In this document: positions 1-52,307 of the stretch, piece by piece
Layout of the letters: every line of letters begins with the position of its first letter
Position numbering within the stretch: position 1 is the stretch's first letter
Source: Clostridiales bacterium
GTDB taxonomy: Bacteria > Bacillota > Clostridia > Oscillospirales > Oscillospiraceae
Assembly: GCA_021203325.1 (NCBI GenBank)
Contig: JAJQBL010000088.1
Span: 1-52,307 of the forward strand
Direction: 5' to 3'
DNA length: 52,307 nt
Program-made: the position numbers and the translations under genes
The notes under the pieces: model-generated
Told to the model about the DNA's origin: nothing
Databases searched by the model: none
What the model saw: only the letters and a program-made list of their open reading frames with translations

Positions 1-274
1 AGGCAACGAGGTAGCAGGCCGTGATGTTGACGGCGAACCGCAGGACGCTTTTGGGAGAGCTGTCGCTGCTCCGGAAGGTGAAATGCTTGTTGAGAAAATA
101 GCTCAGGATGCTGCCGAAGATGTAGTTGGAGGCCGAGGACACCCAATAGCTCAGGTGAAACACGTTGTAGAACAGGAACATGATGGCCGTGCCGAAGAGG
201 GTGTTGGCGATGCCGACCAGGATGAATTTCCAGAAGGTTTTGTCGAAAATGCGGGCCAGCAGGTTATGTTTCAT
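1..274 (-). CDS. GtrA-family membrane protein, partial (C-terminus beyond window)
   Basis: GtrA-like proteins are small four-helix membrane proteins that work beside a GT2 polyprenyl-phosphate glycosyltransferase, probably moving the lipid-linked sugar across the membrane. The visible 91 residues begin MKHNLLARIFDKTFWKFI and contain hydrophobic helices with the family-typical stretch around FGSILSYFLNKHFTF. The ATG at 274 lies inside the end of the upstream GT2 gene (11-bp overlap), which implies translational coupling and a shared job. The gene runs off the left edge, so its last helix and stop are not seen. Family call is secure; the sugar is unknown. Confidence 0.85.
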   Translation of the reverse strand, partial: MKHNLLARIFDKTFWKFILVGIANTLFGTAIMFLFYNVFHLSYWVSSASNYIFGSILSYFLNKHFTFRSSDSSPKSVLRFAVNITACYLVA

Positions 275-1238
275 GGCTTTTCCCGTCCTCATAGGTTCGC
301 TCGCTGATGATATATCTGGGCCGGGCCTTTGTCTCCAGATAGATTTTCCCGATGTATTCACCGATCACCCCAAGGCACAGGAGCTGAATCCCGCCCATGA
401 AGCATACGATGCAGACAATACTTGTCCACCCGGCCACCGTGATTCCGATCATACTGCTGACCACCGCCCATATGATGCCGATAAAGCTCAGAATGGCGAT
501 GATCAGCCCGAGGCCGGTGATCATCCGAATCGGTTTGACCGACAGGCTCGTGATGCCGTCAAAGGCCAGCGCCAGCATTTTCCTGAGGGGATAGTGGCTT
601 TTCCCGGCAATTCGTTCTGCACGTTCGTAATAAACGCTTGTGCTTTTGAAGCCGACCAACGGCACCATACCCCTTAAAAAGAGGTTGACCTCTTTGAAGT
701 TGGCAAGCTCCTGAAGCACACGGCTGCTGATCAGGCGATAGTCTGCATGGTTGAACACGACCTCCGCGCCCATCCAGTTCATGAGCCTGTAAAAGCTCTC
801 TGCGGTGAAGCGCTTAAAGAATGTGTCGGTATCCCGCCTGCTTCTGACGCCGTAGACGACCTCACAGCCCTCCAGATAGGCATCCACCATGGCATCCATG
901 GCGTTGATGTCGTCCTGTCCGTCGCAGTCAATGGAGATGGTGATGTCGCACCGGTCTTTTGCCTCCATCAGACCGGCCAGAACCGCGTTCTGGTGGCCTC
1001 GGTTCCGGCTCTGTGAAATGCCGGTGTAATGGGGGTTTTCCCTCGCCAGATTGCAGATGATTTCCCATGTGCGGTCTTTGGAGCCGTCGTTGACGAACAG
1101 AATCGTGCTGTCCCCGGCAATTTTGCCGGAGGAAATCAGCCCGTTCAGCTTTTGGAGGAACATGGGGGCGGTGAGGGGGAGTACGGCCTCCTCGTTGTAG
1201 CAGGGGATGATGATAGAAAGTGTTGGCTTATGTTTCAT
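264..1238 (-). CDS. GT2 polyprenyl-phosphate glycosyltransferase (GtrB/DPM1-like)
   Basis: 324 aa. Such enzymes transfer a sugar from a nucleotide donor to undecaprenyl phosphate on the cytoplasmic face. N-terminal GT-A fold: SIIIPCYNEE at about residues 8-17, FVNDGSKDRT near 50, and the metal-binding region SIDCDGQDD near 103. Two C-terminal membrane segments (about 240-300) are typical of the GtrB/ArnC group. ATG at 1238 follows GGGAGGACAGT. It sits 12 bp after the upstream GT-C gene and overlaps GtrA downstream, so the three form one operon: lipid-linked sugar synthesis, flipping, and use by the GT-C enzyme. Confidence 0.9.
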   Translation of the reverse strand: MKHKPTLSIIIPCYNEEAVLPLTAPMFLQKLNGLISSGKIAGDSTILFVNDGSKDRTWEIICNLARENPHYTGISQSRNRGHQNAVLAGLMEAKDRCDITISIDCDGQDDINAMDAMVDAYLEGCEVVYGVRSRRDTDTFFKRFTAESFYRLMNWMGAEVVFNHADYRLISSRVLQELANFKEVNLFLRGMVPLVGFKSTSVYYERAERIAGKSHYPLRKMLALAFDGITSLSVKPIRMITGLGLIIAILSFIGIIWAVVSSMIGITVAGWTSIVCIVCFMGGIQLLCLGVIGEYIGKIYLETKARPRYIISERTYEDGKSHET

Positions 1239-1250
1239 ACTGTCCTCCCA

Positions 1251-3176
1251 TTACGCAATCAGCTGATACAGGCAATAAGTTCTGACCGACCCTTCAAAAT
1301 AGAAGGACGCCTGTGCCACACATTCATACAGGTCGGTGTCCAGTTCCGTGTCTCGTGTGACAACAAAATCCACCTTGCCCTGCTGGATAAATTCGTTTTG
1401 GGTCTCCATAATCTCAGCCAGCCCAATGTTCAAATTACAAAAATATTTACAGTTAGGAACGATACCTGTTGTTGTATAAAATCCTCCGTCCAAAAAGCCG
1501 TAATTCAGCAAGGTTGCATCTTCCACCTCTGCGATTATTTCTGCAAACTGGTATTGCGGCAAATCGGATTTGCTGTATTGCATCAGATAGGTATTGCCAC
1601 ACAGGGCGAAGGCAAGCACAGCACTTAGAACACAAACCAGACTGCCGCGATATTGATTGACAATGCGTGGCATTGATGGTATATGCAGATAGTTTCTATA
1701 GCAATTCCGAATAAGTTCAAAGGCGGCCGCCATACCAATAGGAGTAAAGACACTGAAAATCAGCGAATAATATGTGTATCTCCGTCCGCCAATATAGACA
1801 AGCAAAAAGGTTCCCACTGCCGAAGCTGCGATAAACCAAAAATCAGAATCCTTTTTCTTCAGCAAAGACAGTCCCCCAATTCCGGCTATAACTGCGGGGA
1901 CTAAATTATAGTGCAGAATATTTTTTGCACCGCCCAGCAGATTATAGATGCCTGAAGCAAGTAATGAGCCGTTGGACGATACCGAATATGCAAACAGATT
2001 ATCGTAGAAATATACCGTCCACAAATCCGAAAGTGCATGATTTATAATAAAATATAGTAAAATTGGGAAGGAAAGCGCCAGAACGCCTGCGGCGATAAGC
2101 AGGAGCATCTGAAACAGCTTTTTTACTTTTCGATGTTTGATGAGCAGGAAAGCCGGAACGCAAATCCACCCGATGTAAAATCCCAGCATGGAAAACTTGA
2201 TCCACAGCACACAGGCTAACGTTATACCAATCGCCAGACATTCCAATGGAGAGGGGGATTGTTTGCGCCGCAGGCCCTTCATTCCGACATAAATGGCAAA
2301 TGCAAAAAACGGAAGGCACAATTCTTCTGCGCTGTCACCATGGCAAAAGGAGGATGCACTGTATACTAATGCGGACAGTACGGGAACCAGCAAGATGCTT
2401 GCGGAACTGCAATAAAGCCTCATTATTTTGAAGGCGTAAAACAGAAATACCGCACAGGCGATTATTTCAAGGAAATACACCCCTAAAAACGATGTTTCAG
2501 ACACCATCGCAGCCAGCGCATGGAGCATATAAAGGAGGGGCCCCTTTTGCTCAAATAAGTCCCGGTAAGGCACCAGCCCGTGGAGCATGGATTTTCCCAC
2601 AGTAAGAAAACAGTTGGCATCAACCCAATCGTTAAAGGGGTATAGCGGGGAGGATTTTGAGCAAATGGTGATTGTGACAACAGCAGTCGCCAGTATCAGA
2701 AGCATTTGAGGTTTTTCAATGCGGAGCGCATTTTCAGTTGTTATGCCGGAGCGTGCTTCCGCATCGGGGGATGATAAATTTAACAGGATGAATTCAAGGA
2801 TAAGATTTAAGAAGTAAAATCCGACAATACCTCCTGCCGCGGCAAGTGCAAACACAATGAGTTTAGAATCAATCCCCAACTGTGTACCCAGCGACTGTAA
2901 TTTGCTGCTGTAAATCATTGCATCATAGAAAAAATAAGCAGTGACAGCCAGAAAGGACACTGTTAAAACGACAGACAGCAATGATAGATTTGTTTTCCAA
3001 AATGCAGATAGATTTCTCAAAAAGAACGATGCGATAAACAAAACAGCAATTATGACTGCTGCCGTCAATAATCCGGTCAGCGAAGTCGCAAACAACATCG
3101 CAAATGCTCCACCGGAAATAATCAGTGGAATATTTTTTCTCAAATTTTGAAAAGGGTGCTTCATTTTTGCGTACAT
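1251..3176 (-). CDS. Multi-pass membrane glycosyltransferase, GT-C type (GT39-like)
   Basis: 641 aa from ATG 3176 (MYAKMKHPFQ). An in-frame TTG at 3194 lies in the ribosome binding site AGAGGAAAGAG, so the shorter start is chosen. Roughly a dozen hydrophobic helices. The first large loop has an acidic residue in DWVDANCFLTVGK and then YRDLFEQKGPLLY, the arrangement seen in GT-C enzymes that use polyprenyl-phosphate sugars outside the membrane. First gene of the operon that continues into GT2 and GtrA. The acceptor may be a wall polymer or surface glycan and cannot be told. An extended -10-like TGC-TACAAT on the minus strand (3213-3218) could give a basal promoter; a candidate invertible promoter lies further upstream. 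Confidence 0.75.
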   Translation of the reverse strand: MYAKMKHPFQNLRKNIPLIISGGAFAMLFATSLTGLLTAAVIIAVLFIASFFLRNLSAFWKTNLSLLSVVLTVSFLAVTAYFFYDAMIYSSKLQSLGTQLGIDSKLIVFALAAAGGIVGFYFLNLILEFILLNLSSPDAEARSGITTENALRIEKPQMLLILATAVVTITICSKSSPLYPFNDWVDANCFLTVGKSMLHGLVPYRDLFEQKGPLLYMLHALAAMVSETSFLGVYFLEIIACAVFLFYAFKIMRLYCSSASILLVPVLSALVYSASSFCHGDSAEELCLPFFAFAIYVGMKGLRRKQSPSPLECLAIGITLACVLWIKFSMLGFYIGWICVPAFLLIKHRKVKKLFQMLLLIAAGVLALSFPILLYFIINHALSDLWTVYFYDNLFAYSVSSNGSLLASGIYNLLGGAKNILHYNLVPAVIAGIGGLSLLKKKDSDFWFIAASAVGTFLLVYIGGRRYTYYSLIFSVFTPIGMAAAFELIRNCYRNYLHIPSMPRIVNQYRGSLVCVLSAVLAFALCGNTYLMQYSKSDLPQYQFAEIIAEVEDATLLNYGFLDGGFYTTTGIVPNCKYFCNLNIGLAEIMETQNEFIQQGKVDFVVTRDTELDTDLYECVAQASFYFEGSVRTYCLYQLIA

Positions 3177-3319
3177 GGTTCTCTTTCCTCTCAAACTTTG
3201 GTATCGTGTATCATTGTAGCAATCTTATTGCGTTTGACCGTTTTCCGTTTTCTGCACACCAATGGCCTAGTACGTCATTTTCAAGCCAGAATTTCCCATA
3301 GGTCATTGCACTCAAATCA

Positions 3320-3358
3320 TTAGAAATCAGGGCATATTTTGATATACCTGCCGTCCAT
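3320..3358 (-). other. Possible 12-codon leader ORF upstream of the glycan operon
   Basis: ATG 3358 is preceded by CGGAGG at good spacing and encodes MDGRYIKICPDF then TAA. It lies between the candidate invertible promoter and the GT-C gene on the same strand, so it would be in the leader of an ON-orientation transcript. Too short to assert coding; the ribosome binding site is the only support. Confidence 0.25.
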
Positions 3359-3394
3359 GAGAAATACCTCCGTTGTCAAACTTGCTTTCAAAAT

Positions 3395-3536
3395 GTGTAC
3401 CTTTGCAAAGTGAGCCGTATCCGCTGTTCCACCGTCCGGTGATTTGTTTTTCGCTCGGAAAAGTATTGCAAAGGAGGGATTCTGGTGCTATAATGGGACA
3501 GCAATATTGTGAACGAAAGAGTTTGCAAAGGTACAC
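3395..3536. repeat. 15-bp inverted repeats around a promoter: candidate invertible segment
   Basis: GTGTACCTTTGCAAA at 3395-3409 is exactly repeated in reverse complement at 3522-3536 (TTTGCAAAGGTACAC). The 112 bp between them contain one well-formed promoter and no gene. The arms sit at the junction between the host glycan operon and the truncated prophage. This matches the layout of site-specific invertons. A phage attachment-site remnant is an alternative, but I found no matching core near the integrase end. Confidence 0.55.
3466..3494 (+). promoter_or_regulatory. Sigma-A-type promoter inside the inverted repeats
   Basis: TTGCAA (3466-3471), 17-bp spacer, perfect TATAAT (3489-3494). In the present orientation it reads right, antisense to the prophage tail genes. 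If the segment flipped, the promoter would occupy about 3437-3465 on the minus strand and read into the GT-C/GT2/GtrA operon with a leader of about 250 nt. Confidence 0.65.
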
Positions 3537-3554
3537 TTTTCCAAATTCACCCGC

Positions 3555-3701
3555 TCACCCCTCCTCTTCCAATTTCCTGGCTTTGGCGTAAAAAGTCCCC
3601 TCCGGCTGGCCGTACGCCTTGATAAGCTTCTTCTGGGCCCGGGCGGTGAGGCGCAGGCGGTACACGGTGCCGTTCAGGGTGAGTTCATAAGCACGTTTCA
3701 T
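3555..3701 (-). CDS. Small phage protein, possibly truncated tail assembly chaperone
   Basis: 48 aa, beginning MKRAYELTLNGTVYRLRLTA and ending KLEEEG. It directly follows the tail tube gene, where siphophages encode the tail assembly chaperone, and the opening beta-strand pattern (short polar start, NGTVYRLRL) suits the N-terminus of such proteins. Usual chaperones are 90-130 aa, so this looks cut short. It is the last phage gene before host DNA. The assignment rests mainly on position; it could be an intact unknown small protein. Confidence 0.5.
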   Translation of the reverse strand: MKRAYELTLNGTVYRLRLTARAQKKLIKAYGQPEGTFYAKARKLEEEG

Positions 3702-3764
3702 ACTGATTCAGTCCTTTTCAGAAAAAGGCGGCCCCTCATCAGGAGCCGCCTGCATTATTGGTTC

Positions 3765-4175
3765 TCACGCGCTGGGGTTCGTCACGGTCCAGTCGCTCTG
3801 GAGGCTGACGGAGGCGGTGGCCTCAATCAGTTCGTCCACCCCCACGCCGTTGACCACGGTGTTGATGTAGCCGGTGGTGGAAAAGCTGGTGCCGTCGGGG
3901 ACAGTCACCACCACCGGGACGATGTCCCCCGCATCCTGGAGGGCTTTCAGCACCCGGTAGTCGCTGTCGGCGGCGCTGTTGTCAAAGAGGTAGGTGATTT
4001 CGAAGGCGTCCGCGTCCTGCACGCCGGGCACCTGCTTCTTCATCTTGTCCTTCAGGCAGGTGGCGTCCAGGTCGGAGGGTGCGCCGCCGATGTCGCCAAT
4101 TTTCGTCACATAGTTCAGCTCAGTGGAGTTGATGGTCACACTGACGCCGATGCTGGCATAGCCTTGGGTTGCCAT
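3765..4175 (-). CDS. Major tail (tube) protein
   Basis: 136 aa, starting MATQGYASIGVSVTINST. Beta-rich, with the fold-typical middle KIGDIGGAPSDLDATCLKDK and a C-terminal IEATASVSLQSDWTV strand, as in siphophage tail tube proteins that stack as hexamers around the tape measure. ATG 4175 follows a GAAAGGAAT site. The toxin-antitoxin cassette on the other strand separates it from the tail completion gene upstream. With no tape measure gene in the element it cannot assemble a tail of its own. Confidence 0.8.
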   Translation of the reverse strand: MATQGYASIGVSVTINSTELNYVTKIGDIGGAPSDLDATCLKDKMKKQVPGVQDADAFEITYLFDNSAADSDYRVLKALQDAGDIVPVVVTVPDGTSFSTTGYINTVVNGVGVDELIEATASVSLQSDWTVTNPSA

Positions 4176-4250
4176 ATAGAATCATTCCTTTCAGTTTTGA
4201 GTGGATTTTGAGAATCGTTTGTAAAAAAGGCGGCTGAGTAGAAAAAACGC

Positions 4251-4279
4251 TTGACAATATGGGATAAATCCCATATACT
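4251..4279 (+). promoter_or_regulatory. Toxin-antitoxin promoter with operator in the spacer
   Basis: TTGACA (4251-4256), 17-bp spacer, TATACT (4274-4279). The spacer and first -10 bases form an 18-bp palindrome, TATGGGAT-AA-ATCCCATA (4258-4275), well placed for autorepression by the HTH antitoxin or the toxin-antitoxin complex. Confidence 0.8.
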
Positions 4280-4310
4280 GATCGTAGAAAGACAGATGGA
4301 GCGGGAGCCG

Positions 4311-4667
4311 ATGGAAATTATCTTTTACGAGCTGCCGGACGGAAGCGCACCGGCGGCGGACTTTATACGGAGCCTGGAGCCGAAAATGGAGGCAAAAATG
4401 CTCCGTATGATTGACCTGTTGGAGAAGTACGGCGGCGATTTGCGGGAACCCTATTCCAAGACCCTGGGCGACGGCATATTTGAATTGCGGGCGCAGATGG
4501 GGAATAATATCACAAGGGTGCTATATTTCTTCTTTATCGGCAACAGAGCCGTCCTGACAAACGGCTTCACCAAGAAATCACAGCAGACCCCGCCGGGGGA
4601 GATTGACCAGGCAAAGCGCTATCGGCAGGACTACCAGACAAAGGAGGCGACCAGACATGGCCTTTGA
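4311..4667 (+). CDS. HigB-like (phage Gp49/RelE superfamily) toxin
   Basis: 118 aa from ATG 4311, which follows GGAGCGGGAG; the ATG at 4296 would lie too close to the predicted transcript start to have a ribosome binding site. Motifs of the phage-derived Gp49-like HigB group: IIFYELPDGSAPAADFI, LEKYGGDLREPYSKTLGDGIFELR, then TRVLYFFFIGNRAVLTNGFTKK. Members are ribosome-dependent or free mRNA endonucleases. Toxin-first order with an 11-bp overlap into the HTH antitoxin is the HigBA layout. The cassette is on the plus strand inside the minus-strand tail module, so it is a self-contained phage moron. Confidence 0.85.
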   Translation: MEIIFYELPDGSAPAADFIRSLEPKMEAKMLRMIDLLEKYGGDLREPYSKTLGDGIFELRAQMGNNITRVLYFFFIGNRAVLTNGFTKKSQQTPPGEIDQAKRYRQDYQTKEATRHGL

Positions 4668-4941
4668 AGCATTTAAGAGCGCAGAGCTGCAAAAGCCGGA
4701 GGTTCGGGCTGAGTATGACAGCCTGGAACCGGAATTTTCCATTATGCAAGCCATGATTGACGCAAGGCTGGAAACCGGCATGACCCAAAAGGAGCTGTCG
4801 GAACGCACCGGCATTTCCCAGAGCGAGATCAGCCGATATGAGCGTGGCGCCGGGAACCCCTCGGTCAGAACGCTGCGGCGCATCGCCGCCGGGTTGGGCC
4901 GCAGCCTGAAAATCGAATTTGAACCCCGAAAGACGGTTTGA
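4657..4941 (+). CDS. HigA-like XRE antitoxin
   Basis: 94 aa from ATG 4657, preceded by AAAGGAGG; the longer frame from 4603 lies inside the toxin gene. An XRE helix-turn-helix occupies about residues 38-92: ARLETGMTQKELSERTGISQSEISRYERG then PSVRTLRRIAAGLG. The N-terminal 35 residues (FEAFKSAELQKPEVRAEYDSL) resemble the toxin-binding arm of HigA. Likely binds the palindrome in its own promoter. A terminator follows immediately. Confidence 0.85.
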   Translation: MAFEAFKSAELQKPEVRAEYDSLEPEFSIMQAMIDARLETGMTQKELSERTGISQSEISRYERGAGNPSVRTLRRIAAGLGRSLKIEFEPRKTV

Positions 4942-4948
4942 CCGCTGG

Positions 4949-4985
4949 CAGGTCGCTGCTTTTTGGCAGCGGCCTGTTCCTTTTG
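4949..4985 (+). terminator. Intrinsic terminator after the toxin-antitoxin pair
   Basis: Stem CAGGTCGCTGC (4949-4959) pairs with GCAGCGGCCTG (4966-4976), one G-U pair, loop of six, followed by TTCCTTTTGTC. It keeps the cassette from reading against the minus-strand neck genes. Confidence 0.65.
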
Positions 4986-4996
4986 TCTGCCCTCAG

Positions 4997-5380
4997 TCAA
5001 TCAATCAAGCGGAGCGTCCGCTTATCCACCCTCCGGCCAAACCGGAAGGTTTTCCGAAAATAACCGTTCTCCATCCCCAGCGCCCCCGCGTACTCCCGCA
5101 GGAAGCCGATGGAGAGGAGGGCGGTATTCACCAGCGGGGCCAGCGTCCGCAGTTCGTCGGCCTCCGGCCCCCACAGGTCGATTTGATAGCTGAGCCTGTC
5201 CACCACCAGCCGCCCGGAGACCTGGCTGTTGTCCAGCTCGGTGACGGTGATCAGCGCCCCGGTGGGGACTTTGCGGGGCCACTGAGCGCTGACGGTGTAA
5301 GATATGTCAGTATCCAGCCCCTCCAGCGTCGCCCGGATGATGGGGAGGGCGTCCGCCAAAATCAGGCTTGTTTCCGTCAT
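4997..5380 (-). CDS. Tail completion/terminator protein (DUF3168-like)
   Basis: 127 aa (MTETSLILADALPIIRATL). The pattern V(D)RLSYQIDLWGPEADELRTLAPLVNTALLSIGF matches small neck proteins that cap the tail tube at the head-proximal end. It overlaps the gp10-like gene by 4 bp (ATGA), as neck genes commonly do. Position before the tail tube gene supports the role. Sequence similarity in this family is low, so the exact neck part is inferred from order. Confidence 0.65.
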   Translation of the reverse strand: MTETSLILADALPIIRATLEGLDTDISYTVSAQWPRKVPTGALITVTELDNSQVSGRLVVDRLSYQIDLWGPEADELRTLAPLVNTALLSIGFLREYAGALGMENGYFRKTFRFGRRVDKRTLRLID

Positions 5381-5892
5381 TTGAGGAACACCTCCTCAAT
5401 GGCCCCGCCCAGGCCCTCCAGAACGGCGTCCTCGCTGGCGGTCAGGGCGTTGTACAGGAAAGCTTTGGCGGGCACGCCCTCGGTGTAAACGAATCCGCCT
5501 TTTTCGCCCTCCGCGTATTCCTCGCCCCGCATGGCCGCCGCCTCCTCGCTCTGGTAGACCCAGCCGTCCGGCCGGTGGCTGACGCCCAGCTCCGCCGCTT
5601 TGGGGTGTGGGTTTGCCGCCCCCATCGGCCCGGTGCCGAACTCGTGGTAGATGGCGGGGGCATAGCTGGTTTTCACGCCGCCCTCGATCTGGTCGCCGTT
5701 GGCCTCCACATAGCTTTCCAGGCTGTTCCGGAGCCTGCCGTAGTTCACCGGTGCGCCCTCTCTGGCCTGGGCGGCGATTTGCTCTGCCAGCCTGGCGGCC
5801 CGGGTGACGGTGGCCCGCTGGAGTTTGTCCGGGGACTGCTCCAGGGCGGAGATCAGGGCCTCCAGCAGCGCCGAAGTGACAGTTTCAGACAT
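5377..5892 (-). CDS. HK97 gp10-like neck/tail protein
   Basis: 171 aa. It has the hallmark segment of the HK97-gp10 family: a helical start, then APVNYGRLRNSLES, then YAPAIYHEFGTGPMG near residues 75-90, and PAKAFLYNALTASE near the C-terminus. These proteins take part in head-tail joining. Adjacent genes overlap by 4 bp downstream, while 18 bp separate it from the small gene upstream. Typical capsid-side head-tail connector genes, about 100-120 aa each, are not seen between it and the capsid gene. Confidence 0.8.
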   Translation of the reverse strand: MSETVTSALLEALISALEQSPDKLQRATVTRAARLAEQIAAQAREGAPVNYGRLRNSLESYVEANGDQIEGGVKTSYAPAIYHEFGTGPMGAANPHPKAAELGVSHRPDGWVYQSEEAAAMRGEEYAEGEKGGFVYTEGVPAKAFLYNALTASEDAVLEGLGGAIEEVFLK

Positions 5893-5910
5893 CGCGCCGC
5901 CCCTCCTTCC

Positions 5911-6078
5911 TTATTCCGCTGCGGCGGTATCGGCTGCGGCCTCGGCTTTCGCCCTGGTTTTCGCCTTGGTCTTGGCCTTGGTGGCTTCCTCGGTGATGGT
6001 GTAACCGGCGTTTTTGAACGCCGCCACCTGAACGCCGCTCACCCGGAAGGTCTTACCGTTCTTGCTTGTGAGATACAT
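5911..6078 (-). CDS. Small structural-module protein of unknown role
   Basis: 55 aa, MYLTSKNGKTFRVSGVQVAA at the start and a Lys/Ala-rich tail (TKAKTKAKTRAKAEAAADTAAAE in part). ATG 6078 is preceded by AAAGGAGGAATGA. It occupies the slot between capsid and neck genes where some siphophages carry a short basic protein. No function can be assigned. Confidence 0.6.
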   Translation of the reverse strand: MYLTSKNGKTFRVSGVQVAAFKNAGYTITEEATKAKTKAKTRAKAEAAADTAAAE

Positions 6079-6097
6079 GATTCATTCCTCCTTTGGG

Positions 6098-6919
6098 TTA
6101 GGCCGTGGCCTTGTGGACGCCGATGGCCCCCTTCTTGCTGTTCAGGACGAAGGCATCGTAGCGGATGCGGCCCTCCACCAGCCAGCCGGAGATGCCGGGC
6201 GGGTTGTCGTGGATGGTGTAGTCGGTCAGCTTCTCCGGGCCGGGGGTGCAGATGGGGTTGGTGATGACGAAGTTCACCCCGTCCGGCAGATAGCTGGAGG
6301 GCACCTTCACCACAGGCACCCCGTCAATCTCGCCCACCTGTCCGTTGATGGCGATGCCGGTGGCCAGGTCGCCCATCTTGGTGAAGCTGTCGTCCAGCTT
6401 GATATACTTGTAGAAGGTGGGGGAGCAGTAGCACACCCGCCCGCCCTGATGGGCCTTGTTGTCGTCCAGGTCGGCCTGAACGGTCAGGAAGGCTTCATAG
6501 GCGTTGGTGGCGTCCACGGTGCCGGTCTCGGTGCTGCCCGCCCCGGCGCAGATGGCGGCCAGGCGGTAGGTGTCCACCTCAGGGATGATGACCTCGTCGA
6601 TCTGCCGCTGGAGGGCCTTGCCTGCCTCCATGGTCATCTGGGTGTCGTCCCGGCTCTTCTTGTCGATGGTGAAGGTGAAGGCCCGGTCCTGGGTCACCTT
6701 CAGCTCCTGCACCTCGTTCTCCAGCTCGGAGGGGTCGCCGTAGCGGTTGGTGCCGCTGGCGGTGTAGTCGTTCATCGCCACGGTGGGGATGGAGTAGACA
6801 TTCACCGTCTCCACACCCAGCCAGTCATAGTCCTGGTTCACCGCGCCCTGGGTGAGAGAGCCAAGGGTGAACCGCTCGTCGATTTTGTCAGAGTACTTGC
6901 TGGCATAGTTGACTGCCAT
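6098..6919 (-). CDS. Major capsid protein
   Basis: 273 aa, MAVNYASKYSDKIDERF. The opening, the ELKVTQDRAFTFTIDKKSRDDT segment around residues 72-93, a central domain (AAICAGAG, AFLTVQADLDDN), and late NPPGISGWLVEGRIRYDAFVLNSKK are those of the HK97-fold capsid proteins found behind DUF4355 scaffolds in clostridial siphophages. ATG 6919 follows CGAAAGGAATG. The scaffold gene lies upstream, separated by a repeat-filled spacer of about 310 bp. Confidence 0.85.
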   Translation of the reverse strand: MAVNYASKYSDKIDERFTLGSLTQGAVNQDYDWLGVETVNVYSIPTVAMNDYTASGTNRYGDPSELENEVQELKVTQDRAFTFTIDKKSRDDTQMTMEAGKALQRQIDEVIIPEVDTYRLAAICAGAGSTETGTVDATNAYEAFLTVQADLDDNKAHQGGRVCYCSPTFYKYIKLDDSFTKMGDLATGIAINGQVGEIDGVPVVKVPSSYLPDGVNFVITNPICTPGPEKLTDYTIHDNPPGISGWLVEGRIRYDAFVLNSKKGAIGVHKATA

Positions 6920-7229
6920 AATTTAATCATTCCTTTCGTTGGTTTCGTGGTTTGGTGCATAGTGCCCCGGTGCGCCTGTCAGGATGCAACCGCCTGCTTC
7001 TCCCGCACCCCGTAGGGGCGCACAGTGTGCGCCCGCCTGTTTGCGCCTCTGGAAGCCCTTTTGAAGGAGCTGTCAGCGCAGTCAGCTGAGGGGGTCGCGC
7101 CGTTGGAAACGCCCATACGTTGCCAAAGGATGCCACCGTTGCCGGGCGAACGCTGTTCGCCCCTACTGGAAAAGGGAAGGTCATCCTCCTGCGGAGGCGT
7201 GGGTGGGAATCATTGGCACCGATTTCCGC
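6920..7229. repeat. Intergenic spacer with palindromic interspersed repeats
   Basis: No gene seen. Two near-palindromes lie head to head: GGGCGCACAGTGTGCGCCC (7016-7034, preceded by GTAG) and GGGCGAACGCTGTTCGCCC (7144-7162, followed by CTAC). Between them is a third hairpin-forming segment, AAGGAGCTGTCAGCGCAGTC with its CTGAGGGGG end (about 7064-7095). The same two palindromes in reverse order occupy 12381-12526. They look like dispersed chromosomal palindromes inserted into phage spacers. Confidence 0.7.
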
Positions 7230-7793
7230 TCACTTTTTCTGACCCATAAAGCCCATAAGGAAGGGGTCAGGGGCTTCCTCGTGCTGCCCGGCGTCCTTGG
7301 GCGGGGTACCGCCCCGCATCTGGTCGTTGACGGCGCTGGCCCGGTAGGCCCGCATGAGGCCGTCGAAGGCGGTCAGGTTGGTGCTGGTGGCCTCCGCGTC
7401 CTTGCCGGTCAGGTATTTCGCAAAGCCCGCGTCGTAGCCCATGCCCTGGAGCTGTGCCCCGGTCTGGACCTCCAGCTGCTGGCGCTGGAAGGCGGCCCGC
7501 TCGCTCTCGAACTGCCGCCGGTCCTTGTCCAGCTGGTACTGCTCCCGCTGGGTTTTGCTCATCTTTTCCAGCCGTTCCGCTTCGGTCAGGTTCTCCGCCT
7601 GCTCCTGCTCCCATTTGGTGCGGGCGGTCTGCACCGCTTTGGTGGCCCGCCGGTCAAACTCGGAGCGGTAGGCCGGGTTGCTGTCCAGCCACTGGTCAAA
7701 AGTCAGGCCGCTCCCGCCGGAGTTGTTTTCCTCCTCCGGGGTCTGCGCCGGGTTCTGCTCGGTGGTCTGGGTGGTGTTGGGTTCGTCTGCCAT
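7230..7793 (-). CDS. Capsid scaffolding protein (DUF4355-like)
   Basis: 187 aa from ATG 7793, preceded by GAAAGGAGTTATTCAC; a longer in-frame reading from 7880 runs through a terminator hairpin and is rejected. Acidic, Gln-rich N-terminus (PNTTQTTEQNPAQTPEEENN), long charged coiled coil (about residues 55-125, EKMSKTQREQYQLDKDRRQF), and a C-terminal tail FLMGFMGQKK. This composition and the place before the capsid gene are typical of phage scaffolds. Confidence 0.8.
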   Translation of the reverse strand: MADEPNTTQTTEQNPAQTPEEENNSGGSGLTFDQWLDSNPAYRSEFDRRATKAVQTARTKWEQEQAENLTEAERLEKMSKTQREQYQLDKDRRQFESERAAFQRQQLEVQTGAQLQGMGYDAGFAKYLTGKDAEATSTNLTAFDGLMRAYRASAVNDQMRGGTPPKDAGQHEEAPDPFLMGFMGQKK

Positions 7794-7853
7794 GTGAATA
7801 ACTCCTTTCGCGTCCTGCAAGTTCAAGCCCTCGCAGTGTCGTGGTTTGGGTAT

Positions 7854-7877
7854 GAAAAAAGCACCCGGAAGGTGCTT
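7854..7877 (-). terminator. Intrinsic terminator upstream of the scaffold gene
   Basis: Minus strand reads GAAGCACC-TTCCG-GGTGCTTTTTTC, a stem of about seven pairs followed by six T. With the next hairpin it insulates the scaffold/capsid genes from the accessory operon upstream. Confidence 0.75.
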
Positions 7878-7948
7878 CAATCAATGGATTTGATTTTGCA
7901 TTTTGTTGGGGTCAACAAAATGGTCTGCATATGCGTTTTGGACATAAG

Positions 7949-7974
7949 AAAAGCACGGCTCACGTCGTGCTTTT
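7949..7974 (-). terminator. Terminator of the Panacea cassette
   Basis: AAAAGCACG (7949-7957) pairs with CGTGCTTTT (7966-7974); it lies 16 bp after the stop codon of the 7990-8406 gene and works on either strand. Confidence 0.75.
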
Positions 7975-7989
7975 CAATGTTATTGATTG

Positions 7990-8406
7990 TTATCTTTTAT
8001 ATCCTTCGTTATCTCCTATAAACAGATAAAAGGCATAAAAAATCTGATGTATCATCACGCCGACAATTCTACCGACAATGGGATTGTTGTTGGGGTAGAG
8101 CCGTATAACCGTAAATTTAGAGTAATTTTTTTCTTCAAAGCGATTCTTAAATGCTGTTGGAATCTCTTTGTTAATTTTTAGATTTTCAAGTTCAAACCCT
8201 ACTGCTTTTCCTCTTTGCATGAGAACAAGATAGGTATCCTTTGACAGTTCAATCATACGATTTAACATCTGGGCTTTGTACTTGTCTTCAAAATTCTTTG
8301 GGAGGTTGAAATAAGCAAAGTTGAATTTCAGATATTGAGGATTGTAGCACTTTGTGCAAGGCCTAACGCCTCCGGTTTGCCTCTTAATCTTCTTGTCTTT
8401 AGGCAT
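7990..8406 (-). CDS. Unknown protein, probable toxin partner of Panacea antitoxin
   Basis: 138 aa from ATG 8406, which overlaps the stop of the upstream Panacea gene (ATGCCTAA), so the two are translationally coupled. Basic N-terminus MPKDKKIKRQTGG, a short CTKC pair, then helix-rich middle (LPKNFEDKYKAQMLNRMIEL) and a C-terminal VIRLYPNNNPIVGRIVGVM-IHQIFYAFYLF segment that faintly recalls the last strands of RelE-like folds. The A+T-rich base use differs from the GC-rich phage genes. I do not recognise the family. The toxin idea comes from pairing with a Panacea protein and from the private promoter and terminator. Confidence 0.55.
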   Translation of the reverse strand: MPKDKKIKRQTGGVRPCTKCYNPQYLKFNFAYFNLPKNFEDKYKAQMLNRMIELSKDTYLVLMQRGKAVGFELENLKINKEIPTAFKNRFEEKNYSKFTVIRLYPNNNPIVGRIVGVMIHQIFYAFYLFIGDNEGYKR

Positions 8407-8896
8407 TTTCAATCACATTACGAGCAAAATACTCTTGAATCAGTTCAGTCGGGATTTCAGCGTTAAGGCCATGCTCTCTAACGGTGACATCCCAGGGCGT
8501 CCCGTCCTCGTGCGTCATATTGCGAAGCTGCCATGCGGTAAAAATCGCAAAATTATCATAGGTCAGATTAAGCGATTCTGCCTCGTTGTCGCTGATAGCC
8601 TCGACTGCCGCTATGTTTTCAGGAGTTGCATCAATCGAAATAGCATCGCGCCCAAAGCTCTTTAACTCCTGATATACCTCAGGCACGACTGGGCCATGCT
8701 TCCATGCCATAATCTTTTCCGGAAACAGTGGCCGATTCTCCAACGCTAAATGAATCCCCTGAGCAAAATAAAGAAGTTTTTGCAGTTTGAGGTGTGTAAG
8801 CCCTTCGTAAGCGCCGTATTCATCGGTTTCAAATTCCATTCTTCTGGCGTCATTTTGCCAAACAAGCCATGTTGCAGCAGCAAAAGCGGTGGTCAT
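8399..8896 (-). CDS. Panacea/SocA-like (DUF4065) protein, probable antitoxin
   Basis: 165 aa from ATG 8896, preceded by GGAGGAAGG; the longer frame starts within the promoter region. Motifs of the Panacea domain: THLKLQKLLYFAQGIHLALENRPLFPE (about residues 35-60), IMAWKHGPVVPEVYQELKSFG, then LNLTYDNFAIFTAWQLRNMTH. These domains occur in SocA (an adaptor antitoxin) and in many PanAT toxin-antitoxin pairs where they neutralise unrelated toxins. First gene of a two-gene operon with its own promoter inside the head module. Confidence 0.85.
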   Translation of the reverse strand: MTTAFAAATWLVWQNDARRMEFETDEYGAYEGLTHLKLQKLLYFAQGIHLALENRPLFPEKIMAWKHGPVVPEVYQELKSFGRDAISIDATPENIAAVEAISDNEAESLNLTYDNFAIFTAWQLRNMTHEDGTPWDVTVREHGLNAEIPTELIQEYFARNVIENA

Positions 8897-8936
8897 ATCT
8901 GTCACATCCTTCCTCCTCGATTTGTTTGTCAACTAT

Positions 8937-8964
8937 AGTATACCACGTTTTGCCTTCTGTGCAA
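8937..8964 (-). promoter_or_regulatory. Promoter of the Panacea cassette
   Basis: On the minus strand TTGCAC (8959-8964), 16-bp spacer, TATACT (8937-8942), about 40 bp before the ATG at 8896. Confidence 0.6.
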
Positions 8965-9049
8965 CGAAAAAATTGAAAAAAATTTTGCTTATTTGAAAAG
9001 ATTGATGCTTATTTGCTGCAGATACTACAATCAGTGCAACCGGAGTGGG

Positions 9050-9262
9050 TCAGTTCCCGCCGCCTGCGTCCTCCTTCGGCTCGAAATGGTGCCCGTTTCC
9101 GCAGTCCTGAGAATCGGTGGGCCGCCTGAACAGCAAATCGTCAGGAATTTCATTATACCAGTCGCATTTCCTTCGTCCATGGAAGTGCTTGCAGTCGTTA
9201 CACAAACAGCGAACCACACCGGGGTCTGTATAAAAGCGGTCTGGATATTTATGAGCTTCCAT
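9050..9262 (-). CDS. Small cysteine-rich phage protein
   Basis: 70 aa (MEAHKYPDRFYTDPGVVRC). Cysteines in CLCNDC, KCDWY and DCGNGHH suggest a metal site. ATG 9262 follows CGGAGG and starts 2 bp after the ADP-ribosyltransferase stop, so the two are co-translated. Short proteins like this are common behind MuF genes in clostridial phages; function unknown. Confidence 0.6.
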   Translation of the reverse strand: MEAHKYPDRFYTDPGVVRCLCNDCKHFHGRRKCDWYNEIPDDLLFRRPTDSQDCGNGHHFEPKEDAGGGN

Positions 9263-9264
9263 CG

Positions 9265-9666
9265 CTATGCCTCCGTCATGTAAATGATATTCCCGTCAAC
9301 CCGGTCAACGAAGAGCCTTGCGTTTCGCTGGAATAGCACTTCTTGTTCCTTGATATTGATGCTGGAGATGTCTTTTCCGTGTTTGGAAGTAATTACATAC
9401 TGAATCTCCATACTTGGGTCATAGACGGTTTTCCCGGTGGATGTATAAGCAGAGAAAAGAATGGCTTCATCTTTGCGATGCTGTGCCAAAAACGCCGCCG
9501 GGTCATCTATCATGCCAGTGCTGACAGACCGGTAAACTGTCCCTTCATAGTCGGGCAGTTTGGCCAGCGCCGTGTCCAGGTCCCGCACAAGCTGCGCCTG
9601 CTTTGCGGTCAATGTGTCGCCATTTCTCAGCGCATCGTTCAGCGGATAGGCCACCCCGGAGGACAT
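9265..9666 (-). CDS. ADP-ribosyltransferase domain, split from the MuF head protein
   Basis: 133 aa from ATG 9666. It shows the R-S-E signature of arginine-type mono-ADP-ribosyltransferases: YRSVSTG (Arg), FSAYTSTGK (STS-like) and IKEQEVLF (ExE). In-frame codons continue upstream without a stop into the end of the MuF gene (G-I-L-N-E-K-D-I-R-A-I-Q-D-Y before the Met), matching the usual fused MuF-ART layout. A one-base frame change at AAAAAT (about 9717-9724) now separates them. Phage ART domains of this kind may be packaged in the head and delivered into the host. No start signal for separate translation is evident. Confidence 0.75.
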   Translation of the reverse strand: MSSGVAYPLNDALRNGDTLTAKQAQLVRDLDTALAKLPDYEGTVYRSVSTGMIDDPAAFLAQHRKDEAILFSAYTSTGKTVYDPSMEIQYVITSKHGKDISSINIKEQEVLFQRNARLFVDRVDGNIIYMTEA

Positions 9667-9698
9667 ATAATCCTGAATGGCCCGTATGTCTTTTTCAT

Positions 9699-10781
9699 TC
9701 AGTATACCATCTTCGCCGGATTTTTCAACCTCGTTTTTCCCTCAACGTATTTTGCATACCACTCTTTATAGGTCATATACCCCGGAATAGTGACAGATTT
9801 CCCCGTCACCGGGTCCCTCGCCGCCCGGTTCACCCGATTCAGCTGTCCCCGGCTCATGTCGCACATGGTGGTAGAGCGGCAGTGGGGGTGCATGGGCGGG
9901 AGGTTCGTCCCCGGCGTGGCCTCCGCCACCGGGAACCGCTGGCCGTCCAGCTTCCGGCAGATCTCGCTTGTCCGCAGGTCCAGCGTGGCCAGATAGATAT
10001 AATACTCAATCCCCGCCGCCTGGTAGCCCATCAAATGGCCCTGATTGGCCACATAGTTGCACTCGGTCATCACCAGCCGCCGGGCGTTGTACTTCGCCCC
10101 CTGGGTGTCATCCAGGCCGATGACGGCCAGCAGGTTGTCCCGCATTTCGTCGTACCGCAGCCCCGCCAGCAGGCCCACGGTGACGGTCTCCTCCACCGCG
10201 TCGGCGAAGCGCTGGTTGTTGTCCCACAGGCGGTCAGACCAGTTTTTTCCACTCCAGTTGGCGGAGAGGGCCGCGGTGATCTGGTTGTCCCCCAGCAGGT
10301 CGAAGCGGTACCCCTCCCCGGTGTACTGCTCCACGTCGAAGATGGTGCGGTAATAACTTTGCTCCAGCGTGTCCGAGAGGCGGTCGCTGACATATTCCGC
10401 CTCGCTGAGGCCCACCCGCCGGGCCTGGGCGTAAATATCGTCCCGGAGGGCCTGCAAGCGGCTGATGCGGTTGGCGTAGGCCGGGGCGGAGAGCCGGGCC
10501 CAGATGTCCCGCTTCACCTGCCCGGTGGCGGTCCGGTACTGCTCCCGGAGGGCGTCCCGGGCCTCCTCCGTCTCCCGGACGGTCAGCAGCTGATTGGCCT
10601 TCTGCTCGTTCATCGCACCGCCCTTCACATAGGCGGAGAAGGTCTTTTCAATCTGCCCGACGATGTTCTCCTGCGCCTTGTCGTAGAGGGCGGTGATTTG
10701 CGCCACCGTTTTCTCCGCACGGGTGTGCAGCAGCTGCTCCAGATTCAGAGAGCGGCGCTTCCAGTAATCCCGGCTGTTCAT
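9699..10781 (-). CDS. Minor head protein (MuF/SPP1 gp7-like), C-terminally frameshifted
   Basis: 360 aa, MNSRDYWKRRSLNLEQLLHT. Long helical N-terminus, then the MuF signature near residues 270-310: LDLRTSEICRKLDG, PGTNLPPMHPHCRST. These proteins bind inside the portal vertex. The ATG lies within the end of the portal gene (4-bp overlap). The last codons (LKNPAKMVY then stop) come from an out-of-frame reading after a run of A; shifting back one base gives an open frame into the ADP-ribosyltransferase domain. Confidence 0.9.
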   Translation of the reverse strand: MNSRDYWKRRSLNLEQLLHTRAEKTVAQITALYDKAQENIVGQIEKTFSAYVKGGAMNEQKANQLLTVRETEEARDALREQYRTATGQVKRDIWARLSAPAYANRISRLQALRDDIYAQARRVGLSEAEYVSDRLSDTLEQSYYRTIFDVEQYTGEGYRFDLLGDNQITAALSANWSGKNWSDRLWDNNQRFADAVEETVTVGLLAGLRYDEMRDNLLAVIGLDDTQGAKYNARRLVMTECNYVANQGHLMGYQAAGIEYYIYLATLDLRTSEICRKLDGQRFPVAEATPGTNLPPMHPHCRSTTMCDMSRGQLNRVNRAARDPVTGKSVTIPGYMTYKEWYAKYVEGKTRLKNPAKMVY

Positions 10782-12301
10782 TCAGCCTCACGGCCAGGTA
10801 GGAAGCCGGCGACCTTCTTTTCCGCAGCCTCTTCCTCGGCGCCCTCAGAGGCTCCCATGCTCTGCTGGTAAACTTCCATATTCTCCTGTTTTTGCTGGCG
10901 GATGTTCCGCACCGCCTCCGCCGGGTCCCGGATGAACCACAGCTGAGAGAGCAGCGTCCGGTCGTCCACGATGCCCTGTAAACTGGTCACCATCTGCACA
11001 ATTTCCGTCTCATTGATGGGGGTGGAGATGGTGAACACCACGTCCACATCGGTGACAGGCACCTCCCGCATGGCCCCCTTCACCGTGAGCCAGCGGTTGT
11101 ACAGCGTCAGCCGCTCCTTGAGGCCCCGCTCCATCCGGCGAATCTTGTTCTTCACCAGCAGGTTCATGGTCAGCAGCTTCAGCTTGAGGGCCTGCCCGGA
11201 GCTGTTGCCCGCGAAGTTCTCGTCAGACATATCCACCGTCAGGGTCATTTTGTGCATCTCCCGGACGGCGGCGTCGGCCAGCACCTGAACGCTGCTCTCG
11301 TCGAAGGTTTTCTGAATATACTCCACTTTCGCGTCCAGCGGGGCGCCGTCGATGAACTTCTCCCGCAGCAACTTCTCTTCGTCACTCTCCCGGAGGCTCA
11401 TGCCGAAGAACACCAGCAGGGCGTCCACGAACTTCTGTTTGTCCGTGAACCGGTTGCTCATCAGGTTGTCATAGGCGTCGATGAGTGGAATGATTTGCTC
11501 AAAATCCCCTTGCCGTTCATCGTTGTTCTCGTAGGCGATGACGGGCACCGCGCCGAAATAGTGCGGCTCCGGCTCCCCCACCAGCTGGAAGGGGGCGGGG
11601 TATTTGTCCGTGGACTTGTACCGCTTCACCGTCTGGTCGGTGTAAATCGTCACCAGGTAGTAAAGCTCGCCGGTGCTTTTCTCCCGCCGCTCCCACAGGA
11701 CGGCGAAGAGCTTGTTGTGCTCCACGGTGGAATCCTCCACCAGAATCCCGTCCATGGGGGCGATGTAGGCGCTTTTCGGCTCCGGCACCGGGTCGGAGCT
11801 GGCATAGCAGACCTCCAGGCACTCGCCGTACACCCCCATACCCTTGCCGATGCGACTGTCCACCTCGCTGATGTGCTGCCGGTCGTAGGTTTCCAGCAGG
11901 GGGGAGAGGTCGATGCGCTGGCCCTCTTTCACGGCTGACGCCGCCTGTGGGCCATTCTGCGGGCCGTTCTTCTCCACTTGGTGCTGGGATATGCCGGGGA
12001 CGGTTGCGCCGCTCTGGGGGCCGTCCTCCGCCTCGTGGGTCTCGTTGGTGTCGTACTTCACCGGCTCCCCCAGATAATACCCCTGGGCGATGTCCACCAC
12101 GTACTTGGCGTAGTTCACCGCCACCAGCACCTCGTCCGCCTCCGGCTGCCTGCGGAGGTTGTCGTGCTGGCCCCGGTAGTACCGGTCAAGCCGGAGGAAC
12201 CGGCTGTTGGCCCCCTCCGCCTTCCGGATCAGGTGCCGCAGCACGGAGGAGGGGATGTCCTCCAGATTGGGGACTTCTTCCCGGTCTAAGTAGATGATCA
12301 T
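10778..12301 (-). CDS. Portal protein (SPP1 gp6-like)
   Basis: 507 aa from ATG 12301 (MIIYLDREEVPNLEDIPSSV), preceded by GAGGTG; longer in-frame sequence runs through palindromic repeats and is rejected. Family features: RFLRLDRYYRGQHDN near 35, AKYVVDIAQGYYLGEPV near 67-83, NDERQGDFEQIIPLIDAYDNLMSN in the crown region, FISTP-like VVFTISTPINETEIV late. Forms the dodecameric DNA channel to which terminase docks. An Ala/Gln/Gly-rich insertion (residues about 90-130) is unusual and low-complexity. Confidence 0.9.
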   Translation of the reverse strand: MIIYLDREEVPNLEDIPSSVLRHLIRKAEGANSRFLRLDRYYRGQHDNLRRQPEADEVLVAVNYAKYVVDIAQGYYLGEPVKYDTNETHEAEDGPQSGATVPGISQHQVEKNGPQNGPQAASAVKEGQRIDLSPLLETYDRQHISEVDSRIGKGMGVYGECLEVCYASSDPVPEPKSAYIAPMDGILVEDSTVEHNKLFAVLWERREKSTGELYYLVTIYTDQTVKRYKSTDKYPAPFQLVGEPEPHYFGAVPVIAYENNDERQGDFEQIIPLIDAYDNLMSNRFTDKQKFVDALLVFFGMSLRESDEEKLLREKFIDGAPLDAKVEYIQKTFDESSVQVLADAAVREMHKMTLTVDMSDENFAGNSSGQALKLKLLTMNLLVKNKIRRMERGLKERLTLYNRWLTVKGAMREVPVTDVDVVFTISTPINETEIVQMVTSLQGIVDDRTLLSQLWFIRDPAEAVRNIRQQKQENMEVYQQSMGASEGAEEEAAEKKVAGFLPGREAE

Positions 12302-12592
12302 AGTTTTATGCACCTCGGTTTCGTTGGTAGCTGTTAGCCGTTCGCTGCGATGGTTGGAACCGCCGGGTTTCCCCTGTCCAGTAGGGGCGAACAGCGTTCG
12401 CCCGGCCCGCTTTCCGGTTCCCTCTGGCGTTTCGTTGGCAAACAATGTTATCGGAAAAAGCAATTTCCTGTTCTGACTTTGCGGAACGGGGGAACATTCC
12501 TGCGGGCGCACACTGTGCGCCCCTACGGGGTGAGGGAGAGGATGTGGTTGAACCCCACGGCGATCGCACCGGGAAGAACCAGCCACTAGCCA
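12302..12592. repeat. Spacer with the same palindromic repeats in reverse order
   Basis: No gene seen. GTAG plus GGGCGAACAGCGTTCGCCC (12381-12403) and GGGCGCACACTGTGCGCCC plus CTAC (12504-12526). The pair is the reverse complement arrangement of the one at 7012-7166, while the DNA between the arms is not clearly alike. Confidence 0.7.
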
Positions 12593-13867
12593 CTAAACCC
12601 CTCTCGGCCTCCGCTTCACGCTGACCACCTGCCGCCCCAGAATGGTGCTGACGAAGTACCGCATGGCGTCCATCGCGTGGTCGTTGGCCTTCACCGGCCT
12701 GTCCTCGCCCCGTTCCCCGGCCTTCTCGTCCCAGACGTAGGCCTGGAACTCCTCCAGAGTGTGGACGCAGCTGCGGGAGAACACCAGCTCCCCGGCTCCC
12801 AGCCTTTGGGCGACGGTTCGGATGCCGTCCAGCACATCGTTGTCCGCCTTCTGGACGGAATACCCCCGCTGCCGCAGCTCCGCGATGAAGGACGCGGCGG
12901 AGGGGTCCACCACGATGGCCCGGGGGCTTGTGCCGTCCAGCCATGTCCGCAAGTCCTCCGCGAACTCGCTGTCGGTTTTTTGGCGGCGGCTTGTTCTGCC
13001 GGAGTAGTAATATTCCCGGACGCAGAACCAGCGCTCTCCGCCTTTCTCCCGCCGCCACAGCAGGAACACCGTGGGGTTCTGGGTGCCGTAGTCACAGGAG
13101 ACGTAGCTGTCCCCGGCCAGCTCCGGCAGCTTGTCCGCCACGTTCCGCTGTTCGGAGAACATATCGTAAATCCGGCCTTCCGCCGCCACCCACAGGCCCA
13201 GGATGTACCTGTCCCGGAACACCCCCTGATACATGGTCTCCGCGTCGGCGATGGCCTCCGGGGTCAAAATCGGGTTGTCCTCCATGTGGAAGTGGAGGTG
13301 GAGGGCGCTGTGCTGCTCCGGCTGTCCCTCCTTCACCCACTCCTGATAGAACCAGTGGCCGGGGCTCTCCGGGTTGCAGTTGAACCAGAGCTTTGCGTTC
13401 GGTTCGCTGAGGGTTCGGGCGATAGCCTGCTCCACAAAGAACCGGGGCATGAGGGCCACCTCGTCGAACAGCACCCCGCACAGGGTAATGCCCTGAATCA
13501 GGGCGTAGCTGCTCTCGTCCTTGCCGCCGAAGATGTAAAAGCGGTTCTCCCGCCCCAGCCCCCGCACCATGAGGACATGGTCAGACCGGCGGTAGCTCAG
13601 CGAAAAACACGCCGCCAGATCCGCCTGTTCCTGGGCGGGCCGGACGATGTTCCGCTCGGCGGAGGCCACCGTCTTGCCGCAGATGCCGAAGTTCTGGCCG
13701 TTGAAATACCGCATGGCCCACAAGATAAAGCCGGTGAGCATACAGACGGTTTTGCCGCTGCGCACCGCTCCGTCGCAGATAATGGCCTTGTACCGCTCCT
13801 GTGTGGAGGGGGTGAAGGCCCATTTCAGCACGGTTTTTTGTTTGGGGGAGAGTTCGGAAAGGGTCAT
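12593..13867 (-). CDS. terL: Terminase large subunit
   Basis: 424 aa. ATPase domain: Walker A GAVRSGKT (33-40), Walker B GVLFDEVALM (131-140), coupling region NCNPESPGHW. Nuclease domain acidic residues in SCDYGTQNPT, VVDPSAAS and NDHAMDAMRY. Packages DNA into the head together with TerS and the portal. The ATG overlaps the terS stop by 4 bp. Appears full length and intact. Confidence 0.95.
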   Translation of the reverse strand: MTLSELSPKQKTVLKWAFTPSTQERYKAIICDGAVRSGKTVCMLTGFILWAMRYFNGQNFGICGKTVASAERNIVRPAQEQADLAACFSLSYRRSDHVLMVRGLGRENRFYIFGGKDESSYALIQGITLCGVLFDEVALMPRFFVEQAIARTLSEPNAKLWFNCNPESPGHWFYQEWVKEGQPEQHSALHLHFHMEDNPILTPEAIADAETMYQGVFRDRYILGLWVAAEGRIYDMFSEQRNVADKLPELAGDSYVSCDYGTQNPTVFLLWRREKGGERWFCVREYYYSGRTSRRQKTDSEFAEDLRTWLDGTSPRAIVVDPSAASFIAELRQRGYSVQKADNDVLDGIRTVAQRLGAGELVFSRSCVHTLEEFQAYVWDEKAGERGEDRPVKANDHAMDAMRYFVSTILGRQVVSVKRRPRGV

Positions 13868-14232
13868 GATTCCTTCTCCAATGCGTCAAAGAGACGGGAG
13901 GCGGCGGCCTGTTGGGCGGGGTTCTCCTCCTGGGTGGGCCTGTCCCGCCACTTGTCCGGGCGGCGGTTTTTCAGCCAGAAGATTTGCGCCGTGGTGTTGC
14001 CGTCCAGCGCGGCGGACAGCAGGGCGTTTTCCACCGCGTAGTCCACAACCTCTTTGCCCTTTTTTAGGGCCTGCGAAATCTGCGGATATTTCTCTTTCCA
14101 ATCATACAGGGTGCGAACGCCGCACCCGCAGTTCTTCGCAATCTGTTCGTCGGTCAGGCCGTCCCTGGCCCAGCCCTCCAGCAGCAGGAGGCCCTCCGGC
14201 TCCAGCCACTTCTCGTATTTTCCCTTCGCCAC
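13864..14232 (-). CDS. terS: Terminase small subunit
   Basis: 122 aa with GTG start at 14232 behind GTGAGGG. Helix-turn-helix: LEGWARDGLTDEQIAKNCGCGVRTLYDWKEKYP (about 18-50), then the oligomerisation helices QALKKGKEVVDYAVENALL and the motif NRRPDKWRDR close to the end. Recognises the packaging site and hands DNA to TerL. First gene of the late head operon. Confidence 0.9.
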   Translation of the reverse strand: MAKGKYEKWLEPEGLLLLEGWARDGLTDEQIAKNCGCGVRTLYDWKEKYPQISQALKKGKEVVDYAVENALLSAALDGNTTAQIFWLKNRRPDKWRDRPTQEENPAQQAAASRLFDALEKES

Positions 14233-14314
14233 AAGGCCCTCACCTGTCTTTCCAATGGGATAAAAATACCGCTGGCCCGGAGGTCAACGGCGGTAAGATT
14301 TTTCAAAATAGGGC

Positions 14315-14343
14315 TTGACATGGGTGTACATCTATGATATACT
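14315..14343 (+). promoter_or_regulatory. Promoter for two small plus-strand genes
   Basis: TTGACA (14315-14320), 17-bp spacer, TATACT (14338-14343). It diverges from the late operon and lies 32 bp before the next ATG. Confidence 0.8.
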
Positions 14344-14374
14344 TATATCAGAAACAAGGAAAGGAGGTAACACA

Positions 14375-14521
14375 ATGGGCCAAACAGATAGCCAGTTCAA
14401 GGCGTTTATCCGTTTCGTCCTTGACGCGCTCCGTGAGGTTTGTGAGGAAGAAAACCCTGAGAAGCGCCAGGCAAAGATGGACAGGATACTGGACAACCTC
14501 CAAAAGACCCTTGAAGATTAA
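14375..14521 (+). CDS. Small hypothetical protein
   Basis: 48 aa, MGQTDSQFKAFIRFVLDAL, fully helical and charged, ending NLQKTLED. ATG 14375 is preceded by AAAGGAGG. Own strong promoter immediately upstream. No family recognised; being transcribed against the phage operons, it is probably expressed in the lysogen. Confidence 0.65.
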   Translation: MGQTDSQFKAFIRFVLDALREVCEEENPEKRQAKMDRILDNLQKTLED

Positions 14522-14569
14522 CCCGGAGGGCGGCGCAAGCCGCCTTCCCTCTCTGTAAGGAGGTAAATC

Positions 14570-14821
14570 ATGCCGGATTCAAAGGCAAAAAAGGAGTGGA
14601 CAGCGGCGCATACAACACGGGTCGTTATGAACTTAAACCACAACACTGACGCCGATTTACTGCAAAAGCTGTCAGAGGTGCCCAGTAAACAGGGATACAT
14701 CAAATCGCTTATCCGTGCCGACATTGCCCAGGAAGCCCGCCGCCGCTCCAGCATGACAAAAAAACAACAACAGGTGTTTGACAGTTTCAAGGCCATATCA
14801 GAAGGCAAGCCCTCGGAGTGA
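14570..14821 (+). CDS. Small ribbon-helix-helix-like protein
   Basis: 83 aa. The section TRVVMNLNHNTDADLLQKLSEVPSKQGYIKSLIRADI reads as one beta-strand and two helices, as in Arc/MetJ-type DNA-binding proteins; the tail is basic (QEARRRSSMTKKQQQ). AAGGAGG precedes ATG 14570. Second gene behind the 14315 promoter. DNA binding is inferred from the pattern only. Confidence 0.65.
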   Translation: MPDSKAKKEWTAAHTTRVVMNLNHNTDADLLQKLSEVPSKQGYIKSLIRADIAQEARRRSSMTKKQQQVFDSFKAISEGKPSE

Positions 14822-14842
14822 TCCGGGGGCTTGCCCCTTTTG
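14804..14842 (+). terminator. Intrinsic terminator
   Basis: GGCAAGCCC (14804-14812) pairs with GGGCTTGCC (14827-14835), followed by CCTTTTG. The stem begins in the last codons of the preceding gene. Confidence 0.8.
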
Positions 14843-14918
14843 TGGCAACCGGAATTGCACCGGGGACGCCAGACGATGACGCTGCCCTTTTTACGCCCAG
14901 GGCATGAAGGAGGTGAAC

Positions 14919-14975
14919 ATGAAGAAAGCAAGGTTGCGTATCCATCATTCCACGCTACTATTCTACCACAGGTGA
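14919..14975 (+). other. Possible 18-aa peptide ORF
   Basis: GAAGGAGGTGAAC precedes an ATG encoding MKKARLRIHHSTLLFYHR then TGA. The ribosome binding site is excellent but the peptide is very short and overlaps the end of the opposite-strand gene; coding is uncertain. Confidence 0.25.
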
Positions 14976-15398
14976 ATGTGGCATTGTGTGGCATCTTTCA
15001 AAATCCTGCAAGGCCCAGCCGTGGAGCCGCCGAACATGATCATAGCTGTAATTCATTTCCACGGCGATCTCCTCCAGGCGTTTGTACTCCACATAGCGCT
15101 TGTACAGGATTTCGACATAGGCCGGATTCTTCAGCGTTTGAATCTGCCGGATGATGGTGTGCTTCTCGTCGATGTACCGGTCTACTTCGGCATTGATCTC
15201 CGCCTCCAGGGCGGCAATGTGGTGCACGATGTCGGTATATGCGGCATGGCCCCCGCCACCGGACTGCACCCGCGTCTTGGAGTAGTCCATGCTGCCGATG
15301 CTGGTAGCTGTAGTCCGCAGGTCGGCCAGCTCCCGCAGTTGTTGGTTGATACGGTTGTCCAGGTGCCGGAGCTGGTTCAGGTATTCTTTCGCGGTCAT
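14958..15398 (-). CDS. Phage late transcription regulator (DUF1492/sigma region-4-like)
   Basis: 146 aa. Helical N-terminus (LRHLDNRINQQLRELADLR), middle coiled segment, and a C-terminal sigma-4-like helix-turn-helix LYKRYVEYKRLEEIAVEMNYSYDHVRRLHGWAL. Such proteins occur just before terminase genes in Firmicute phages and activate late transcription. ATG 15398 follows GGAGGGCG. It is the last gene of the early operon, as expected for a late activator. Confidence 0.8.
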   Translation of the reverse strand: MTAKEYLNQLRHLDNRINQQLRELADLRTTATSIGSMDYSKTRVQSGGGGHAAYTDIVHHIAALEAEINAEVDRYIDEKHTIIRQIQTLKNPAYVEILYKRYVEYKRLEEIAVEMNYSYDHVRRLHGWALQDFERCHTMPHSPVVE

Positions 15399-15459
15399 TG
15401 CTTTTCGCCCTCCGATGTGATATAATGACTTTGCAGGTCAAAGTATCACCTCCTGGGGG

Positions 15460-15497
15460 CCGGGCACTCTCCTTTCTTTGGGAGGGTGCCCGGTTTT
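15460..15497. terminator. Strong hairpin before the late regulator
   Basis: CCGGGCAC (15460-15467) pairs with GTGCCCGG (15486-15493), and inner TCTCC/GGGAG extends the stem. A T run follows only in plus orientation (TTTTG), whereas the genes run minus, so it may be an attenuator or block antisense reading. Confidence 0.45.
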
Positions 15498-15500
15498 GTG

Positions 15501-16019
15501 TTACTCTGCGGTTGCAATCTCACAGCCGCAGGCGGCGTATCCGGCAATGTCCACATAGCTGTCCGCCGTCCCTGTGCCGGATGTAATGCGGCCCATCTTT
15601 TGCAGTATCATCATGTTGGCGACATCCTGACGGCCAATCTCGCAGTCCAGATAGGCCGACCACAGCCTTGCAATCACCGCAAAGTTGTCCTCCGGCTTGC
15701 CGTAGTCCTGCTCCCGGTGTCCGGTGGCACAGGCTTTCGCTTTGTCCAGACAGGCGGCGCGGGTCATGTGGGCGGCGGTTTCACCAACAGTTGGTGCATC
15801 AGTTGGTACATCAGTTGGTGCATATTCCACGCCGAATGCTTTCAATACTTCTGCCGGGTATCGTTTTACGTAGTTAGAGCAGGACACCGGGCGTTGACCT
15901 CCATCAATCGTCCACAACGGGCAGCCCTTGGAGCAGTCCGAGATTTCCCCGCACACAAGGTAGTATGCTCCGTATGCGATGAGCTGTTCCGGTGTGCAAC
16001 CTTCCAGGCAATCAATCAT
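15501..16019 (-). CDS. Phage protein with DUF6378-like C-terminal domain
   Basis: 172 aa from ATG 16019, preceded by GGAGGGG and overlapping the previous stop (ATGATTGA). The N-terminal half has cysteines (CLEGCT, CGEISDCSKGC, PVSCSNY). A PTD-type tandem repeat of 12 bp, three copies (about 15789-15826), forms the linker. The C-terminal half, REQDYGKPEDNFAVIARLW-SAYL then DVANMMILQKMGRI, matches a widespread phage domain of unknown function. It may be two phage proteins fused through a repeat linker. Confidence 0.65.
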   Translation of the reverse strand: MIDCLEGCTPEQLIAYGAYYLVCGEISDCSKGCPLWTIDGGQRPVSCSNYVKRYPAEVLKAFGVEYAPTDVPTDAPTVGETAAHMTRAACLDKAKACATGHREQDYGKPEDNFAVIARLWSAYLDCEIGRQDVANMMILQKMGRITSGTGTADSYVDIAGYAACGCEIATAE

Positions 16020-16380
16020 CGTTTTCCCCTCCATTGTGCAGCAGCACCACCGTGATAGGCCGTCCGGCCTTGACAGATGCCGCGGATTCCAGTGCTTCAA
16101 ACACCTTCAAGTCGACAATCGTCCTGTAGCCACATTCGCTCTTCGCCTGTACAGTCAGCGTGTCGCCGTTCAGCGTCCCCATGCACACTCCCTCGTTGGA
16201 CAGGATGAGATATGCCGTAAGCCCACACGCTTCGTAAAGCTCTGGCACCAGCTCCCGCCAGAAGTCGGTACCGGTTGCAGTACAGGTGGGCTTGGGCTTG
16301 TCGTGGTTGACGGCAAACGCGCACAGGATGATCAGGACGATTGCGCCGCCTGTTACCATGCCGGTCAAAAAGTTAATCAC
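16012..16380 (-). CDS. Membrane-anchored protein resembling DnaX (tau/gamma) C-terminal domain
   Basis: 122 aa. GTG 16380 is preferred (GGAGGTG at correct spacing, overlapping the upstream TAA); an ATG at 16404 would lack a site. One membrane helix (VTGGAIVLIILCAFAV) then a soluble domain: FWRELVPELYEACG, LNGDTLTVQAKSECG, FEALESAASVKAGRPITVVL. The order and spacing recall the WPELL / GDRLTL / ASALLGRPVRV pattern at the end of Firmicute DnaX. That resemblance is by eye only. The position is early-operon, between unknown genes. Confidence 0.5.
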   Translation of the reverse strand: MINFLTGMVTGGAIVLIILCAFAVNHDKPKPTCTATGTDFWRELVPELYEACGLTAYLILSNEGVCMGTLNGDTLTVQAKSECGYRTIVDLKVFEALESAASVKAGRPITVVLLHNGGENDD

Positions 16381-16807
16381 TCTTTTCACCTCCGATGATT
16401 TCATCCAGTGTAATGGTTTCCCCCTCCTTCAGGTCGGGGAATAAGCTGTCGTTGAGCTTATAGTGACAGTTGTCGTGGATGTAAAGCCCGGAGCAGTTGT
16501 ATCCGCCCCGATGCACTGTCTCGATACCGGGGAACAGACGCTTGATTGCTTTCGCGTCCTCAATGTCCTGCTTTGTCCAGCGGGAACACGCTTTGATAAG
16601 CTCCGGATGGTTGATTACAAATACAAGCATAATTTCCCATCCCGCAACTTCCCAGTCTTCGTCACTGGTTTTCCATTCGTGTTCCCCTCTCTCGTTTATG
16701 TGATTAACAATCTTATTGTAGTCCCAATCAGTACTGTCCACTATCCACTCCTGATTTACCTCTACCCCCAACACTTCGCAGATGCGGGGCTTTTTATTGT
16801 CAGCCAT
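16373..16807 (-). CDS. Conserved-looking phage hypothetical protein
   Basis: 144 aa, MADNKKPRICEVLGVEVNQE at the start. KPRICEVLGVEVGE-type openings recur in clostridial phage proteins of unknown function. The rest is acidic (DSTDWDYNKIVNHINERGEHEW; DLKEGETITLDEIIGGEKSD). No catalytic motif seen. Overlaps both neighbours by 8 bp. Confidence 0.6.
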   Translation of the reverse strand: MADNKKPRICEVLGVEVNQEWIVDSTDWDYNKIVNHINERGEHEWKTSDEDWEVAGWEIMLVFVINHPELIKACSRWTKQDIEDAKAIKRLFPGIETVHRGGYNCSGLYIHDNCHYKLNDSLFPDLKEGETITLDEIIGGEKSD

Positions 16808-17012
16808 GTTTCTTCTCCTTTCTGATTTTCAGGCAATACTCGCCCGCTTCCATGTTTGGCTTCGTCCAGTCTGCCTGTATGACTTCTTTGCGCCGTAGTA
16901 TCTCGGTCTGTTCCCATCCGCACCGGTCACATTCTTCCACGGTCTGAGGGGTGCAGACACTAGCCTTGTTCCGGCTCAGGGTACAGACGTGGGTCTTTGT
17001 ATCCTGCTTCAT
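16800..17012 (-). CDS. Small cysteine-containing phage protein
   Basis: 70 aa, MKQDTKTHVCTLSRNKASVC; later ECDRCGWEQTEILRRKEV. Two CxxC-like pairs suggest a zinc knuckle. Coupled by short overlaps to both neighbours. Function unknown. Confidence 0.55.
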   Translation of the reverse strand: MKQDTKTHVCTLSRNKASVCTPQTVEECDRCGWEQTEILRRKEVIQADWTKPNMEAGEYCLKIRKEKKHG

Positions 17013-17359
17013 TGGCGTTCCCTCATCTTCTCCACTGCCGGGTGCTTAAACCCCGGCAGGCGTTTGAATCCGATGCTGTCGCAGTAAAAGTATCCAGTTG
17101 GCAAGTTATCCTTGACAACTGCCACAATGTCGCTGGTGGACATGGCGTGTCCGGTGAAGCCCTTCGGCATATCCCGGCAGTTGAACAGGATGAACAAGTC
17201 CTCCAGCGATTCGCCGGTCAGGTCGGCGGTGTAAATCAGGTCGTAATGTTCCGGGTTCGGCTCTCTGCCGTGTTCCCGCAGAAAGGCAAGGCTCTCAAAG
17301 CGTTCCCATGCGGTTTCGTCGGTTTCTTTTAACTGTAAAATTGCATATTTGTCAGGCAT
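17009..17359 (-). CDS. YodL-like domain protein
   Basis: 116 aa. Opening YAILQLKETDETAWERFESL, then YDLIYTADLTGESLEDLFILFN and FTGHAMSTSDIVAVVKDN, with GYFYCDSIGFKRL near the end; this matches the YodL domain often found in mobile-element proteins of gut Firmicutes. Biochemical role unknown. It overlaps its neighbours by 4 and 8 bp. Confidence 0.65.
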   Translation of the reverse strand: MPDKYAILQLKETDETAWERFESLAFLREHGREPNPEHYDLIYTADLTGESLEDLFILFNCRDMPKGFTGHAMSTSDIVAVVKDNLPTGYFYCDSIGFKRLPGFKHPAVEKMRERQ

Positions 17360-18287
17360 TGGTTACTGCCTCCTTTTGTTTTGCCCTCCGGGCGGCAGAT
17401 ACCGCCCCGTTTTTTGTCAATCCGTATTTTGCCCCGGCCTCGGTGTAGCTGTGCCCCGCCTCCACATAGGCCAGTATGGCGGCGTCCCGCTCCTCCGTGG
17501 TCATCTGCATATCGCTGATGCGCTGCTCCAGCGCGTTGCACTGTGCCCGGTAGCTGGCGGTGTTATCCTTCGCCTGCGCCAGCTGGGCCTCCAGGGCGGC
17601 GTTGTCAGCCCTCAGTGCGGCCAGCTCCGTCTCCATCTCCTGCATCTGTCGGGTCTGCTCCGCCAGTGTGGCCTTGCCTGCCGCCGCCTTGCGGGTGCTG
17701 GCCTGCCGGGCCGCGCTGCCGTGGAGGTAGCCCAGCAGATACACCGGCATGTATGTCCGGTTTATCTCAGCCTCGTTGCACTCCGCCCACAGGGTTTGAT
17801 GCAGCAGCGCCCTTGTCTCCCGGCAGCCGTATTGTTCCCACGCTCTCCCCGCCTGCCAGTCCCCGTCATGGGACAGGTGGGCCAGCACCGTGTCCACATC
17901 CGGGGATTGGCGGATACGCCACAGTGCCAGCCACATCCGCCGCCTCCAAAGGGCCACGGCCCACAGGCCCACGGCCAGCCCCCACAATACCAGTTTGGCA
18001 AGTGGGGCCACGCTGTGGAAGGATACGGGCAGCAGTCCGATCAGCAGCCCCGCCGCCATGAGCAGCCGGGTCTTTGGTGGCAGCAGCCTGTCCCAGATGT
18101 GGAAGGGGTTACAGATAATCACCATCATGGCAAGGACAGCCAGCAGAACGGCGTATCCCCACCACGGGGCGGAGAACAGGCCGAACAGCACCAGCAGGGC
18201 CAGAGGGACGACACAGAACAGCTCCGGCCTATAGGCAGCGGCCCATGTCCTCAGGCGGTCACAAAGCCATTGCAGCGCCTGCATCAC
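17352..18287 (-). CDS. Membrane protein with coiled coil and C-terminal HTH
   Basis: 311 aa. About four hydrophobic segments in residues 20-110 (LFCVVPLALLVLFGLF, YAVLLAVLAMMVIICN, LLMAAGLLIGLLPV, LVLWGLAVGLWAVAL), a soluble middle, a coiled coil (ATLAEQTRQMQEMETELAALR to about residue 265), and a short helix-turn-helix-like end (AILAYVEAGHSYTEAGAKYG, LTKNGAVSAARR). Membrane anchor plus possible DNA-binding end is unusual for a phage protein. No family recognised; ATG 18287 or 18284 could be the start. Confidence 0.6.
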   Translation of the reverse strand: MMQALQWLCDRLRTWAAAYRPELFCVVPLALLVLFGLFSAPWWGYAVLLAVLAMMVIICNPFHIWDRLLPPKTRLLMAAGLLIGLLPVSFHSVAPLAKLVLWGLAVGLWAVALWRRRMWLALWRIRQSPDVDTVLAHLSHDGDWQAGRAWEQYGCRETRALLHQTLWAECNEAEINRTYMPVYLLGYLHGSAARQASTRKAAAGKATLAEQTRQMQEMETELAALRADNAALEAQLAQAKDNTASYRAQCNALEQRISDMQMTTEERDAAILAYVEAGHSYTEAGAKYGLTKNGAVSAARRAKQKEAVTNA

Positions 18288-18478
18288 CAGTGTCCGAAGA
18301 TTACGCCGCCCAATCCGATAAAAGCGACGATTACCCCCAGCGGTGCCAGCTCCGGGATGCAGAGGGCTGCACCAGCCCCCAGCACTATGGCAACGATGGA
18401 CAGGATGTACTCCAGCAGAGCAATCCAGTTGCAGGGGTTGGTGGGGTCTTTGACCAAATCAAAAATCGTGTTGAACAT
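18284..18478 (-). CDS. Small membrane protein
   Basis: 64 aa from ATG 18478 (GGAGG nine bases upstream; the ATG at 18484 is too close to the site). Starts MFNTIFDLVKDPTNPCNWIA and has two hydrophobic helices (LEYILSIVAIVLGAGAALC; LGVIVAFIGLGGVIFG). Overlaps the next gene by 4 bp. Two-helix proteins of this size can be holin-like, but nothing beyond size and hydrophobicity supports that. Confidence 0.6.
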   Translation of the reverse strand: MFNTIFDLVKDPTNPCNWIALLEYILSIVAIVLGAGAALCIPELAPLGVIVAFIGLGGVIFGHW

Positions 18479-18711
18479 AATCATGTACCTCCTCTCCCCC
18501 TCCCCCGCTCTATGGCGGGGAATGGGGCGTTATATTGGGATATGTTGGGATATATCGGGGTATGTTGCCCCCTGACCGTTTGCAAAACAAACGCCTTTTT
18601 GCCGTCGGAAAACGCTAAAATCGGCTCGACAAACGGTCTGGAGGGGGTCAACAAACGGTTATTTTGGCTCGACAAACGCCTCGGGGGAGGGGAGGTTATG
18701 GGCGTTTCGCT
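18479..18711. repeat. Non-coding spacer with short direct repeats
   Basis: No convincing gene. GGGATATGTTGGGATATATC with nearby variants (18537-18566) forms a degenerate 10-bp tandem repeat. Three copies of a GGCTCGACAAACGG-like unit start at 18623, 18646 (GGTCAACAAACGG) and 18666, 20-23 bp apart, i.e. about two helical turns. These may be protein-binding iterons. Confidence 0.45.
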
Positions 18712-19053
18712 TCATCTCCCATCCCCCCAATCCATTTTTACCCCATACAGCAGCTCCATGGCCTGCTTCGCCGTCTCCACCGTGGGCTTCTGCCGGAACC
18801 GCTGCAGCGGCCCTTCCAGCTTTCCCCACAGCTTCGCTGTCCGCGCCCACAGCTGGCAGTCAAAGACGATGCTGTCATAGGTTTTCATCAGCGCCAGCTT
18901 TTCCTTCTGGGCGGTCGGCCGGTCGATGTCCCCGGCGTGGTATCTGGCATATACCAATGCAAGCCCCTGATACAGCACCTGCTCCGCACCCGTCAGCCCT
19001 TCCGGCATGGGATCGTTCTGCATGGCTGCCCGTTCAAATGGAAACTCTTTCAT
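18712..19053 (-). CDS. Phage hypothetical protein
   Basis: 113 aa from ATG 19053, overlapping the VRR-NUC stop (ATGA). Begins MKEFPFERAAMQNDPMPEGL and has helical segments (AEQVLYQGLALVYARYHAG; AMELLYGVKMDWGDGR at the end). Conserved position behind VRR-NUC in related phages is plausible. No motif recognised. Confidence 0.6.
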   Translation of the reverse strand: MKEFPFERAAMQNDPMPEGLTGAEQVLYQGLALVYARYHAGDIDRPTAQKEKLALMKTYDSIVFDCQLWARTAKLWGKLEGPLQRFRQKPTVETAKQAMELLYGVKMDWGDGR

Positions 19054-19400
19054 AATCTCAGATACCACTCCAGCGTCTCCACCGCCGCCTGCCAGCCGTG
19101 GCAGACCGTGGCGTAATACCCTTGATTCATCAGCTCCTCCAGCCACCAGCGCTGCTCTGGTCGTGTCCGTCCCGTCTCCGTTTTCAGTTCGATGTACAGG
19201 CCGTGGTAGCGGTCACGGGCCACCGGCAGGCACAGGTCAGGCACGCCCTTCTTCACCCCCTGGGCTTTCAGGTGGGCGGCCTCGATTTTGTCCCGCCTGC
19301 CGCCGTTGGGGATGTGATACAGCAGCTTCAGCTCCGGGTAGGTGCTTCGGACTGCCAGCGTCCAGTCAAAGACGGCTTTTTGCTCTTGTGCTTCGGTCAT
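19050..19400 (-). CDS. VRR-NUC domain nuclease
   Basis: 116 aa, the usual size of stand-alone VRR-NUC proteins. PD-(D/E)xK-type core: E of TEAQEQKAV, GVKKGVPDLCLPV (Asp), YHGLYIELKTETG (E-x-K), then RPEQRWWLEELMNQGYYATVC. These act in phage DNA replication or recombination, probably on branched DNA. The gene is in the replication block downstream of the DUF927 helicase. Confidence 0.9.
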   Translation of the reverse strand: MTEAQEQKAVFDWTLAVRSTYPELKLLYHIPNGGRRDKIEAAHLKAQGVKKGVPDLCLPVARDRYHGLYIELKTETGRTRPEQRWWLEELMNQGYYATVCHGWQAAVETLEWYLRL

Positions 19401-19614
19401 AGCGTTTGCCTCCGTTAAACATTCGATTCAGAATCATGCTGGCGTCACCCTTGGTCAGTTCGCCGGTGTCATATCCCGGCAGCATCCGGCGGATACTCCG
19501 CAGCTGGGCCTCAATGGCGTCAATACATTCCTGTTGGTATGGTCGCAGCTTCGTGGTGGTTCCCTCCTTTCCATGCGCCCGTGCGATATGGTGTGAAAAT
19601 ACGGCGCACACCAT
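19366..19614 (-). CDS. Small phage protein, start uncertain
   Basis: 82 aa if ATG 19614 is used. The conserved-looking part is KLRPYQQECIDAIEAQLRSI and later GELTKGDASMILNRMFNGG. AAAGGAGGG lies inside the frame, downstream of that ATG, and suggests initiation near residues 20-22, but no standard start codon stands at the right distance. It may be an N-terminally damaged gene or use an unusual start. LRPYQ recalls helicase N-termini, yet no nucleotide-binding motif follows. Confidence 0.45.
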   Translation of the reverse strand: MVCAVFSHHIARAHGKEGTTTKLRPYQQECIDAIEAQLRSIRRMLPGYDTGELTKGDASMILNRMFNGGKRYDRSTRAKSRL

Positions 19615-19696
19615 TTTGTTTCTAATTGTTCTTGAAATGCGTTAATAGAATGAAACTATCCTAAAATCAAGCCTGAATTATTCGTTGAAAATTTCC

Positions 19697-19824
19697 TGTG
19701 CGACTGTGCGACTTTCCCCACACGTTGTCGCATGAAATTTTTAATACATAGATTGGCCTCCGGCTCTCCTGCGTGTATGTGTATCCTTATAGTGTGTGTC
19801 TCCCAAAAGTCGCACAGTCGCACA
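19697..19824. repeat. 19-bp inverted repeats with TGTGCGAC units: candidate phage origin
   Basis: TGTGCGACTGTGCGACTTT (19697-19715) recurs exactly in reverse complement at 19806-19824. Each arm holds two tandem TGTGCGAC units, four in all. The 90 bp between include an A+T-rich stretch around 19734-19750. It lies directly after the DUF927 helicase stop codon in the replication block, a common place for a phage origin. Confidence 0.5.
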
Positions 19825-19828
19825 AGCG

Positions 19829-21685
19829 TTACAGAATCTCTTCCATCTCTGAGCAGCTTGGCCCCGAGCCTTCCAGTTTCAGGCACACGCCACGGGCGGG
19901 AACGCCGTTGATACGCTTCGGGATGTCGTAACCTTTTGCCTGAGTTCGTATCAGTTTTTTCTGTTTCAGGTAGGAAAGCAGTGCTTTTTGGCTGAATCCG
20001 GCCTCCTCCACCACTTCGTTGAACACACGGCGGATGATGAAGCACTCATCCAGATGCAGCTCACCGTAGACCTCCCCCTTCTGCTCCTGGAGGGGGTCAA
20101 ACCGGTTGGCATTTTGCGCCACCCAGTCGCACAGGAAGGCGTAGCCCCGCTCGCCCAGGCTGACAGAGGCTTTGGAGGCCAGAAAGGTGCTGATTTCCTC
20201 CACCGTCAGCGGCTCCGTCTGGCCGTCAAAAATCCAGTCGCAGGCCAGTGTATCGGCGGTGAGGATGGCGGCGGCGGCCATGGCCTGCTTCTCCGTGGTG
20301 TCGGATTGGGACAGGGTGCGGAAAAAGCTGTCATAGAGCCGGTTTACCACGGGGTCGGCCTCCCCGTCCCGGTACAGTCGTTCAACGAATTTTCGTCCAG
20401 CAAATCCATAGTTGACTTTCAGAGCGGAGGACACCGCCCGACCGTCCGTGATGACCGGCTGACCGGCGGCACACTCAATGTCAATGACCCGGTTGACAGC
20501 GCCCGCTCCGGCACTCTGGCCGGTCAGTGGGCTTTCCCCGGTGGTCAGGATGGTGTTGCGCCAGGTGGGGGTCAGATCCACGCCGCCGCCCCGGTTGCCT
20601 CTGGTGCGGCCCACGCCCTGGGCCAGTTTGTACACGTCAAAGCCGGTGCGGCCGTGGCTGTCCCTTGCCAGCTGCAATTCATCCAGGCACAGGGGCAGGT
20701 GATTCAGGAAGGCGGCGGTCTTTTCGTGGCCCACTACTGTAGCGTCAAAGGTCTTGATGTACGCCCCCACCGCCGGGTTGCCCCAGGCGGAGGCCGCCAG
20801 CATCAACGCCACCGTCTTGCCGGTGCCGCTGTCCACACCCCACAGGTGGACGAAGAAGGGCAGCGCCCCCAGCGGTTCCAGCAGCGGCGAGGCGAAGGAG
20901 GCCGCCAGAATGATTTTCGCCGTGGTGGACATCTTCCGGCAGTTTAAGGCGGTCTGCTTCCAGACGCCTTCCTGCCCCCGGCTTGTCACCGCCTGGAACA
21001 GGCTGCGGAAATTGCTGTCCCCGTCAAAGGTCAGCCCCTCCACATAGGGGGAGAAGCCCTCCCCCCTGATGTAGCCCAGCCGTCCCACGCTCTTGGATTC
21101 CGGCAGGATGTCATAGTTCAGGGCGTCCAGGTCGCTGAGGTAGCGCACCAGGGCCTTTGCGCTCTCGCTGGTGACCAGGATGCCGCTGGCGGCCAGGTCG
21201 GTGATTTTATTGGCGGAGGCCAGCGTCCGCTTGTCCGCAATCAGGGTGCACCATGCGCTGCCCTTCCGGTAGGCGATTTTCATCTTCTCCTCGCCGGTGT
21301 CAATGTTGACCAGCCGTTCCACCGGCATGATGGGATGGGCGCAGGCGTTCAATTCGCCCTTTGGCGTATCCATTTTGATGCCGGTGTCGTCCGCTTCCCA
21401 TTGGCCTGCGTTCAGCTCCTTCGGCTGTCCGGTGAAGTTGGTGGGGTTATCCATCTGGGCGGAGATGCCGAGGGCCTGCATTTTGACGGATTTCAGGTAG
21501 GCGGAATATGCCTTTTGGAACCCTTTATAGCCGATTGCCGACGCCTGTTCCGTCATCAGCTTTTGCACCCGGTCGTGCATGAAGGGGTTGGCGTGGAAGG
21601 AATAGACGTATTCGTAAGGCTCCATGCCATAGGCAAACTGTTCCCGGGTAAATGTTTTCAGTTCAAATTGTTTCGCAGGTTCCAT
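19829..21685 (-). CDS. DUF927-type phage primase/helicase
   Basis: 618 aa. P-loop ATPase: Walker A GVDSGTGKT (about 283-291), Walker B LPLCLDELQLA (about 329-339), and the family signature HLWGVDSGTGKTVALMLAASAWGNP. The large N-terminal region carries the DUF927 part (RLGYIRGEGFSPYVEGL); a C-terminal winged-helix-like end holds EAGFSQKALLSYLKQKKLIR. Predicted replicative helicase working with the CHC2 primase encoded upstream, which it overlaps by 23 bp. Confidence 0.9.
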   Translation of the reverse strand: MEPAKQFELKTFTREQFAYGMEPYEYVYSFHANPFMHDRVQKLMTEQASAIGYKGFQKAYSAYLKSVKMQALGISAQMDNPTNFTGQPKELNAGQWEADDTGIKMDTPKGELNACAHPIMPVERLVNIDTGEEKMKIAYRKGSAWCTLIADKRTLASANKITDLAASGILVTSESAKALVRYLSDLDALNYDILPESKSVGRLGYIRGEGFSPYVEGLTFDGDSNFRSLFQAVTSRGQEGVWKQTALNCRKMSTTAKIILAASFASPLLEPLGALPFFVHLWGVDSGTGKTVALMLAASAWGNPAVGAYIKTFDATVVGHEKTAAFLNHLPLCLDELQLARDSHGRTGFDVYKLAQGVGRTRGNRGGGVDLTPTWRNTILTTGESPLTGQSAGAGAVNRVIDIECAAGQPVITDGRAVSSALKVNYGFAGRKFVERLYRDGEADPVVNRLYDSFFRTLSQSDTTEKQAMAAAAILTADTLACDWIFDGQTEPLTVEEISTFLASKASVSLGERGYAFLCDWVAQNANRFDPLQEQKGEVYGELHLDECFIIRRVFNEVVEEAGFSQKALLSYLKQKKLIRTQAKGYDIPKRINGVPARGVCLKLEGSGPSCSEMEEIL

Positions 21686-22205
21686 AGTTCACCACCTTCT
21701 GGCCGCTCCAGCTCTGATGCTCTGCCAGCCATGTATCTTCTTCCTCTCGTTTCCGGCACAGGTCGAGCACCAGGTCGCTGAACCCATCAATCACATGGGT
21801 CAGCTCAATGGTGTGTTCCCAATGCCGGTCATATTCCTCTCTCTGCCGTTTCCGCTCCGCCTGGGCCTGATGGATTTCTTCCAGCGCCTGCGCCTGGGCC
21901 GGGTCAGGGGTCACCCCCGTCAGGCCAAGGCCAAAGTCACAGTCCAATCGAAACAGGGCTTGTTGGAAGCCCACATTGTATAGGTTCATTACAAAGTCGA
22001 TGACCGTCCCGTGTTTCTGGCACCCGTAGCAGTACCAGCCCCGCCCGTCCGGGTAGATTTTCAGGCTGGGGAAGTTGTCCCCCTGGTGGAAGGGGCAGTG
22101 GATAAACCCGGCCCGGTCAGGCTCGAAGCCGTAATGCCGCACCGCTTCCTCCAGGGGAACTCTTGCCTTGATCTGCGCGGCCAGATCAGAACGGGACGTC
22201 TTCAT
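21663..22205 (-). CDS. CHC2 zinc-finger primase fragment-type protein
   Basis: 180 aa. The DnaG-type zinc finger is clear: C37-P-F-H40 and C59-Y-G-C62, within HCPFHQGDNFPSLKIYPDG and WYCYGCQKHGTVIDFVM. The rest is a charged helix (QAERKRQREEYDRHWEHTIE). No TOPRIM domain, so primer synthesis probably depends on the DUF927 partner. Overlaps genes on both sides. Confidence 0.9.
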   Translation of the reverse strand: MKTSRSDLAAQIKARVPLEEAVRHYGFEPDRAGFIHCPFHQGDNFPSLKIYPDGRGWYCYGCQKHGTVIDFVMNLYNVGFQQALFRLDCDFGLGLTGVTPDPAQAQALEEIHQAQAERKRQREEYDRHWEHTIELTHVIDGFSDLVLDLCRKREEEDTWLAEHQSWSGQKVVNYGTCETI

Positions 22206-22734
22206 CGTCGAAGCTCAGCGCCGCCCCGTAGTCCGGCGCAGGATAGGCGGACTGCTGCACCGGCGCGGCCTTCAGCGGCTTGAAGGGCGGGGCCTTGTAA
22301 TCCTTTTCCCGGATGGCCTGGATGCTGCGGGTCTGGGCCACATATAAACGGTTTTTCGGTTCGCCGCTGTTGCTGAGGTACTGTTCCTCTCCCAGCACCA
22401 CGCCGAACTTCTTGCCGATTATGGCATCCAGGTTGCGGGTGTCAAAGCGGTATCCCCGGTTGGACGCTTCCAGGCACGCTTTGAAGGATTTGAAGAATCC
22501 CAGTGCCTTGGGCTTGTAGCTGCGAAACAGCGCCGTGGGCCAGAACCCCGCCCGGTCAAAGGTCTCCTGGTTGTAGCCCTGGAACTCGCCCTCGGCAAAG
22601 TCCCAGAAGATTTTCAGGTACTGCTTCTGCTCGTTGTCCTCGTAGTCGGAGATGACGGCGATGTAGCCGCCGGGTTCGGGGTTGTTGAAGGTGCCGTCGT
22701 TTTCCTGAATCGTGTCCCAGTTTACATCAATCAT
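22186..22734 (-). CDS. DUF669 protein, probable ssDNA-binding protein
   Basis: 182 aa, MIDVNWDTIQENDGTFNNPE. DUF669 proteins sit beside recombinase-like NTPases in phage replication operons. The OB-like core is followed by a Pro/Ala linker and ends DDEDVPF, the same kind of acidic, Phe-terminated tip that lets SSB recruit partners. SSB function is inferred from that tip and from context. Confidence 0.8.
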   Translation of the reverse strand: MIDVNWDTIQENDGTFNNPEPGGYIAVISDYEDNEQKQYLKIFWDFAEGEFQGYNQETFDRAGFWPTALFRSYKPKALGFFKSFKACLEASNRGYRFDTRNLDAIIGKKFGVVLGEEQYLSNSGEPKNRLYVAQTRSIQAIREKDYKAPPFKPLKAAPVQQSAYPAPDYGAALSFDDEDVPF

Positions 22735-23353
22735 TTGTGGTTCCTCCTAAATTCCAGTAGTCTCGAATGGCGGTGTCTACCGCCTTCAAATCGTTGTCCA
22801 TCGTCGCCGGAAGCATCTCCATGGGCGACTTGCAGGTGTTGGTGCCGTCGCTCTGGGTGATGAAATGGTAGCCGTCCGGCCCCGGCTCGCACAGCAGGAC
22901 AATGGCGAACAGGCCCTCCAGGGTCAGCTGATTGTCCAGCATCTTGCCCAGGGTCTTTGCCCGGGCCTTGCCGGTGTTGCTGTCCGCATCCACATGATGC
23001 AGGAAATACACAATGCAGTCCGCCGGCGTCTGCTTGATGACAAACTGCACCAGATTGTAAAAGGCCAGCGCCATATCGGTGAACTTGCCATAGCCGGTTT
23101 CCTTTGCCCGGGCGAAGGAATCAAAGCACATCAAATATTGGCTGTCGTCTATGGCGTAGCTCTTTTTGTTTGGCGCACTCAGTGCGGCCTGAATGGACTG
23201 ATAGTTTGCGCCGTTCTGTTTCGGCAGCTTCTTGCGGAAGGGCAGAGGCTTGGAGGCCACGTTGAAAATGCTGATTTCAGCAGGCTCGAAGTTCCGCAGG
23301 CTGGTGCTTTTGCCGCTGCCGGACTCCCCCAGAATCAAAACAGGGATTCCCAT
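22727..23353 (-). CDS. AAA-type NTPase (phage nucleotide-binding protein)
   Basis: 208 aa. Walker A GESGSGKS at residues 9-16, Walker B-like region KKSYAIDDSQYLM, later CIVYFLHHVDADS. Belongs to the RecA/Sak4-like group found next to DUF669 genes, likely a recombination mediator or annealing ATPase. It overlaps DUF669 by 8 bp. Confidence 0.85.
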   Translation of the reverse strand: MGIPVLILGESGSGKSTSLRNFEPAEISIFNVASKPLPFRKKLPKQNGANYQSIQAALSAPNKKSYAIDDSQYLMCFDSFARAKETGYGKFTDMALAFYNLVQFVIKQTPADCIVYFLHHVDADSNTGKARAKTLGKMLDNQLTLEGLFAIVLLCEPGPDGYHFITQSDGTNTCKSPMEMLPATMDNDLKAVDTAIRDYWNLGGTTND

Positions 23354-23355
23354 AT

Positions 23356-23574
23356 TTACTCCTCCTCGTCAAATACGATGGGGCACTCATTGCCCCGGCT
23401 GGTAAAGGGATAGGGCAGATATTCCCCGGTCAGCAGGCAGCGGTGCCGTTTCAGGCTGTCCTCATTTCGGACAAAGGGGCACCACTGGCAGCAGGTTTTA
23501 TCCTCCGGGAAGGGTACCGTCAGCGTGGCTTTGCCTGTGGTGTAGTAGCTCACGCCTCGCTCAATCGTCCTCAT
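23356..23574 (-). CDS. Small Cys-rich phage protein
   Basis: 72 aa from ATG 23574 behind GGAGG; longer frame rejected. TIERGVSYYTTGKATLTVPF then CCQWCPF, HRCLLTGEYLPYP and ECPIVFDEEE. The Cys/His set could bind zinc. The gene lies 2 bp before the NTPase, as in related phage operons. Function unknown. Confidence 0.7.
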   Translation of the reverse strand: MRTIERGVSYYTTGKATLTVPFPEDKTCCQWCPFVRNEDSLKRHRCLLTGEYLPYPFTSRGNECPIVFDEEE

Positions 23575-23729
23575 TCTGCCTCCTCCTCGGTGATACAGGT
23601 GTTGCAGATGACTTCCTCCCCGTGGAGCAGGTAGTACCGCTCTCCGGGGTAAATCTCCCCGCCGCACTCGCTGCAATACAGTGCGGGAGGGTCCTGCTGC
23701 TTGTCCCGCAGCGGGTTGGTGGGGCGCAT
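23571..23729 (-). CDS. Small zinc-ribbon protein
   Basis: 52 aa from ATG 23729, which overlaps the previous stop (TGATG). CSECGG and CNTC pairs with the intervening YPGERYYLLHGEEVI form a zinc ribbon. Ends EEEAE. Function unknown. Confidence 0.7.
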   Translation of the reverse strand: MRPTNPLRDKQQDPPALYCSECGGEIYPGERYYLLHGEEVICNTCITEEEAE

Positions 23730-24043
23730 CACTTCCGCACCCCCGCAAAGCTCAGTAGCGCCGCCCCGCCGGACACCAGCGCCCAGGGCAGCAGCGCCCA
23801 CGCCCGGTCACAGGCCCCCAGGATGATGTACAGCACCCCGCACATGGTTGCGATCAGTCCCACGCTGCCGAAAATCAGCCCGGCCCACAGCAGGATTTCG
23901 TTGGCGAAGCAGCGGTCTGTGGGGGTGGTGAGGCGGTCAATGGCCTCGTCCAGCGCCTCGGTGTGGACGGGGTCGAAGGCGGCGCTTTCTTCCGCCACGC
24001 CCCGCACCTCATCCAGACGCTCCACGATTTCGCTTGTTTTCAT
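23729..24043 (-). CDS. Small two-helix membrane protein
   Basis: 104 aa from ATG 24043; the in-frame extension upstream runs through hairpins and is rejected. Charged N-terminal helix (EIVERLDEVRGVAEESAAF) then two membrane segments (ILLWAGLIFGSVGLIATMCG; LLPWALVSGGAALLSF). Role unknown. Confidence 0.6.
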   Translation of the reverse strand: MKTSEIVERLDEVRGVAEESAAFDPVHTEALDEAIDRLTTPTDRCFANEILLWAGLIFGSVGLIATMCGVLYIILGACDRAWALLPWALVSGGAALLSFAGVRK

Positions 24044-24122
24044 TTGCAATTTACCCCTTTCGGTGTTATAATTGGGGCAGGCATAATCCTTTCTGCCCCG
24101 GCCCCTGAGTTGTTGCCGCAAC

Positions 24123-24296
24123 TCAGGGGTCATTTTTTGTTTTCAGGCTTGCCTTGCTGACCCGCTTGCCGTTGAGGTAGGGCTGATACCCCGCCTCCAG
24201 CAGCTCCAGCAGGTGGGCCTTCGCGGGCGGCTCGAACATGGCGCAGCTGTAATAGGTTTTGCCGCCCTTTTTGACTTCAAACAGGGGCGTCTTCAT
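24123..24296 (-). CDS. Small hypothetical protein
   Basis: 57 aa, MKTPLFEVKKGGKTYYSCAM then FEPPAKAHLLELLEAGYQPY and a basic tail. ATG overlaps the preceding gene's stop (ATGA, 24293-24296). The stop codon lies in a perfect hairpin, CCCCTGAGTTG/CAACTCAGGGG (24101-24128); a second hairpin (GGGGCAG/CTGCCCC, 24074-24099) follows. These may slow transcription inside the operon. Confidence 0.6.
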   Translation of the reverse strand: MKTPLFEVKKGGKTYYSCAMFEPPAKAHLLELLEAGYQPYLNGKRVSKASLKTKNDP

Positions 24297-24523
24297 CTCA
24301 GTCGCTCCAGCACTTCCGCCTGTACCGTAGCCTCTGTAACTGCCAGGTTGTTCACAGCCTCCTCCAGCTCTCGCAGGCGGGGCGGGAGTACAGTCAGGTA
24401 ATACTCTGCGTTACCATCTGATTTGATGCTGGACTGGATGCTGCAAAGCGCCTCAGTCAGCTCTGCTCTTGCTTTTGTTACCCGCGTGTCGGTCATATAC
24501 GCAAGATTTTGCTCATCTGTCAT
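24293..24523 (-). CDS. Hypothetical helical protein
   Basis: 76 aa, MTDEQNLAYMTDTRVTKARA. Almost entirely helical and charged (LPPRLRELEEAVNNLAV). Starts 4 bp before the stop codon of the small anchor protein gene upstream. No family recognised. Confidence 0.55.
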   Translation of the reverse strand: MTDEQNLAYMTDTRVTKARAELTEALCSIQSSIKSDGNAEYYLTVLPPRLRELEEAVNNLAVTEATVQAEVLERLR

Positions 24524-24527
24524 TTAC

Positions 24528-24653
24528 TCACACATCCTCGTCCGGTTCGTCCGGGTCACTGTCGCTGTCCTCCCTGGCCCTGTCGTAGCCGATCTGATAG
24601 CCCAGCCGGAGGACGGCCAGGGCGGCGACGGCTGCAAGTAAGATTGTGGTCAT
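24528..24653 (-). CDS. Very small single-helix membrane protein
   Basis: 41 aa: TTILLAAVAALAVLRLGYQI anchor followed by an acidic tail RAREDSDSDPDEPDEDV. AAGGAGGTG stands seven bases before ATG 24653. Function unknown. Confidence 0.6.
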   Translation of the reverse strand: MTTILLAAVAALAVLRLGYQIGYDRAREDSDSDPDEPDEDV

Positions 24654-24669
24654 GGGGTGGCACCTCCTT

Positions 24670-24900
24670 CTATGCCCCGTATGTCCCGCTGGGGCGGTCA
24701 ACATAGGTGCAGGATTCGTCCTTGTTCTGGGCCTGCTGGCTGAGCCAGATGCGCAGGTCGTCGATGGGGACGATCCAGCGCCCGCCCAGCTTGATAGCGG
24801 GGAAGTCCCGCCGCTTTACCAGGCCATAGGCCACGGTCTCCGAAACGCCGATGGATTCGGCCAGTTCCGCGACGCTGAGCGCCGTTCTCGGTGTTGCCAT
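24670..24900 (-). CDS. Excisionase-type HTH_17 DNA-binding protein
   Basis: 76 aa. LSVAELAESIGVSETVAYGLVKRRDFPAIKLGGRWIVPIDDLRIWL is the typical winged HTH of excisionase-like (HTH_17) proteins. AAAGGAGGTACC precedes ATG 24900. Being early in the lytic operon, it could be the excisionase for the (now broken) integrase or an operon regulator. Confidence 0.8.
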   Translation of the reverse strand: MATPRTALSVAELAESIGVSETVAYGLVKRRDFPAIKLGGRWIVPIDDLRIWLSQQAQNKDESCTYVDRPSGTYGA

Positions 24901-24939
24901 GTTGGGTACCTCCTTTTGAATTTCTGTATGGATTGATTT

Positions 24940-25707
24940 TCACATCCCCTGACACAGCAGGCGGAAGGTCTCCACCCCTCTGGGGGTCAGCAGGGTCTGG
25001 CAGCCCGCCCAGCCGGTTTTCTGGTTGCTGCTCTCCTTCACCTCGAAGAGGCCCTCTGCCTTCTTGTTGGCATAGGGCAGCAGGTTGCCCTTCTTGTCCC
25101 GGTAGAGATAGCCGTGGTCGGTCATGAAGGTGATCAGCGTCTTGCGCTTCACCCCCAGCTGCTTGGCCGCCTCGGTGAAGTTGACCAGCAGGTTCCGGTC
25201 CACCAGGTCGTCGAAGTAGTCCGCCTTAGGCTGGAGGATGGTCTTTTCCACCGTCAGGGCGGCGTTTTCGGCGGTGAGCTGCCGGTTCCGGCTCTGCTCC
25301 TCCTTCAGCTGCTGGCAGAGCTGAATCATGGTGTCCGGGTTCAGGATGGCCTCCTGCAGCGTCTCCGGGGTCAGATAGGCCCCGTGCCGCCGGATGCTGG
25401 GGAGAATCTCCGACGTGACCCAGCGCTTGAAGTCCTTCGCCGTGGGCAGCTTGCTGGACAGTACCAGACTGTACAGGCCGGATTCGTTGATGATAACCAT
25501 TTTCTGTTTTCCTCCGGGGGTCATCAATTCGGTGACCCCTTTGTCCTCGTCATCGACATGGTTTGCGACGGCGTTCGCAAGAGACTTGCCCTCGCCGTAC
25601 CCCAGCGCCGCCGCCACGTCCTTGCCCACGAACCAGGGTTCGCCGTCAAGGGTCACGGTGCGGACCTGCCCGAAGGCGGGGCTTTCAAAGATGTTCAGTT
25701 CGTTCAT
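24940..25707 (-). CDS. Phage antirepressor (Bro-N plus KilA-C)
   Basis: 255 aa. N-terminal Bro-N: VRTVTLDGEPWFVGKDVAAALGY, MVIINESGLYSLVLSSKLPTAKDFKRWVT and EILPSIRRHGAYLT. A Q/E-rich linker (QLCQQLKEEQSRNRQL) leads to the C-terminal KilAC: LLVNFTEAAKQLGVKRKTLITFMTDHGYLYRD. Ant proteins block the repressor during induction. Third gene of the lytic early operon. Confidence 0.9.
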   Translation of the reverse strand: MNELNIFESPAFGQVRTVTLDGEPWFVGKDVAAALGYGEGKSLANAVANHVDDEDKGVTELMTPGGKQKMVIINESGLYSLVLSSKLPTAKDFKRWVTSEILPSIRRHGAYLTPETLQEAILNPDTMIQLCQQLKEEQSRNRQLTAENAALTVEKTILQPKADYFDDLVDRNLLVNFTEAAKQLGVKRKTLITFMTDHGYLYRDKKGNLLPYANKKAEGLFEVKESSNQKTGWAGCQTLLTPRGVETFRLLCQGM

Positions 25708-25720
25708 GTGATGTGCCTCC

Positions 25721-25749
25721 TTGTGTTTTCCCCTTGCCTCTGGTAGAAT
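25721..25749 (+). promoter_or_regulatory. Probable promoter of the 25773 gene
   Basis: TTGTGT (25721-25726), 17-bp spacer, TAGAAT (25744-25749). Weak match but correctly spaced and immediately upstream of a plus-strand gene. Confidence 0.4.
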
Positions 25750-25772
25750 GATGGCAAAAGAGGGTGAAATTT

Positions 25773-26186
25773 GTGGAAAAATTAGATTATGTGACGGTTG
25801 TTTCTGCTATCATTACTGCGGTCATCGCTCTAATCGCGCTTATCTCGCCAGTTGTCACGACTTGCATCAATAACAAACATATGAAAGAAATGAAACAGAT
25901 GGAGTATGACCATGATAATCAGCTGGAAAGAGAGCGGCGTAATCGTGAAATCTATGAAGGGTATATCAGAGCTGCGGGGGCTTGCATCCAATCCCGGAGT
26001 ACCGAAACGCTTCAACGATTTGGGGAACATTCTGCGTTGGCGATTTATTATGTGCCCGAAGATGTCCGAACCGATATGCTGACGCTTGAAAAAATGATGC
26101 GCGGTTCCTCGGAGTACAGGGAGCAAAAAATCGAACTTCTGTCCCAAATCGCCCTTAAATTACGCCAATACAGACCAGAGCAGTGA
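25773..26186 (+). CDS. Membrane-anchored coiled-coil protein, possible lysogeny moron
   Basis: 137 aa with GTG 25773 behind AGAGGGTGA (a GTG at 25764 is also possible). One membrane helix (VVSAIITAVIALIALISPVV) followed by a charged coiled coil (MKEMKQMEYDHDNQLERERR) and a helical domain ending LLSQIALKLRQYRPEQ. Lies on the strand opposite to the early operon with its own promoter and higher A+T. Such membrane morons often affect superinfection, which is an inference only. Confidence 0.6.
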   Translation: MEKLDYVTVVSAIITAVIALIALISPVVTTCINNKHMKEMKQMEYDHDNQLERERRNREIYEGYIRAAGACIQSRSTETLQRFGEHSALAIYYVPEDVRTDMLTLEKMMRGSSEYREQKIELLSQIALKLRQYRPEQ

Positions 26187-26331
26187 ACACTGTACACACG
26201 AACGCTTCCCATGCGGCTGTTTGCCGAAACTGCTCCCTGTTGTGATTCCACATCCATTTGCAAACGCCGCCTGCCACCAGCCAGAGGAAGAAGGCTATAG
26301 CGCCCATAAGTTCGTGTACTGTTGCTGCCAT
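26155..26331 (-). CDS. Small two-helix membrane protein
   Basis: 58 aa, MAATVHELMGAIAFFLWLVA, with a second helix FVCTVFTALVCIGVI at the end. ATG 26331 is preceded by GGAGGTGAACGG. It sits between cro and antirepressor in the lytic operon; its 3' end overlaps the convergent 25773 gene by 32 bp. Confidence 0.6.
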   Translation of the reverse strand: MAATVHELMGAIAFFLWLVAGGVCKWMWNHNREQFRQTAAWEAFVCTVFTALVCIGVI

Positions 26332-26371
26332 TACGCTCCGTTCACCTCCTTGTCCTTGTGTTGTGTGGTGG

Positions 26372-26602
26372 TTACTGTCCGGTGGGGTGGTTGGTGGGGG
26401 TTAGGGGCGTTTCCTCGCCCAGCAGATAATCCGCAGAGCAACGAAACATTCTGACCATTGCCAGCAGTTTGTCAGGCGGAATCGGTGTCTCTCCGCTGAT
26501 ATAACGGTTGTATGTCGGGAGGGATACGTTCAACTTTCTCGCACATTCCGTGCGTGTCATCCCGTTTCTGCTCCGCTCGGCCTCGATATTTGCAAACTGC
26601 AT
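26372..26602 (-). CDS. Cro-like XRE regulator
   Basis: 76 aa from ATG 26602 (AAGGAGG; the GTG at 26611 lies in the site). HTH: MTRTECARKLNVSLPTYNRY with ISGETPIPPDKLLAMVRMF and SADYLLGEE. First gene leftward from the lytic promoter and divergent from the repressor, which is the standard Cro position. Confidence 0.85.
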   Translation of the reverse strand: MQFANIEAERSRNGMTRTECARKLNVSLPTYNRYISGETPIPPDKLLAMVRMFRCSADYLLGEETPLTPTNHPTGQ

Positions 26603-26623
26603 ATCCTTCACCTCCTTCTAAAG

Positions 26624-26679
26624 TTTGAGATTCTCAAATCTCATAAGCATAGTATATTTGATTTTCTCAAATCTGTCAA
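26624..26679 (-). promoter_or_regulatory. Lytic promoter with two operators
   Basis: Minus strand: TTGACA (26674-26679), 17-bp spacer, TATACT (26651-26656). Operator 2 fills the spacer (plus strand TTTGATTTTCTCAAA, 26657-26671). Operator 1 is a perfect palindrome TTTGAGATTCTCAAA (26624-26638) just after the start of transcription. Bound repressor would block RNA polymerase directly. Confidence 0.85.
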
Positions 26680-26697
26680 GGGGTTTCTTTCGCAAAA

Positions 26698-26747
26698 TTC
26701 GAGAAAATTAAATTTTTGATTGACACACTCTAAAAATATGATATACT
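26698..26747 (+). promoter_or_regulatory. Repressor promoter and third operator
   Basis: TTGACA (26720-26725), 16-bp spacer, TATACT (26742-26747). A weaker operator TTCGAGAAAATTAAA (26698-26712) is just upstream, so high repressor or Cro could adjust repressor synthesis. Confidence 0.75.
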
Positions 26748-26777
26748 GTAATTGTAACAAATGAAGGAGGCGGGAAA

Positions 26778-27158
26778 ATGGCAAGCCGCATTGTATTGGC
26801 GCGGGAACGCGCAAACCTTTCGCAGCGTGATTTGGCTGCAAAAATGGGAATCAGCGCCAGCACTTTAAATGGATATGAGAAAGAAAAGCACGACCCGAAA
26901 TCTCCGGGATTAATTCAAATCGCGCAAATCTGTGGCGTGACGGTGGATTACCTCCTGGGCCTCACAGATAACCCGGAAGGAAATTTCGAGGTCACCATCA
27001 CCGACACCGACCCCCAGCTGGACGAGCTGACCCGCAACGCCCAGCAGCTCAACGCCCAGGGCCTCCAGAAGCTGGTGGACTACTCGGACGACCTGGTTAC
27101 CTCCGGCAAGTATCAGAAGGCGCCGCTGCAGACCGGAGAGGACGGCAGCGGGGCATAA
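26778..27158 (+). CDS. CI-like phage repressor without protease domain
   Basis: 126 aa. N-terminal XRE HTH: LARERANLSQRDLAAKMGIS, ASTLNGYEKEKHDPKSPGL, QICGVTVDYLLGLTDN. The C-terminal part (about residues 70-126) is short and acidic, with no S24 Ser/Lys peptidase. SOS self-cleavage is therefore unlikely; the antirepressor at 24940 is the probable inducer. ATG follows GAAGGAGGCGG. Confidence 0.9.
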   Translation: MASRIVLARERANLSQRDLAAKMGISASTLNGYEKEKHDPKSPGLIQIAQICGVTVDYLLGLTDNPEGNFEVTITDTDPQLDELTRNAQQLNAQGLQKLVDYSDDLVTSGKYQKAPLQTGEDGSGA

Positions 27159-27208
27159 AAAATCCCCCAGCGCCGCAGCGGTGGGGGAGAGAGGAAGGAA
27201 GTAACCAC

Positions 27209-28216
27209 ATGGATAACAAGATGCAGTTCCTGATTTATCGGTCTGCTGAGGAAGACGTTTCCGTAAACGCCGTGGTCAAGGATGAAAGTATTTGGCTGAC
27301 GCAGAAGGCTATGGCCGAACTGTTCAGCGTTGAAGTCCCTGCTATTTCCAAGCATTTATCTAATATCTATGAGGAAGGGGAACTTGTCAGGGAACGAACT
27401 ATTTCCAAAATGGAAACCGTTCAAACGGAGGGGAGCCGCAAGGTCAGGCGGCAGGTTGATTTTTACAATTTAGACGCTATCATCTCCGTTGGCTATCGCG
27501 TCAATTCCCGCAGGGCGACCCAGTTCCGCATCTGGGCGACCGGCATACTGAAAGAATACATGATCAAAGGCTTCGCCCTGGACGATGAACGGCTAAAGCA
27601 GGGGAAAGACCTGTTCGGCAAGGACTACTTCCGCGAATTGCTGGAGCGCGTCCGCTCGATCCGCGCCAGCGAGCGCCGCATCTGGCAGCAGGTCACAGAT
27701 ATATTCGCGGAGTGCAGCATAGATTACGACAAAAATTCAGAAATCACACGTTCCTTTTATGCGATGGTTCAGAATAAATTTCACTATGCCATCACAGGGC
27801 AGACAGCGGCGGAAATCGTCTATTCCCGCGCTGACCGGAACAGTGAACACATGGGCCTGACGACCTGGAAAAATGCGCCGGAGGGCAGGATTTTAAAGTC
27901 TGACGTTTTCGTTGCAAAAAACTATCTGGACGAAGGGCAGATCAGACGGCTGGAGCGGGCAGTCAGCGGTTACTTTGATTACATTGAGGATTTGATTGAG
28001 CGGGAAAACACCTTCACCATGGAGGAGTTCGCCGCCAGCATTAACGAGTTCCTTTCCTTCCGCCGCTATGACATTTTGAAGGACAAGGGCCGTATTTCCT
28101 CCCGCATGGCCAAAGAGAAGGCCGAAACAGAATATGCGGAGTTTAACAAAACCCAGCAGATCACCTCTGACTTTGACCGTGAGGTAAAGAAGATGCTGGA
28201 AGATAACAAGCAGTAG
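27209..28216 (+). CDS. RhuM-family protein
   Basis: 335 aa, full length for RhuM. Starts near LIYRSAEEDVSVNAVVKDES, then WLTQKAMAELFSVEVPAISKHL (winged-helix-like), YNLDAIISVGYRVNSRRATQFRIWAT, and the C-terminal ERRIWQQVTDIFAECSIDYD / KFHYAITGQTAAEIV part. RhuM proteins were first noted in Salmonella virulence islands and are common on mobile elements; their biochemical function is unclear. It is cotranscribed with or follows the repressor, so it is likely expressed in the lysogen. Confidence 0.9.
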   Translation: MDNKMQFLIYRSAEEDVSVNAVVKDESIWLTQKAMAELFSVEVPAISKHLSNIYEEGELVRERTISKMETVQTEGSRKVRRQVDFYNLDAIISVGYRVNSRRATQFRIWATGILKEYMIKGFALDDERLKQGKDLFGKDYFRELLERVRSIRASERRIWQQVTDIFAECSIDYDKNSEITRSFYAMVQNKFHYAITGQTAAEIVYSRADRNSEHMGLTTWKNAPEGRILKSDVFVAKNYLDEGQIRRLERAVSGYFDYIEDLIERENTFTMEEFAASINEFLSFRRYDILKDKGRISSRMAKEKAETEYAEFNKTQQITSDFDREVKKMLEDNKQ

Positions 28217-28336
28217 CATAAAAACCCTCCCCCAGTGTTACCAGCACCGGAGGAGGGCAAGGGTAGTAAGTTTGACAGACCATACTACCCTTTCAGTTTA
28301 CCACACATCTGCGAAAATTGGAAGGAGAAATTTCCC

Positions 28337-29376
28337 ATGGCACGAAAAAATGATAAGCGCACCAACGGCACCGGCAGCGTGTATAAGCGCGGCCGCTCGT
28401 GGGTGGCGATCTCCCCCGCCCGGTACCGGGAGGACAGGGACGGTGTTGTGCGTCCCTTCCGGCAGCAGCTGGGGAGCTTCCCCACCAAAGCGGAGGCCCG
28501 CGCCGCCCTGGAACGGTTCAACCAGGCCCCCACGGACAAGTATAACGTCACCGTGGGGGACGCTTATACCCTCTTCATCCGCAAAGTGGAGCGGGACAAG
28601 TCGCAGGCTGCGGTCAACTCCTACTCCGCCGCCTGGAAAAAAATGTCCTACATGGAGCGCTGGCCCCTCCGGGACCTGCGCACCGACGCCATGCAGGAAG
28701 TCATTGACGCCAACGCCGACAAGTCCGCCTCCACCCTGAACAATATCAAAATCGTGTTCATGGCCATCTGCGAATATGGCGAGCGGAATGACATCCTCCG
28801 CCGGAACTATGCGAAATTCATTGAGATTCCCAAAAAGGAGAAGGTGGTGAAGGACGCCTTTTCTGAGCTGGAGCTGGAGAAGATCCGTCAGGCCGTGGAC
28901 GTGGTACCCTTTGCCGATGTGATCTATTTCATGTGCCTCACCGGCTGGCGGGTGGGGGAGGTAGTGCTGTTCCGCCAGGAAGATTTTGACCGCCAGAATT
29001 GGACGCTGAGAGGCGGCGTAAAGGCCGAAGCAGGGAAGGGTAGGTAGGTTCTCCCATCCCTGTACCGGTTCGGGCCGTGGTGAGCCGCTGGGCGGCTCGT
29101 GGGACGGAATATATCTTTGCAGACCCTGCCGGGAAGAAGATGACCACGGCAGCGTTCCGCACGAAGTATTTTGCCCCCGCGCTGGAGCAGATCGGCGTCC
29201 GCCCCCTGACGCCCCACGCCACCCGCCGCACCGCTGAGACCATGGCGGCGAAGTCCGGGATGCGCCCGGAGCTGATGCTGGCCGTGTTTGGTCACACCGA
29301 TTACAAGACGGACGTGGAGCATTATATCCGGCCCAGCACGGAGACGATCGCCGAGGCCATGGCACAGATGGAATAA
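28337..29376 (+). pseudogene. int: Tyrosine integrase, frameshifted
   Basis: N-terminal part 28337-29047 (236 aa, ATG behind GGAAGGAGAAA) has the AP2-like arm-binding start (GTGSVYKRGRSWVAI), a SAM-like core domain and catalytic Arg205 in LTGWRVGEV. It hits a stop after GKGR. The rest resumes in the -1 frame, open from about 29048 to 29376, with HATRR (H-x-x-R), FGHTDYKTDVEHY (His and catalytic Tyr). A repeat GGTAGGTAGG at 29038-29047 marks the break. Without repair or frameshifting, the active site cannot form, so the element cannot excise itself. Confidence 0.85.
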
Positions 29377-29379
29377 CGC

Positions 29380-29414
29380 AAACCGGGCTGAAAAGTTCAC
29401 AGCCCGGTTTTTTT
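29380..29414 (+). terminator. Integrase terminator
   Basis: AAACCGGGCTG (29380-29390) pairs with CAGCCCGGTTT (29400-29410) and continues into T's, ending TTTTTTT. Confidence 0.9.
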
Positions 29415-29716
29415 GATGGTTTGCCGGTTGCTGTCACGTTGCCGACATTTGGGGCGAAAACCATTGATATTTCAGCATCGGGGGATTAAGATTTTTTAAT
29501 GTTGTGGGACACTCGCCCCGCATTGGTCAATATCATCCCAAAATCAGCTAATAAACCCCCTGGAAAATCCCTCCGAAGTGGGTTATCCTATAGATGCTGA
29601 AGGGAACGGACAGCCGCCCAAAGCCATCCGCTGCCGGCTTCCCCCTCCGGGAGCTGCCCGCCCTTCGGCATCGGAACCAAATCCACGATTCCATATTTTT
29701 GAATTGAAAGGTGATT
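29415..29716. other. Prophage-host junction spacer
   Basis: No gene seen. The right attachment site should lie here, but no segment of 12 bp or more shared with 3195-3555 was found by eye. CGACATTTGGGGCGAAAACC and the T-rich ATTTTTTAATG are the only notable strings. Confidence 0.4.
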
Positions 29717-29878
29717 ATGATGAAAACTTCTAATTCCTTCTCCCATAACAAGTCCGCCAGAAAGCACAACACCAACCTCTTTGACCGTCTGCGCTATCTG
29801 AGCGGCGGCATTGCCAGCCCGGAATACTTCACCGGCGCGCTGGAGGAGCAGAAGGACCACTCCTCCCTGGGCCTGTAA
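29717..29878 (+). CDS. Small hypothetical protein
   Basis: 53 aa from ATG 29717 (or 29720), preceded by AAAGGTGAT. MMKTSNSFSHNKSARKHNTN then LFDRLRYLSGGIASPEYFTG and ALEEQKDHSSLGL. Followed by a terminator, so it forms a complete small transcription unit. No family recognised. Confidence 0.5.
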   Translation: MMKTSNSFSHNKSARKHNTNLFDRLRYLSGGIASPEYFTGALEEQKDHSSLGL

Positions 29879-29945
29879 TGGGGCCTGACCTGTGACGCGG
29901 CAGCGGAACCTGAGGGCTGCGCCCCTTGCGCAGCCCCCGCAAAAG

Positions 29946-29987
29946 AACGCCTGACGTTGGCTGAACTGCCGCCGTCAGGCGTTTTGT
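29946..29987. terminator. Bidirectional terminator
   Basis: AACGCCTGACG (29946-29956) pairs with CGTCAGGCGTT (29973-29983); A run on the left and T run on the right. Shared by the small plus-strand gene and the MarR gene ending at 29990. Confidence 0.8.
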
Positions 29988-29989
29988 GT

Positions 29990-30529
29990 CTATTCTGTGG
30001 CTTCGCCGTCCTGCCCCTCCGGGGCATGGTGGCCGTGGCCCTTTCGGGGGGGGCGCTTCCACTGGCCCTCCCAGCTCTCCAACAGGCGGCTCAGCAGCGT
30101 GTCCAGCTGGTGCTGCTCCTCCTCCGTCAGCACGCTGAACAGCTCGCGCTCCCGCTCCCTGGCCTCCGTGTACCGGGCCACATCCGCCCGGCCCTCCTCC
30201 GTGATGGTCAGCAGGATGCGGCGCTTGTCAGAATCGTCCCTGGTGCGGGTGATCAGTCCTTTCCCCTCCAGCTTTGCGGCGATCTCACTCATGGAGCCGG
30301 CCTGAATGTCCAGCCTGTCCTGCAGCTCCTTCTGGGTCAGGGGGCCGCTGACGGACAGGATCTTCAAAATCTTCCCCTGGCCCCGGCCCCCGCCGCCATG
30401 CTGCCGATGGTAGAGGAAATGGGCGCAGCGGTCCAGCTTCGTCCCCAGGCTCTCCCCGGCCCCGTGCTCCTGCGGGCGCCCTCTGTGCCCATGCTCCGCC
30501 CCTGTCCGGCGCCCCGATTCCTCATTCAT
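29990..30529 (-). CDS. MarR-family transcriptional regulator
   Basis: 179 aa from ATG 30529. Winged HTH: ILKILSVSGPLTQKELQDRLDIQAGSMSEI, AAKLEGKGLITRTRDDSDKRR-ILLTITEEG. Dimerisation helices at both ends. Extra His/Arg-rich tails (HGHRGRPQEHG and RKGHGHHAPEGQDG) could bind metal, which is uncommon in MarR. No transporter or target gene stands behind it; the divergent PfkB gene is the natural target candidate. Confidence 0.9.
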   Translation of the reverse strand: MNEESGRRTGAEHGHRGRPQEHGAGESLGTKLDRCAHFLYHRQHGGGGRGQGKILKILSVSGPLTQKELQDRLDIQAGSMSEIAAKLEGKGLITRTRDDSDKRRILLTITEEGRADVARYTEARERERELFSVLTEEEQHQLDTLLSRLLESWEGQWKRPPRKGHGHHAPEGQDGEATE

Positions 30530-30565
30530 AGGGTTTCGGCTCCTTTCGATAATTACTTTTGTGAT

Positions 30566-30615
30566 ATTATACCAAACCCTGTCCATGTTGTCAAGGTACC
30601 AGAATTTTAAAATTC
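30566..30615 (-). promoter_or_regulatory. marR promoter with palindromic operator candidate
   Basis: Minus strand TTGACA (30589-30594), 17-bp spacer, TATAAT (30566-30571). Just upstream is the palindrome GAATTTTAAAATTC (30602-30615), between the two divergent promoters. Confidence 0.75.
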
Positions 30616-30648
30616 CCTCCATTTTCCATGGAAACTGACAATTCCAAA

Positions 30649-30677
30649 TTGACTTTTTCTTGTAAAACAGTTACAAT
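30649..30677 (+). promoter_or_regulatory. Promoter of the PfkB kinase gene
   Basis: TTGACT (30649-30654), 17-bp spacer, TACAAT (30672-30677), divergent from the marR promoter and about 55 bp away from it. Confidence 0.7.
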
Positions 30678-30745
30678 AAAATGTACCTGACGTGCGCTGT
30701 TCCCTGTTCCGGAACGCTGCCGTTTGAAAGTGAGGCTTCAGGCTC

Positions 30746-31879
30746 GTGCATAAAGTGATTTCTGCGGGACAGATCTGTATGGACATTTGCCCCGCCTTTT
30801 CCCCCCTGCCAACCTACGCCCCCCCCACCCACCTGCTTGGACCCGGAAACATCATTAAGGTGAAGCGGGCTACCGTCCATACCGGCGGCAGCATCGGCAA
30901 TACCGGCCTGGCCCTGAAGCTGCTGGGCAACGAGGTGCAGCTCATCGGAAAGATCGGCTCCGACGCCTTCGGCCGCATTGTCCAAAACGATTTGCAGCAC
31001 GCCGAGGCGGCCGACCACCTGATCATTGACAAGAGCAGCTCCACCGCCTACTCCATCTTCATCTCCGTCCCCGGCACCGCCCCCTTCATCCTCCACAACG
31101 CCGGGGCCAACGAAGGTTTTCTGAACATCGACGTGACGGACAGCGCCCTGCTGGAGGCCGAACTGTTCCACTTCGGCTATCCGCCCATCATGCGGGGAAT
31201 GTACCAGGATGACGGCATTGAGCTGGCCACCCTGTTCCGCCGGGCAAAGACCTTCGGCTGCATCACCAGTCTGGATTTCTCCTCCCTGGACCCGGACTCC
31301 GACGGCGGACTGGTGGACTGGCCCACCATCCTGAAAGGGGTGCTGCCCTATGTGGACTTCTTCATTCCCCGCTTTGTGGATCTGTGCTGGGTGCTGAACC
31401 GGGAACGCTACAACGCCCTGCTGGGCGATGGGGCCCCTTCGGGCATCGTCGACCATGTGGTGCTGCGCCGGGACGCCGCCCCTCTGGCCCAATGGGCGCT
31501 GGAGCAGGGCTGCGGCGCCGTCCTGGTGAAGAGCGGCGCCACCGGCCTTTACCTGCGCACCAGCTGCCAGGGGCGGGTGGCCCGGTTCTGTGACGGGCAC
31601 GGCCTGAACGCCCGCCTGTGGGCCAACCGCGAAATCGTTCAGCCCAGCTTCAAGGCGGACACCTTCCTCTCCGACACCGGCGCCGGTGAGGTCTGTGTTG
31701 CCGCCTTCCTGACCGCCCTGCTGAACGGGGAGCGGCCTGACGCCTGCGTCTCCCTGGCGGCGGCGGAAGGGGCCAGCTGCGTCTCCAGCTCGGAGGTGCT
31801 GGGGGGGCTGCTGACCATCCCCCAGCTGAAACGGCTGATCCTCGCCGGGTGGGAGCGGAATCCCTCGCCGGAGGGGTGA
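30746..31879 (+). CDS. PfkB-family carbohydrate kinase
   Basis: 377 aa with GTG start. N-terminal GGSIGNTGLALKLLG (47-61) is PfkB signature 1; IGKIGSDAFGRIV follows. The C-terminal ATP/anion-hole motif reads SDTGAGEVCVAAF with GAGE at 312-315 where GAGD is usual, so the catalytic Asp is replaced by Glu. Substrate not predictable. The protein has an insertion with many hydrophobics (PYVDFFIPRFVDLCWVL). Single gene, divergent from marR. Confidence 0.85.
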   Translation: MHKVISAGQICMDICPAFSPLPTYAPPTHLLGPGNIIKVKRATVHTGGSIGNTGLALKLLGNEVQLIGKIGSDAFGRIVQNDLQHAEAADHLIIDKSSSTAYSIFISVPGTAPFILHNAGANEGFLNIDVTDSALLEAELFHFGYPPIMRGMYQDDGIELATLFRRAKTFGCITSLDFSSLDPDSDGGLVDWPTILKGVLPYVDFFIPRFVDLCWVLNRERYNALLGDGAPSGIVDHVVLRRDAAPLAQWALEQGCGAVLVKSGATGLYLRTSCQGRVARFCDGHGLNARLWANREIVQPSFKADTFLSDTGAGEVCVAAFLTALLNGERPDACVSLAAAEGASCVSSSEVLGGLLTIPQLKRLILAGWERNPSPEG

Positions 31880-32388
31880 AGGGTTCCCCTTCCATCACTT
31901 AAAATATGCTTTCCTTAGGTAAGGATTGAGGAAGGAAGCAGGTTTTTGCCTTTTCTGGGTTCGGTTCTCCTTAAATAACGTTTGCGATAAAGAATTTGTC
32001 CGGCCTTCCCTTGCCAGGGAAGCGGGGGCCTGCTTTTCTTGTTCCGCCAAGAAAAGCAGCAAAAGAAGGCGGCTCAGGGGGGAGTTCGGGGCCTCACTCC
32101 CCCCTAAGAACCCCTCTCCCATCCCAATGGGCTTCGCGGTGTCTAATTTTAAGTGGTCTATCAGGCAACAGACGAAGTAACTTGATACGCACCAAAGCTG
32201 CCGCCGATGGCGACTGGCTGCGATTGCCGCCACGTCCCTGCCTAACGGCGGGACGGGCGACAATTTTATTGTCCTTTGGTCGATAAAATCTGACTGTAAG
32301 GCTACGGTATTCTCCTCGATGCAGGATAAATTGCATCTTAGGTTGATATTATTCAGGTTCCACAAACCCCGGAAACTTTCTCCCCTGC
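31880..32388. repeat. Long intergenic region with dispersed-repeat-like sequence
   Basis: No gene supported. GCTTTTCTTG-TTCCGC-CAAGAAAAGC forms a perfect hairpin (about 32032-32057) followed by CAGCAAAAGAAGGCGGCTC. The next part (about 32160-32300) holds GACGAAGTAACTTGATACGC and a GACAATTTTATTGTC inverted pair. The composition (self-complementary arms, no frame) is what multicopy intergenic repeats of gut clostridia look like. Confidence 0.45.
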
Positions 32389-32401
32389 TTGCCAAAAAAT
32401 G

Positions 32402-32430
32402 TTGACAAAACCGCCCCGTGCGCATATAAT
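32402..32430 (+). promoter_or_regulatory. trp operon promoter
   Basis: TTGACA (32402-32407), 17-bp spacer, perfect TATAAT (32425-32430), just ahead of the T-box leader. Confidence 0.9.
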
Positions 32431-32436
32431 GGTTTA

Positions 32437-32720
32437 CAGTTAAATATCATCCATGAAACCGTTGAGGTGGAAGTAAAGGCGCGAGAGGTGCTCACAGAGA
32501 GTCGGCAGGGCTGGGAAGCCGACAGCGGCCGCGTGTCACAATGGTTCACTGAGGGCGCGGGGAACGGAGTGGGCACGCTCTCAGTATGCCGCGACGTGCG
32601 GCTCACGTCAGCAGCCGGAGATATGCTGGTATCTCAAAAAGTGCGTGGAATCCCACGAAGCAAGGTGGCACCGCGGAGCAATCCGTCCTTGAGAATTTCT
32701 TCTCATGGGCGGTTTTTTTT
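32437..32720 (+). ncRNA. T-box riboswitch, tryptophan class
   Basis: Leader of about 285 nt. The conserved T-box AAGGTGGCACCGCGG is at 32662-32676. A terminator follows: CCGTCC (32683-32688) pairs with GGGCGG, then eight T's (32713-32720). Stem I features include CAGAGAG and the GGCAGGGCTGGGAAGCC arm (about 32497-32525). A TGG at 32542-32544 is the likely specifier codon, though UGG at 32573 cannot be excluded by eye. Uncharged tRNA-Trp would pair with the specifier and T-box and let transcription enter trpE. Confidence 0.93.
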
Positions 32721-32746
32721 CATGTCACAAAAAGGAGCGACGACAC

Positions 32747-34222
32747 ATGAGCATCACCTACCTGCCCACCCTGGAGGAGGCCAGGGGCTACCGGGACAGC
32801 TACCGCTGCATCCCCGTCAGCCGCACCATCCTCTCCGACTGCCGCACACCGGTGGAGCTGCTGCGGATTCTGAAATCCGTCAGCCGCCACTGTTTCCTGC
32901 TGGAATCCGCCGAGCAGCAGCAGACCTGGGGGCGCTACACCTTTCTGGGCTACGACCCCAAGCTGGAGCTGACCTGTCAGGATGGGAAGCTGAAACTGAC
33001 CTCCGGCTTCACCATGACGGTGGAGACCGATGACCCCGCCCAGTATATCCGCCAGATCGTGGCCGACAACCGCGCCCCCCGGATTGAGGGGCTGCCCCCC
33101 TTCACCGGCGGACTGATGGGCTACTTCTCCTATGACTATATCAAATACGCCGAACCCAGCCTGAACCTGGACGCGGAGGACGTGGAGCGGTTCAACGATG
33201 TGGACCTGATGCTGTTCGACAAGCTGATCTGCTTTGACAACTACAAACAGACCATCACCGTCATCGTCAACATCAAAACCGACGAGCTGGAGGAAAATTA
33301 CGGCAAGGCCCTGCTGGAGCTGGACCAGATGGTGCAGCTCATCCAGCACGGCACCCCGAAGCAGAATCGGCCCCTGGCGCTGAAAAGCGACTTCCGCCCC
33401 CTCTTTGACAAGGACGCCTACTGCGCCATGGTGGAGAAGGCCCGGCACTATATCTACGAAGGGGACATCTTCCAGGTGGTGCTGTCCAACCGGCTGGAGG
33501 CAGAGGCGGAGGGCAGTTTGTTCGACACCTACCGGCTCCTCCGGGCCAGCAATCCCTCCCCCTATATGTTCTACATGGTGTCGGACGACATCGAAATGGC
33601 CGGGGCCTCCCCGGAGACCCTGGTGAAGCTCCAGGACGGCGTCCTCCACACCTTCCCCCTGGCGGGCACCCGGCCCAGAGGGGCCACCGAGGCGGAGGAC
33701 AGAGCGTTGGAGGCGGGCCTTCTGGCCGACCCCAAGGAGTGCAGCGAGCACAATATGCTGGTGGACCTGGGCCGGAACGACATCGGCCGCCTCTCCAAGT
33801 TCGGCACAGTGGAGGTGGAGCAGTACATGGAGGTGCTGCGGTACTCCCACGTCATGCACATCGGCTCCACCGTCCGTGGGGAGATTCGGGACGACCGGGA
33901 CGCGGTGGACGCCGTGGGCTGCGTCCTCCCGGCTGGCACCCTGTCCGGCGCGCCGAAGATTCGGGCCTGCGAGATTATCAACGAGCTGGAGAACAACAAG
34001 CGGGGCATCTACGGCGGAGCCATCGGCTATATCGACTTCACCGGCAATATGGACACCTGCATCGCCATCCGGCTGGCCTTCAAGAAGAACGGCAAGGTCT
34101 TTGTCCGCTCCGGGGCGGGCATTGTGGCCGACTCCGTGCCGGAGAAGGAATATCAGGAATGTATCAACAAGGCGGCGGCCTGCGTCAACGCCGTCCGCGC
34201 CAGCGAAGGGGGCATTGACTGA
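32747..34222 (+). CDS. trpE: Anthranilate synthase component I
   Basis: 491 aa from ATG 32747 (AAGGAG upstream). Converts chorismate to anthranilate with ammonia from TrpG. N-terminal regulatory part has CFLLESAEQQQTWGRYTFLG and NPSPYMFYM (about residue 268), residues of the Trp feedback pocket. Catalytic part: LAGTRPRGAT, EHNMLVDLGRNDIGRL, LPAGTLSGAPKIRACEII, GGAIGYIDFTGNMDTCIAIR. First gene of the operon; trpG begins one base after its stop. Confidence 0.97.
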   Translation: MSITYLPTLEEARGYRDSYRCIPVSRTILSDCRTPVELLRILKSVSRHCFLLESAEQQQTWGRYTFLGYDPKLELTCQDGKLKLTSGFTMTVETDDPAQYIRQIVADNRAPRIEGLPPFTGGLMGYFSYDYIKYAEPSLNLDAEDVERFNDVDLMLFDKLICFDNYKQTITVIVNIKTDELEENYGKALLELDQMVQLIQHGTPKQNRPLALKSDFRPLFDKDAYCAMVEKARHYIYEGDIFQVVLSNRLEAEAEGSLFDTYRLLRASNPSPYMFYMVSDDIEMAGASPETLVKLQDGVLHTFPLAGTRPRGATEAEDRALEAGLLADPKECSEHNMLVDLGRNDIGRLSKFGTVEVEQYMEVLRYSHVMHIGSTVRGEIRDDRDAVDAVGCVLPAGTLSGAPKIRACEIINELENNKRGIYGGAIGYIDFTGNMDTCIAIRLAFKKNGKVFVRSGAGIVADSVPEKEYQECINKAAACVNAVRASEGGID

Positions 34223-34223
34223 C

Positions 34224-34820
34224 ATGATTCTCCTGATCGACAACTACGACAGCTTTTCCTACAACCTGTATCAGCTCATCGGCGGCATCGACCCGGACAT
34301 CCGGGTGGTGCGGAACGACCAGATCACGCTGGAGGAGATCGCCGCCCTGTCCCCCTCCCACATCGTCCTGTCCCCCGGCCCCGGGCGGCCCGGAGATGCG
34401 GGCATCTGCGAGGAGGCCGTCCTCCGCTTCGCCGGGGAAATCCCCATCCTGGGGGTCTGCCTGGGCCATCAGGCCATCTGCGAAGCCTATGGGGGCACCG
34501 TCAGCTACGCAAAGGAGCTGATGCACGGCAAGCAGTCCCGGGCCGCTCTCGACCCCGCCTCCCCCCTGTTCCGGGGCTGCGGGGAGACGGAGCCGGTGGC
34601 CCGGTATCACTCCCTCTCCGCCGTGGCGGACAGCCTGCCCCCCTGCCTCCGGGTCACCGCCCGGGCCGACGACGGGGAGGTCATGGCGGTGGAGCACACT
34701 TCATATCCTGTCTTTGGTCTGCAATTCCACCCGGAGTCCATCCTGACCCCCTGCGGAAAAACCATATTGCAAAATTTCATTCAAATTCAAATCAAAAATG
34801 GAGGTAAGCAACATGATTAA
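34224..34820 (+). CDS. trpG: Anthranilate synthase glutamine amidotransferase
   Basis: 198 aa. Class I GATase: [24 protein letters not shown], nucleophile Cys79 in GVCLGHQAI, and His/Glu in LQFHPESIL. Supplies ammonia to TrpE. Not fused to trpD, unlike in some bacteria. The stop overlaps the trpD start by 8 bp. Confidence 0.96.
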
Positions 34821-35838
34821 GGAAGCAATCGTGAAAATCGTCAACAAGGAAGACCTGACCTACGACGAAGCCTATCAGGTGATGGGCGAAATCATGCGGG
34901 GCGAGACCACCCCTACCCAGACCTCCGCCTTCCTGGCGGCCCTCTCCACCAAGAGCGCCAAGGCGGAGACCGCCGATGAGATCTCCGGCTGCGCCGCCGC
35001 CATGAGCGAGCTGGCCGTGCCGGTGGACGGCGGCGGCCTGAAGACCATGGAGATCGTAGGTACCGGCGGCGACAATGCCCACAGCTTCAACATCTCCACC
35101 ACCTCCATGTTCGTCATGGCGGCCGGCGGGGTAAAGGTGGCCAAACACGGCAACCGGGCCGCCTCCTCCAGCTGCGGCACCGCCGACTGCCTGGAGACCC
35201 TGGGGGTCAACATCCAGGAGGGGCCGGAGACCTGCGCCCGCCTGCTTCAGGAGATCGGCATCTGCTTCATGTTCGCCCAGCGGTTCCACCCCGCCATGAA
35301 ATATGTGGGGGCCATCCGCAAGGAGCTGGGTTTCCGCACCGTGTTCAACATCCTGGGCCCCATCTCCAACCCCGCCAAGCCCTACTATGAGCTGCTGGGG
35401 GTCTATGACGAGTATCTGGTGGAGCCTCTGGCCCGGGTGCTGACCAGCCTTGGCGTGCAGCGGGGCATGGTGGTCCACGGTCAGGATAAGCTGGATGAGC
35501 TGTCCATCAGCGCCCCCACCACCGTCTGCGAGTTCCACGACGGGGAGTATTGGAGCTATGTCCTCAAGCCGGAGGACTTCGGCCTGACCCGCGCCACGAA
35601 AAAGGACATCGAGGGCGGCACCCCGGCGGAGAACGCCAAAATCGTCACCGACATCCTCACCGGCAAGCTCACCGGCCCCAAGCGTGACGTGGTGCTGATG
35701 AACGCCGGTTCGGCCCTCTATATTGCGGAGCAGGCCCCCTCCATCGCCGACGGCATCAAGCTGGCGGGTCAGCTCATCGACTCCGGCACGGCCTATGAGA
35801 AACTCCAGGCCCTGATTCGGGAGTCCAACCGTGAGTAA
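34813..35838 (+). CDS. trpD: Anthranilate phosphoribosyltransferase
   Basis: 341 aa from ATG 34813, behind GGAGGTAAG; an in-frame ATG at 34798 overlaps the site and is rejected. Joins anthranilate to PRPP. Signature [19 protein letters not shown] and [46 protein letters not shown]. Overlaps trpC by 8 bp. Confidence 0.97.
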
Positions 35839-36616
35839 CATTCTGGACACCATTGCCGACTACGCCCGGCAGCGGGTGCTGCGGGACAGCGAGGAGACCT
35901 CCCTGGACGTCATGCAGGAGCTGGCCCAGCAGGGCGGCCTGGCGGGCGGTGCCGCCTTTGACGCCGCCCTGCGGAAGGAAGGGATGCGCTTCATCTGCGA
36001 GGTGAAGAAGGCCTCCCCCTCCAAGGGCATTATTGCGAAGGACTTCCCCTATCTGGACATCGCCAAAGACTACGAGGCGGCGGGGGCGGACTGCATCTCC
36101 TGCCTGACAGAGCCCAAATGGTTTTTAGGTTCCGACCAAATCTTTACGGAGATTCGCGCCGCCGTCTCCATCCCCATGCTGCGGAAGGACTTCGTGGTGG
36201 ACGAGTACCAGATTTATCAGGCCAAGGTCATGGGGGCGAACTGCGTCCTGCTGATCTGCGCCATTCTGGACACGGCCACGGTGGCCCGTTACCTGGAGCT
36301 GTGCCATCGGCTGGGGCTGGCCGCCCTGGTGGAGACCCACGACGCCAAAGAGGTCGCCTCCGCCGTGGAGGCCGGGGCCTCCATCATTGGGGTGAACAAC
36401 CGGAATTTGAAGGACTTTTCCGTGGACTTCTCCAACGCCGCCCGGCTCCGGGACCTGATTCCCCCGGAGGCCCTCTATGTGGCGGAGTCCGGGGTGAAAA
36501 CCCCGGCGGATGTGGCCGCCCTCCGGTCCATCGGGGCGGACGCCGTACTCATCGGGGAGACGCTGATGCGTTCCCCGGACAAAAAGCGGATGCTGGACGC
36601 CCTGAAAGGGGGCTGA
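35831..36616 (+). CDS. trpC: Indole-3-glycerol phosphate synthase
   Basis: 261 aa with GTG start inside the end of trpD. TIM barrel with [15 protein letters not shown] (catalytic Lys), [37 protein letters not shown] and [12 protein letters not shown]. Stand-alone TrpC, not fused to TrpF, which follows 3 bp later. Confidence 0.97.
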
Positions 36617-36619
36617 CCC

Positions 36620-37228
36620 ATGACGAAAATCAAGCTCTGCGGCCTGCGGCGGCTGGAGGACATCGCCGCCGTCAACGCCGTCAAACCGGACTACGCCGGG
36701 GTGATTCTGGCCCGGAACCCCAAGTTCTGGCGGGCTGTCTCCCCGGAGCAGGCCGGGCGGATGCGGGAGGCTCTGGACAGCGCCATCCCCCTGGTAGGGG
36801 TGTTTGTGGACGACGACCCGGCCTATCCGGAGGGGCTGCTCCGGGCCGGGGTCATCGACATCGCCCAGCTCCACGGCCACGAGTCGGAGGACGTGATTCG
36901 TGCCCTGTCCGACGCCGCAGGAAAGCCCGTCTGGAAGGCTTTTCAGGTGAAAACCCCGGCGGACGTGGCCGCCGCCGTCCAAACCCCGGCGGAAATGCCC
37001 CTCTTAGACAGCGGCACCGGCTGCGGCGTCACCTTTGACTGGAGCCTGGTGGCGGGGGTATCCCGCCCCTTCCTGCTGGCGGGAGGGCTGAACCCGGAGA
37101 ACCTCTCCGCCGCCATCGCCCAGGTACACCCCTGGGGGGTGGACATCTCCAGCGGCATTGAGACGAACCGCCTGAAAGACCCGGGCAAAATGCGCCGGGC
37201 GGTGGCCGCCGTCCGCGCCCTCCCCTGA
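36620..37228 (+). CDS. trpF: Phosphoribosylanthranilate isomerase
   Basis: 202 aa. KLCGLRRLEDI (catalytic Cys), PDYAGVILARNPKFW, IDIAQLHGHES, LLAGGLNPENL and VDISSGIETN are the family motifs. Catalyses the Amadori step between TrpD and TrpC. A 33-bp gap with AAAGGAGC precedes trpB. Confidence 0.96.
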   Translation: MTKIKLCGLRRLEDIAAVNAVKPDYAGVILARNPKFWRAVSPEQAGRMREALDSAIPLVGVFVDDDPAYPEGLLRAGVIDIAQLHGHESEDVIRALSDAAGKPVWKAFQVKTPADVAAAVQTPAEMPLLDSGTGCGVTFDWSLVAGVSRPFLLAGGLNPENLSAAIAQVHPWGVDISSGIETNRLKDPGKMRRAVAAVRALP

Positions 37229-37261
37229 ACGGCTATTTTACAAGTAAAGGAGCAATTCCTC

Positions 37262-38449
37262 ATGTCAAACGGAAAATTCGGCATTCACGGCGGGCAGTAT
37301 ATCCCGGAGACGCTGATGAATGCAGTGATTGAGCTGGAGACAGCCTACAATCAATATAAGGACGACCCGGACTTTCAGGCCGAGCTGACCGCCCTTCTGA
37401 ACAACTACGCCAACCGCCCCTCTCTGCTGTACTACGCGGAGCGGATGACCAAAGACCTGGGCGGCGCGAAAATCTACCTGAAGCGGGAGGATTTGAACCA
37501 CACCGGCGCCCACAAAATCAACAACGCCCTGGGTCAGGCTCTCCTGGCCAAGAAGATGGGCAAGACCCGGCTCATCGCCGAGACCGGCGCAGGCCAGCAC
37601 GGGGTGGCCACCGCCACGGTGGCGGCCTACCTGGGCATGGAGTGCGACATCTACATGGGCAAGGTGGACATGGAGCGGCAGGCCCTGAACGTCTACCGGA
37701 TGCGGCTCATGGGGGCCAGAGTCCACGGGGTAGAGTCCGGCACCGCCACGTTGAAGGACGCCTGCTCCGCCTGCTTCCGGGAGTGGACCAGCCGCATTGA
37801 CGACACCCACTATCTCCTGGGCTCCTGCATGGGGCCCCACCCCTTCCCCACCATCGTCCGGGACTTCCAGGCGGTCATCTCCAGGGAAATCAAATCCCAG
37901 ATGCTGGAGGCCGAGGGACGGCTCCCCGACGTGGTGCTGGCCTGCGTGGGCGGCGGCTCCAACGCCATCGGCAGCTTCTACAACTTCCTGGAGGACAAGG
38001 ACGTGCGGCTCATCGGCTGCGAGGCCGCAGGCCGGGGCATTGACACCAAGGAGACCGCCGCCACCATCAACACCGGCTCCCTGGGCATCTTCCACGGCAT
38101 GAAGAGCTACTTCTGCCAGGACGAGTACGGGCAGATCGCCCCGGTGTACTCCATCTCCGCCGGGCTGGACTACCCCGGCATCGGTCCGGAGCACGCCTGG
38201 CTCCACGACATCGGCCGGGCGGAGTACGTCAGCATCACCGACGAGGAGGCCGTCTGCGCCTTTGAGTACCTGAGCCGCACCGAGGGCATCATTCCCGCCA
38301 TCGAGTCCGCCCACGCCGTGGCCCAGGCCATCAAGCTGGCCCCCACCATGGGGAAGGACAAGCTGATGGTCATCACCCTGTCCGGACGGGGCGACAAGGA
38401 CTGCGCCGCCATGGCACGCTACAGAGGGGAGAATTTGTACGATGATTAA
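37262..38449 (+). CDS. trpB: Tryptophan synthase beta chain
   Basis: 395 aa, TrpB1 type. PLP Lys85 in [15 protein letters not shown]; phosphate-binding [29 protein letters not shown]. Condenses indole with serine. Overlaps trpA by 8 bp, in keeping with an alpha-beta complex made at equal amounts. Confidence 0.98.
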
Positions 38450-39218
38450 GATTGCTGACGCATTTCAAAACGGGAAGGCGTTCATCCCCTTCCTGACCTG
38501 CGGCGACCCTGACTTGGCCACCACGGAAAAACTGGTCTGCGCCATGGCGGAGAGCGGCGCGGATTTGATCGAACTGGGCATCCCCTTCTCCGACCCCACC
38601 GCCGAAGGCCCCGTCATTCAGGAGGCCAACGAGCGGGCGCTGCGCAAGGGCTGCACCACCGACGACGTATTCGCCCTGGTGAAGCGCCTCCGCACCGAGG
38701 ACGGCCTCACTGTCCCCCTGGTGTTCATGACCTATGCCAACGTGGTGTTCCACTACGGCAATGAGCGTTTCCTCCAAAACGCCGCCGAGGCAGGGGTGCA
38801 GGGCCTCATCCTCCCCGACGTGCCCTATGAGGAGAAGGAGGAGTTCGACGGGGCCTGCACCGCCGCCGGGCTGGAGCTCATCAGCATGATTGCCCCCACC
38901 TCCCACAACCGGATTCGGATGATTGCCTCCGAGGCGAAGGGCTTCCTCTACTGCGTGTCCTCCCTGGGGGTCACCGGCGTCCGCTCCAACATCACCACCG
39001 ACATCGGCGCCATGATTCAGTTGGTGAAGGAGGCCAGCGACATTCCCGCCGCCGTGGGCTTCGGCGTTTCCACGCCGGAGCAGGCCAGGGCCATGTGCGA
39101 GAGCGCCGATGGCGTCATCGTCGGCTCCGCCATCGTGAAGCTCATCGCCCGGTACGGGGCGGACGCTGTCGCGCCCGTGGCGGAATATGTGCGCTCTATG
39201 AAGGACGCCATTCGCTGA
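38442..39218 (+). CDS. trpA: Tryptophan synthase alpha chain
   Basis: 258 aa. Catalytic Glu in [19 protein letters not shown] (motif ELGxPFSDPxADGPxIQ with Glu where Asp is common), [12 protein letters not shown], and [10 protein letters not shown]-terminal [15 protein letters not shown] and [10 protein letters not shown]. Last gene of the operon. Confidence 0.97.
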
Positions 39219-39250
39219 GTTCCCATTCAGGTTCATAACACGAAAAACAG

Positions 39251-39294
39251 CCGCGCCCCGCGGGAGGGTATCCTCCCGCCGGGGCGCGGTTCTG
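39251..39294 (+). terminator. trp operon terminator
   Basis: CCGCGCCCC (39251-39259) with inner GGGAGG pairs with CCTCCC and GGGGCGCGG (39281-39289), tetraloop GTAT, weak tail TTCTGT. Very stable stem. Confidence 0.75.
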
Positions 39295-39335
39295 TCGGCG
39301 CAGGAACGCCACGGATTTGGTTTGTGGCTGCGTCC

Positions 39336-40816
39336 TCACTCCATATCCGCAACCATTTCAATCATTTGAACGGTATGAAGGATGCCGCTTCTGATTTTTT
39401 CCCAGTCCGAAACCACCGTTTCCCCCCGCATCTCCCAGATGGCGGCGAAAAACTCCTCCAGGATGTGGTGCATATCCGACCGGGCCACCAGCATCATCTG
39501 ATAGCGGTCCCTGCCGCTGTCCAACCGGAGGTAGGTGCCCTTGTCCAACAGAAAGACGCTCTGCCGATCCTCAAGGATGAGGTCAGGGGCAAATGCGCCG
39601 TGTACCATTTTCACCGTCAAATTCTCGTGCTCCTGGCAAATCGTCAGGAAATGATTCAGGCACCGGCACTTCTGTTCCGCTGTCAGGGTCACCCTGCAAT
39701 TATAGAAATCCATCGCGTCGGAGACCACCCACTCCGAGAAGGATGCCTCGTATATCATGATTTGAACCTTTGCAGACCGCAGCATCCGCTGGTTCAGCCT
39801 GTGCAGGCTCCTGAGGGCCTCCTGATTCCGCGCTATATCCGCATTTTGGGCAGCGGCCTGCTCCAGCAGCTCATCAAACAGGTCGTCCGGCAGGAAATGC
39901 TCCGTGGGATGGCCCATCAGCCAGCGCTGATGGGGGGCCAGCAGGAGATACATATAGATATGCTCCTCCAGCATATCCTGGATGCTGGCCTTCTGGAACA
40001 GCAGCGCCTCATGGGTGAGCAGCCTGTCCAGGCTTTCATAGATGGTGCCGCAGTTTTTGGCGTCCTCGCTGACCACCACGGAGATGCAGCGGTTGTCGCC
40101 GTCCAGCATGCCGGAGATCATGAAGTCGTTCTTCACCACAAAAACCGCCCGGCCATAGGCCCGTTTGCTGCCGTACAGATTAAAGTCAATGTGCTGGGAG
40201 ACGGCCAGGGTATGAATCAGAAAGAGGGTGTCATAGATAAAGTCCCACTTTTCCATGACAATGTTCATAATCACGGAGAAGTGTACGTCCGGGTAGTTAT
40301 GGCCCAGCTCCACCCGGTTGCCCTCCATGGTGACGTAACGTGCCCGGCTCTCGTTATCCAGGGCCATCAGGTCGGTCAGGGCGATGACTTTCAGCGACTT
40401 CACCCGCCGCAGTACGGGATGCTGCATCTTCGCCAGGTACTGGGCCATGGACAGCTCCGGGCAGTAGTAGGTCCCCCCCCGATGCCGGCATCGGGGCTCT
40501 TCTCCTGCTCCCGGACGTAGTTATATTCCGCCGCCAGATGGTCATAGATCGCCAGCTCCAGCTGGTCGGTGAGGTCGATGTTGTAATCCGTCCGCAGGTT
40601 GGCCAGCCCTTCCTCGCTGGCGGCGGAGACGATGCAGTGGCTGATGCCGCTGAGCACCTTCCGCTCCGTCTTTTCCGCCGGGAGCATACGCCCGCTGATC
40701 CATTTGCTGATGTAGGAGACGTCATATTGCAGCTCCTGGGCCAGGGTGTAGTTCTTGATCTCCGCCTCTGCCATGAGCTGTTCCAGCAGCCTGCTGAATC
40801 GGTTCTTTTCTTCCAT
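39336..40816 (-). pseudogene. XRE-type regulator interrupted at a G8 homopolymer
   Basis: The N-terminal frame (40400-40816) has an HTH-like region: LAQELQYDVSYISKWISGRMLPAEKTERKV, then NLRTDYNIDLTDQLELAIYD and AGIGGG. Its coding strand then has eight G's (plus-strand C8, 40473-40480), after which the reading is out of frame. The next frame (to 39336) gives YYCPELSMAQYLAKMQHPVL and about 370 more residues of a helical sensor-like domain without known motifs. Nine or six G's would restore a protein of about 493 aa. Next to the tract is the palindrome GATGCCGGCATC (40481-40492). Divergent from the ligase-like gene, its likely target. Confidence 0.8.
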
Positions 40817-41051
40817 GTTGTACTACCTGCCTCTCTGGTCTGTTTGCGCCGCGCCTGCCTGGCCGCTGGAATTAAATTCCATGTGATTCACGAACCTTGC
40901 CAGGTGATTCCATTTTTGCATTTTTTCCTCCTGCACATTCTCGTGCTTTCCACCCCGGCCTGTGCTATAGTAAATGAGGTTCCGAAGAGAGCCCAACGAC
41001 GAAACTCTTACCGGTGTGGCGGGAGTGGAAAGAAATAAGGAGACTACTATT
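40817..41051. promoter_or_regulatory. Divergent regulatory region
   Basis: Two direct repeats GTGATTC at 40883-40889 and 40904-40910, 21 bp apart, could be operator half-sites. An extended -10, TGC-TATAGT (40966-40971), probably serves the plus-strand gene; no clear -35 stands at 17 bp. AAGGAG lies before ATG 41052. Confidence 0.45.
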
Positions 41052-42779
41052 ATGAATGACGTTAAATTGACTGGCAAGCCCAGTATTGACCGCCCCTGGA
41101 TGAAATATTACCCCGCAGGGCTGGATCAGATTCAGATCCCGGAGTGCACCCTGATGCAGTACCTGAAGGACAACTGCCTCAGCGAGGATCTGACCGCCAT
41201 GCACTACTATGGCAAGGATATTTCCTGGGCCACCCTCTTCCAGACGGTGGATGCCGCGGCGAAGAGCCTTCGGGCCGTGGGCTTCCAAGAGGGCGACCAG
41301 ATTCCCGTATTCCTCCAGACCGTGCCGGAATTCTTCGTTCTGCTGCTGGCTGCCGAAAAAATCGGTGCCTCCCTCCTGTGCCGGGACAACACCCTGGAGG
41401 AGAACGTGGAGGCCGTCCGGAAGTCCGGCGCCAAGGTCATCATCGCCCATGACTTCCTCTCTCAGGAAGCGTTGGACGCCTATCGCTCCGGCAGCGCCAC
41501 AGAGCTTGCCATTCTGGTCAGCCCGCTGAACAGCGGCAGCTATGACGCCCTTCCCGATTATCTCCAGAACTCCCTGGACGCACTTTATCCCGATACGCCC
41601 GCCAGCGGCGCCGGCACCATCACCTGGCAGGAATTCCTGGCCCTGGGTGAAAGCTATACCGGCACCGTGGAGGCCGCCGAGGACTGCCACCGCCCCCTGT
41701 ACCGGGCCTACACCAGCGGCTCCACCGGCCCCTCCAAGCAGGTGATTCACTTCGCCAACACCATGATCGGCATCATCCATCAGATGAACTTCTACGGCGC
41801 ACCCAGCAGTATGCGTCCTACCTGGATGCACACCATTCTGCCCCCCAGTCTGGTGGCCGTGGTCATCTCCATGACGCTGCTGCCTCTGGCCTCCAACCGG
41901 ATTCTGATTCTGGACCCCTTCTGCGACCCGAAGGATGTGGATCTGGAGCTGATGCGCTATCGCCCCAATAACTGGTGCCTGATTCCCATGTTTGTGGACA
42001 CCCTGGTTCACAGCAGCCGCATCCCCGACGACTATGACCTGTCCCACCTGTACTCCGCCGGAGCCGGTGCGGAGTCCACCAACAATGCCCAACTGAAAAC
42101 GGTGCAGAAGTGGCTGGACGACCACAACTGCCACGTCCGATTCACCTCCGGCTACGGCTGCAGCGAGGCCGGCTCCAACGTGTCCCTGCCCATGACTCCC
42201 CATCCCATGGGCAACGGCAACATCGGCATCCCCATGCCGCTGACCACCCTGAGCGTCTTTAAGCCCGGCACCCAGGAGGAGCTTGGCTGCAACCAGATCG
42301 GCGAGATCTGCAAGACCGGCCCTGGCAATATGCTGGGCTATGACGACCCCGTCGCCACCGCAAAGGCCCTCCAGACCCATGCCGACGGCAAGGTTTGGCT
42401 GCACATGGGCGACCTGGGCTACATGAACGAAGACGGTGTGGTTTACGTCCTCACCAGAGGCAGCTCCCCCCGGTATCAGGGCGGTGACCTGGCCACCCTG
42501 CCCATGGAGAACCTGGTGGCGGACGCCAACATCGAGGGCATTGAGGACGAGTTCTTTGTCATCGCCCCCGATGAGGACCATCCCGGCTGCTTCCTGCCTT
42601 ACCTCTATGTGGTGCTCCAGGAGGGCTACACCGTGGAGGACATTCAGGACAAGGTCATGGCCTGCCTGAAATCCTATATGCGCCCGGTGGAGATCATCCA
42701 GCTGGAGTCCCGCCCCTTCTTCCACTTCAAGACCAACCGTATCGGCCTGATTCACCAGCTCCAGGGTGTGCGGAGCTAA
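41052..42779 (+). CDS. AMP-forming acyl-CoA ligase-like protein lacking the usual A10 lysine
   Basis: 575 aa. Adenylation motifs: P-loop YRAYTSGSTGPSKQV (about residue 220), YGCSEAGSN, and GDLGYMNEDG. At the C-terminus, where active enzymes have a TxxGK motif, it reads FFHFKTNRIGLIHQL with no Lys after the Gly. Adenylate formation may be lost or use another residue. Independent unit between the broken regulator and a terminator. Substrate unknown. Confidence 0.8.
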   Translation: MNDVKLTGKPSIDRPWMKYYPAGLDQIQIPECTLMQYLKDNCLSEDLTAMHYYGKDISWATLFQTVDAAAKSLRAVGFQEGDQIPVFLQTVPEFFVLLLAAEKIGASLLCRDNTLEENVEAVRKSGAKVIIAHDFLSQEALDAYRSGSATELAILVSPLNSGSYDALPDYLQNSLDALYPDTPASGAGTITWQEFLALGESYTGTVEAAEDCHRPLYRAYTSGSTGPSKQVIHFANTMIGIIHQMNFYGAPSSMRPTWMHTILPPSLVAVVISMTLLPLASNRILILDPFCDPKDVDLELMRYRPNNWCLIPMFVDTLVHSSRIPDDYDLSHLYSAGAGAESTNNAQLKTVQKWLDDHNCHVRFTSGYGCSEAGSNVSLPMTPHPMGNGNIGIPMPLTTLSVFKPGTQEELGCNQIGEICKTGPGNMLGYDDPVATAKALQTHADGKVWLHMGDLGYMNEDGVVYVLTRGSSPRYQGGDLATLPMENLVADANIEGIEDEFFVIAPDEDHPGCFLPYLYVVLQEGYTVEDIQDKVMACLKSYMRPVEIIQLESRPFFHFKTNRIGLIHQLQGVRS

Positions 42780-42847
42780 CGCTCCGCACCTCGGGAGGCC
42801 GCTGAGCAGCGCCTGACGGCTTCCCGGTCGTGCAGGGAACGTTTTCG

Positions 42848-42880
42848 AAAAGCTGCCTGTCTGTGGACAGGCAGCTTTTT
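42848..42880. terminator. Bidirectional terminator between convergent units
   Basis: AAAGCTGCCTGTC (42849-42861) pairs with GACAGGCAGCTTT (42866-42878), flanked by A's and T's. Ends both the plus-strand ligase-like gene and the minus-strand glycan operon, whose last stop codon lies at 42880. Confidence 0.9.
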
Positions 42881-43119
42881 TATCGCAGCAGGTCAATGAT
42901 GACCTGACACAGGTCCTCCACCGTCTCCACATGGTCCACCCGCGAGACGGGGATCACCACGCGAAAGGCGCTCTCCAAATCCCCCATCAGCACCAGCACC
43001 TCCATGGAGGACAGCCCCAGGTCCGTCACCAGCCTTGTCTCCAGGGTGACGGGCTTTTCCGTCTCGGTGGAGGTGCGGATCACCCGGATCACTCTGTCCT
43101 TCACCTGTTGAATGGTCAT
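42880..43119 (-). CDS. Acyl carrier protein
   Basis: 79 aa. Carrier domain with VTDLGLSSMEVLVLMGDLES; Ser38 is the expected phosphopantetheine site. It carries the acyl or aminoacyl group activated by the next gene upstream, with which it overlaps by 4 bp. Being the last gene of a glycan operon, it is probably dedicated to glycan acylation rather than fatty acid synthesis. Confidence 0.9.
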   Translation of the reverse strand: MTIQQVKDRVIRVIRTSTETEKPVTLETRLVTDLGLSSMEVLVLMGDLESAFRVVIPVSRVDHVETVEDLCQVIIDLLR

Positions 43120-44612
43120 TGTGTTTCCTCCTCTCCCACGGGGAAGGTGTGCTGATAGCGAATCAGCTTCCCCGTTGCTGTTTTGGGGAACGGCTCCTCC
43201 CGGAAATAAAGATAGCGAATCTGCTGAAAGGCCGAACGGGCGCCGTTCAGCTCCTCCACCGCCTGACGAATCCGGCTGCGGATGTCCTCCCGCTCCCGGG
43301 CTATGCAGTCCTTTGGATAGGCTGGGTAGACCTCCGCACAGATGGCGTTCCGGGCCTCCCCCACCATCACCTCGCGCACCTCCGGCGTCCGGCGGAGCGC
43401 CTGCTCCAGCTCCTCCGGGCTGACATTCTCCCCGTTGGAGAGAATGATCAGATTCTTTTTCCGCCCGGTGAGGTAGAGATAGCCGTCCTCATCCAGGTAC
43501 CCCAGATCCCCGGTGTGGAGCCAGCCGTCCTGAATGGCCTGGGCCGTGGCCTCCGGGTCCTGATAGTAGCCCAGCATCACCGCGTCGCTTTTCAGGCAGA
43601 CCTCGCCGTCCACCAGCCTGAGCCGGCACCCCTCTCCGGGGAGGCCCACCGAGGCGCTCTTCGCCGGGTCGGTGGAGCAGTTCATGGTGCCGCCGCCGAA
43701 GATTTCCGTCAGCCCATAGCCCTGCATCACGGAGATGCCCGCCTCCCGGAAGGCCGTAAAGAGGCCGGCGTCCACATCGGCCCCGCCGCAGGAGATGTTT
43801 TTCAGCTCTCCCAGCCGCTCCCGGTGGCCCCGGCGCAGGTCCTTATACCACAGCTGCAAAATCATGGGCACCACGCTGACATGGTCGCTGGGCATGGCCT
43901 GGAGGTCCCGGTAAAGATACTTCATGGAGATGCACAGGTTCAGCACCGCTCCGGCTGCCATCCAGGTCAGAAGCCCGGACAGCCCGGAGATGTGGTACAT
44001 GGGCACCACATAAAAGACCCTGGGCGTCTCCATTTGGATGTTGACCTGAGAGGTCTCAACGAAAAACCCCAGGGGGGTGAAGCAGTTTTTCTCGGACAGC
44101 GTCACGCCCTTGCTGCGGCCGGTGGTGCCGGAGGTAAACATCAAAATCGCCATTGCCTCCGGATTCCGCCGGGCTGGGGGGTGGTTGTCTGGCTCCGCCC
44201 GGGTGTAGCCGTCCAGAGGGGCCAGGATGCCGCCAAAGACTTCCCCAAGGGCGGGCTCCCGCTGCAAATAATCCCCGTCGTGGAGAAGGCAGACCAGGTC
44301 AGCCCGGCGGATTTCGGAGCGGATATTGTCCCAGTTCTCCTCCACGTTCAGGGGCACCGCCACGGCTCCCGCCGTCAGGATGCCCAGCAGGCACACCGCG
44401 TAGTGGTAGTGGTTCCGGGCCAGCAGCCCCACCTGCCGCCCCTCCGCCGCCGGAACGGTGGCCCTGAGCCAGGCGGCAAAGCGCCGGATGTCCCGGGCGT
44501 ACTGCCCGTAGGTGACGGAGCGCACCGCCCCGTCCTCCCAGTACCGGAAGGCGGTGCGGGGGGCGTACTCCCCCTCCATCCGTTGCAGCAGCCCGGCAAA
44601 CGAGGTCAGCAT
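43116..44612 (-). CDS. AMP-forming acyl/aminoacyl-ACP ligase (DltA-like role)
   Basis: 498 aa with intact motifs: ILMFTSGTTGRSKGVTLS (about 155-172), MQGYGLTEIFGG, HTGDLGYLDEDGYLYLTGR, and FPKTATGKLIR with the A10 Lys near residue 484. Predicted to adenylate a carboxylic acid and load it on the adjacent carrier protein. Together with the acyltransferase upstream this parallels a Dlt system, but the substrate is unknown. Confidence 0.85.
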   Translation of the reverse strand: MLTSFAGLLQRMEGEYAPRTAFRYWEDGAVRSVTYGQYARDIRRFAAWLRATVPAAEGRQVGLLARNHYHYAVCLLGILTAGAVAVPLNVEENWDNIRSEIRRADLVCLLHDGDYLQREPALGEVFGGILAPLDGYTRAEPDNHPPARRNPEAMAILMFTSGTTGRSKGVTLSEKNCFTPLGFFVETSQVNIQMETPRVFYVVPMYHISGLSGLLTWMAAGAVLNLCISMKYLYRDLQAMPSDHVSVVPMILQLWYKDLRRGHRERLGELKNISCGGADVDAGLFTAFREAGISVMQGYGLTEIFGGGTMNCSTDPAKSASVGLPGEGCRLRLVDGEVCLKSDAVMLGYYQDPEATAQAIQDGWLHTGDLGYLDEDGYLYLTGRKKNLIILSNGENVSPEELEQALRRTPEVREVMVGEARNAICAEVYPAYPKDCIAREREDIRSRIRQAVEELNGARSAFQQIRYLYFREEPFPKTATGKLIRYQHTFPVGEEETQ

Positions 44613-44627
44613 GGCAGTTTCCTCCCC

Positions 44628-45743
44628 TCACTCCAGGGTGATTTTTCCCTTCCGGGACCACTTCCGGCCATTCCACAGCCGGTTCACCCAGTTCAGAATC
44701 CGGTACAGCACAAAAATGACAAGGCACCGCGCCACAAGGCACAGGCAGCTGCCCAGCAGCGGCCAGTCCGGCAGCCACTGCGTCAGCCGGTACCAGGGGA
44801 AAATCACCTTCTCGTACCCGTGGATGCACAGCACCCACATAGAGCGAAAGCCCCCGGCCTCCAGCAGGCCCACCAGCCGGCCCCGCCGCTCCTTCCGGTT
44901 GAACCGGGTATAGAGGCGCATCAGCAGGAAGCCCAGACAGAATGTGCTGAGCACGTCCAGCAGCCCCAGCTTCCAGGTGCCGGTGAGCATATCCACCTGC
45001 CCCCAAGCGAAGGAGATCAGCACCGGCAGGGCCAGCAGACCGTAGACCCAGAGGGGCAGCTGCCGCTCCAGCAGGTCGCTTTCCCGCATCTGCCGCCCCA
45101 CCGCCAGGTAGCCCACTGCCATCAGGGACATATGGAGGCAGAAGGGCCACACGGAGGAAATCAGGGTCAGCCCGTAGCCCAGCAGGACGCAGCCTGCCAC
45201 CAGCGCCCATTGCAGCTCCTTCCGTTTCACGCGCAGGATGCTGTTGTATAAAATCCAGCCGTTCATCAGCGCCAGCACGAACCAGAAGATGCCCACGGAC
45301 TCCACCGGAAAGATTCCCAGCTGGCCGCCGCCCTCCGCGTTCAGCCCCAGCAGGTAAGTCAGCACATATTCGCCGCCGTGGGCCAGAAAGGAGCGCCGCT
45401 CCACCACCGCCAGCAGCGGCTTGGTCAGCAGCACGGCCAACGCCGACAGACAGTAGGGCTTTAACAACAGCTTGGCCTGAATGGAAACGCATTTCCGGGG
45501 GCTGCGCTGATAAAAGCCGTAGCCGCTGATGAAAAAGAACAGCGCCATCACGCTCCCGCCCAGCACCGTTCCCCAACCGGAAAAGGGCGCATCGTAGACC
45601 GCCATCGTTTTCGGGTAATACAGTGTGATGGAGTGCCCCAACAACACAAAGAGCGTTCCAAGCCCCCTGGCCAGGTTAAAAAAGCCCAGGCTGGCGGTGC
45701 TGCGCCCTGCCTCCGGGCCGGGCTCCTCTCTCTTGCTATCCAC
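44628..45743 (-). CDS. Membrane acyltransferase (acyltransferase-3 family)
   Basis: 371 aa, about ten helices. Opening FFNLARGLGTLFVLLGHSITLYYP carries the R...H pattern of family 3 acyltransferases, followed by GSVMALFFFISGYGFYQR. GTG start overlaps the flippase end. Probably transfers the acyl group made by the ligase/carrier pair, or acetyl from acetyl-CoA, to the exported glycan. Confidence 0.85.
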   Translation of the reverse strand: MDSKREEPGPEAGRSTASLGFFNLARGLGTLFVLLGHSITLYYPKTMAVYDAPFSGWGTVLGGSVMALFFFISGYGFYQRSPRKCVSIQAKLLLKPYCLSALAVLLTKPLLAVVERRSFLAHGGEYVLTYLLGLNAEGGGQLGIFPVESVGIFWFVLALMNGWILYNSILRVKRKELQWALVAGCVLLGYGLTLISSVWPFCLHMSLMAVGYLAVGRQMRESDLLERQLPLWVYGLLALPVLISFAWGQVDMLTGTWKLGLLDVLSTFCLGFLLMRLYTRFNRKERRGRLVGLLEAGGFRSMWVLCIHGYEKVIFPWYRLTQWLPDWPLLGSCLCLVARCLVIFVLYRILNWVNRLWNGRKWSRKGKITLE

Positions 45744-47175
45744 GGATTTGTTTCACAACCTTTATCAGCCGCTGACGCTGCCAGAACAGCACCGCCAGAC
45801 CGGCGACCAAAATTACATAGCGCACCCATCCCAGAGTGTACAGCCACAGCATGACCCCCGCGGAGGCGATTACCCCCAAACTGATGACCAGAAGGAGCCG
45901 CTCATGGAACAGCGTCTCCCCGATCTGGTGGCGGCGGCAGGCCCGCTTCATAAAGAGGAAGTGCAGCACCGCCAGCAGCACATAGGAGACCAGCGTCGTC
46001 CATCCGGCGGCCAGGTAGCCGTAGCGGGGGATGAACAGGGCGTTCAGCACCACGTTGACCACCGAGCAGAGGATGGAGATCAGGGAGATGGGCCGCACCT
46101 CGTCATAATACATCTCCACGTTGGCAAAGAGCATATAGACGAAGATAAAGAACACGCTGGCCGCCACCGGCGGAATCACCCAAATGGCCTCCGCGTAGGT
46201 CTCCCCCGCCAGGATGTAGACCAGATCCGGGGCAAAGGCCATCAGCATCAGCGTCACCCCGGCCAGCAGCAGGAGAATCAGCAGCGAAACCTCCTTCACC
46301 TCCCGATAGGTCCGGCTTTTCAGCTTGCGGTACATCCAGGGGTTATAGGAGGCGTTGATGGCGGAAATCATCAGCTGCAAAATCGACGCCGCCGAATAGG
46401 CCACGCTGTAAATCCCCGCCTTGCCGGTGGAGACGTAATACTGAATCATAATGCGGTCCGCCTGGTTCAGCAGCGTCTGGGACAGGTAGTAGAACAGCAG
46501 CGGCAGGTTGAAGGTCAGGGCAAACCGCCAATACTCCCGCTTGTAGAACACCTTCCCCTTTTGCAGCAGCCACAGGGCGAGAATCAGCCCAAAGACCCCC
46601 TGCACCGCAGAAGTGGCGATGATGCGGGCCTCCGCCTTGTAGCTGGTGTTCAGCACGGCCACCACCGCAATCACCGGGGTCAGCACCGTACTCAGAAGGG
46701 TGACCACCACCGGCATGCGGTAGCGGAAGTCGAACCGCTCCCGGTTGATCCACAGGTAGAGGGGCGGGTTGAAGGCCACCTCAATGAAGAGGAACACGGT
46801 GATGACCGTGCTGAACCCGGTCACGGTATCGATCCATTTTCGGAACAGCAGGTAGACCGCCAGCTCCACCACCGTCAGCACCGCCATCAGCCCCACGATG
46901 GAGGAGGCATAGCCGTCCTTGTCCGATTCATAGCGGATCAGGCCGTTGTTTAAGCCCTCATAGGGCAGCTTCAGCGAGGCGAACAGCACAAAAATCTCAA
47001 ACCAGGAGAAATAGACGTTGCACAGGCCGTACTCCTCCGTGGTGAGCAGCCGGGTGAAGATGGGGACGGTGATCAGCGATGTGCCCCGCTGCAAAAAGTT
47101 GCAGACAGTGAACCAAATGGCCGTCCGCATCGGCAGCGACAGCGCCTGATAGCGCTGCAACAGTTTGCGCATCAC
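45736..47175 (-). CDS. Wzx-like polysaccharide flippase
   Basis: 479 aa, about 12-14 helices, MATE-like. IWFTVCNFLQRGTSLITVPIFTRLLTTEEYGLCNVYFSW is the classic Wzx opening (helix 1 and loop), and a repeat of this pattern starts the second half. Exports lipid-linked repeat units for Wzy. Overlaps the polymerase gene by 4 bp. Confidence 0.9.
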   Translation of the reverse strand: MMRKLLQRYQALSLPMRTAIWFTVCNFLQRGTSLITVPIFTRLLTTEEYGLCNVYFSWFEIFVLFASLKLPYEGLNNGLIRYESDKDGYASSIVGLMAVLTVVELAVYLLFRKWIDTVTGFSTVITVFLFIEVAFNPPLYLWINRERFDFRYRMPVVVTLLSTVLTPVIAVVAVLNTSYKAEARIIATSAVQGVFGLILALWLLQKGKVFYKREYWRFALTFNLPLLFYYLSQTLLNQADRIMIQYYVSTGKAGIYSVAYSAASILQLMISAINASYNPWMYRKLKSRTYREVKEVSLLILLLLAGVTLMLMAFAPDLVYILAGETYAEAIWVIPPVAASVFFIFVYMLFANVEMYYDEVRPISLISILCSVVNVVLNALFIPRYGYLAAGWTTLVSYVLLAVLHFLFMKRACRRHQIGETLFHERLLLVISLGVIASAGVMLWLYTLGWVRYVILVAGLAVLFWQRQRLIKVVKQIRG

Positions 47176-48419
47176 GGGGCCGGCCTTTCCGCTCCGTCCT
47201 CCGCGAACAGGAAGCCCAGGAGGAAGGCAAAGGGAATCGCCACAGGGCCGGCAAAGGCGGACTCACTGGTGCTGCAAATCAGCAGGTAGAGCATGGCCAG
47301 CAGGCCGGAGGCATAGGCGTATACGTTCTTCTTCCCCAGCCGCAGAACGGCAAGGCCCAGCAGCGCCACCACCGCCACATAGCAGGCCAGGCCGATATAG
47401 CCGCACTGACCCAGAATCATGGGCCAGAAGTTGTCTGCAATGTACTGGGAGTACTCCTCCGACAGGCCCCAGATTTGATTCAGCTGGTACATCTCGTAGA
47501 CCGGGGAGAAGGGGGAGATGGAGAAGTAGGACCCGTAGGTGGCCCACCCCGTACCGAAGGGGAAATAGTCCGCCCCCACATAGAAGGAGGCCAGGGTCAG
47601 GATGGGCCGGGCGTAATACTCCTGCATCCCCTTATAGAAATAAAACAGCATCTGGGGCAGTCCGATGGCCACGACGCCGCCCCCCAGGACGCCCCAGGTC
47701 AGCGGGGTCAGCTTCTTCCCTCTGCGGCAAACCAGCCACCAGAGCAGCAGAATGCAGAACACCGCGCAAATCGCCTTGAACCGCAGCGTCCACATCATAA
47801 TAAAGCAGAGCATCCCCAGCCAGGGCAGCACCCGCATCTTCTTATACTCATAGATGCGGAGGTACAGGGCGGACAGGAACACCCCCTCGGCTACCAAAGT
47901 GGTCTTGGAGTTGTAAAACAGCTGAATGGCCCGAAGCCCCCAGCGGCTTTCGCTGGGGTAGACCTGGAACACCAGGTCGAACAGGCACAGGCCGAAGAGC
48001 ACCAGGGTGATCAGATTCAGGCCGGGATAGATCTCCCGCTCCAGTCGTTCAAAGTCACATTCTTCAAACAGCATATAGCCCACGCCGATGGCCAGATAAA
48101 ACTTCACATTGGTATAGGCATCGCACAGGGTGTTCCACAGGGGCTGATACCGGTTGATGAGGTAGCCCGCGAAGCCGGTCAGCAGCACCACCCCCAGCAG
48201 CGCCACCGCAGCCCACTGCCGCCGGGTAAGCCGGGGCCAGGCCCGGCGCCGCACCACCCGCAGGAGGAGCAGAGGGAAGAACAGCAGCCCGAACACCTCA
48301 TCCAGATAGGAGAACGACTCCCATACCGACTCGATGGGGCTTTCAAAGACCAGCAGCGCCACAATCAGCAGAAAGAGCCGGCTTTTCCAACTCAGCTTTT
48401 TGAAGAAGTTCCTTATCAC
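47172..48419 (-). CDS. Wzy-like polymerase / O-antigen ligase-type membrane protein
   Basis: 415 aa, about 11-12 helices. Large external loop with FPFGTGWATYGSYFSISPFS (about residue 290), typical of Wzy/WaaL-type enzymes. Next to the flippase, it likely polymerises the repeat unit. Family sequences diverge widely, so ligase versus polymerase is decided by context. Confidence 0.8.
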   Translation of the reverse strand: MIRNFFKKLSWKSRLFLLIVALLVFESPIESVWESFSYLDEVFGLLFFPLLLLRVVRRRAWPRLTRRQWAAVALLGVVLLTGFAGYLINRYQPLWNTLCDAYTNVKFYLAIGVGYMLFEECDFERLEREIYPGLNLITLVLFGLCLFDLVFQVYPSESRWGLRAIQLFYNSKTTLVAEGVFLSALYLRIYEYKKMRVLPWLGMLCFIMMWTLRFKAICAVFCILLLWWLVCRRGKKLTPLTWGVLGGGVVAIGLPQMLFYFYKGMQEYYARPILTLASFYVGADYFPFGTGWATYGSYFSISPFSPVYEMYQLNQIWGLSEEYSQYIADNFWPMILGQCGYIGLACYVAVVALLGLAVLRLGKKNVYAYASGLLAMLYLLICSTSESAFAGPVAIPFAFLLGFLFAEDGAERPAP

Positions 48420-48440
48420 AGTACTCAGAGTCCTTTACAA

Positions 48441-49466
48441 TCAGGGGGAAGCGGGGGTTTGCGCCGAATCACATTCAAAGGCGGAGGGTTCCGGGAGGAT
48501 TTTCTGGAAGCTCTGGACCAACGTGGGCTGGATTCCCTCAAAATCCACAGTCATATAGCTGTCGTTCAGGCAAATGGCATGGTAGGTTTGTTTCTCAATG
48601 GCCTGGTTGAATTGGCTGTCCTCATGCAGCTCAAAATGTCTGCCCCAGGAGGTGGGACGGGGGACAAAGTTGCCCTCACAAATCTGCCACGCCTTCATCA
48701 GCCAGTGGGAGTAATCCATCCGGCTGCGGAACCGCTCCATACCGCTGGCCTCCAGCAGCGCCCCCTCCTCGTCCCATACCTCCTGAAAGGTGCGTTTCAG
48801 GTAGGCGCTGGTCAGGTGGGGGTCCCGAAAACAGGAAAAGTGCTGAAAGGGGGCCAGAAGCAGATTCCGCGACAGCTCCCTGCCATATTTCCACGTAAAA
48901 AACTTCCCTGCGTTCTTGCGCAGCACCTCCCGCTTCTGAAAGCGGCGGTTGATAATTCCGAAGTTATTGACCTGCAAATAGGGCAGCAGGTTCCCCGGGT
49001 CGTTGGCCGTGATGGTATCCAACAGCGCGGACTCACAGGGCAGACCGCCCCGGAAAAAGTCCTCCGGCCGGGTGGGGGCCGTCAGGTACACATCATCGTT
49101 GAACAGGACGAACTGCTCGCTGAGGCCGGGGATGCGGTGGAGATACAGTTCGATCACGGTGGAGTTAAAGGTGGGCAGATGTTCATGAGGTATATAGTCC
49201 CGGTGGTCCACCAGGGTCAGCTTGGGGTGGTTCACGTTCAGCCAGTCGGGGCGCTGGCCGCAGGTGACGAAGTACACCCGATGCACCCAGGGCGCGAAGG
49301 CCTCCACCCCACGGAACCAGTAGCGGAGCAAGCCCCAATCCCGGAAGCGGTTTGGGGCGTCGCCGTTATCTATGGGGTTTGCCTGATAGCGCTGCCGCTG
49401 GCGCTGCCACTCCGGGTCGTTGCCGTCCACCCAGGTCACCACAAAATCAATCGGTTCGTTGTTCAC
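48441..49466 (-). CDS. Stealth-family sugar-phosphate transferase
   Basis: 341 aa. CR1: IDFVVTWVDGNDPEWQ (residues 6-21). CR2: FRDWGLLRYWFRGVEAFAPW, VYFVTCGQRPDWLN, FNSTVIELYLHRIPGL and FVLFNDDVYL. C-terminal conserved YSHWLMKAWQICEG (CR3/4). Stealth enzymes make phosphodiester links between sugars, so the glycan probably has hexose-phosphate units. Overlaps the next gene by 4 bp. Confidence 0.92.
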   Translation of the reverse strand: MNNEPIDFVVTWVDGNDPEWQRQRQRYQANPIDNGDAPNRFRDWGLLRYWFRGVEAFAPWVHRVYFVTCGQRPDWLNVNHPKLTLVDHRDYIPHEHLPTFNSTVIELYLHRIPGLSEQFVLFNDDVYLTAPTRPEDFFRGGLPCESALLDTITANDPGNLLPYLQVNNFGIINRRFQKREVLRKNAGKFFTWKYGRELSRNLLLAPFQHFSCFRDPHLTSAYLKRTFQEVWDEEGALLEASGMERFRSRMDYSHWLMKAWQICEGNFVPRPTSWGRHFELHEDSQFNQAIEKQTYHAICLNDSYMTVDFEGIQPTLVQSFQKILPEPSAFECDSAQTPASP

Positions 49467-50698
49467 AGTACCATCTCCGTTTCACCGGTATCGTCCGCCG
49501 GGGCATAAATCGTCAGCAGCCGGCGGCAGTATTCCTCCAGGGTAGTGGTCTGAACCGCGAGGCAGTTGCGGCTCCACCGCTCCAATCCTTCCCGGTCCGC
49601 CCACATGGTGCGGATCGCCTCCGTCAGCGCGGCGGCATTGCCCGCCTCAAACAGGCGGCCCGTTTCCCCGCTCTGAATCAGCTCGGGAATCCCGCCGATG
49701 TCCGCCCCCAGCGCAGGGGTGCCGCACTGCTGGCTCTCGATGACAGAGAAGGGACCGTTTTCGTACCACACCGAGGGGTAAACGGAAAAACGGGCGCGCT
49801 GAATCAGCCTTGTCAGCGCCTCCCCGCTCTGGAAGCCCACGTTGCGGACATTGGGGATGCCCTCCAGCTCCGGCTCCAGCGGCCCGCTGCCTGCAAAGAC
49901 GAAGGGGATCTCCGGCAGGGCGCGGCACGCCTCCAGCAGGATATCCAGCCCCTTTTCCTCAGAATAACGGCCGAAATACAGCACATAGTCCTCTTTTTCC
50001 ACGTTCTGCAACGCCATTGAGCCGGAAAAGTTCCGCAGCAGCACCGTCTTTGCGGCCAGGACGGGGTTGGTATCCATCTTCCCTTTCAGAAAGAGAGAAG
50101 GACAGATCACCGCGTCCAGTGCCTGATAGGTGCCCCGCCGATTCCAGTACTCCGCCTCCATGGTGCCGATCACGCTGCGGGGCAGGGAATTGTGGATGCA
50201 CCGCCCCGCCGTACAGTTTCCATAGTGCCCGCCCAGGCACTTTTCGCAGACAGTCCCTTGGGCCGGCCGGTACAGCATATGATTCGGACAGACCAGCTGA
50301 TAGTCGTGGGCGGTCATCACTACCCGCAGCTTCCGTTCGGTTTTTCGTTTGTAATTTTCGGCGGCCACCAACACGGAGGGGGTCAGCTGGAAGTGGATGT
50401 TGTTGAGATGCACCACGTCGGGCTGAAAATCCTCCAAAACGGCGGCCATCTTCCGGCGGGCCTCCCCGGAGTAGATCACCCCCGGGAAATAGCTGAGCTT
50501 GCTCCGCAGGGACTGCTGGTGGAACTCCATCTCACGGGTGTAGGCCCCGATGCGGTTTCCGATGCAACGCTGGGGATGCTCCATCCCAAAATACTGCACC
50601 TCATGCCCCTGCTCCGCCAGGTAAGCCCCCAGCTGCAGGACGTAGGTTTCCGCCCCACCCTTGGGGAAAAGATATTTGTGTACAAACAAAATCTTCAT
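49463..50698 (-). CDS. GT4 glycosyltransferase
   Basis: 411 aa. GT-B enzyme: KYLFPKGGAETYVLQLGAYL at the N-terminus, DYVLYFGRYSEEKGLDILLE in the donor domain, then EGIPNVRNVGFQSGEAL and PSVWYENGPFSVIESQQCGTP (E-x7-E motif). A cysteine cluster (PAQGTVCEKCLGGHYGNCTAGRC) is found in many GT4 capsule enzymes. Adds one sugar to the repeat unit. ATGA overlaps on both sides. Confidence 0.92.
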   Translation of the reverse strand: MKILFVHKYLFPKGGAETYVLQLGAYLAEQGHEVQYFGMEHPQRCIGNRIGAYTREMEFHQQSLRSKLSYFPGVIYSGEARRKMAAVLEDFQPDVVHLNNIHFQLTPSVLVAAENYKRKTERKLRVVMTAHDYQLVCPNHMLYRPAQGTVCEKCLGGHYGNCTAGRCIHNSLPRSVIGTMEAEYWNRRGTYQALDAVICPSLFLKGKMDTNPVLAAKTVLLRNFSGSMALQNVEKEDYVLYFGRYSEEKGLDILLEACRALPEIPFVFAGSGPLEPELEGIPNVRNVGFQSGEALTRLIQRARFSVYPSVWYENGPFSVIESQQCGTPALGADIGGIPELIQSGETGRLFEAGNAAALTEAIRTMWADREGLERWSRNCLAVQTTTLEEYCRRLLTIYAPADDTGETEMVL

Positions 50699-51854
50699 GG
50701 TTCTTCCCCGCTCTGTGCTCTCCGGCCCTTTGGCGCCCTGGCCTTACGATAGGCGTTCAGCGTCTGCTCCACCGTATCCTCCCAGGAATACCGGGTGCAG
50801 ACGCTCTCCATGATTTCCTTTCGATGGGCGGTGGTCAGCTCCGGCCGGTCAATGAGCATTTGGAGCACATCCCGCAGCCCGTCCACATCCCCCTTGGGGA
50901 ACTGATACCCCAGGGAACCGGTGATTTGCAGACACTCCGGCAGATCGGAGGTCACGCAGCACAGCCCGTAGCTCATGGCCTCCAGCAGGCTCAGGGGCAT
51001 TCCCTCCAGGTCGGAGGGCAGGCAGTACAGGTAGGCGTTGGAATACAGCTCCTCCAGCGTCTCCCCCTGGACGGCGTCGGTGAAGATCACCCGGTGGTCT
51101 CCCCCGGCCATCTCCCTGAGGTGACAATAAAACGCTTCCGTATCGGAGGAACCTCCTGCGATGACCAGGCATTTCGTGGTGCTGACCTGCCGAAAGGCCT
51201 CGATCAGGTATTGGATGCCCTTCTCCGGGACAATGCGCCCCAGGAACAGGAGATACTCCCCCTGCCGCAGCTGCCACCGCTCCGTGATCAGCCGGGGGGG
51301 CGCACCGCCATGGGCCGGATGCCGTTGGGGATGTACACCGTTTTGCGGCCGTACTCCTCCCAGAAGTAGCGCTGCATGCTGGCGCTGAGGACGATGATCT
51401 CATCCGCGCACTTCACCGCCACCCACTCCCCCAGCCGGAGATAGCGGGCAGCCCAGTTGCCCCACTTGCTGCGCTGCCAGTCCAGGCCGTGAATGGTGGC
51501 AATGCAGGTCTTTCCAAACAGTTTGGGGAGCCACAGCATGGCGCAGGGCCCCTCCGCGTGAAAATGCACAATTTGATAACGGCCCAGGGCCGCCAGCACC
51601 GCCGCAGCCACAGAGGATGTGAGGGCCGCCAGCCCCCGTTTGAGGATGGTGAACACGGTTTTCAGCCGAACCCCCTGCATCTCCTTTGCGGTCTGGTCCA
51701 CGCCGGGGCAGTACCGGTTGTAGCAGGTGACCTGATGGCCCTGACGAACCATGGCGGTGCTCAGCTCCTCCACCACGACCTCTACGCCGCCCGCTCTGGA
51801 AGGAATGGCCTTTTGGCCCACCATGGCAATGCTGAACTTGTCTTTTTCTATCAT
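50695..51854 (-). pseudogene. GT4 glycosyltransferase interrupted at a C7 homopolymer
   Basis: N-terminal frame 51288-51854 (188 aa): IPSRAGGVEVVVEELSTAMV, IVHFHAEGPCAMLWLP, TIHGLDWQRSKWG, YIPNGIRPMAVRPPG then stop. The coding strand has seven C's (plus-strand G7, 51294-51300). With one more C the frame continues LITERWQLRQGEYLLFLGRI then PEKGIQYLIEAF and joins the downstream frame: DLEGMPLSLLEAMSYGL, ending 50695. A complete product would have about 386 aa. First gene of the operon. GAAGGAACAGG precedes ATG 51854. Confidence 0.85.
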
Positions 51855-51925
51855 TCCTGTTCCTTCTCAGTATGGATTCTGTCAGGGAACAGCGGGCCTC
51901 CCCGCAGCCTGTGTCTGCCCCCATT

Positions 51926-51968
51926 AAAAAGGCAGCGTCTTTGTTTTAGCGAAGACGCTGCCCTTTTT
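51926..51968. terminator. Bidirectional terminator upstream of the glycan operon
   Basis: GGCAGCGTCTT (51931-51941) pairs with AAGACGCTGCC (51952-51962), with A5 before and CTTTTTT after. It lies 70 bp upstream of the first glycan gene. No clear promoter was found between, so read-through control at this hairpin is possible. Confidence 0.85.
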
Positions 51969-52124
51969 TCATACGCTTATCCTAAGGACGCAGCCGCTGT
52001 CCGTCCTTCCCCTGCCCGCCCCCGGACGAGGACGGGCAGGGTTTTGCAAAGTCAGGATCTGCACTTGCCAGCGCTGGATGCACCGGTAGGATTTGGAGAT
52101 AGATTGGTGTTGAATGGCAGGAAC
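51969..52124. other. Short spacer with a GC-rich hairpin
   Basis: CCTGCCCG...CGGGCAGG (about 52011-52040) forms a stable stem without a T tail behind the cell-wall-binding gene. Nothing else is seen. Confidence 0.4.
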
Positions 52125-52307
52125 TCAGGAAACGACGCCCTTCACCACATTGTAAGTCTTGCCGTTGTAGGTCACGGTGCCGGTGTAGTTGAACCGCACC
52201 ATGCCGTTCCGGACGTAGTAGGACTTACCGTTGGTGTGCTCCACAATGCCGGTGAAGTCGAAGTTCACAATGCCGTTCTCAGCATAGTAGTAGTTGCCGT
52301 CGGTCTG
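52125..52307 (-). CDS. Cell-wall-binding repeat protein, C-terminus only
   Basis: The visible last 60 residues contain three degenerate repeats of about 19-20 aa: NYYYAENGIVNFDFTG, SYYVRNGMVRFNYTG and TYNVVKGVVS at the end. The YYV-x-NG-x-V-x-FxYTG pattern is that of wall- or glucan-binding repeats on secreted clostridial surface proteins. The catalytic or adhesive part lies outside the window. Confidence 0.7.
   Translation of the reverse strand, partial: QTDGNYYYAENGIVNFDFTGIVEHTNGKSYYVRNGMVRFNYTGTVTYNGKTYNVVKGVVS

Follow-up and report, generated by a model that had tools for sequence, protein, structure and literature searches.

A clostridial promoter inverton beside a recombinase remnant, probably locked in the OFF orientation

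The stretch of DNA analysed here (52,307 nt of Clostridiales bacterium contig JAJQBL010000088.1, the window) carries a promoter between inverted repeats in front of a candidate surface-glycan operon, and no intact recombinase gene stands beside it. Is this promoter invertible, which recombinase would have turned it, and can it still be turned? We consider it quite likely that it was once the invertible promoter of a three-part module and that it now stands OFF, probably locked because its recombinase was lost, unless another enzyme serves it in trans. The direct support is formed by the sites, the promoter sequence, a recombinase remnant, related modules and the natural inversion of a sister module at the level of the genus.

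Crossover sites, promoter and target operon

The first-pass annotation had proposed a promoter, TTGCAA-N17-TATAAT, inside 15-bp perfect inverted repeats and at present directed away from a GT-C/GT2/GtrA operon. Arms and promoter were found where it had placed them (3395-3409/3522-3536, spacing 112 nt; 3466-3494 on the plus strand), with the operon on the minus strand (Table 1). When mismatches were allowed, the arms reached 24 nt (3386-3409/3522-3545) with 88% complementarity, and both arms were themselves imperfect 24-bp palindromes, each with two 11-bp half-sites around a 2-bp centre (11+2+11). Read from the centre outward, the four half-sites are ACCTTTGCAAA, ACTTTTCCAAA, ACCTTTGCAAA and ACATTTTGAAA. 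Small serine recombinases typically use sites with a 2-bp centre, and by their sequence the window sites have the form expected of crossover sites for such enzymes. The geometry of an invertible promoter was upheld, with its sites corrected to longer dyads of serine-recombinase form.

Table 1. Features of the window around the predicted invertible segment.
Feature	Position	Strand	Remarks
GtrA family membrane protein, truncated by contig end	1..274	-	GtrA E 9.7e-16
Family 2 glycosyltransferase	264..1238	-	Glycos_transf_2 E 4.9e-21; nearest NCBIfam model PgfS, below cut-off
GT-C-like membrane glycosyltransferase (PMT_2), first gene of the operon	1251..3194	-	PMT_2 E 8.5e-6
Weak promoter-like site before the GT-C gene, not part of the invertible segment	3213..3240	-	CGGTCA-16-TACAAT with TG, 8/12
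Left crossover site, operon-proximal	3386..3409	+	Imperfect 11+2+11 dyad, central GT at 3397-3398
Predicted invertible segment, 136 bp	3398..3533	.	Inferred from the dyads; L102/L103 breakpoints at the same GTGTAC core
Extended -10 promoter TTGCAA-17-TATAAT	3466..3494	+	Reads away from the glycan operon (OFF); hexamers kept in G022 homolog L108
Predicted hairpin over the right site	3510..3559	-	Half fixed flank, half invertible segment
Right crossover site, recombinase-proximal	3522..3545	+	Dyad, central AC at 3533-3534
Small serine recombinase remnant, last 16 codons and stop	3556..3606	-	PEGTFYAKARKLEEEG; C-terminus of the relatives' recombinase
Fusion ORF, 48 aa	3556..3701	-	N-terminus from prophage gene, C-terminus PEGTFYAKARKLEEEG from recombinase
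Phage tail tube protein, neighbour of the fusion ORF	3765-4175		

The promoter matches the consensus at 10 of 12 positions, with TG preceding its -10. That scan also gave 16 promoter-like sites in 12 kb where 7.0 were expected, so the consensus by itself proves little, and it is by consensus only that the inverted repeats flank a promoter. Of 40 randomised versions of the window, made by shuffling non-overlapping dinucleotides, 1 contained any 15-nt pair at a spacing of 40-300 nt. The 13-mer TTTGCAAAGGTAC, with at most one mismatch, occurs at two places in the genome, which are both arms, but a reversed control pattern likewise occurs at two, so the word is not unusually rare; the 15-mer with up to three mismatches occurs at 3 places in the window against 0.89 expected. 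The window holds one further pair of at least 15 nt, the 19-nt perfect inverted repeat TGTGCGACTGTGCGACTTT (19697-19715/19806-19824, arms 90 nt apart), which contains a direct repeat. Since the arm word is not rare and chance pairs occur, it is the pairing and the relatives that carry the case.

Domain matches to all three genes bore out the operon (Table 1); such trios form three-component glycosylation systems. In the flipped orientation the -10 would lie at 3442-3437 and transcription would start at about 3430, facing the GT-C gene in tandem and leaving a leader of about 236 nt before the TTG at 3194; this is close to the 250 nt first estimated. A weak basal promoter had also been suspected near 3213. 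A site does exist at 3240-3213, but it matches at only 8 of 12 positions. The leader contains a 54-codon open stretch (3211-3375, minus strand), perhaps a gene remnant, which had no Pfam family at E 0.1. Relatives of the GT-C gene were found in 13 of 393 other genomes of the order and in 0 of 58 relatives. By eye, the approximately 158 N-terminal residues of its ORF are partly hydrophobic. Most of the stronger relatives in the order leave this N-terminus unaligned, their matches usually starting near residue 160. Near two of the relatives of the GT-C gene (L129 and L130) no repeats resembling the window sites were seen, so that orientation is not comparable at the same operon.

Related segments behind small serine recombinase genes

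A DNA search of 59 genomes gave matches in 7, the window's own genome among them. In same-genus genomes, the related DNA directly follows the 3' end of a gene for a small serine recombinase. For example, a 24-nt, 83% pair directly adjoins the 3' end of such a gene (PF00239) in genome G024 (L006). In G016 the related DNA adjoins two recombinases, with a perfect 15-nt pair, GTGTACCTTTTCAAA/TTTGCAAAGGTACAC, at L017 and a pair of 10 nt only on contig C82 (L018/L008).

The window matches L108 of G022 at 186 of 258 positions over the promoter, both sites and the recombinase end (E 5.3e-23), and TTGCAA and TATAAT are both conserved there in the window's orientation. Both sites of L108 are imperfect and recognisable only through alignment with the window, and the automatic rule chose other arms, 193 nt apart. 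The G022 recombinase is broken, two of its parts matching in different frames.

When a strict pair pattern was applied to 394 genomes of the order, only the own genome had it. That set held just three other same-genus genomes (G017, G021 and G027), none a known site carrier, so this negative says little. In G007, two window-like site pairs were observed at separate loci (L007 1504-1665 on C30, L010 1368-1519 on C76) with no adjacent recombinase; one of them precedes a gene that by eye resembles a lipoprotein gene. At E 1e-30 this genome had only a recombinase fragment (residues 36-111). Site pairs without a neighbouring recombinase thus recur.

Natural inversion of sister modules

Two loci of the window's genus, L102 (G001) and L103 (G018), which by length are the contigs of L030 and L036, have common flanks, and the segment between their GTGTAC cores is inverted. 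Identities between them were 164/216 as found and 230/233 after inversion in silico. Two other comparisons were less striking: L016/L017 (161/208 inverted versus 141/190 as found) and L025/L026 (157/204 versus 136/193). The sister modules L102 and L103 are inverted relative to each other, but L108, the closest homolog of the window segment, has the window's orientation, so inversion is demonstrated for sister modules only.

Recurrence of the module in Clostridia

A scan covering 84,980 species genomes confirmed 422 recombinase relatives, of which the best 80 were taken. Within the genus, the recombinase protein was found in 15 of 32 genomes at E 1e-30. We pooled 103 loci, including those with distant or truncated recombinases. 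Removal of duplicates and a requirement for at least 200 nt past the stop codon left 85, and 400 nt were available at 83. These 83 loci include the window, and 415 stretches from the same loci served as controls.

An inverted pair of score 13 near the recombinase stop, with no motif required, was found at 42 of the 83 loci and in 2 of the 415 controls. At score 11 the counts were 49 and 12. At score 9 the contrast was smaller without the motif (60/83 versus 56/415) and large with the core motif (51/83 versus 3/415). No pair was detected at score 13 in 41 of the 83 loci, and none with the core motif at score 9 in 32. The pair rule missed L031 and L036, and through L036 the 83-locus count includes misses; other loci may truly be without a pair.

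The core was present at both sites in 48 of the 52 modules with a motif-bearing pair; many of these modules are related by descent, so counts among them are not independent. The promoter-like site was directed toward the recombinase in 36 of the 52, away from it in 8 and unclear in 8 (35, 8 and 8 without L108, which was miscalled). The apparently orphan inverton of the window is thereby placed in a clostridial module that has a recombinase beside its own sites.

The recombinase remnant and the prophage

The first-pass annotation had stated that no recombinase lies beside the element. This is correct as far as intact genes go, yet the remnant of a recombinase gene starts 10 nt past the right site. 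The match at the locus comprises the last 24 residues only (C4:3558-3629). By the remnant and by homology to L108, the site pair directly follows the 3' end of what was a small serine recombinase gene, as in the related modules. The remnant is in frame with part of a prophage gene, and together they form the fusion ORF, which had no Pfam family at the cut-off. Its 5' part is 96% identical in DNA to a prophage gene of L004 (G004) over window positions 3602-3717, and the junction falls in about 3602-3610, where few bases are shared. In the genome, which is 99.5% complete, the N-terminal part of the cognate recombinase was not found, a paralog on contig C159 aside.

Integration of the prophage at the site was considered and rejected, because no direct repeat of at least 12 nt was found between 3541-3760 and the window beyond 4400. 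Among viral contigs, the tail-tube protein had no relative and the two site patterns had no match; no phage record near-identical to 3500-16500 was found.

The original module would have had three parts in tandem: a gene for a small serine recombinase, a promoter framed by two inverted crossover sites, and a target gene. By cutting the two dyads at their central GT/AC, the recombinase would invert the 136-bp segment. In the ON orientation the promoter would read into the glycan operon; in the OFF orientation it would read back toward the recombinase and may be halted there by a hairpin. The simplest route to the present arrangement would be a deletion from inside the prophage gene into the recombinase gene, sparing the last 16 codons. 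We infer this deletion, the locking, the expression states and past use of the window sites. With the recombinase lost, the switch would probably be locked OFF with at most weak basal expression, and the three-gene operon would be silent or basal. Loss of the recombinase may thus have fixed a surface phase here. The locking is the step of this explanation most in doubt, followed by the reality of the fusion.

Site specificity and possible action in trans

Across 47 modules, the similarity of recombinase C-termini (last 42 residues) and that of the half-sites had a rank correlation of 0.56, or of 0.46 with the preceding 55 residues held constant. For the preceding 55 residues it was 0.37, and -0.11 with the C-terminus held constant. 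Neither 0.56 nor 0.46 was reached by any of 500 permutations (0 of 500), a count that overstates certainty because the modules are related by descent. This covariation indirectly supports the view that module recombinases would act on their adjacent sites, and the tracking of the half-site by the C-terminus offers a sequence rule for pairing recombinases with switches. The remnant, compared by position from the end, matches the recombinases of L101 and L020 at 12 and 11 of 16 residues, and the sites of both modules end in CAAA, as do those of the window.

Could the switch still be active, with C159, C99, C31 or a tyrosine recombinase inverting the segment in trans? In Bacteroides, Mpi serves many promoters. 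The window arms are still perfect over 15 nt, and recombinase-free site pairs recur, as in G007 (C30, C76). The own genome also holds one intact close relative of the recombinase, C159:1036-1638, which is 70% identical. However, this enzyme has its own, different site pair, CAGGAAGGTTTACCTTCC, with arms 133 nt apart and other half-sites, and only 5 of 16 residues of its C-terminus match the remnant. Given that site and C-terminus covary, both features argue against its acting on the window sites, which would be possible but unsupported. Further candidates are two more PF00239 genes and six PF00589 matches in the genome, five of them over the cut-off. The only PF00589 match on the window contig is at 29068-29337, away from the segment. 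We regard inversion in trans as unlikely, though it is the alternative that we take most seriously.

The locus on C159 is a second recombinase-inverton module in the own genome (L012 770-938; G000). By eye, its promoter-like site is directed toward the recombinase, and beyond it lies a gene for a signal-peptide protein, truncated by the contig end.

Against the reading of a locked switch it may also be held that the fusion is an assembly chimera and that the living strain has an intact recombinase beside the element. The assembly is a draft of 160 contigs, and prophages are common places of misassembly. However, the bases shared at 3602-3610 would be too few for the usual repeat-driven join, and the fusion ORF remains in frame. 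In addition, the rest of the genome yielded no N-terminal part of the recombinase and no close copy of the missing part of the phage gene, for which the match on C39 has 37% identity. We therefore consider a chimera rather improbable. Least credible, and in our judgement very improbable, is the suggestion that the inverted repeats are a chance or structural feature such as a terminator-like hairpin or repressor operators: each arm is itself a dyad that can fold into a hairpin and another pair of at least 15 nt lies in the window without such a context, but similar pairs behind recombinases are far above control and natural inversion occurred at such cores in a sister module.

An orientation-dependent hairpin

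A hairpin is predicted over the right site of the window. Among 44 modules with a called promoter direction, the RNA at the recombinase-proximal site folds more stably in OFF (mean difference -5.4 kcal/mol), being lower by more than 2 in 26 and higher by more than 2 in 10 (Wilcoxon p 0.001), and fold energy at the distal site had no orientation difference (p 0.64). Without the odd-arm modules L108, L063, L066 and L116, the difference was -6.1 (25 and 8 of 40; p 0.0006). An outer-stem measure of the pairs beyond the half-sites, designed after the fold-energy result, was 6.9 in OFF versus 5.0 in ON for 40 modules (p 0.0006); at the distal site it was 4.4 versus 4.3 (p 0.96). L072 and L069 had the opposite trend by both measures. 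In the window, the outer stem scores 9.5 in the present orientation versus 5 when flipped, although the fold energy of the right-site stretch does not differ between orientations (-17.1 versus -17.6). By these predictions, OFF tends to be the orientation with the stronger hairpin downstream of the recombinase gene.

In OFF, the stem half in the fixed flank would join its partner from the invertible segment and mutually insulate the transcripts of the recombinase gene and of the promoter. Splitting of the stem in ON would alter the recombinase mRNA and thereby the switching rate. Tentatively, and with more doubt than confidence, we propose a self-contained class of clostridial switches in which inversion assembles a hairpin and retunes the switching rate, the window copy having been frozen OFF by a prophage-linked loss.

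Comparison with known systems

Hin and Mpi are small serine recombinases, and Hin acts at short dyads that are centred on 2 bp; the fimE/fimS recombinase is of tyrosine type. Mpi is one master enzyme, whereas in the clostridial modules each recombinase lies beside its own pair. On the NCBIfam Mpi model, the recombinases of L006 and C159 scored 46.9 and 41.7 bits against a cut-off of 272.

As far as the available part of the source describes them, invertons of gut bacteria include a Clostridia group, 139, with a tyrosine-type recombinase (PMC11892184). Those invertons resemble the present one in their inverted repeats, nearby recombinase and occurrence in gut Clostridia. They differ in that the relatives of the window have a small serine recombinase immediately upstream, which the window has lost. 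The terms 'serine' and 'resolvase' have 0 occurrences in the main text of that paper. Inversion signatures from read pairs in Clostridia were found in 14 of 15 positive Firmicutes samples, and serine recombinases are not named in the available part of that paper (PMC5903667).

In E. coli, a phase-variable Rho-dependent terminator lies downstream of fimE in the OFF orientation of fimE/fimS, according to the available part of PMC2784873. The likeness is that the recombinase gene adjoins the switch and the OFF-phase terminator lies behind it; the terminator there is Rho-dependent, whereas the window modules have a predicted hairpin only. For C. difficile cwpV, the same part of that source gives a stem-loop at the repeat, predicted in OFF only and proposed to be an intrinsic terminator (PMC2784873). 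Unlike in our modules, the cwpV promoter is outside the segment and the terminator acts on the transcript of the target instead of following a recombinase gene.

In a plasmid search with the recombinase, serine recombinases were widespread (at least 5000 records), all with less than 60% identity among the matches listed. Titles and abstract openings, mostly outside subscription journals, contained no Clostridia serine recombinase directly before its own promoter inverton, and we make no claim of absence from print.

Targets of the related modules

An ORF lies past the pair in 50 of the 52 modules, in tandem in 45 and opposed in 5. When the 45 tandem targets were scanned, an Eco57I methylase domain was found in 6, a family 2 glycosyltransferase in 2 and a family 8 glycosyltransferase in 1. 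The Eco57I targets suggest phase-variable restriction-modification. Candidate phase-variable traits of these mostly uncultured gut Clostridia could in this way become predictable from sequence. Large proteins with a similar N-terminus were observed directly behind the inverton at L021, L028, L030, L065, L066 and L077, and these are probably the six Eco57I-domain targets.
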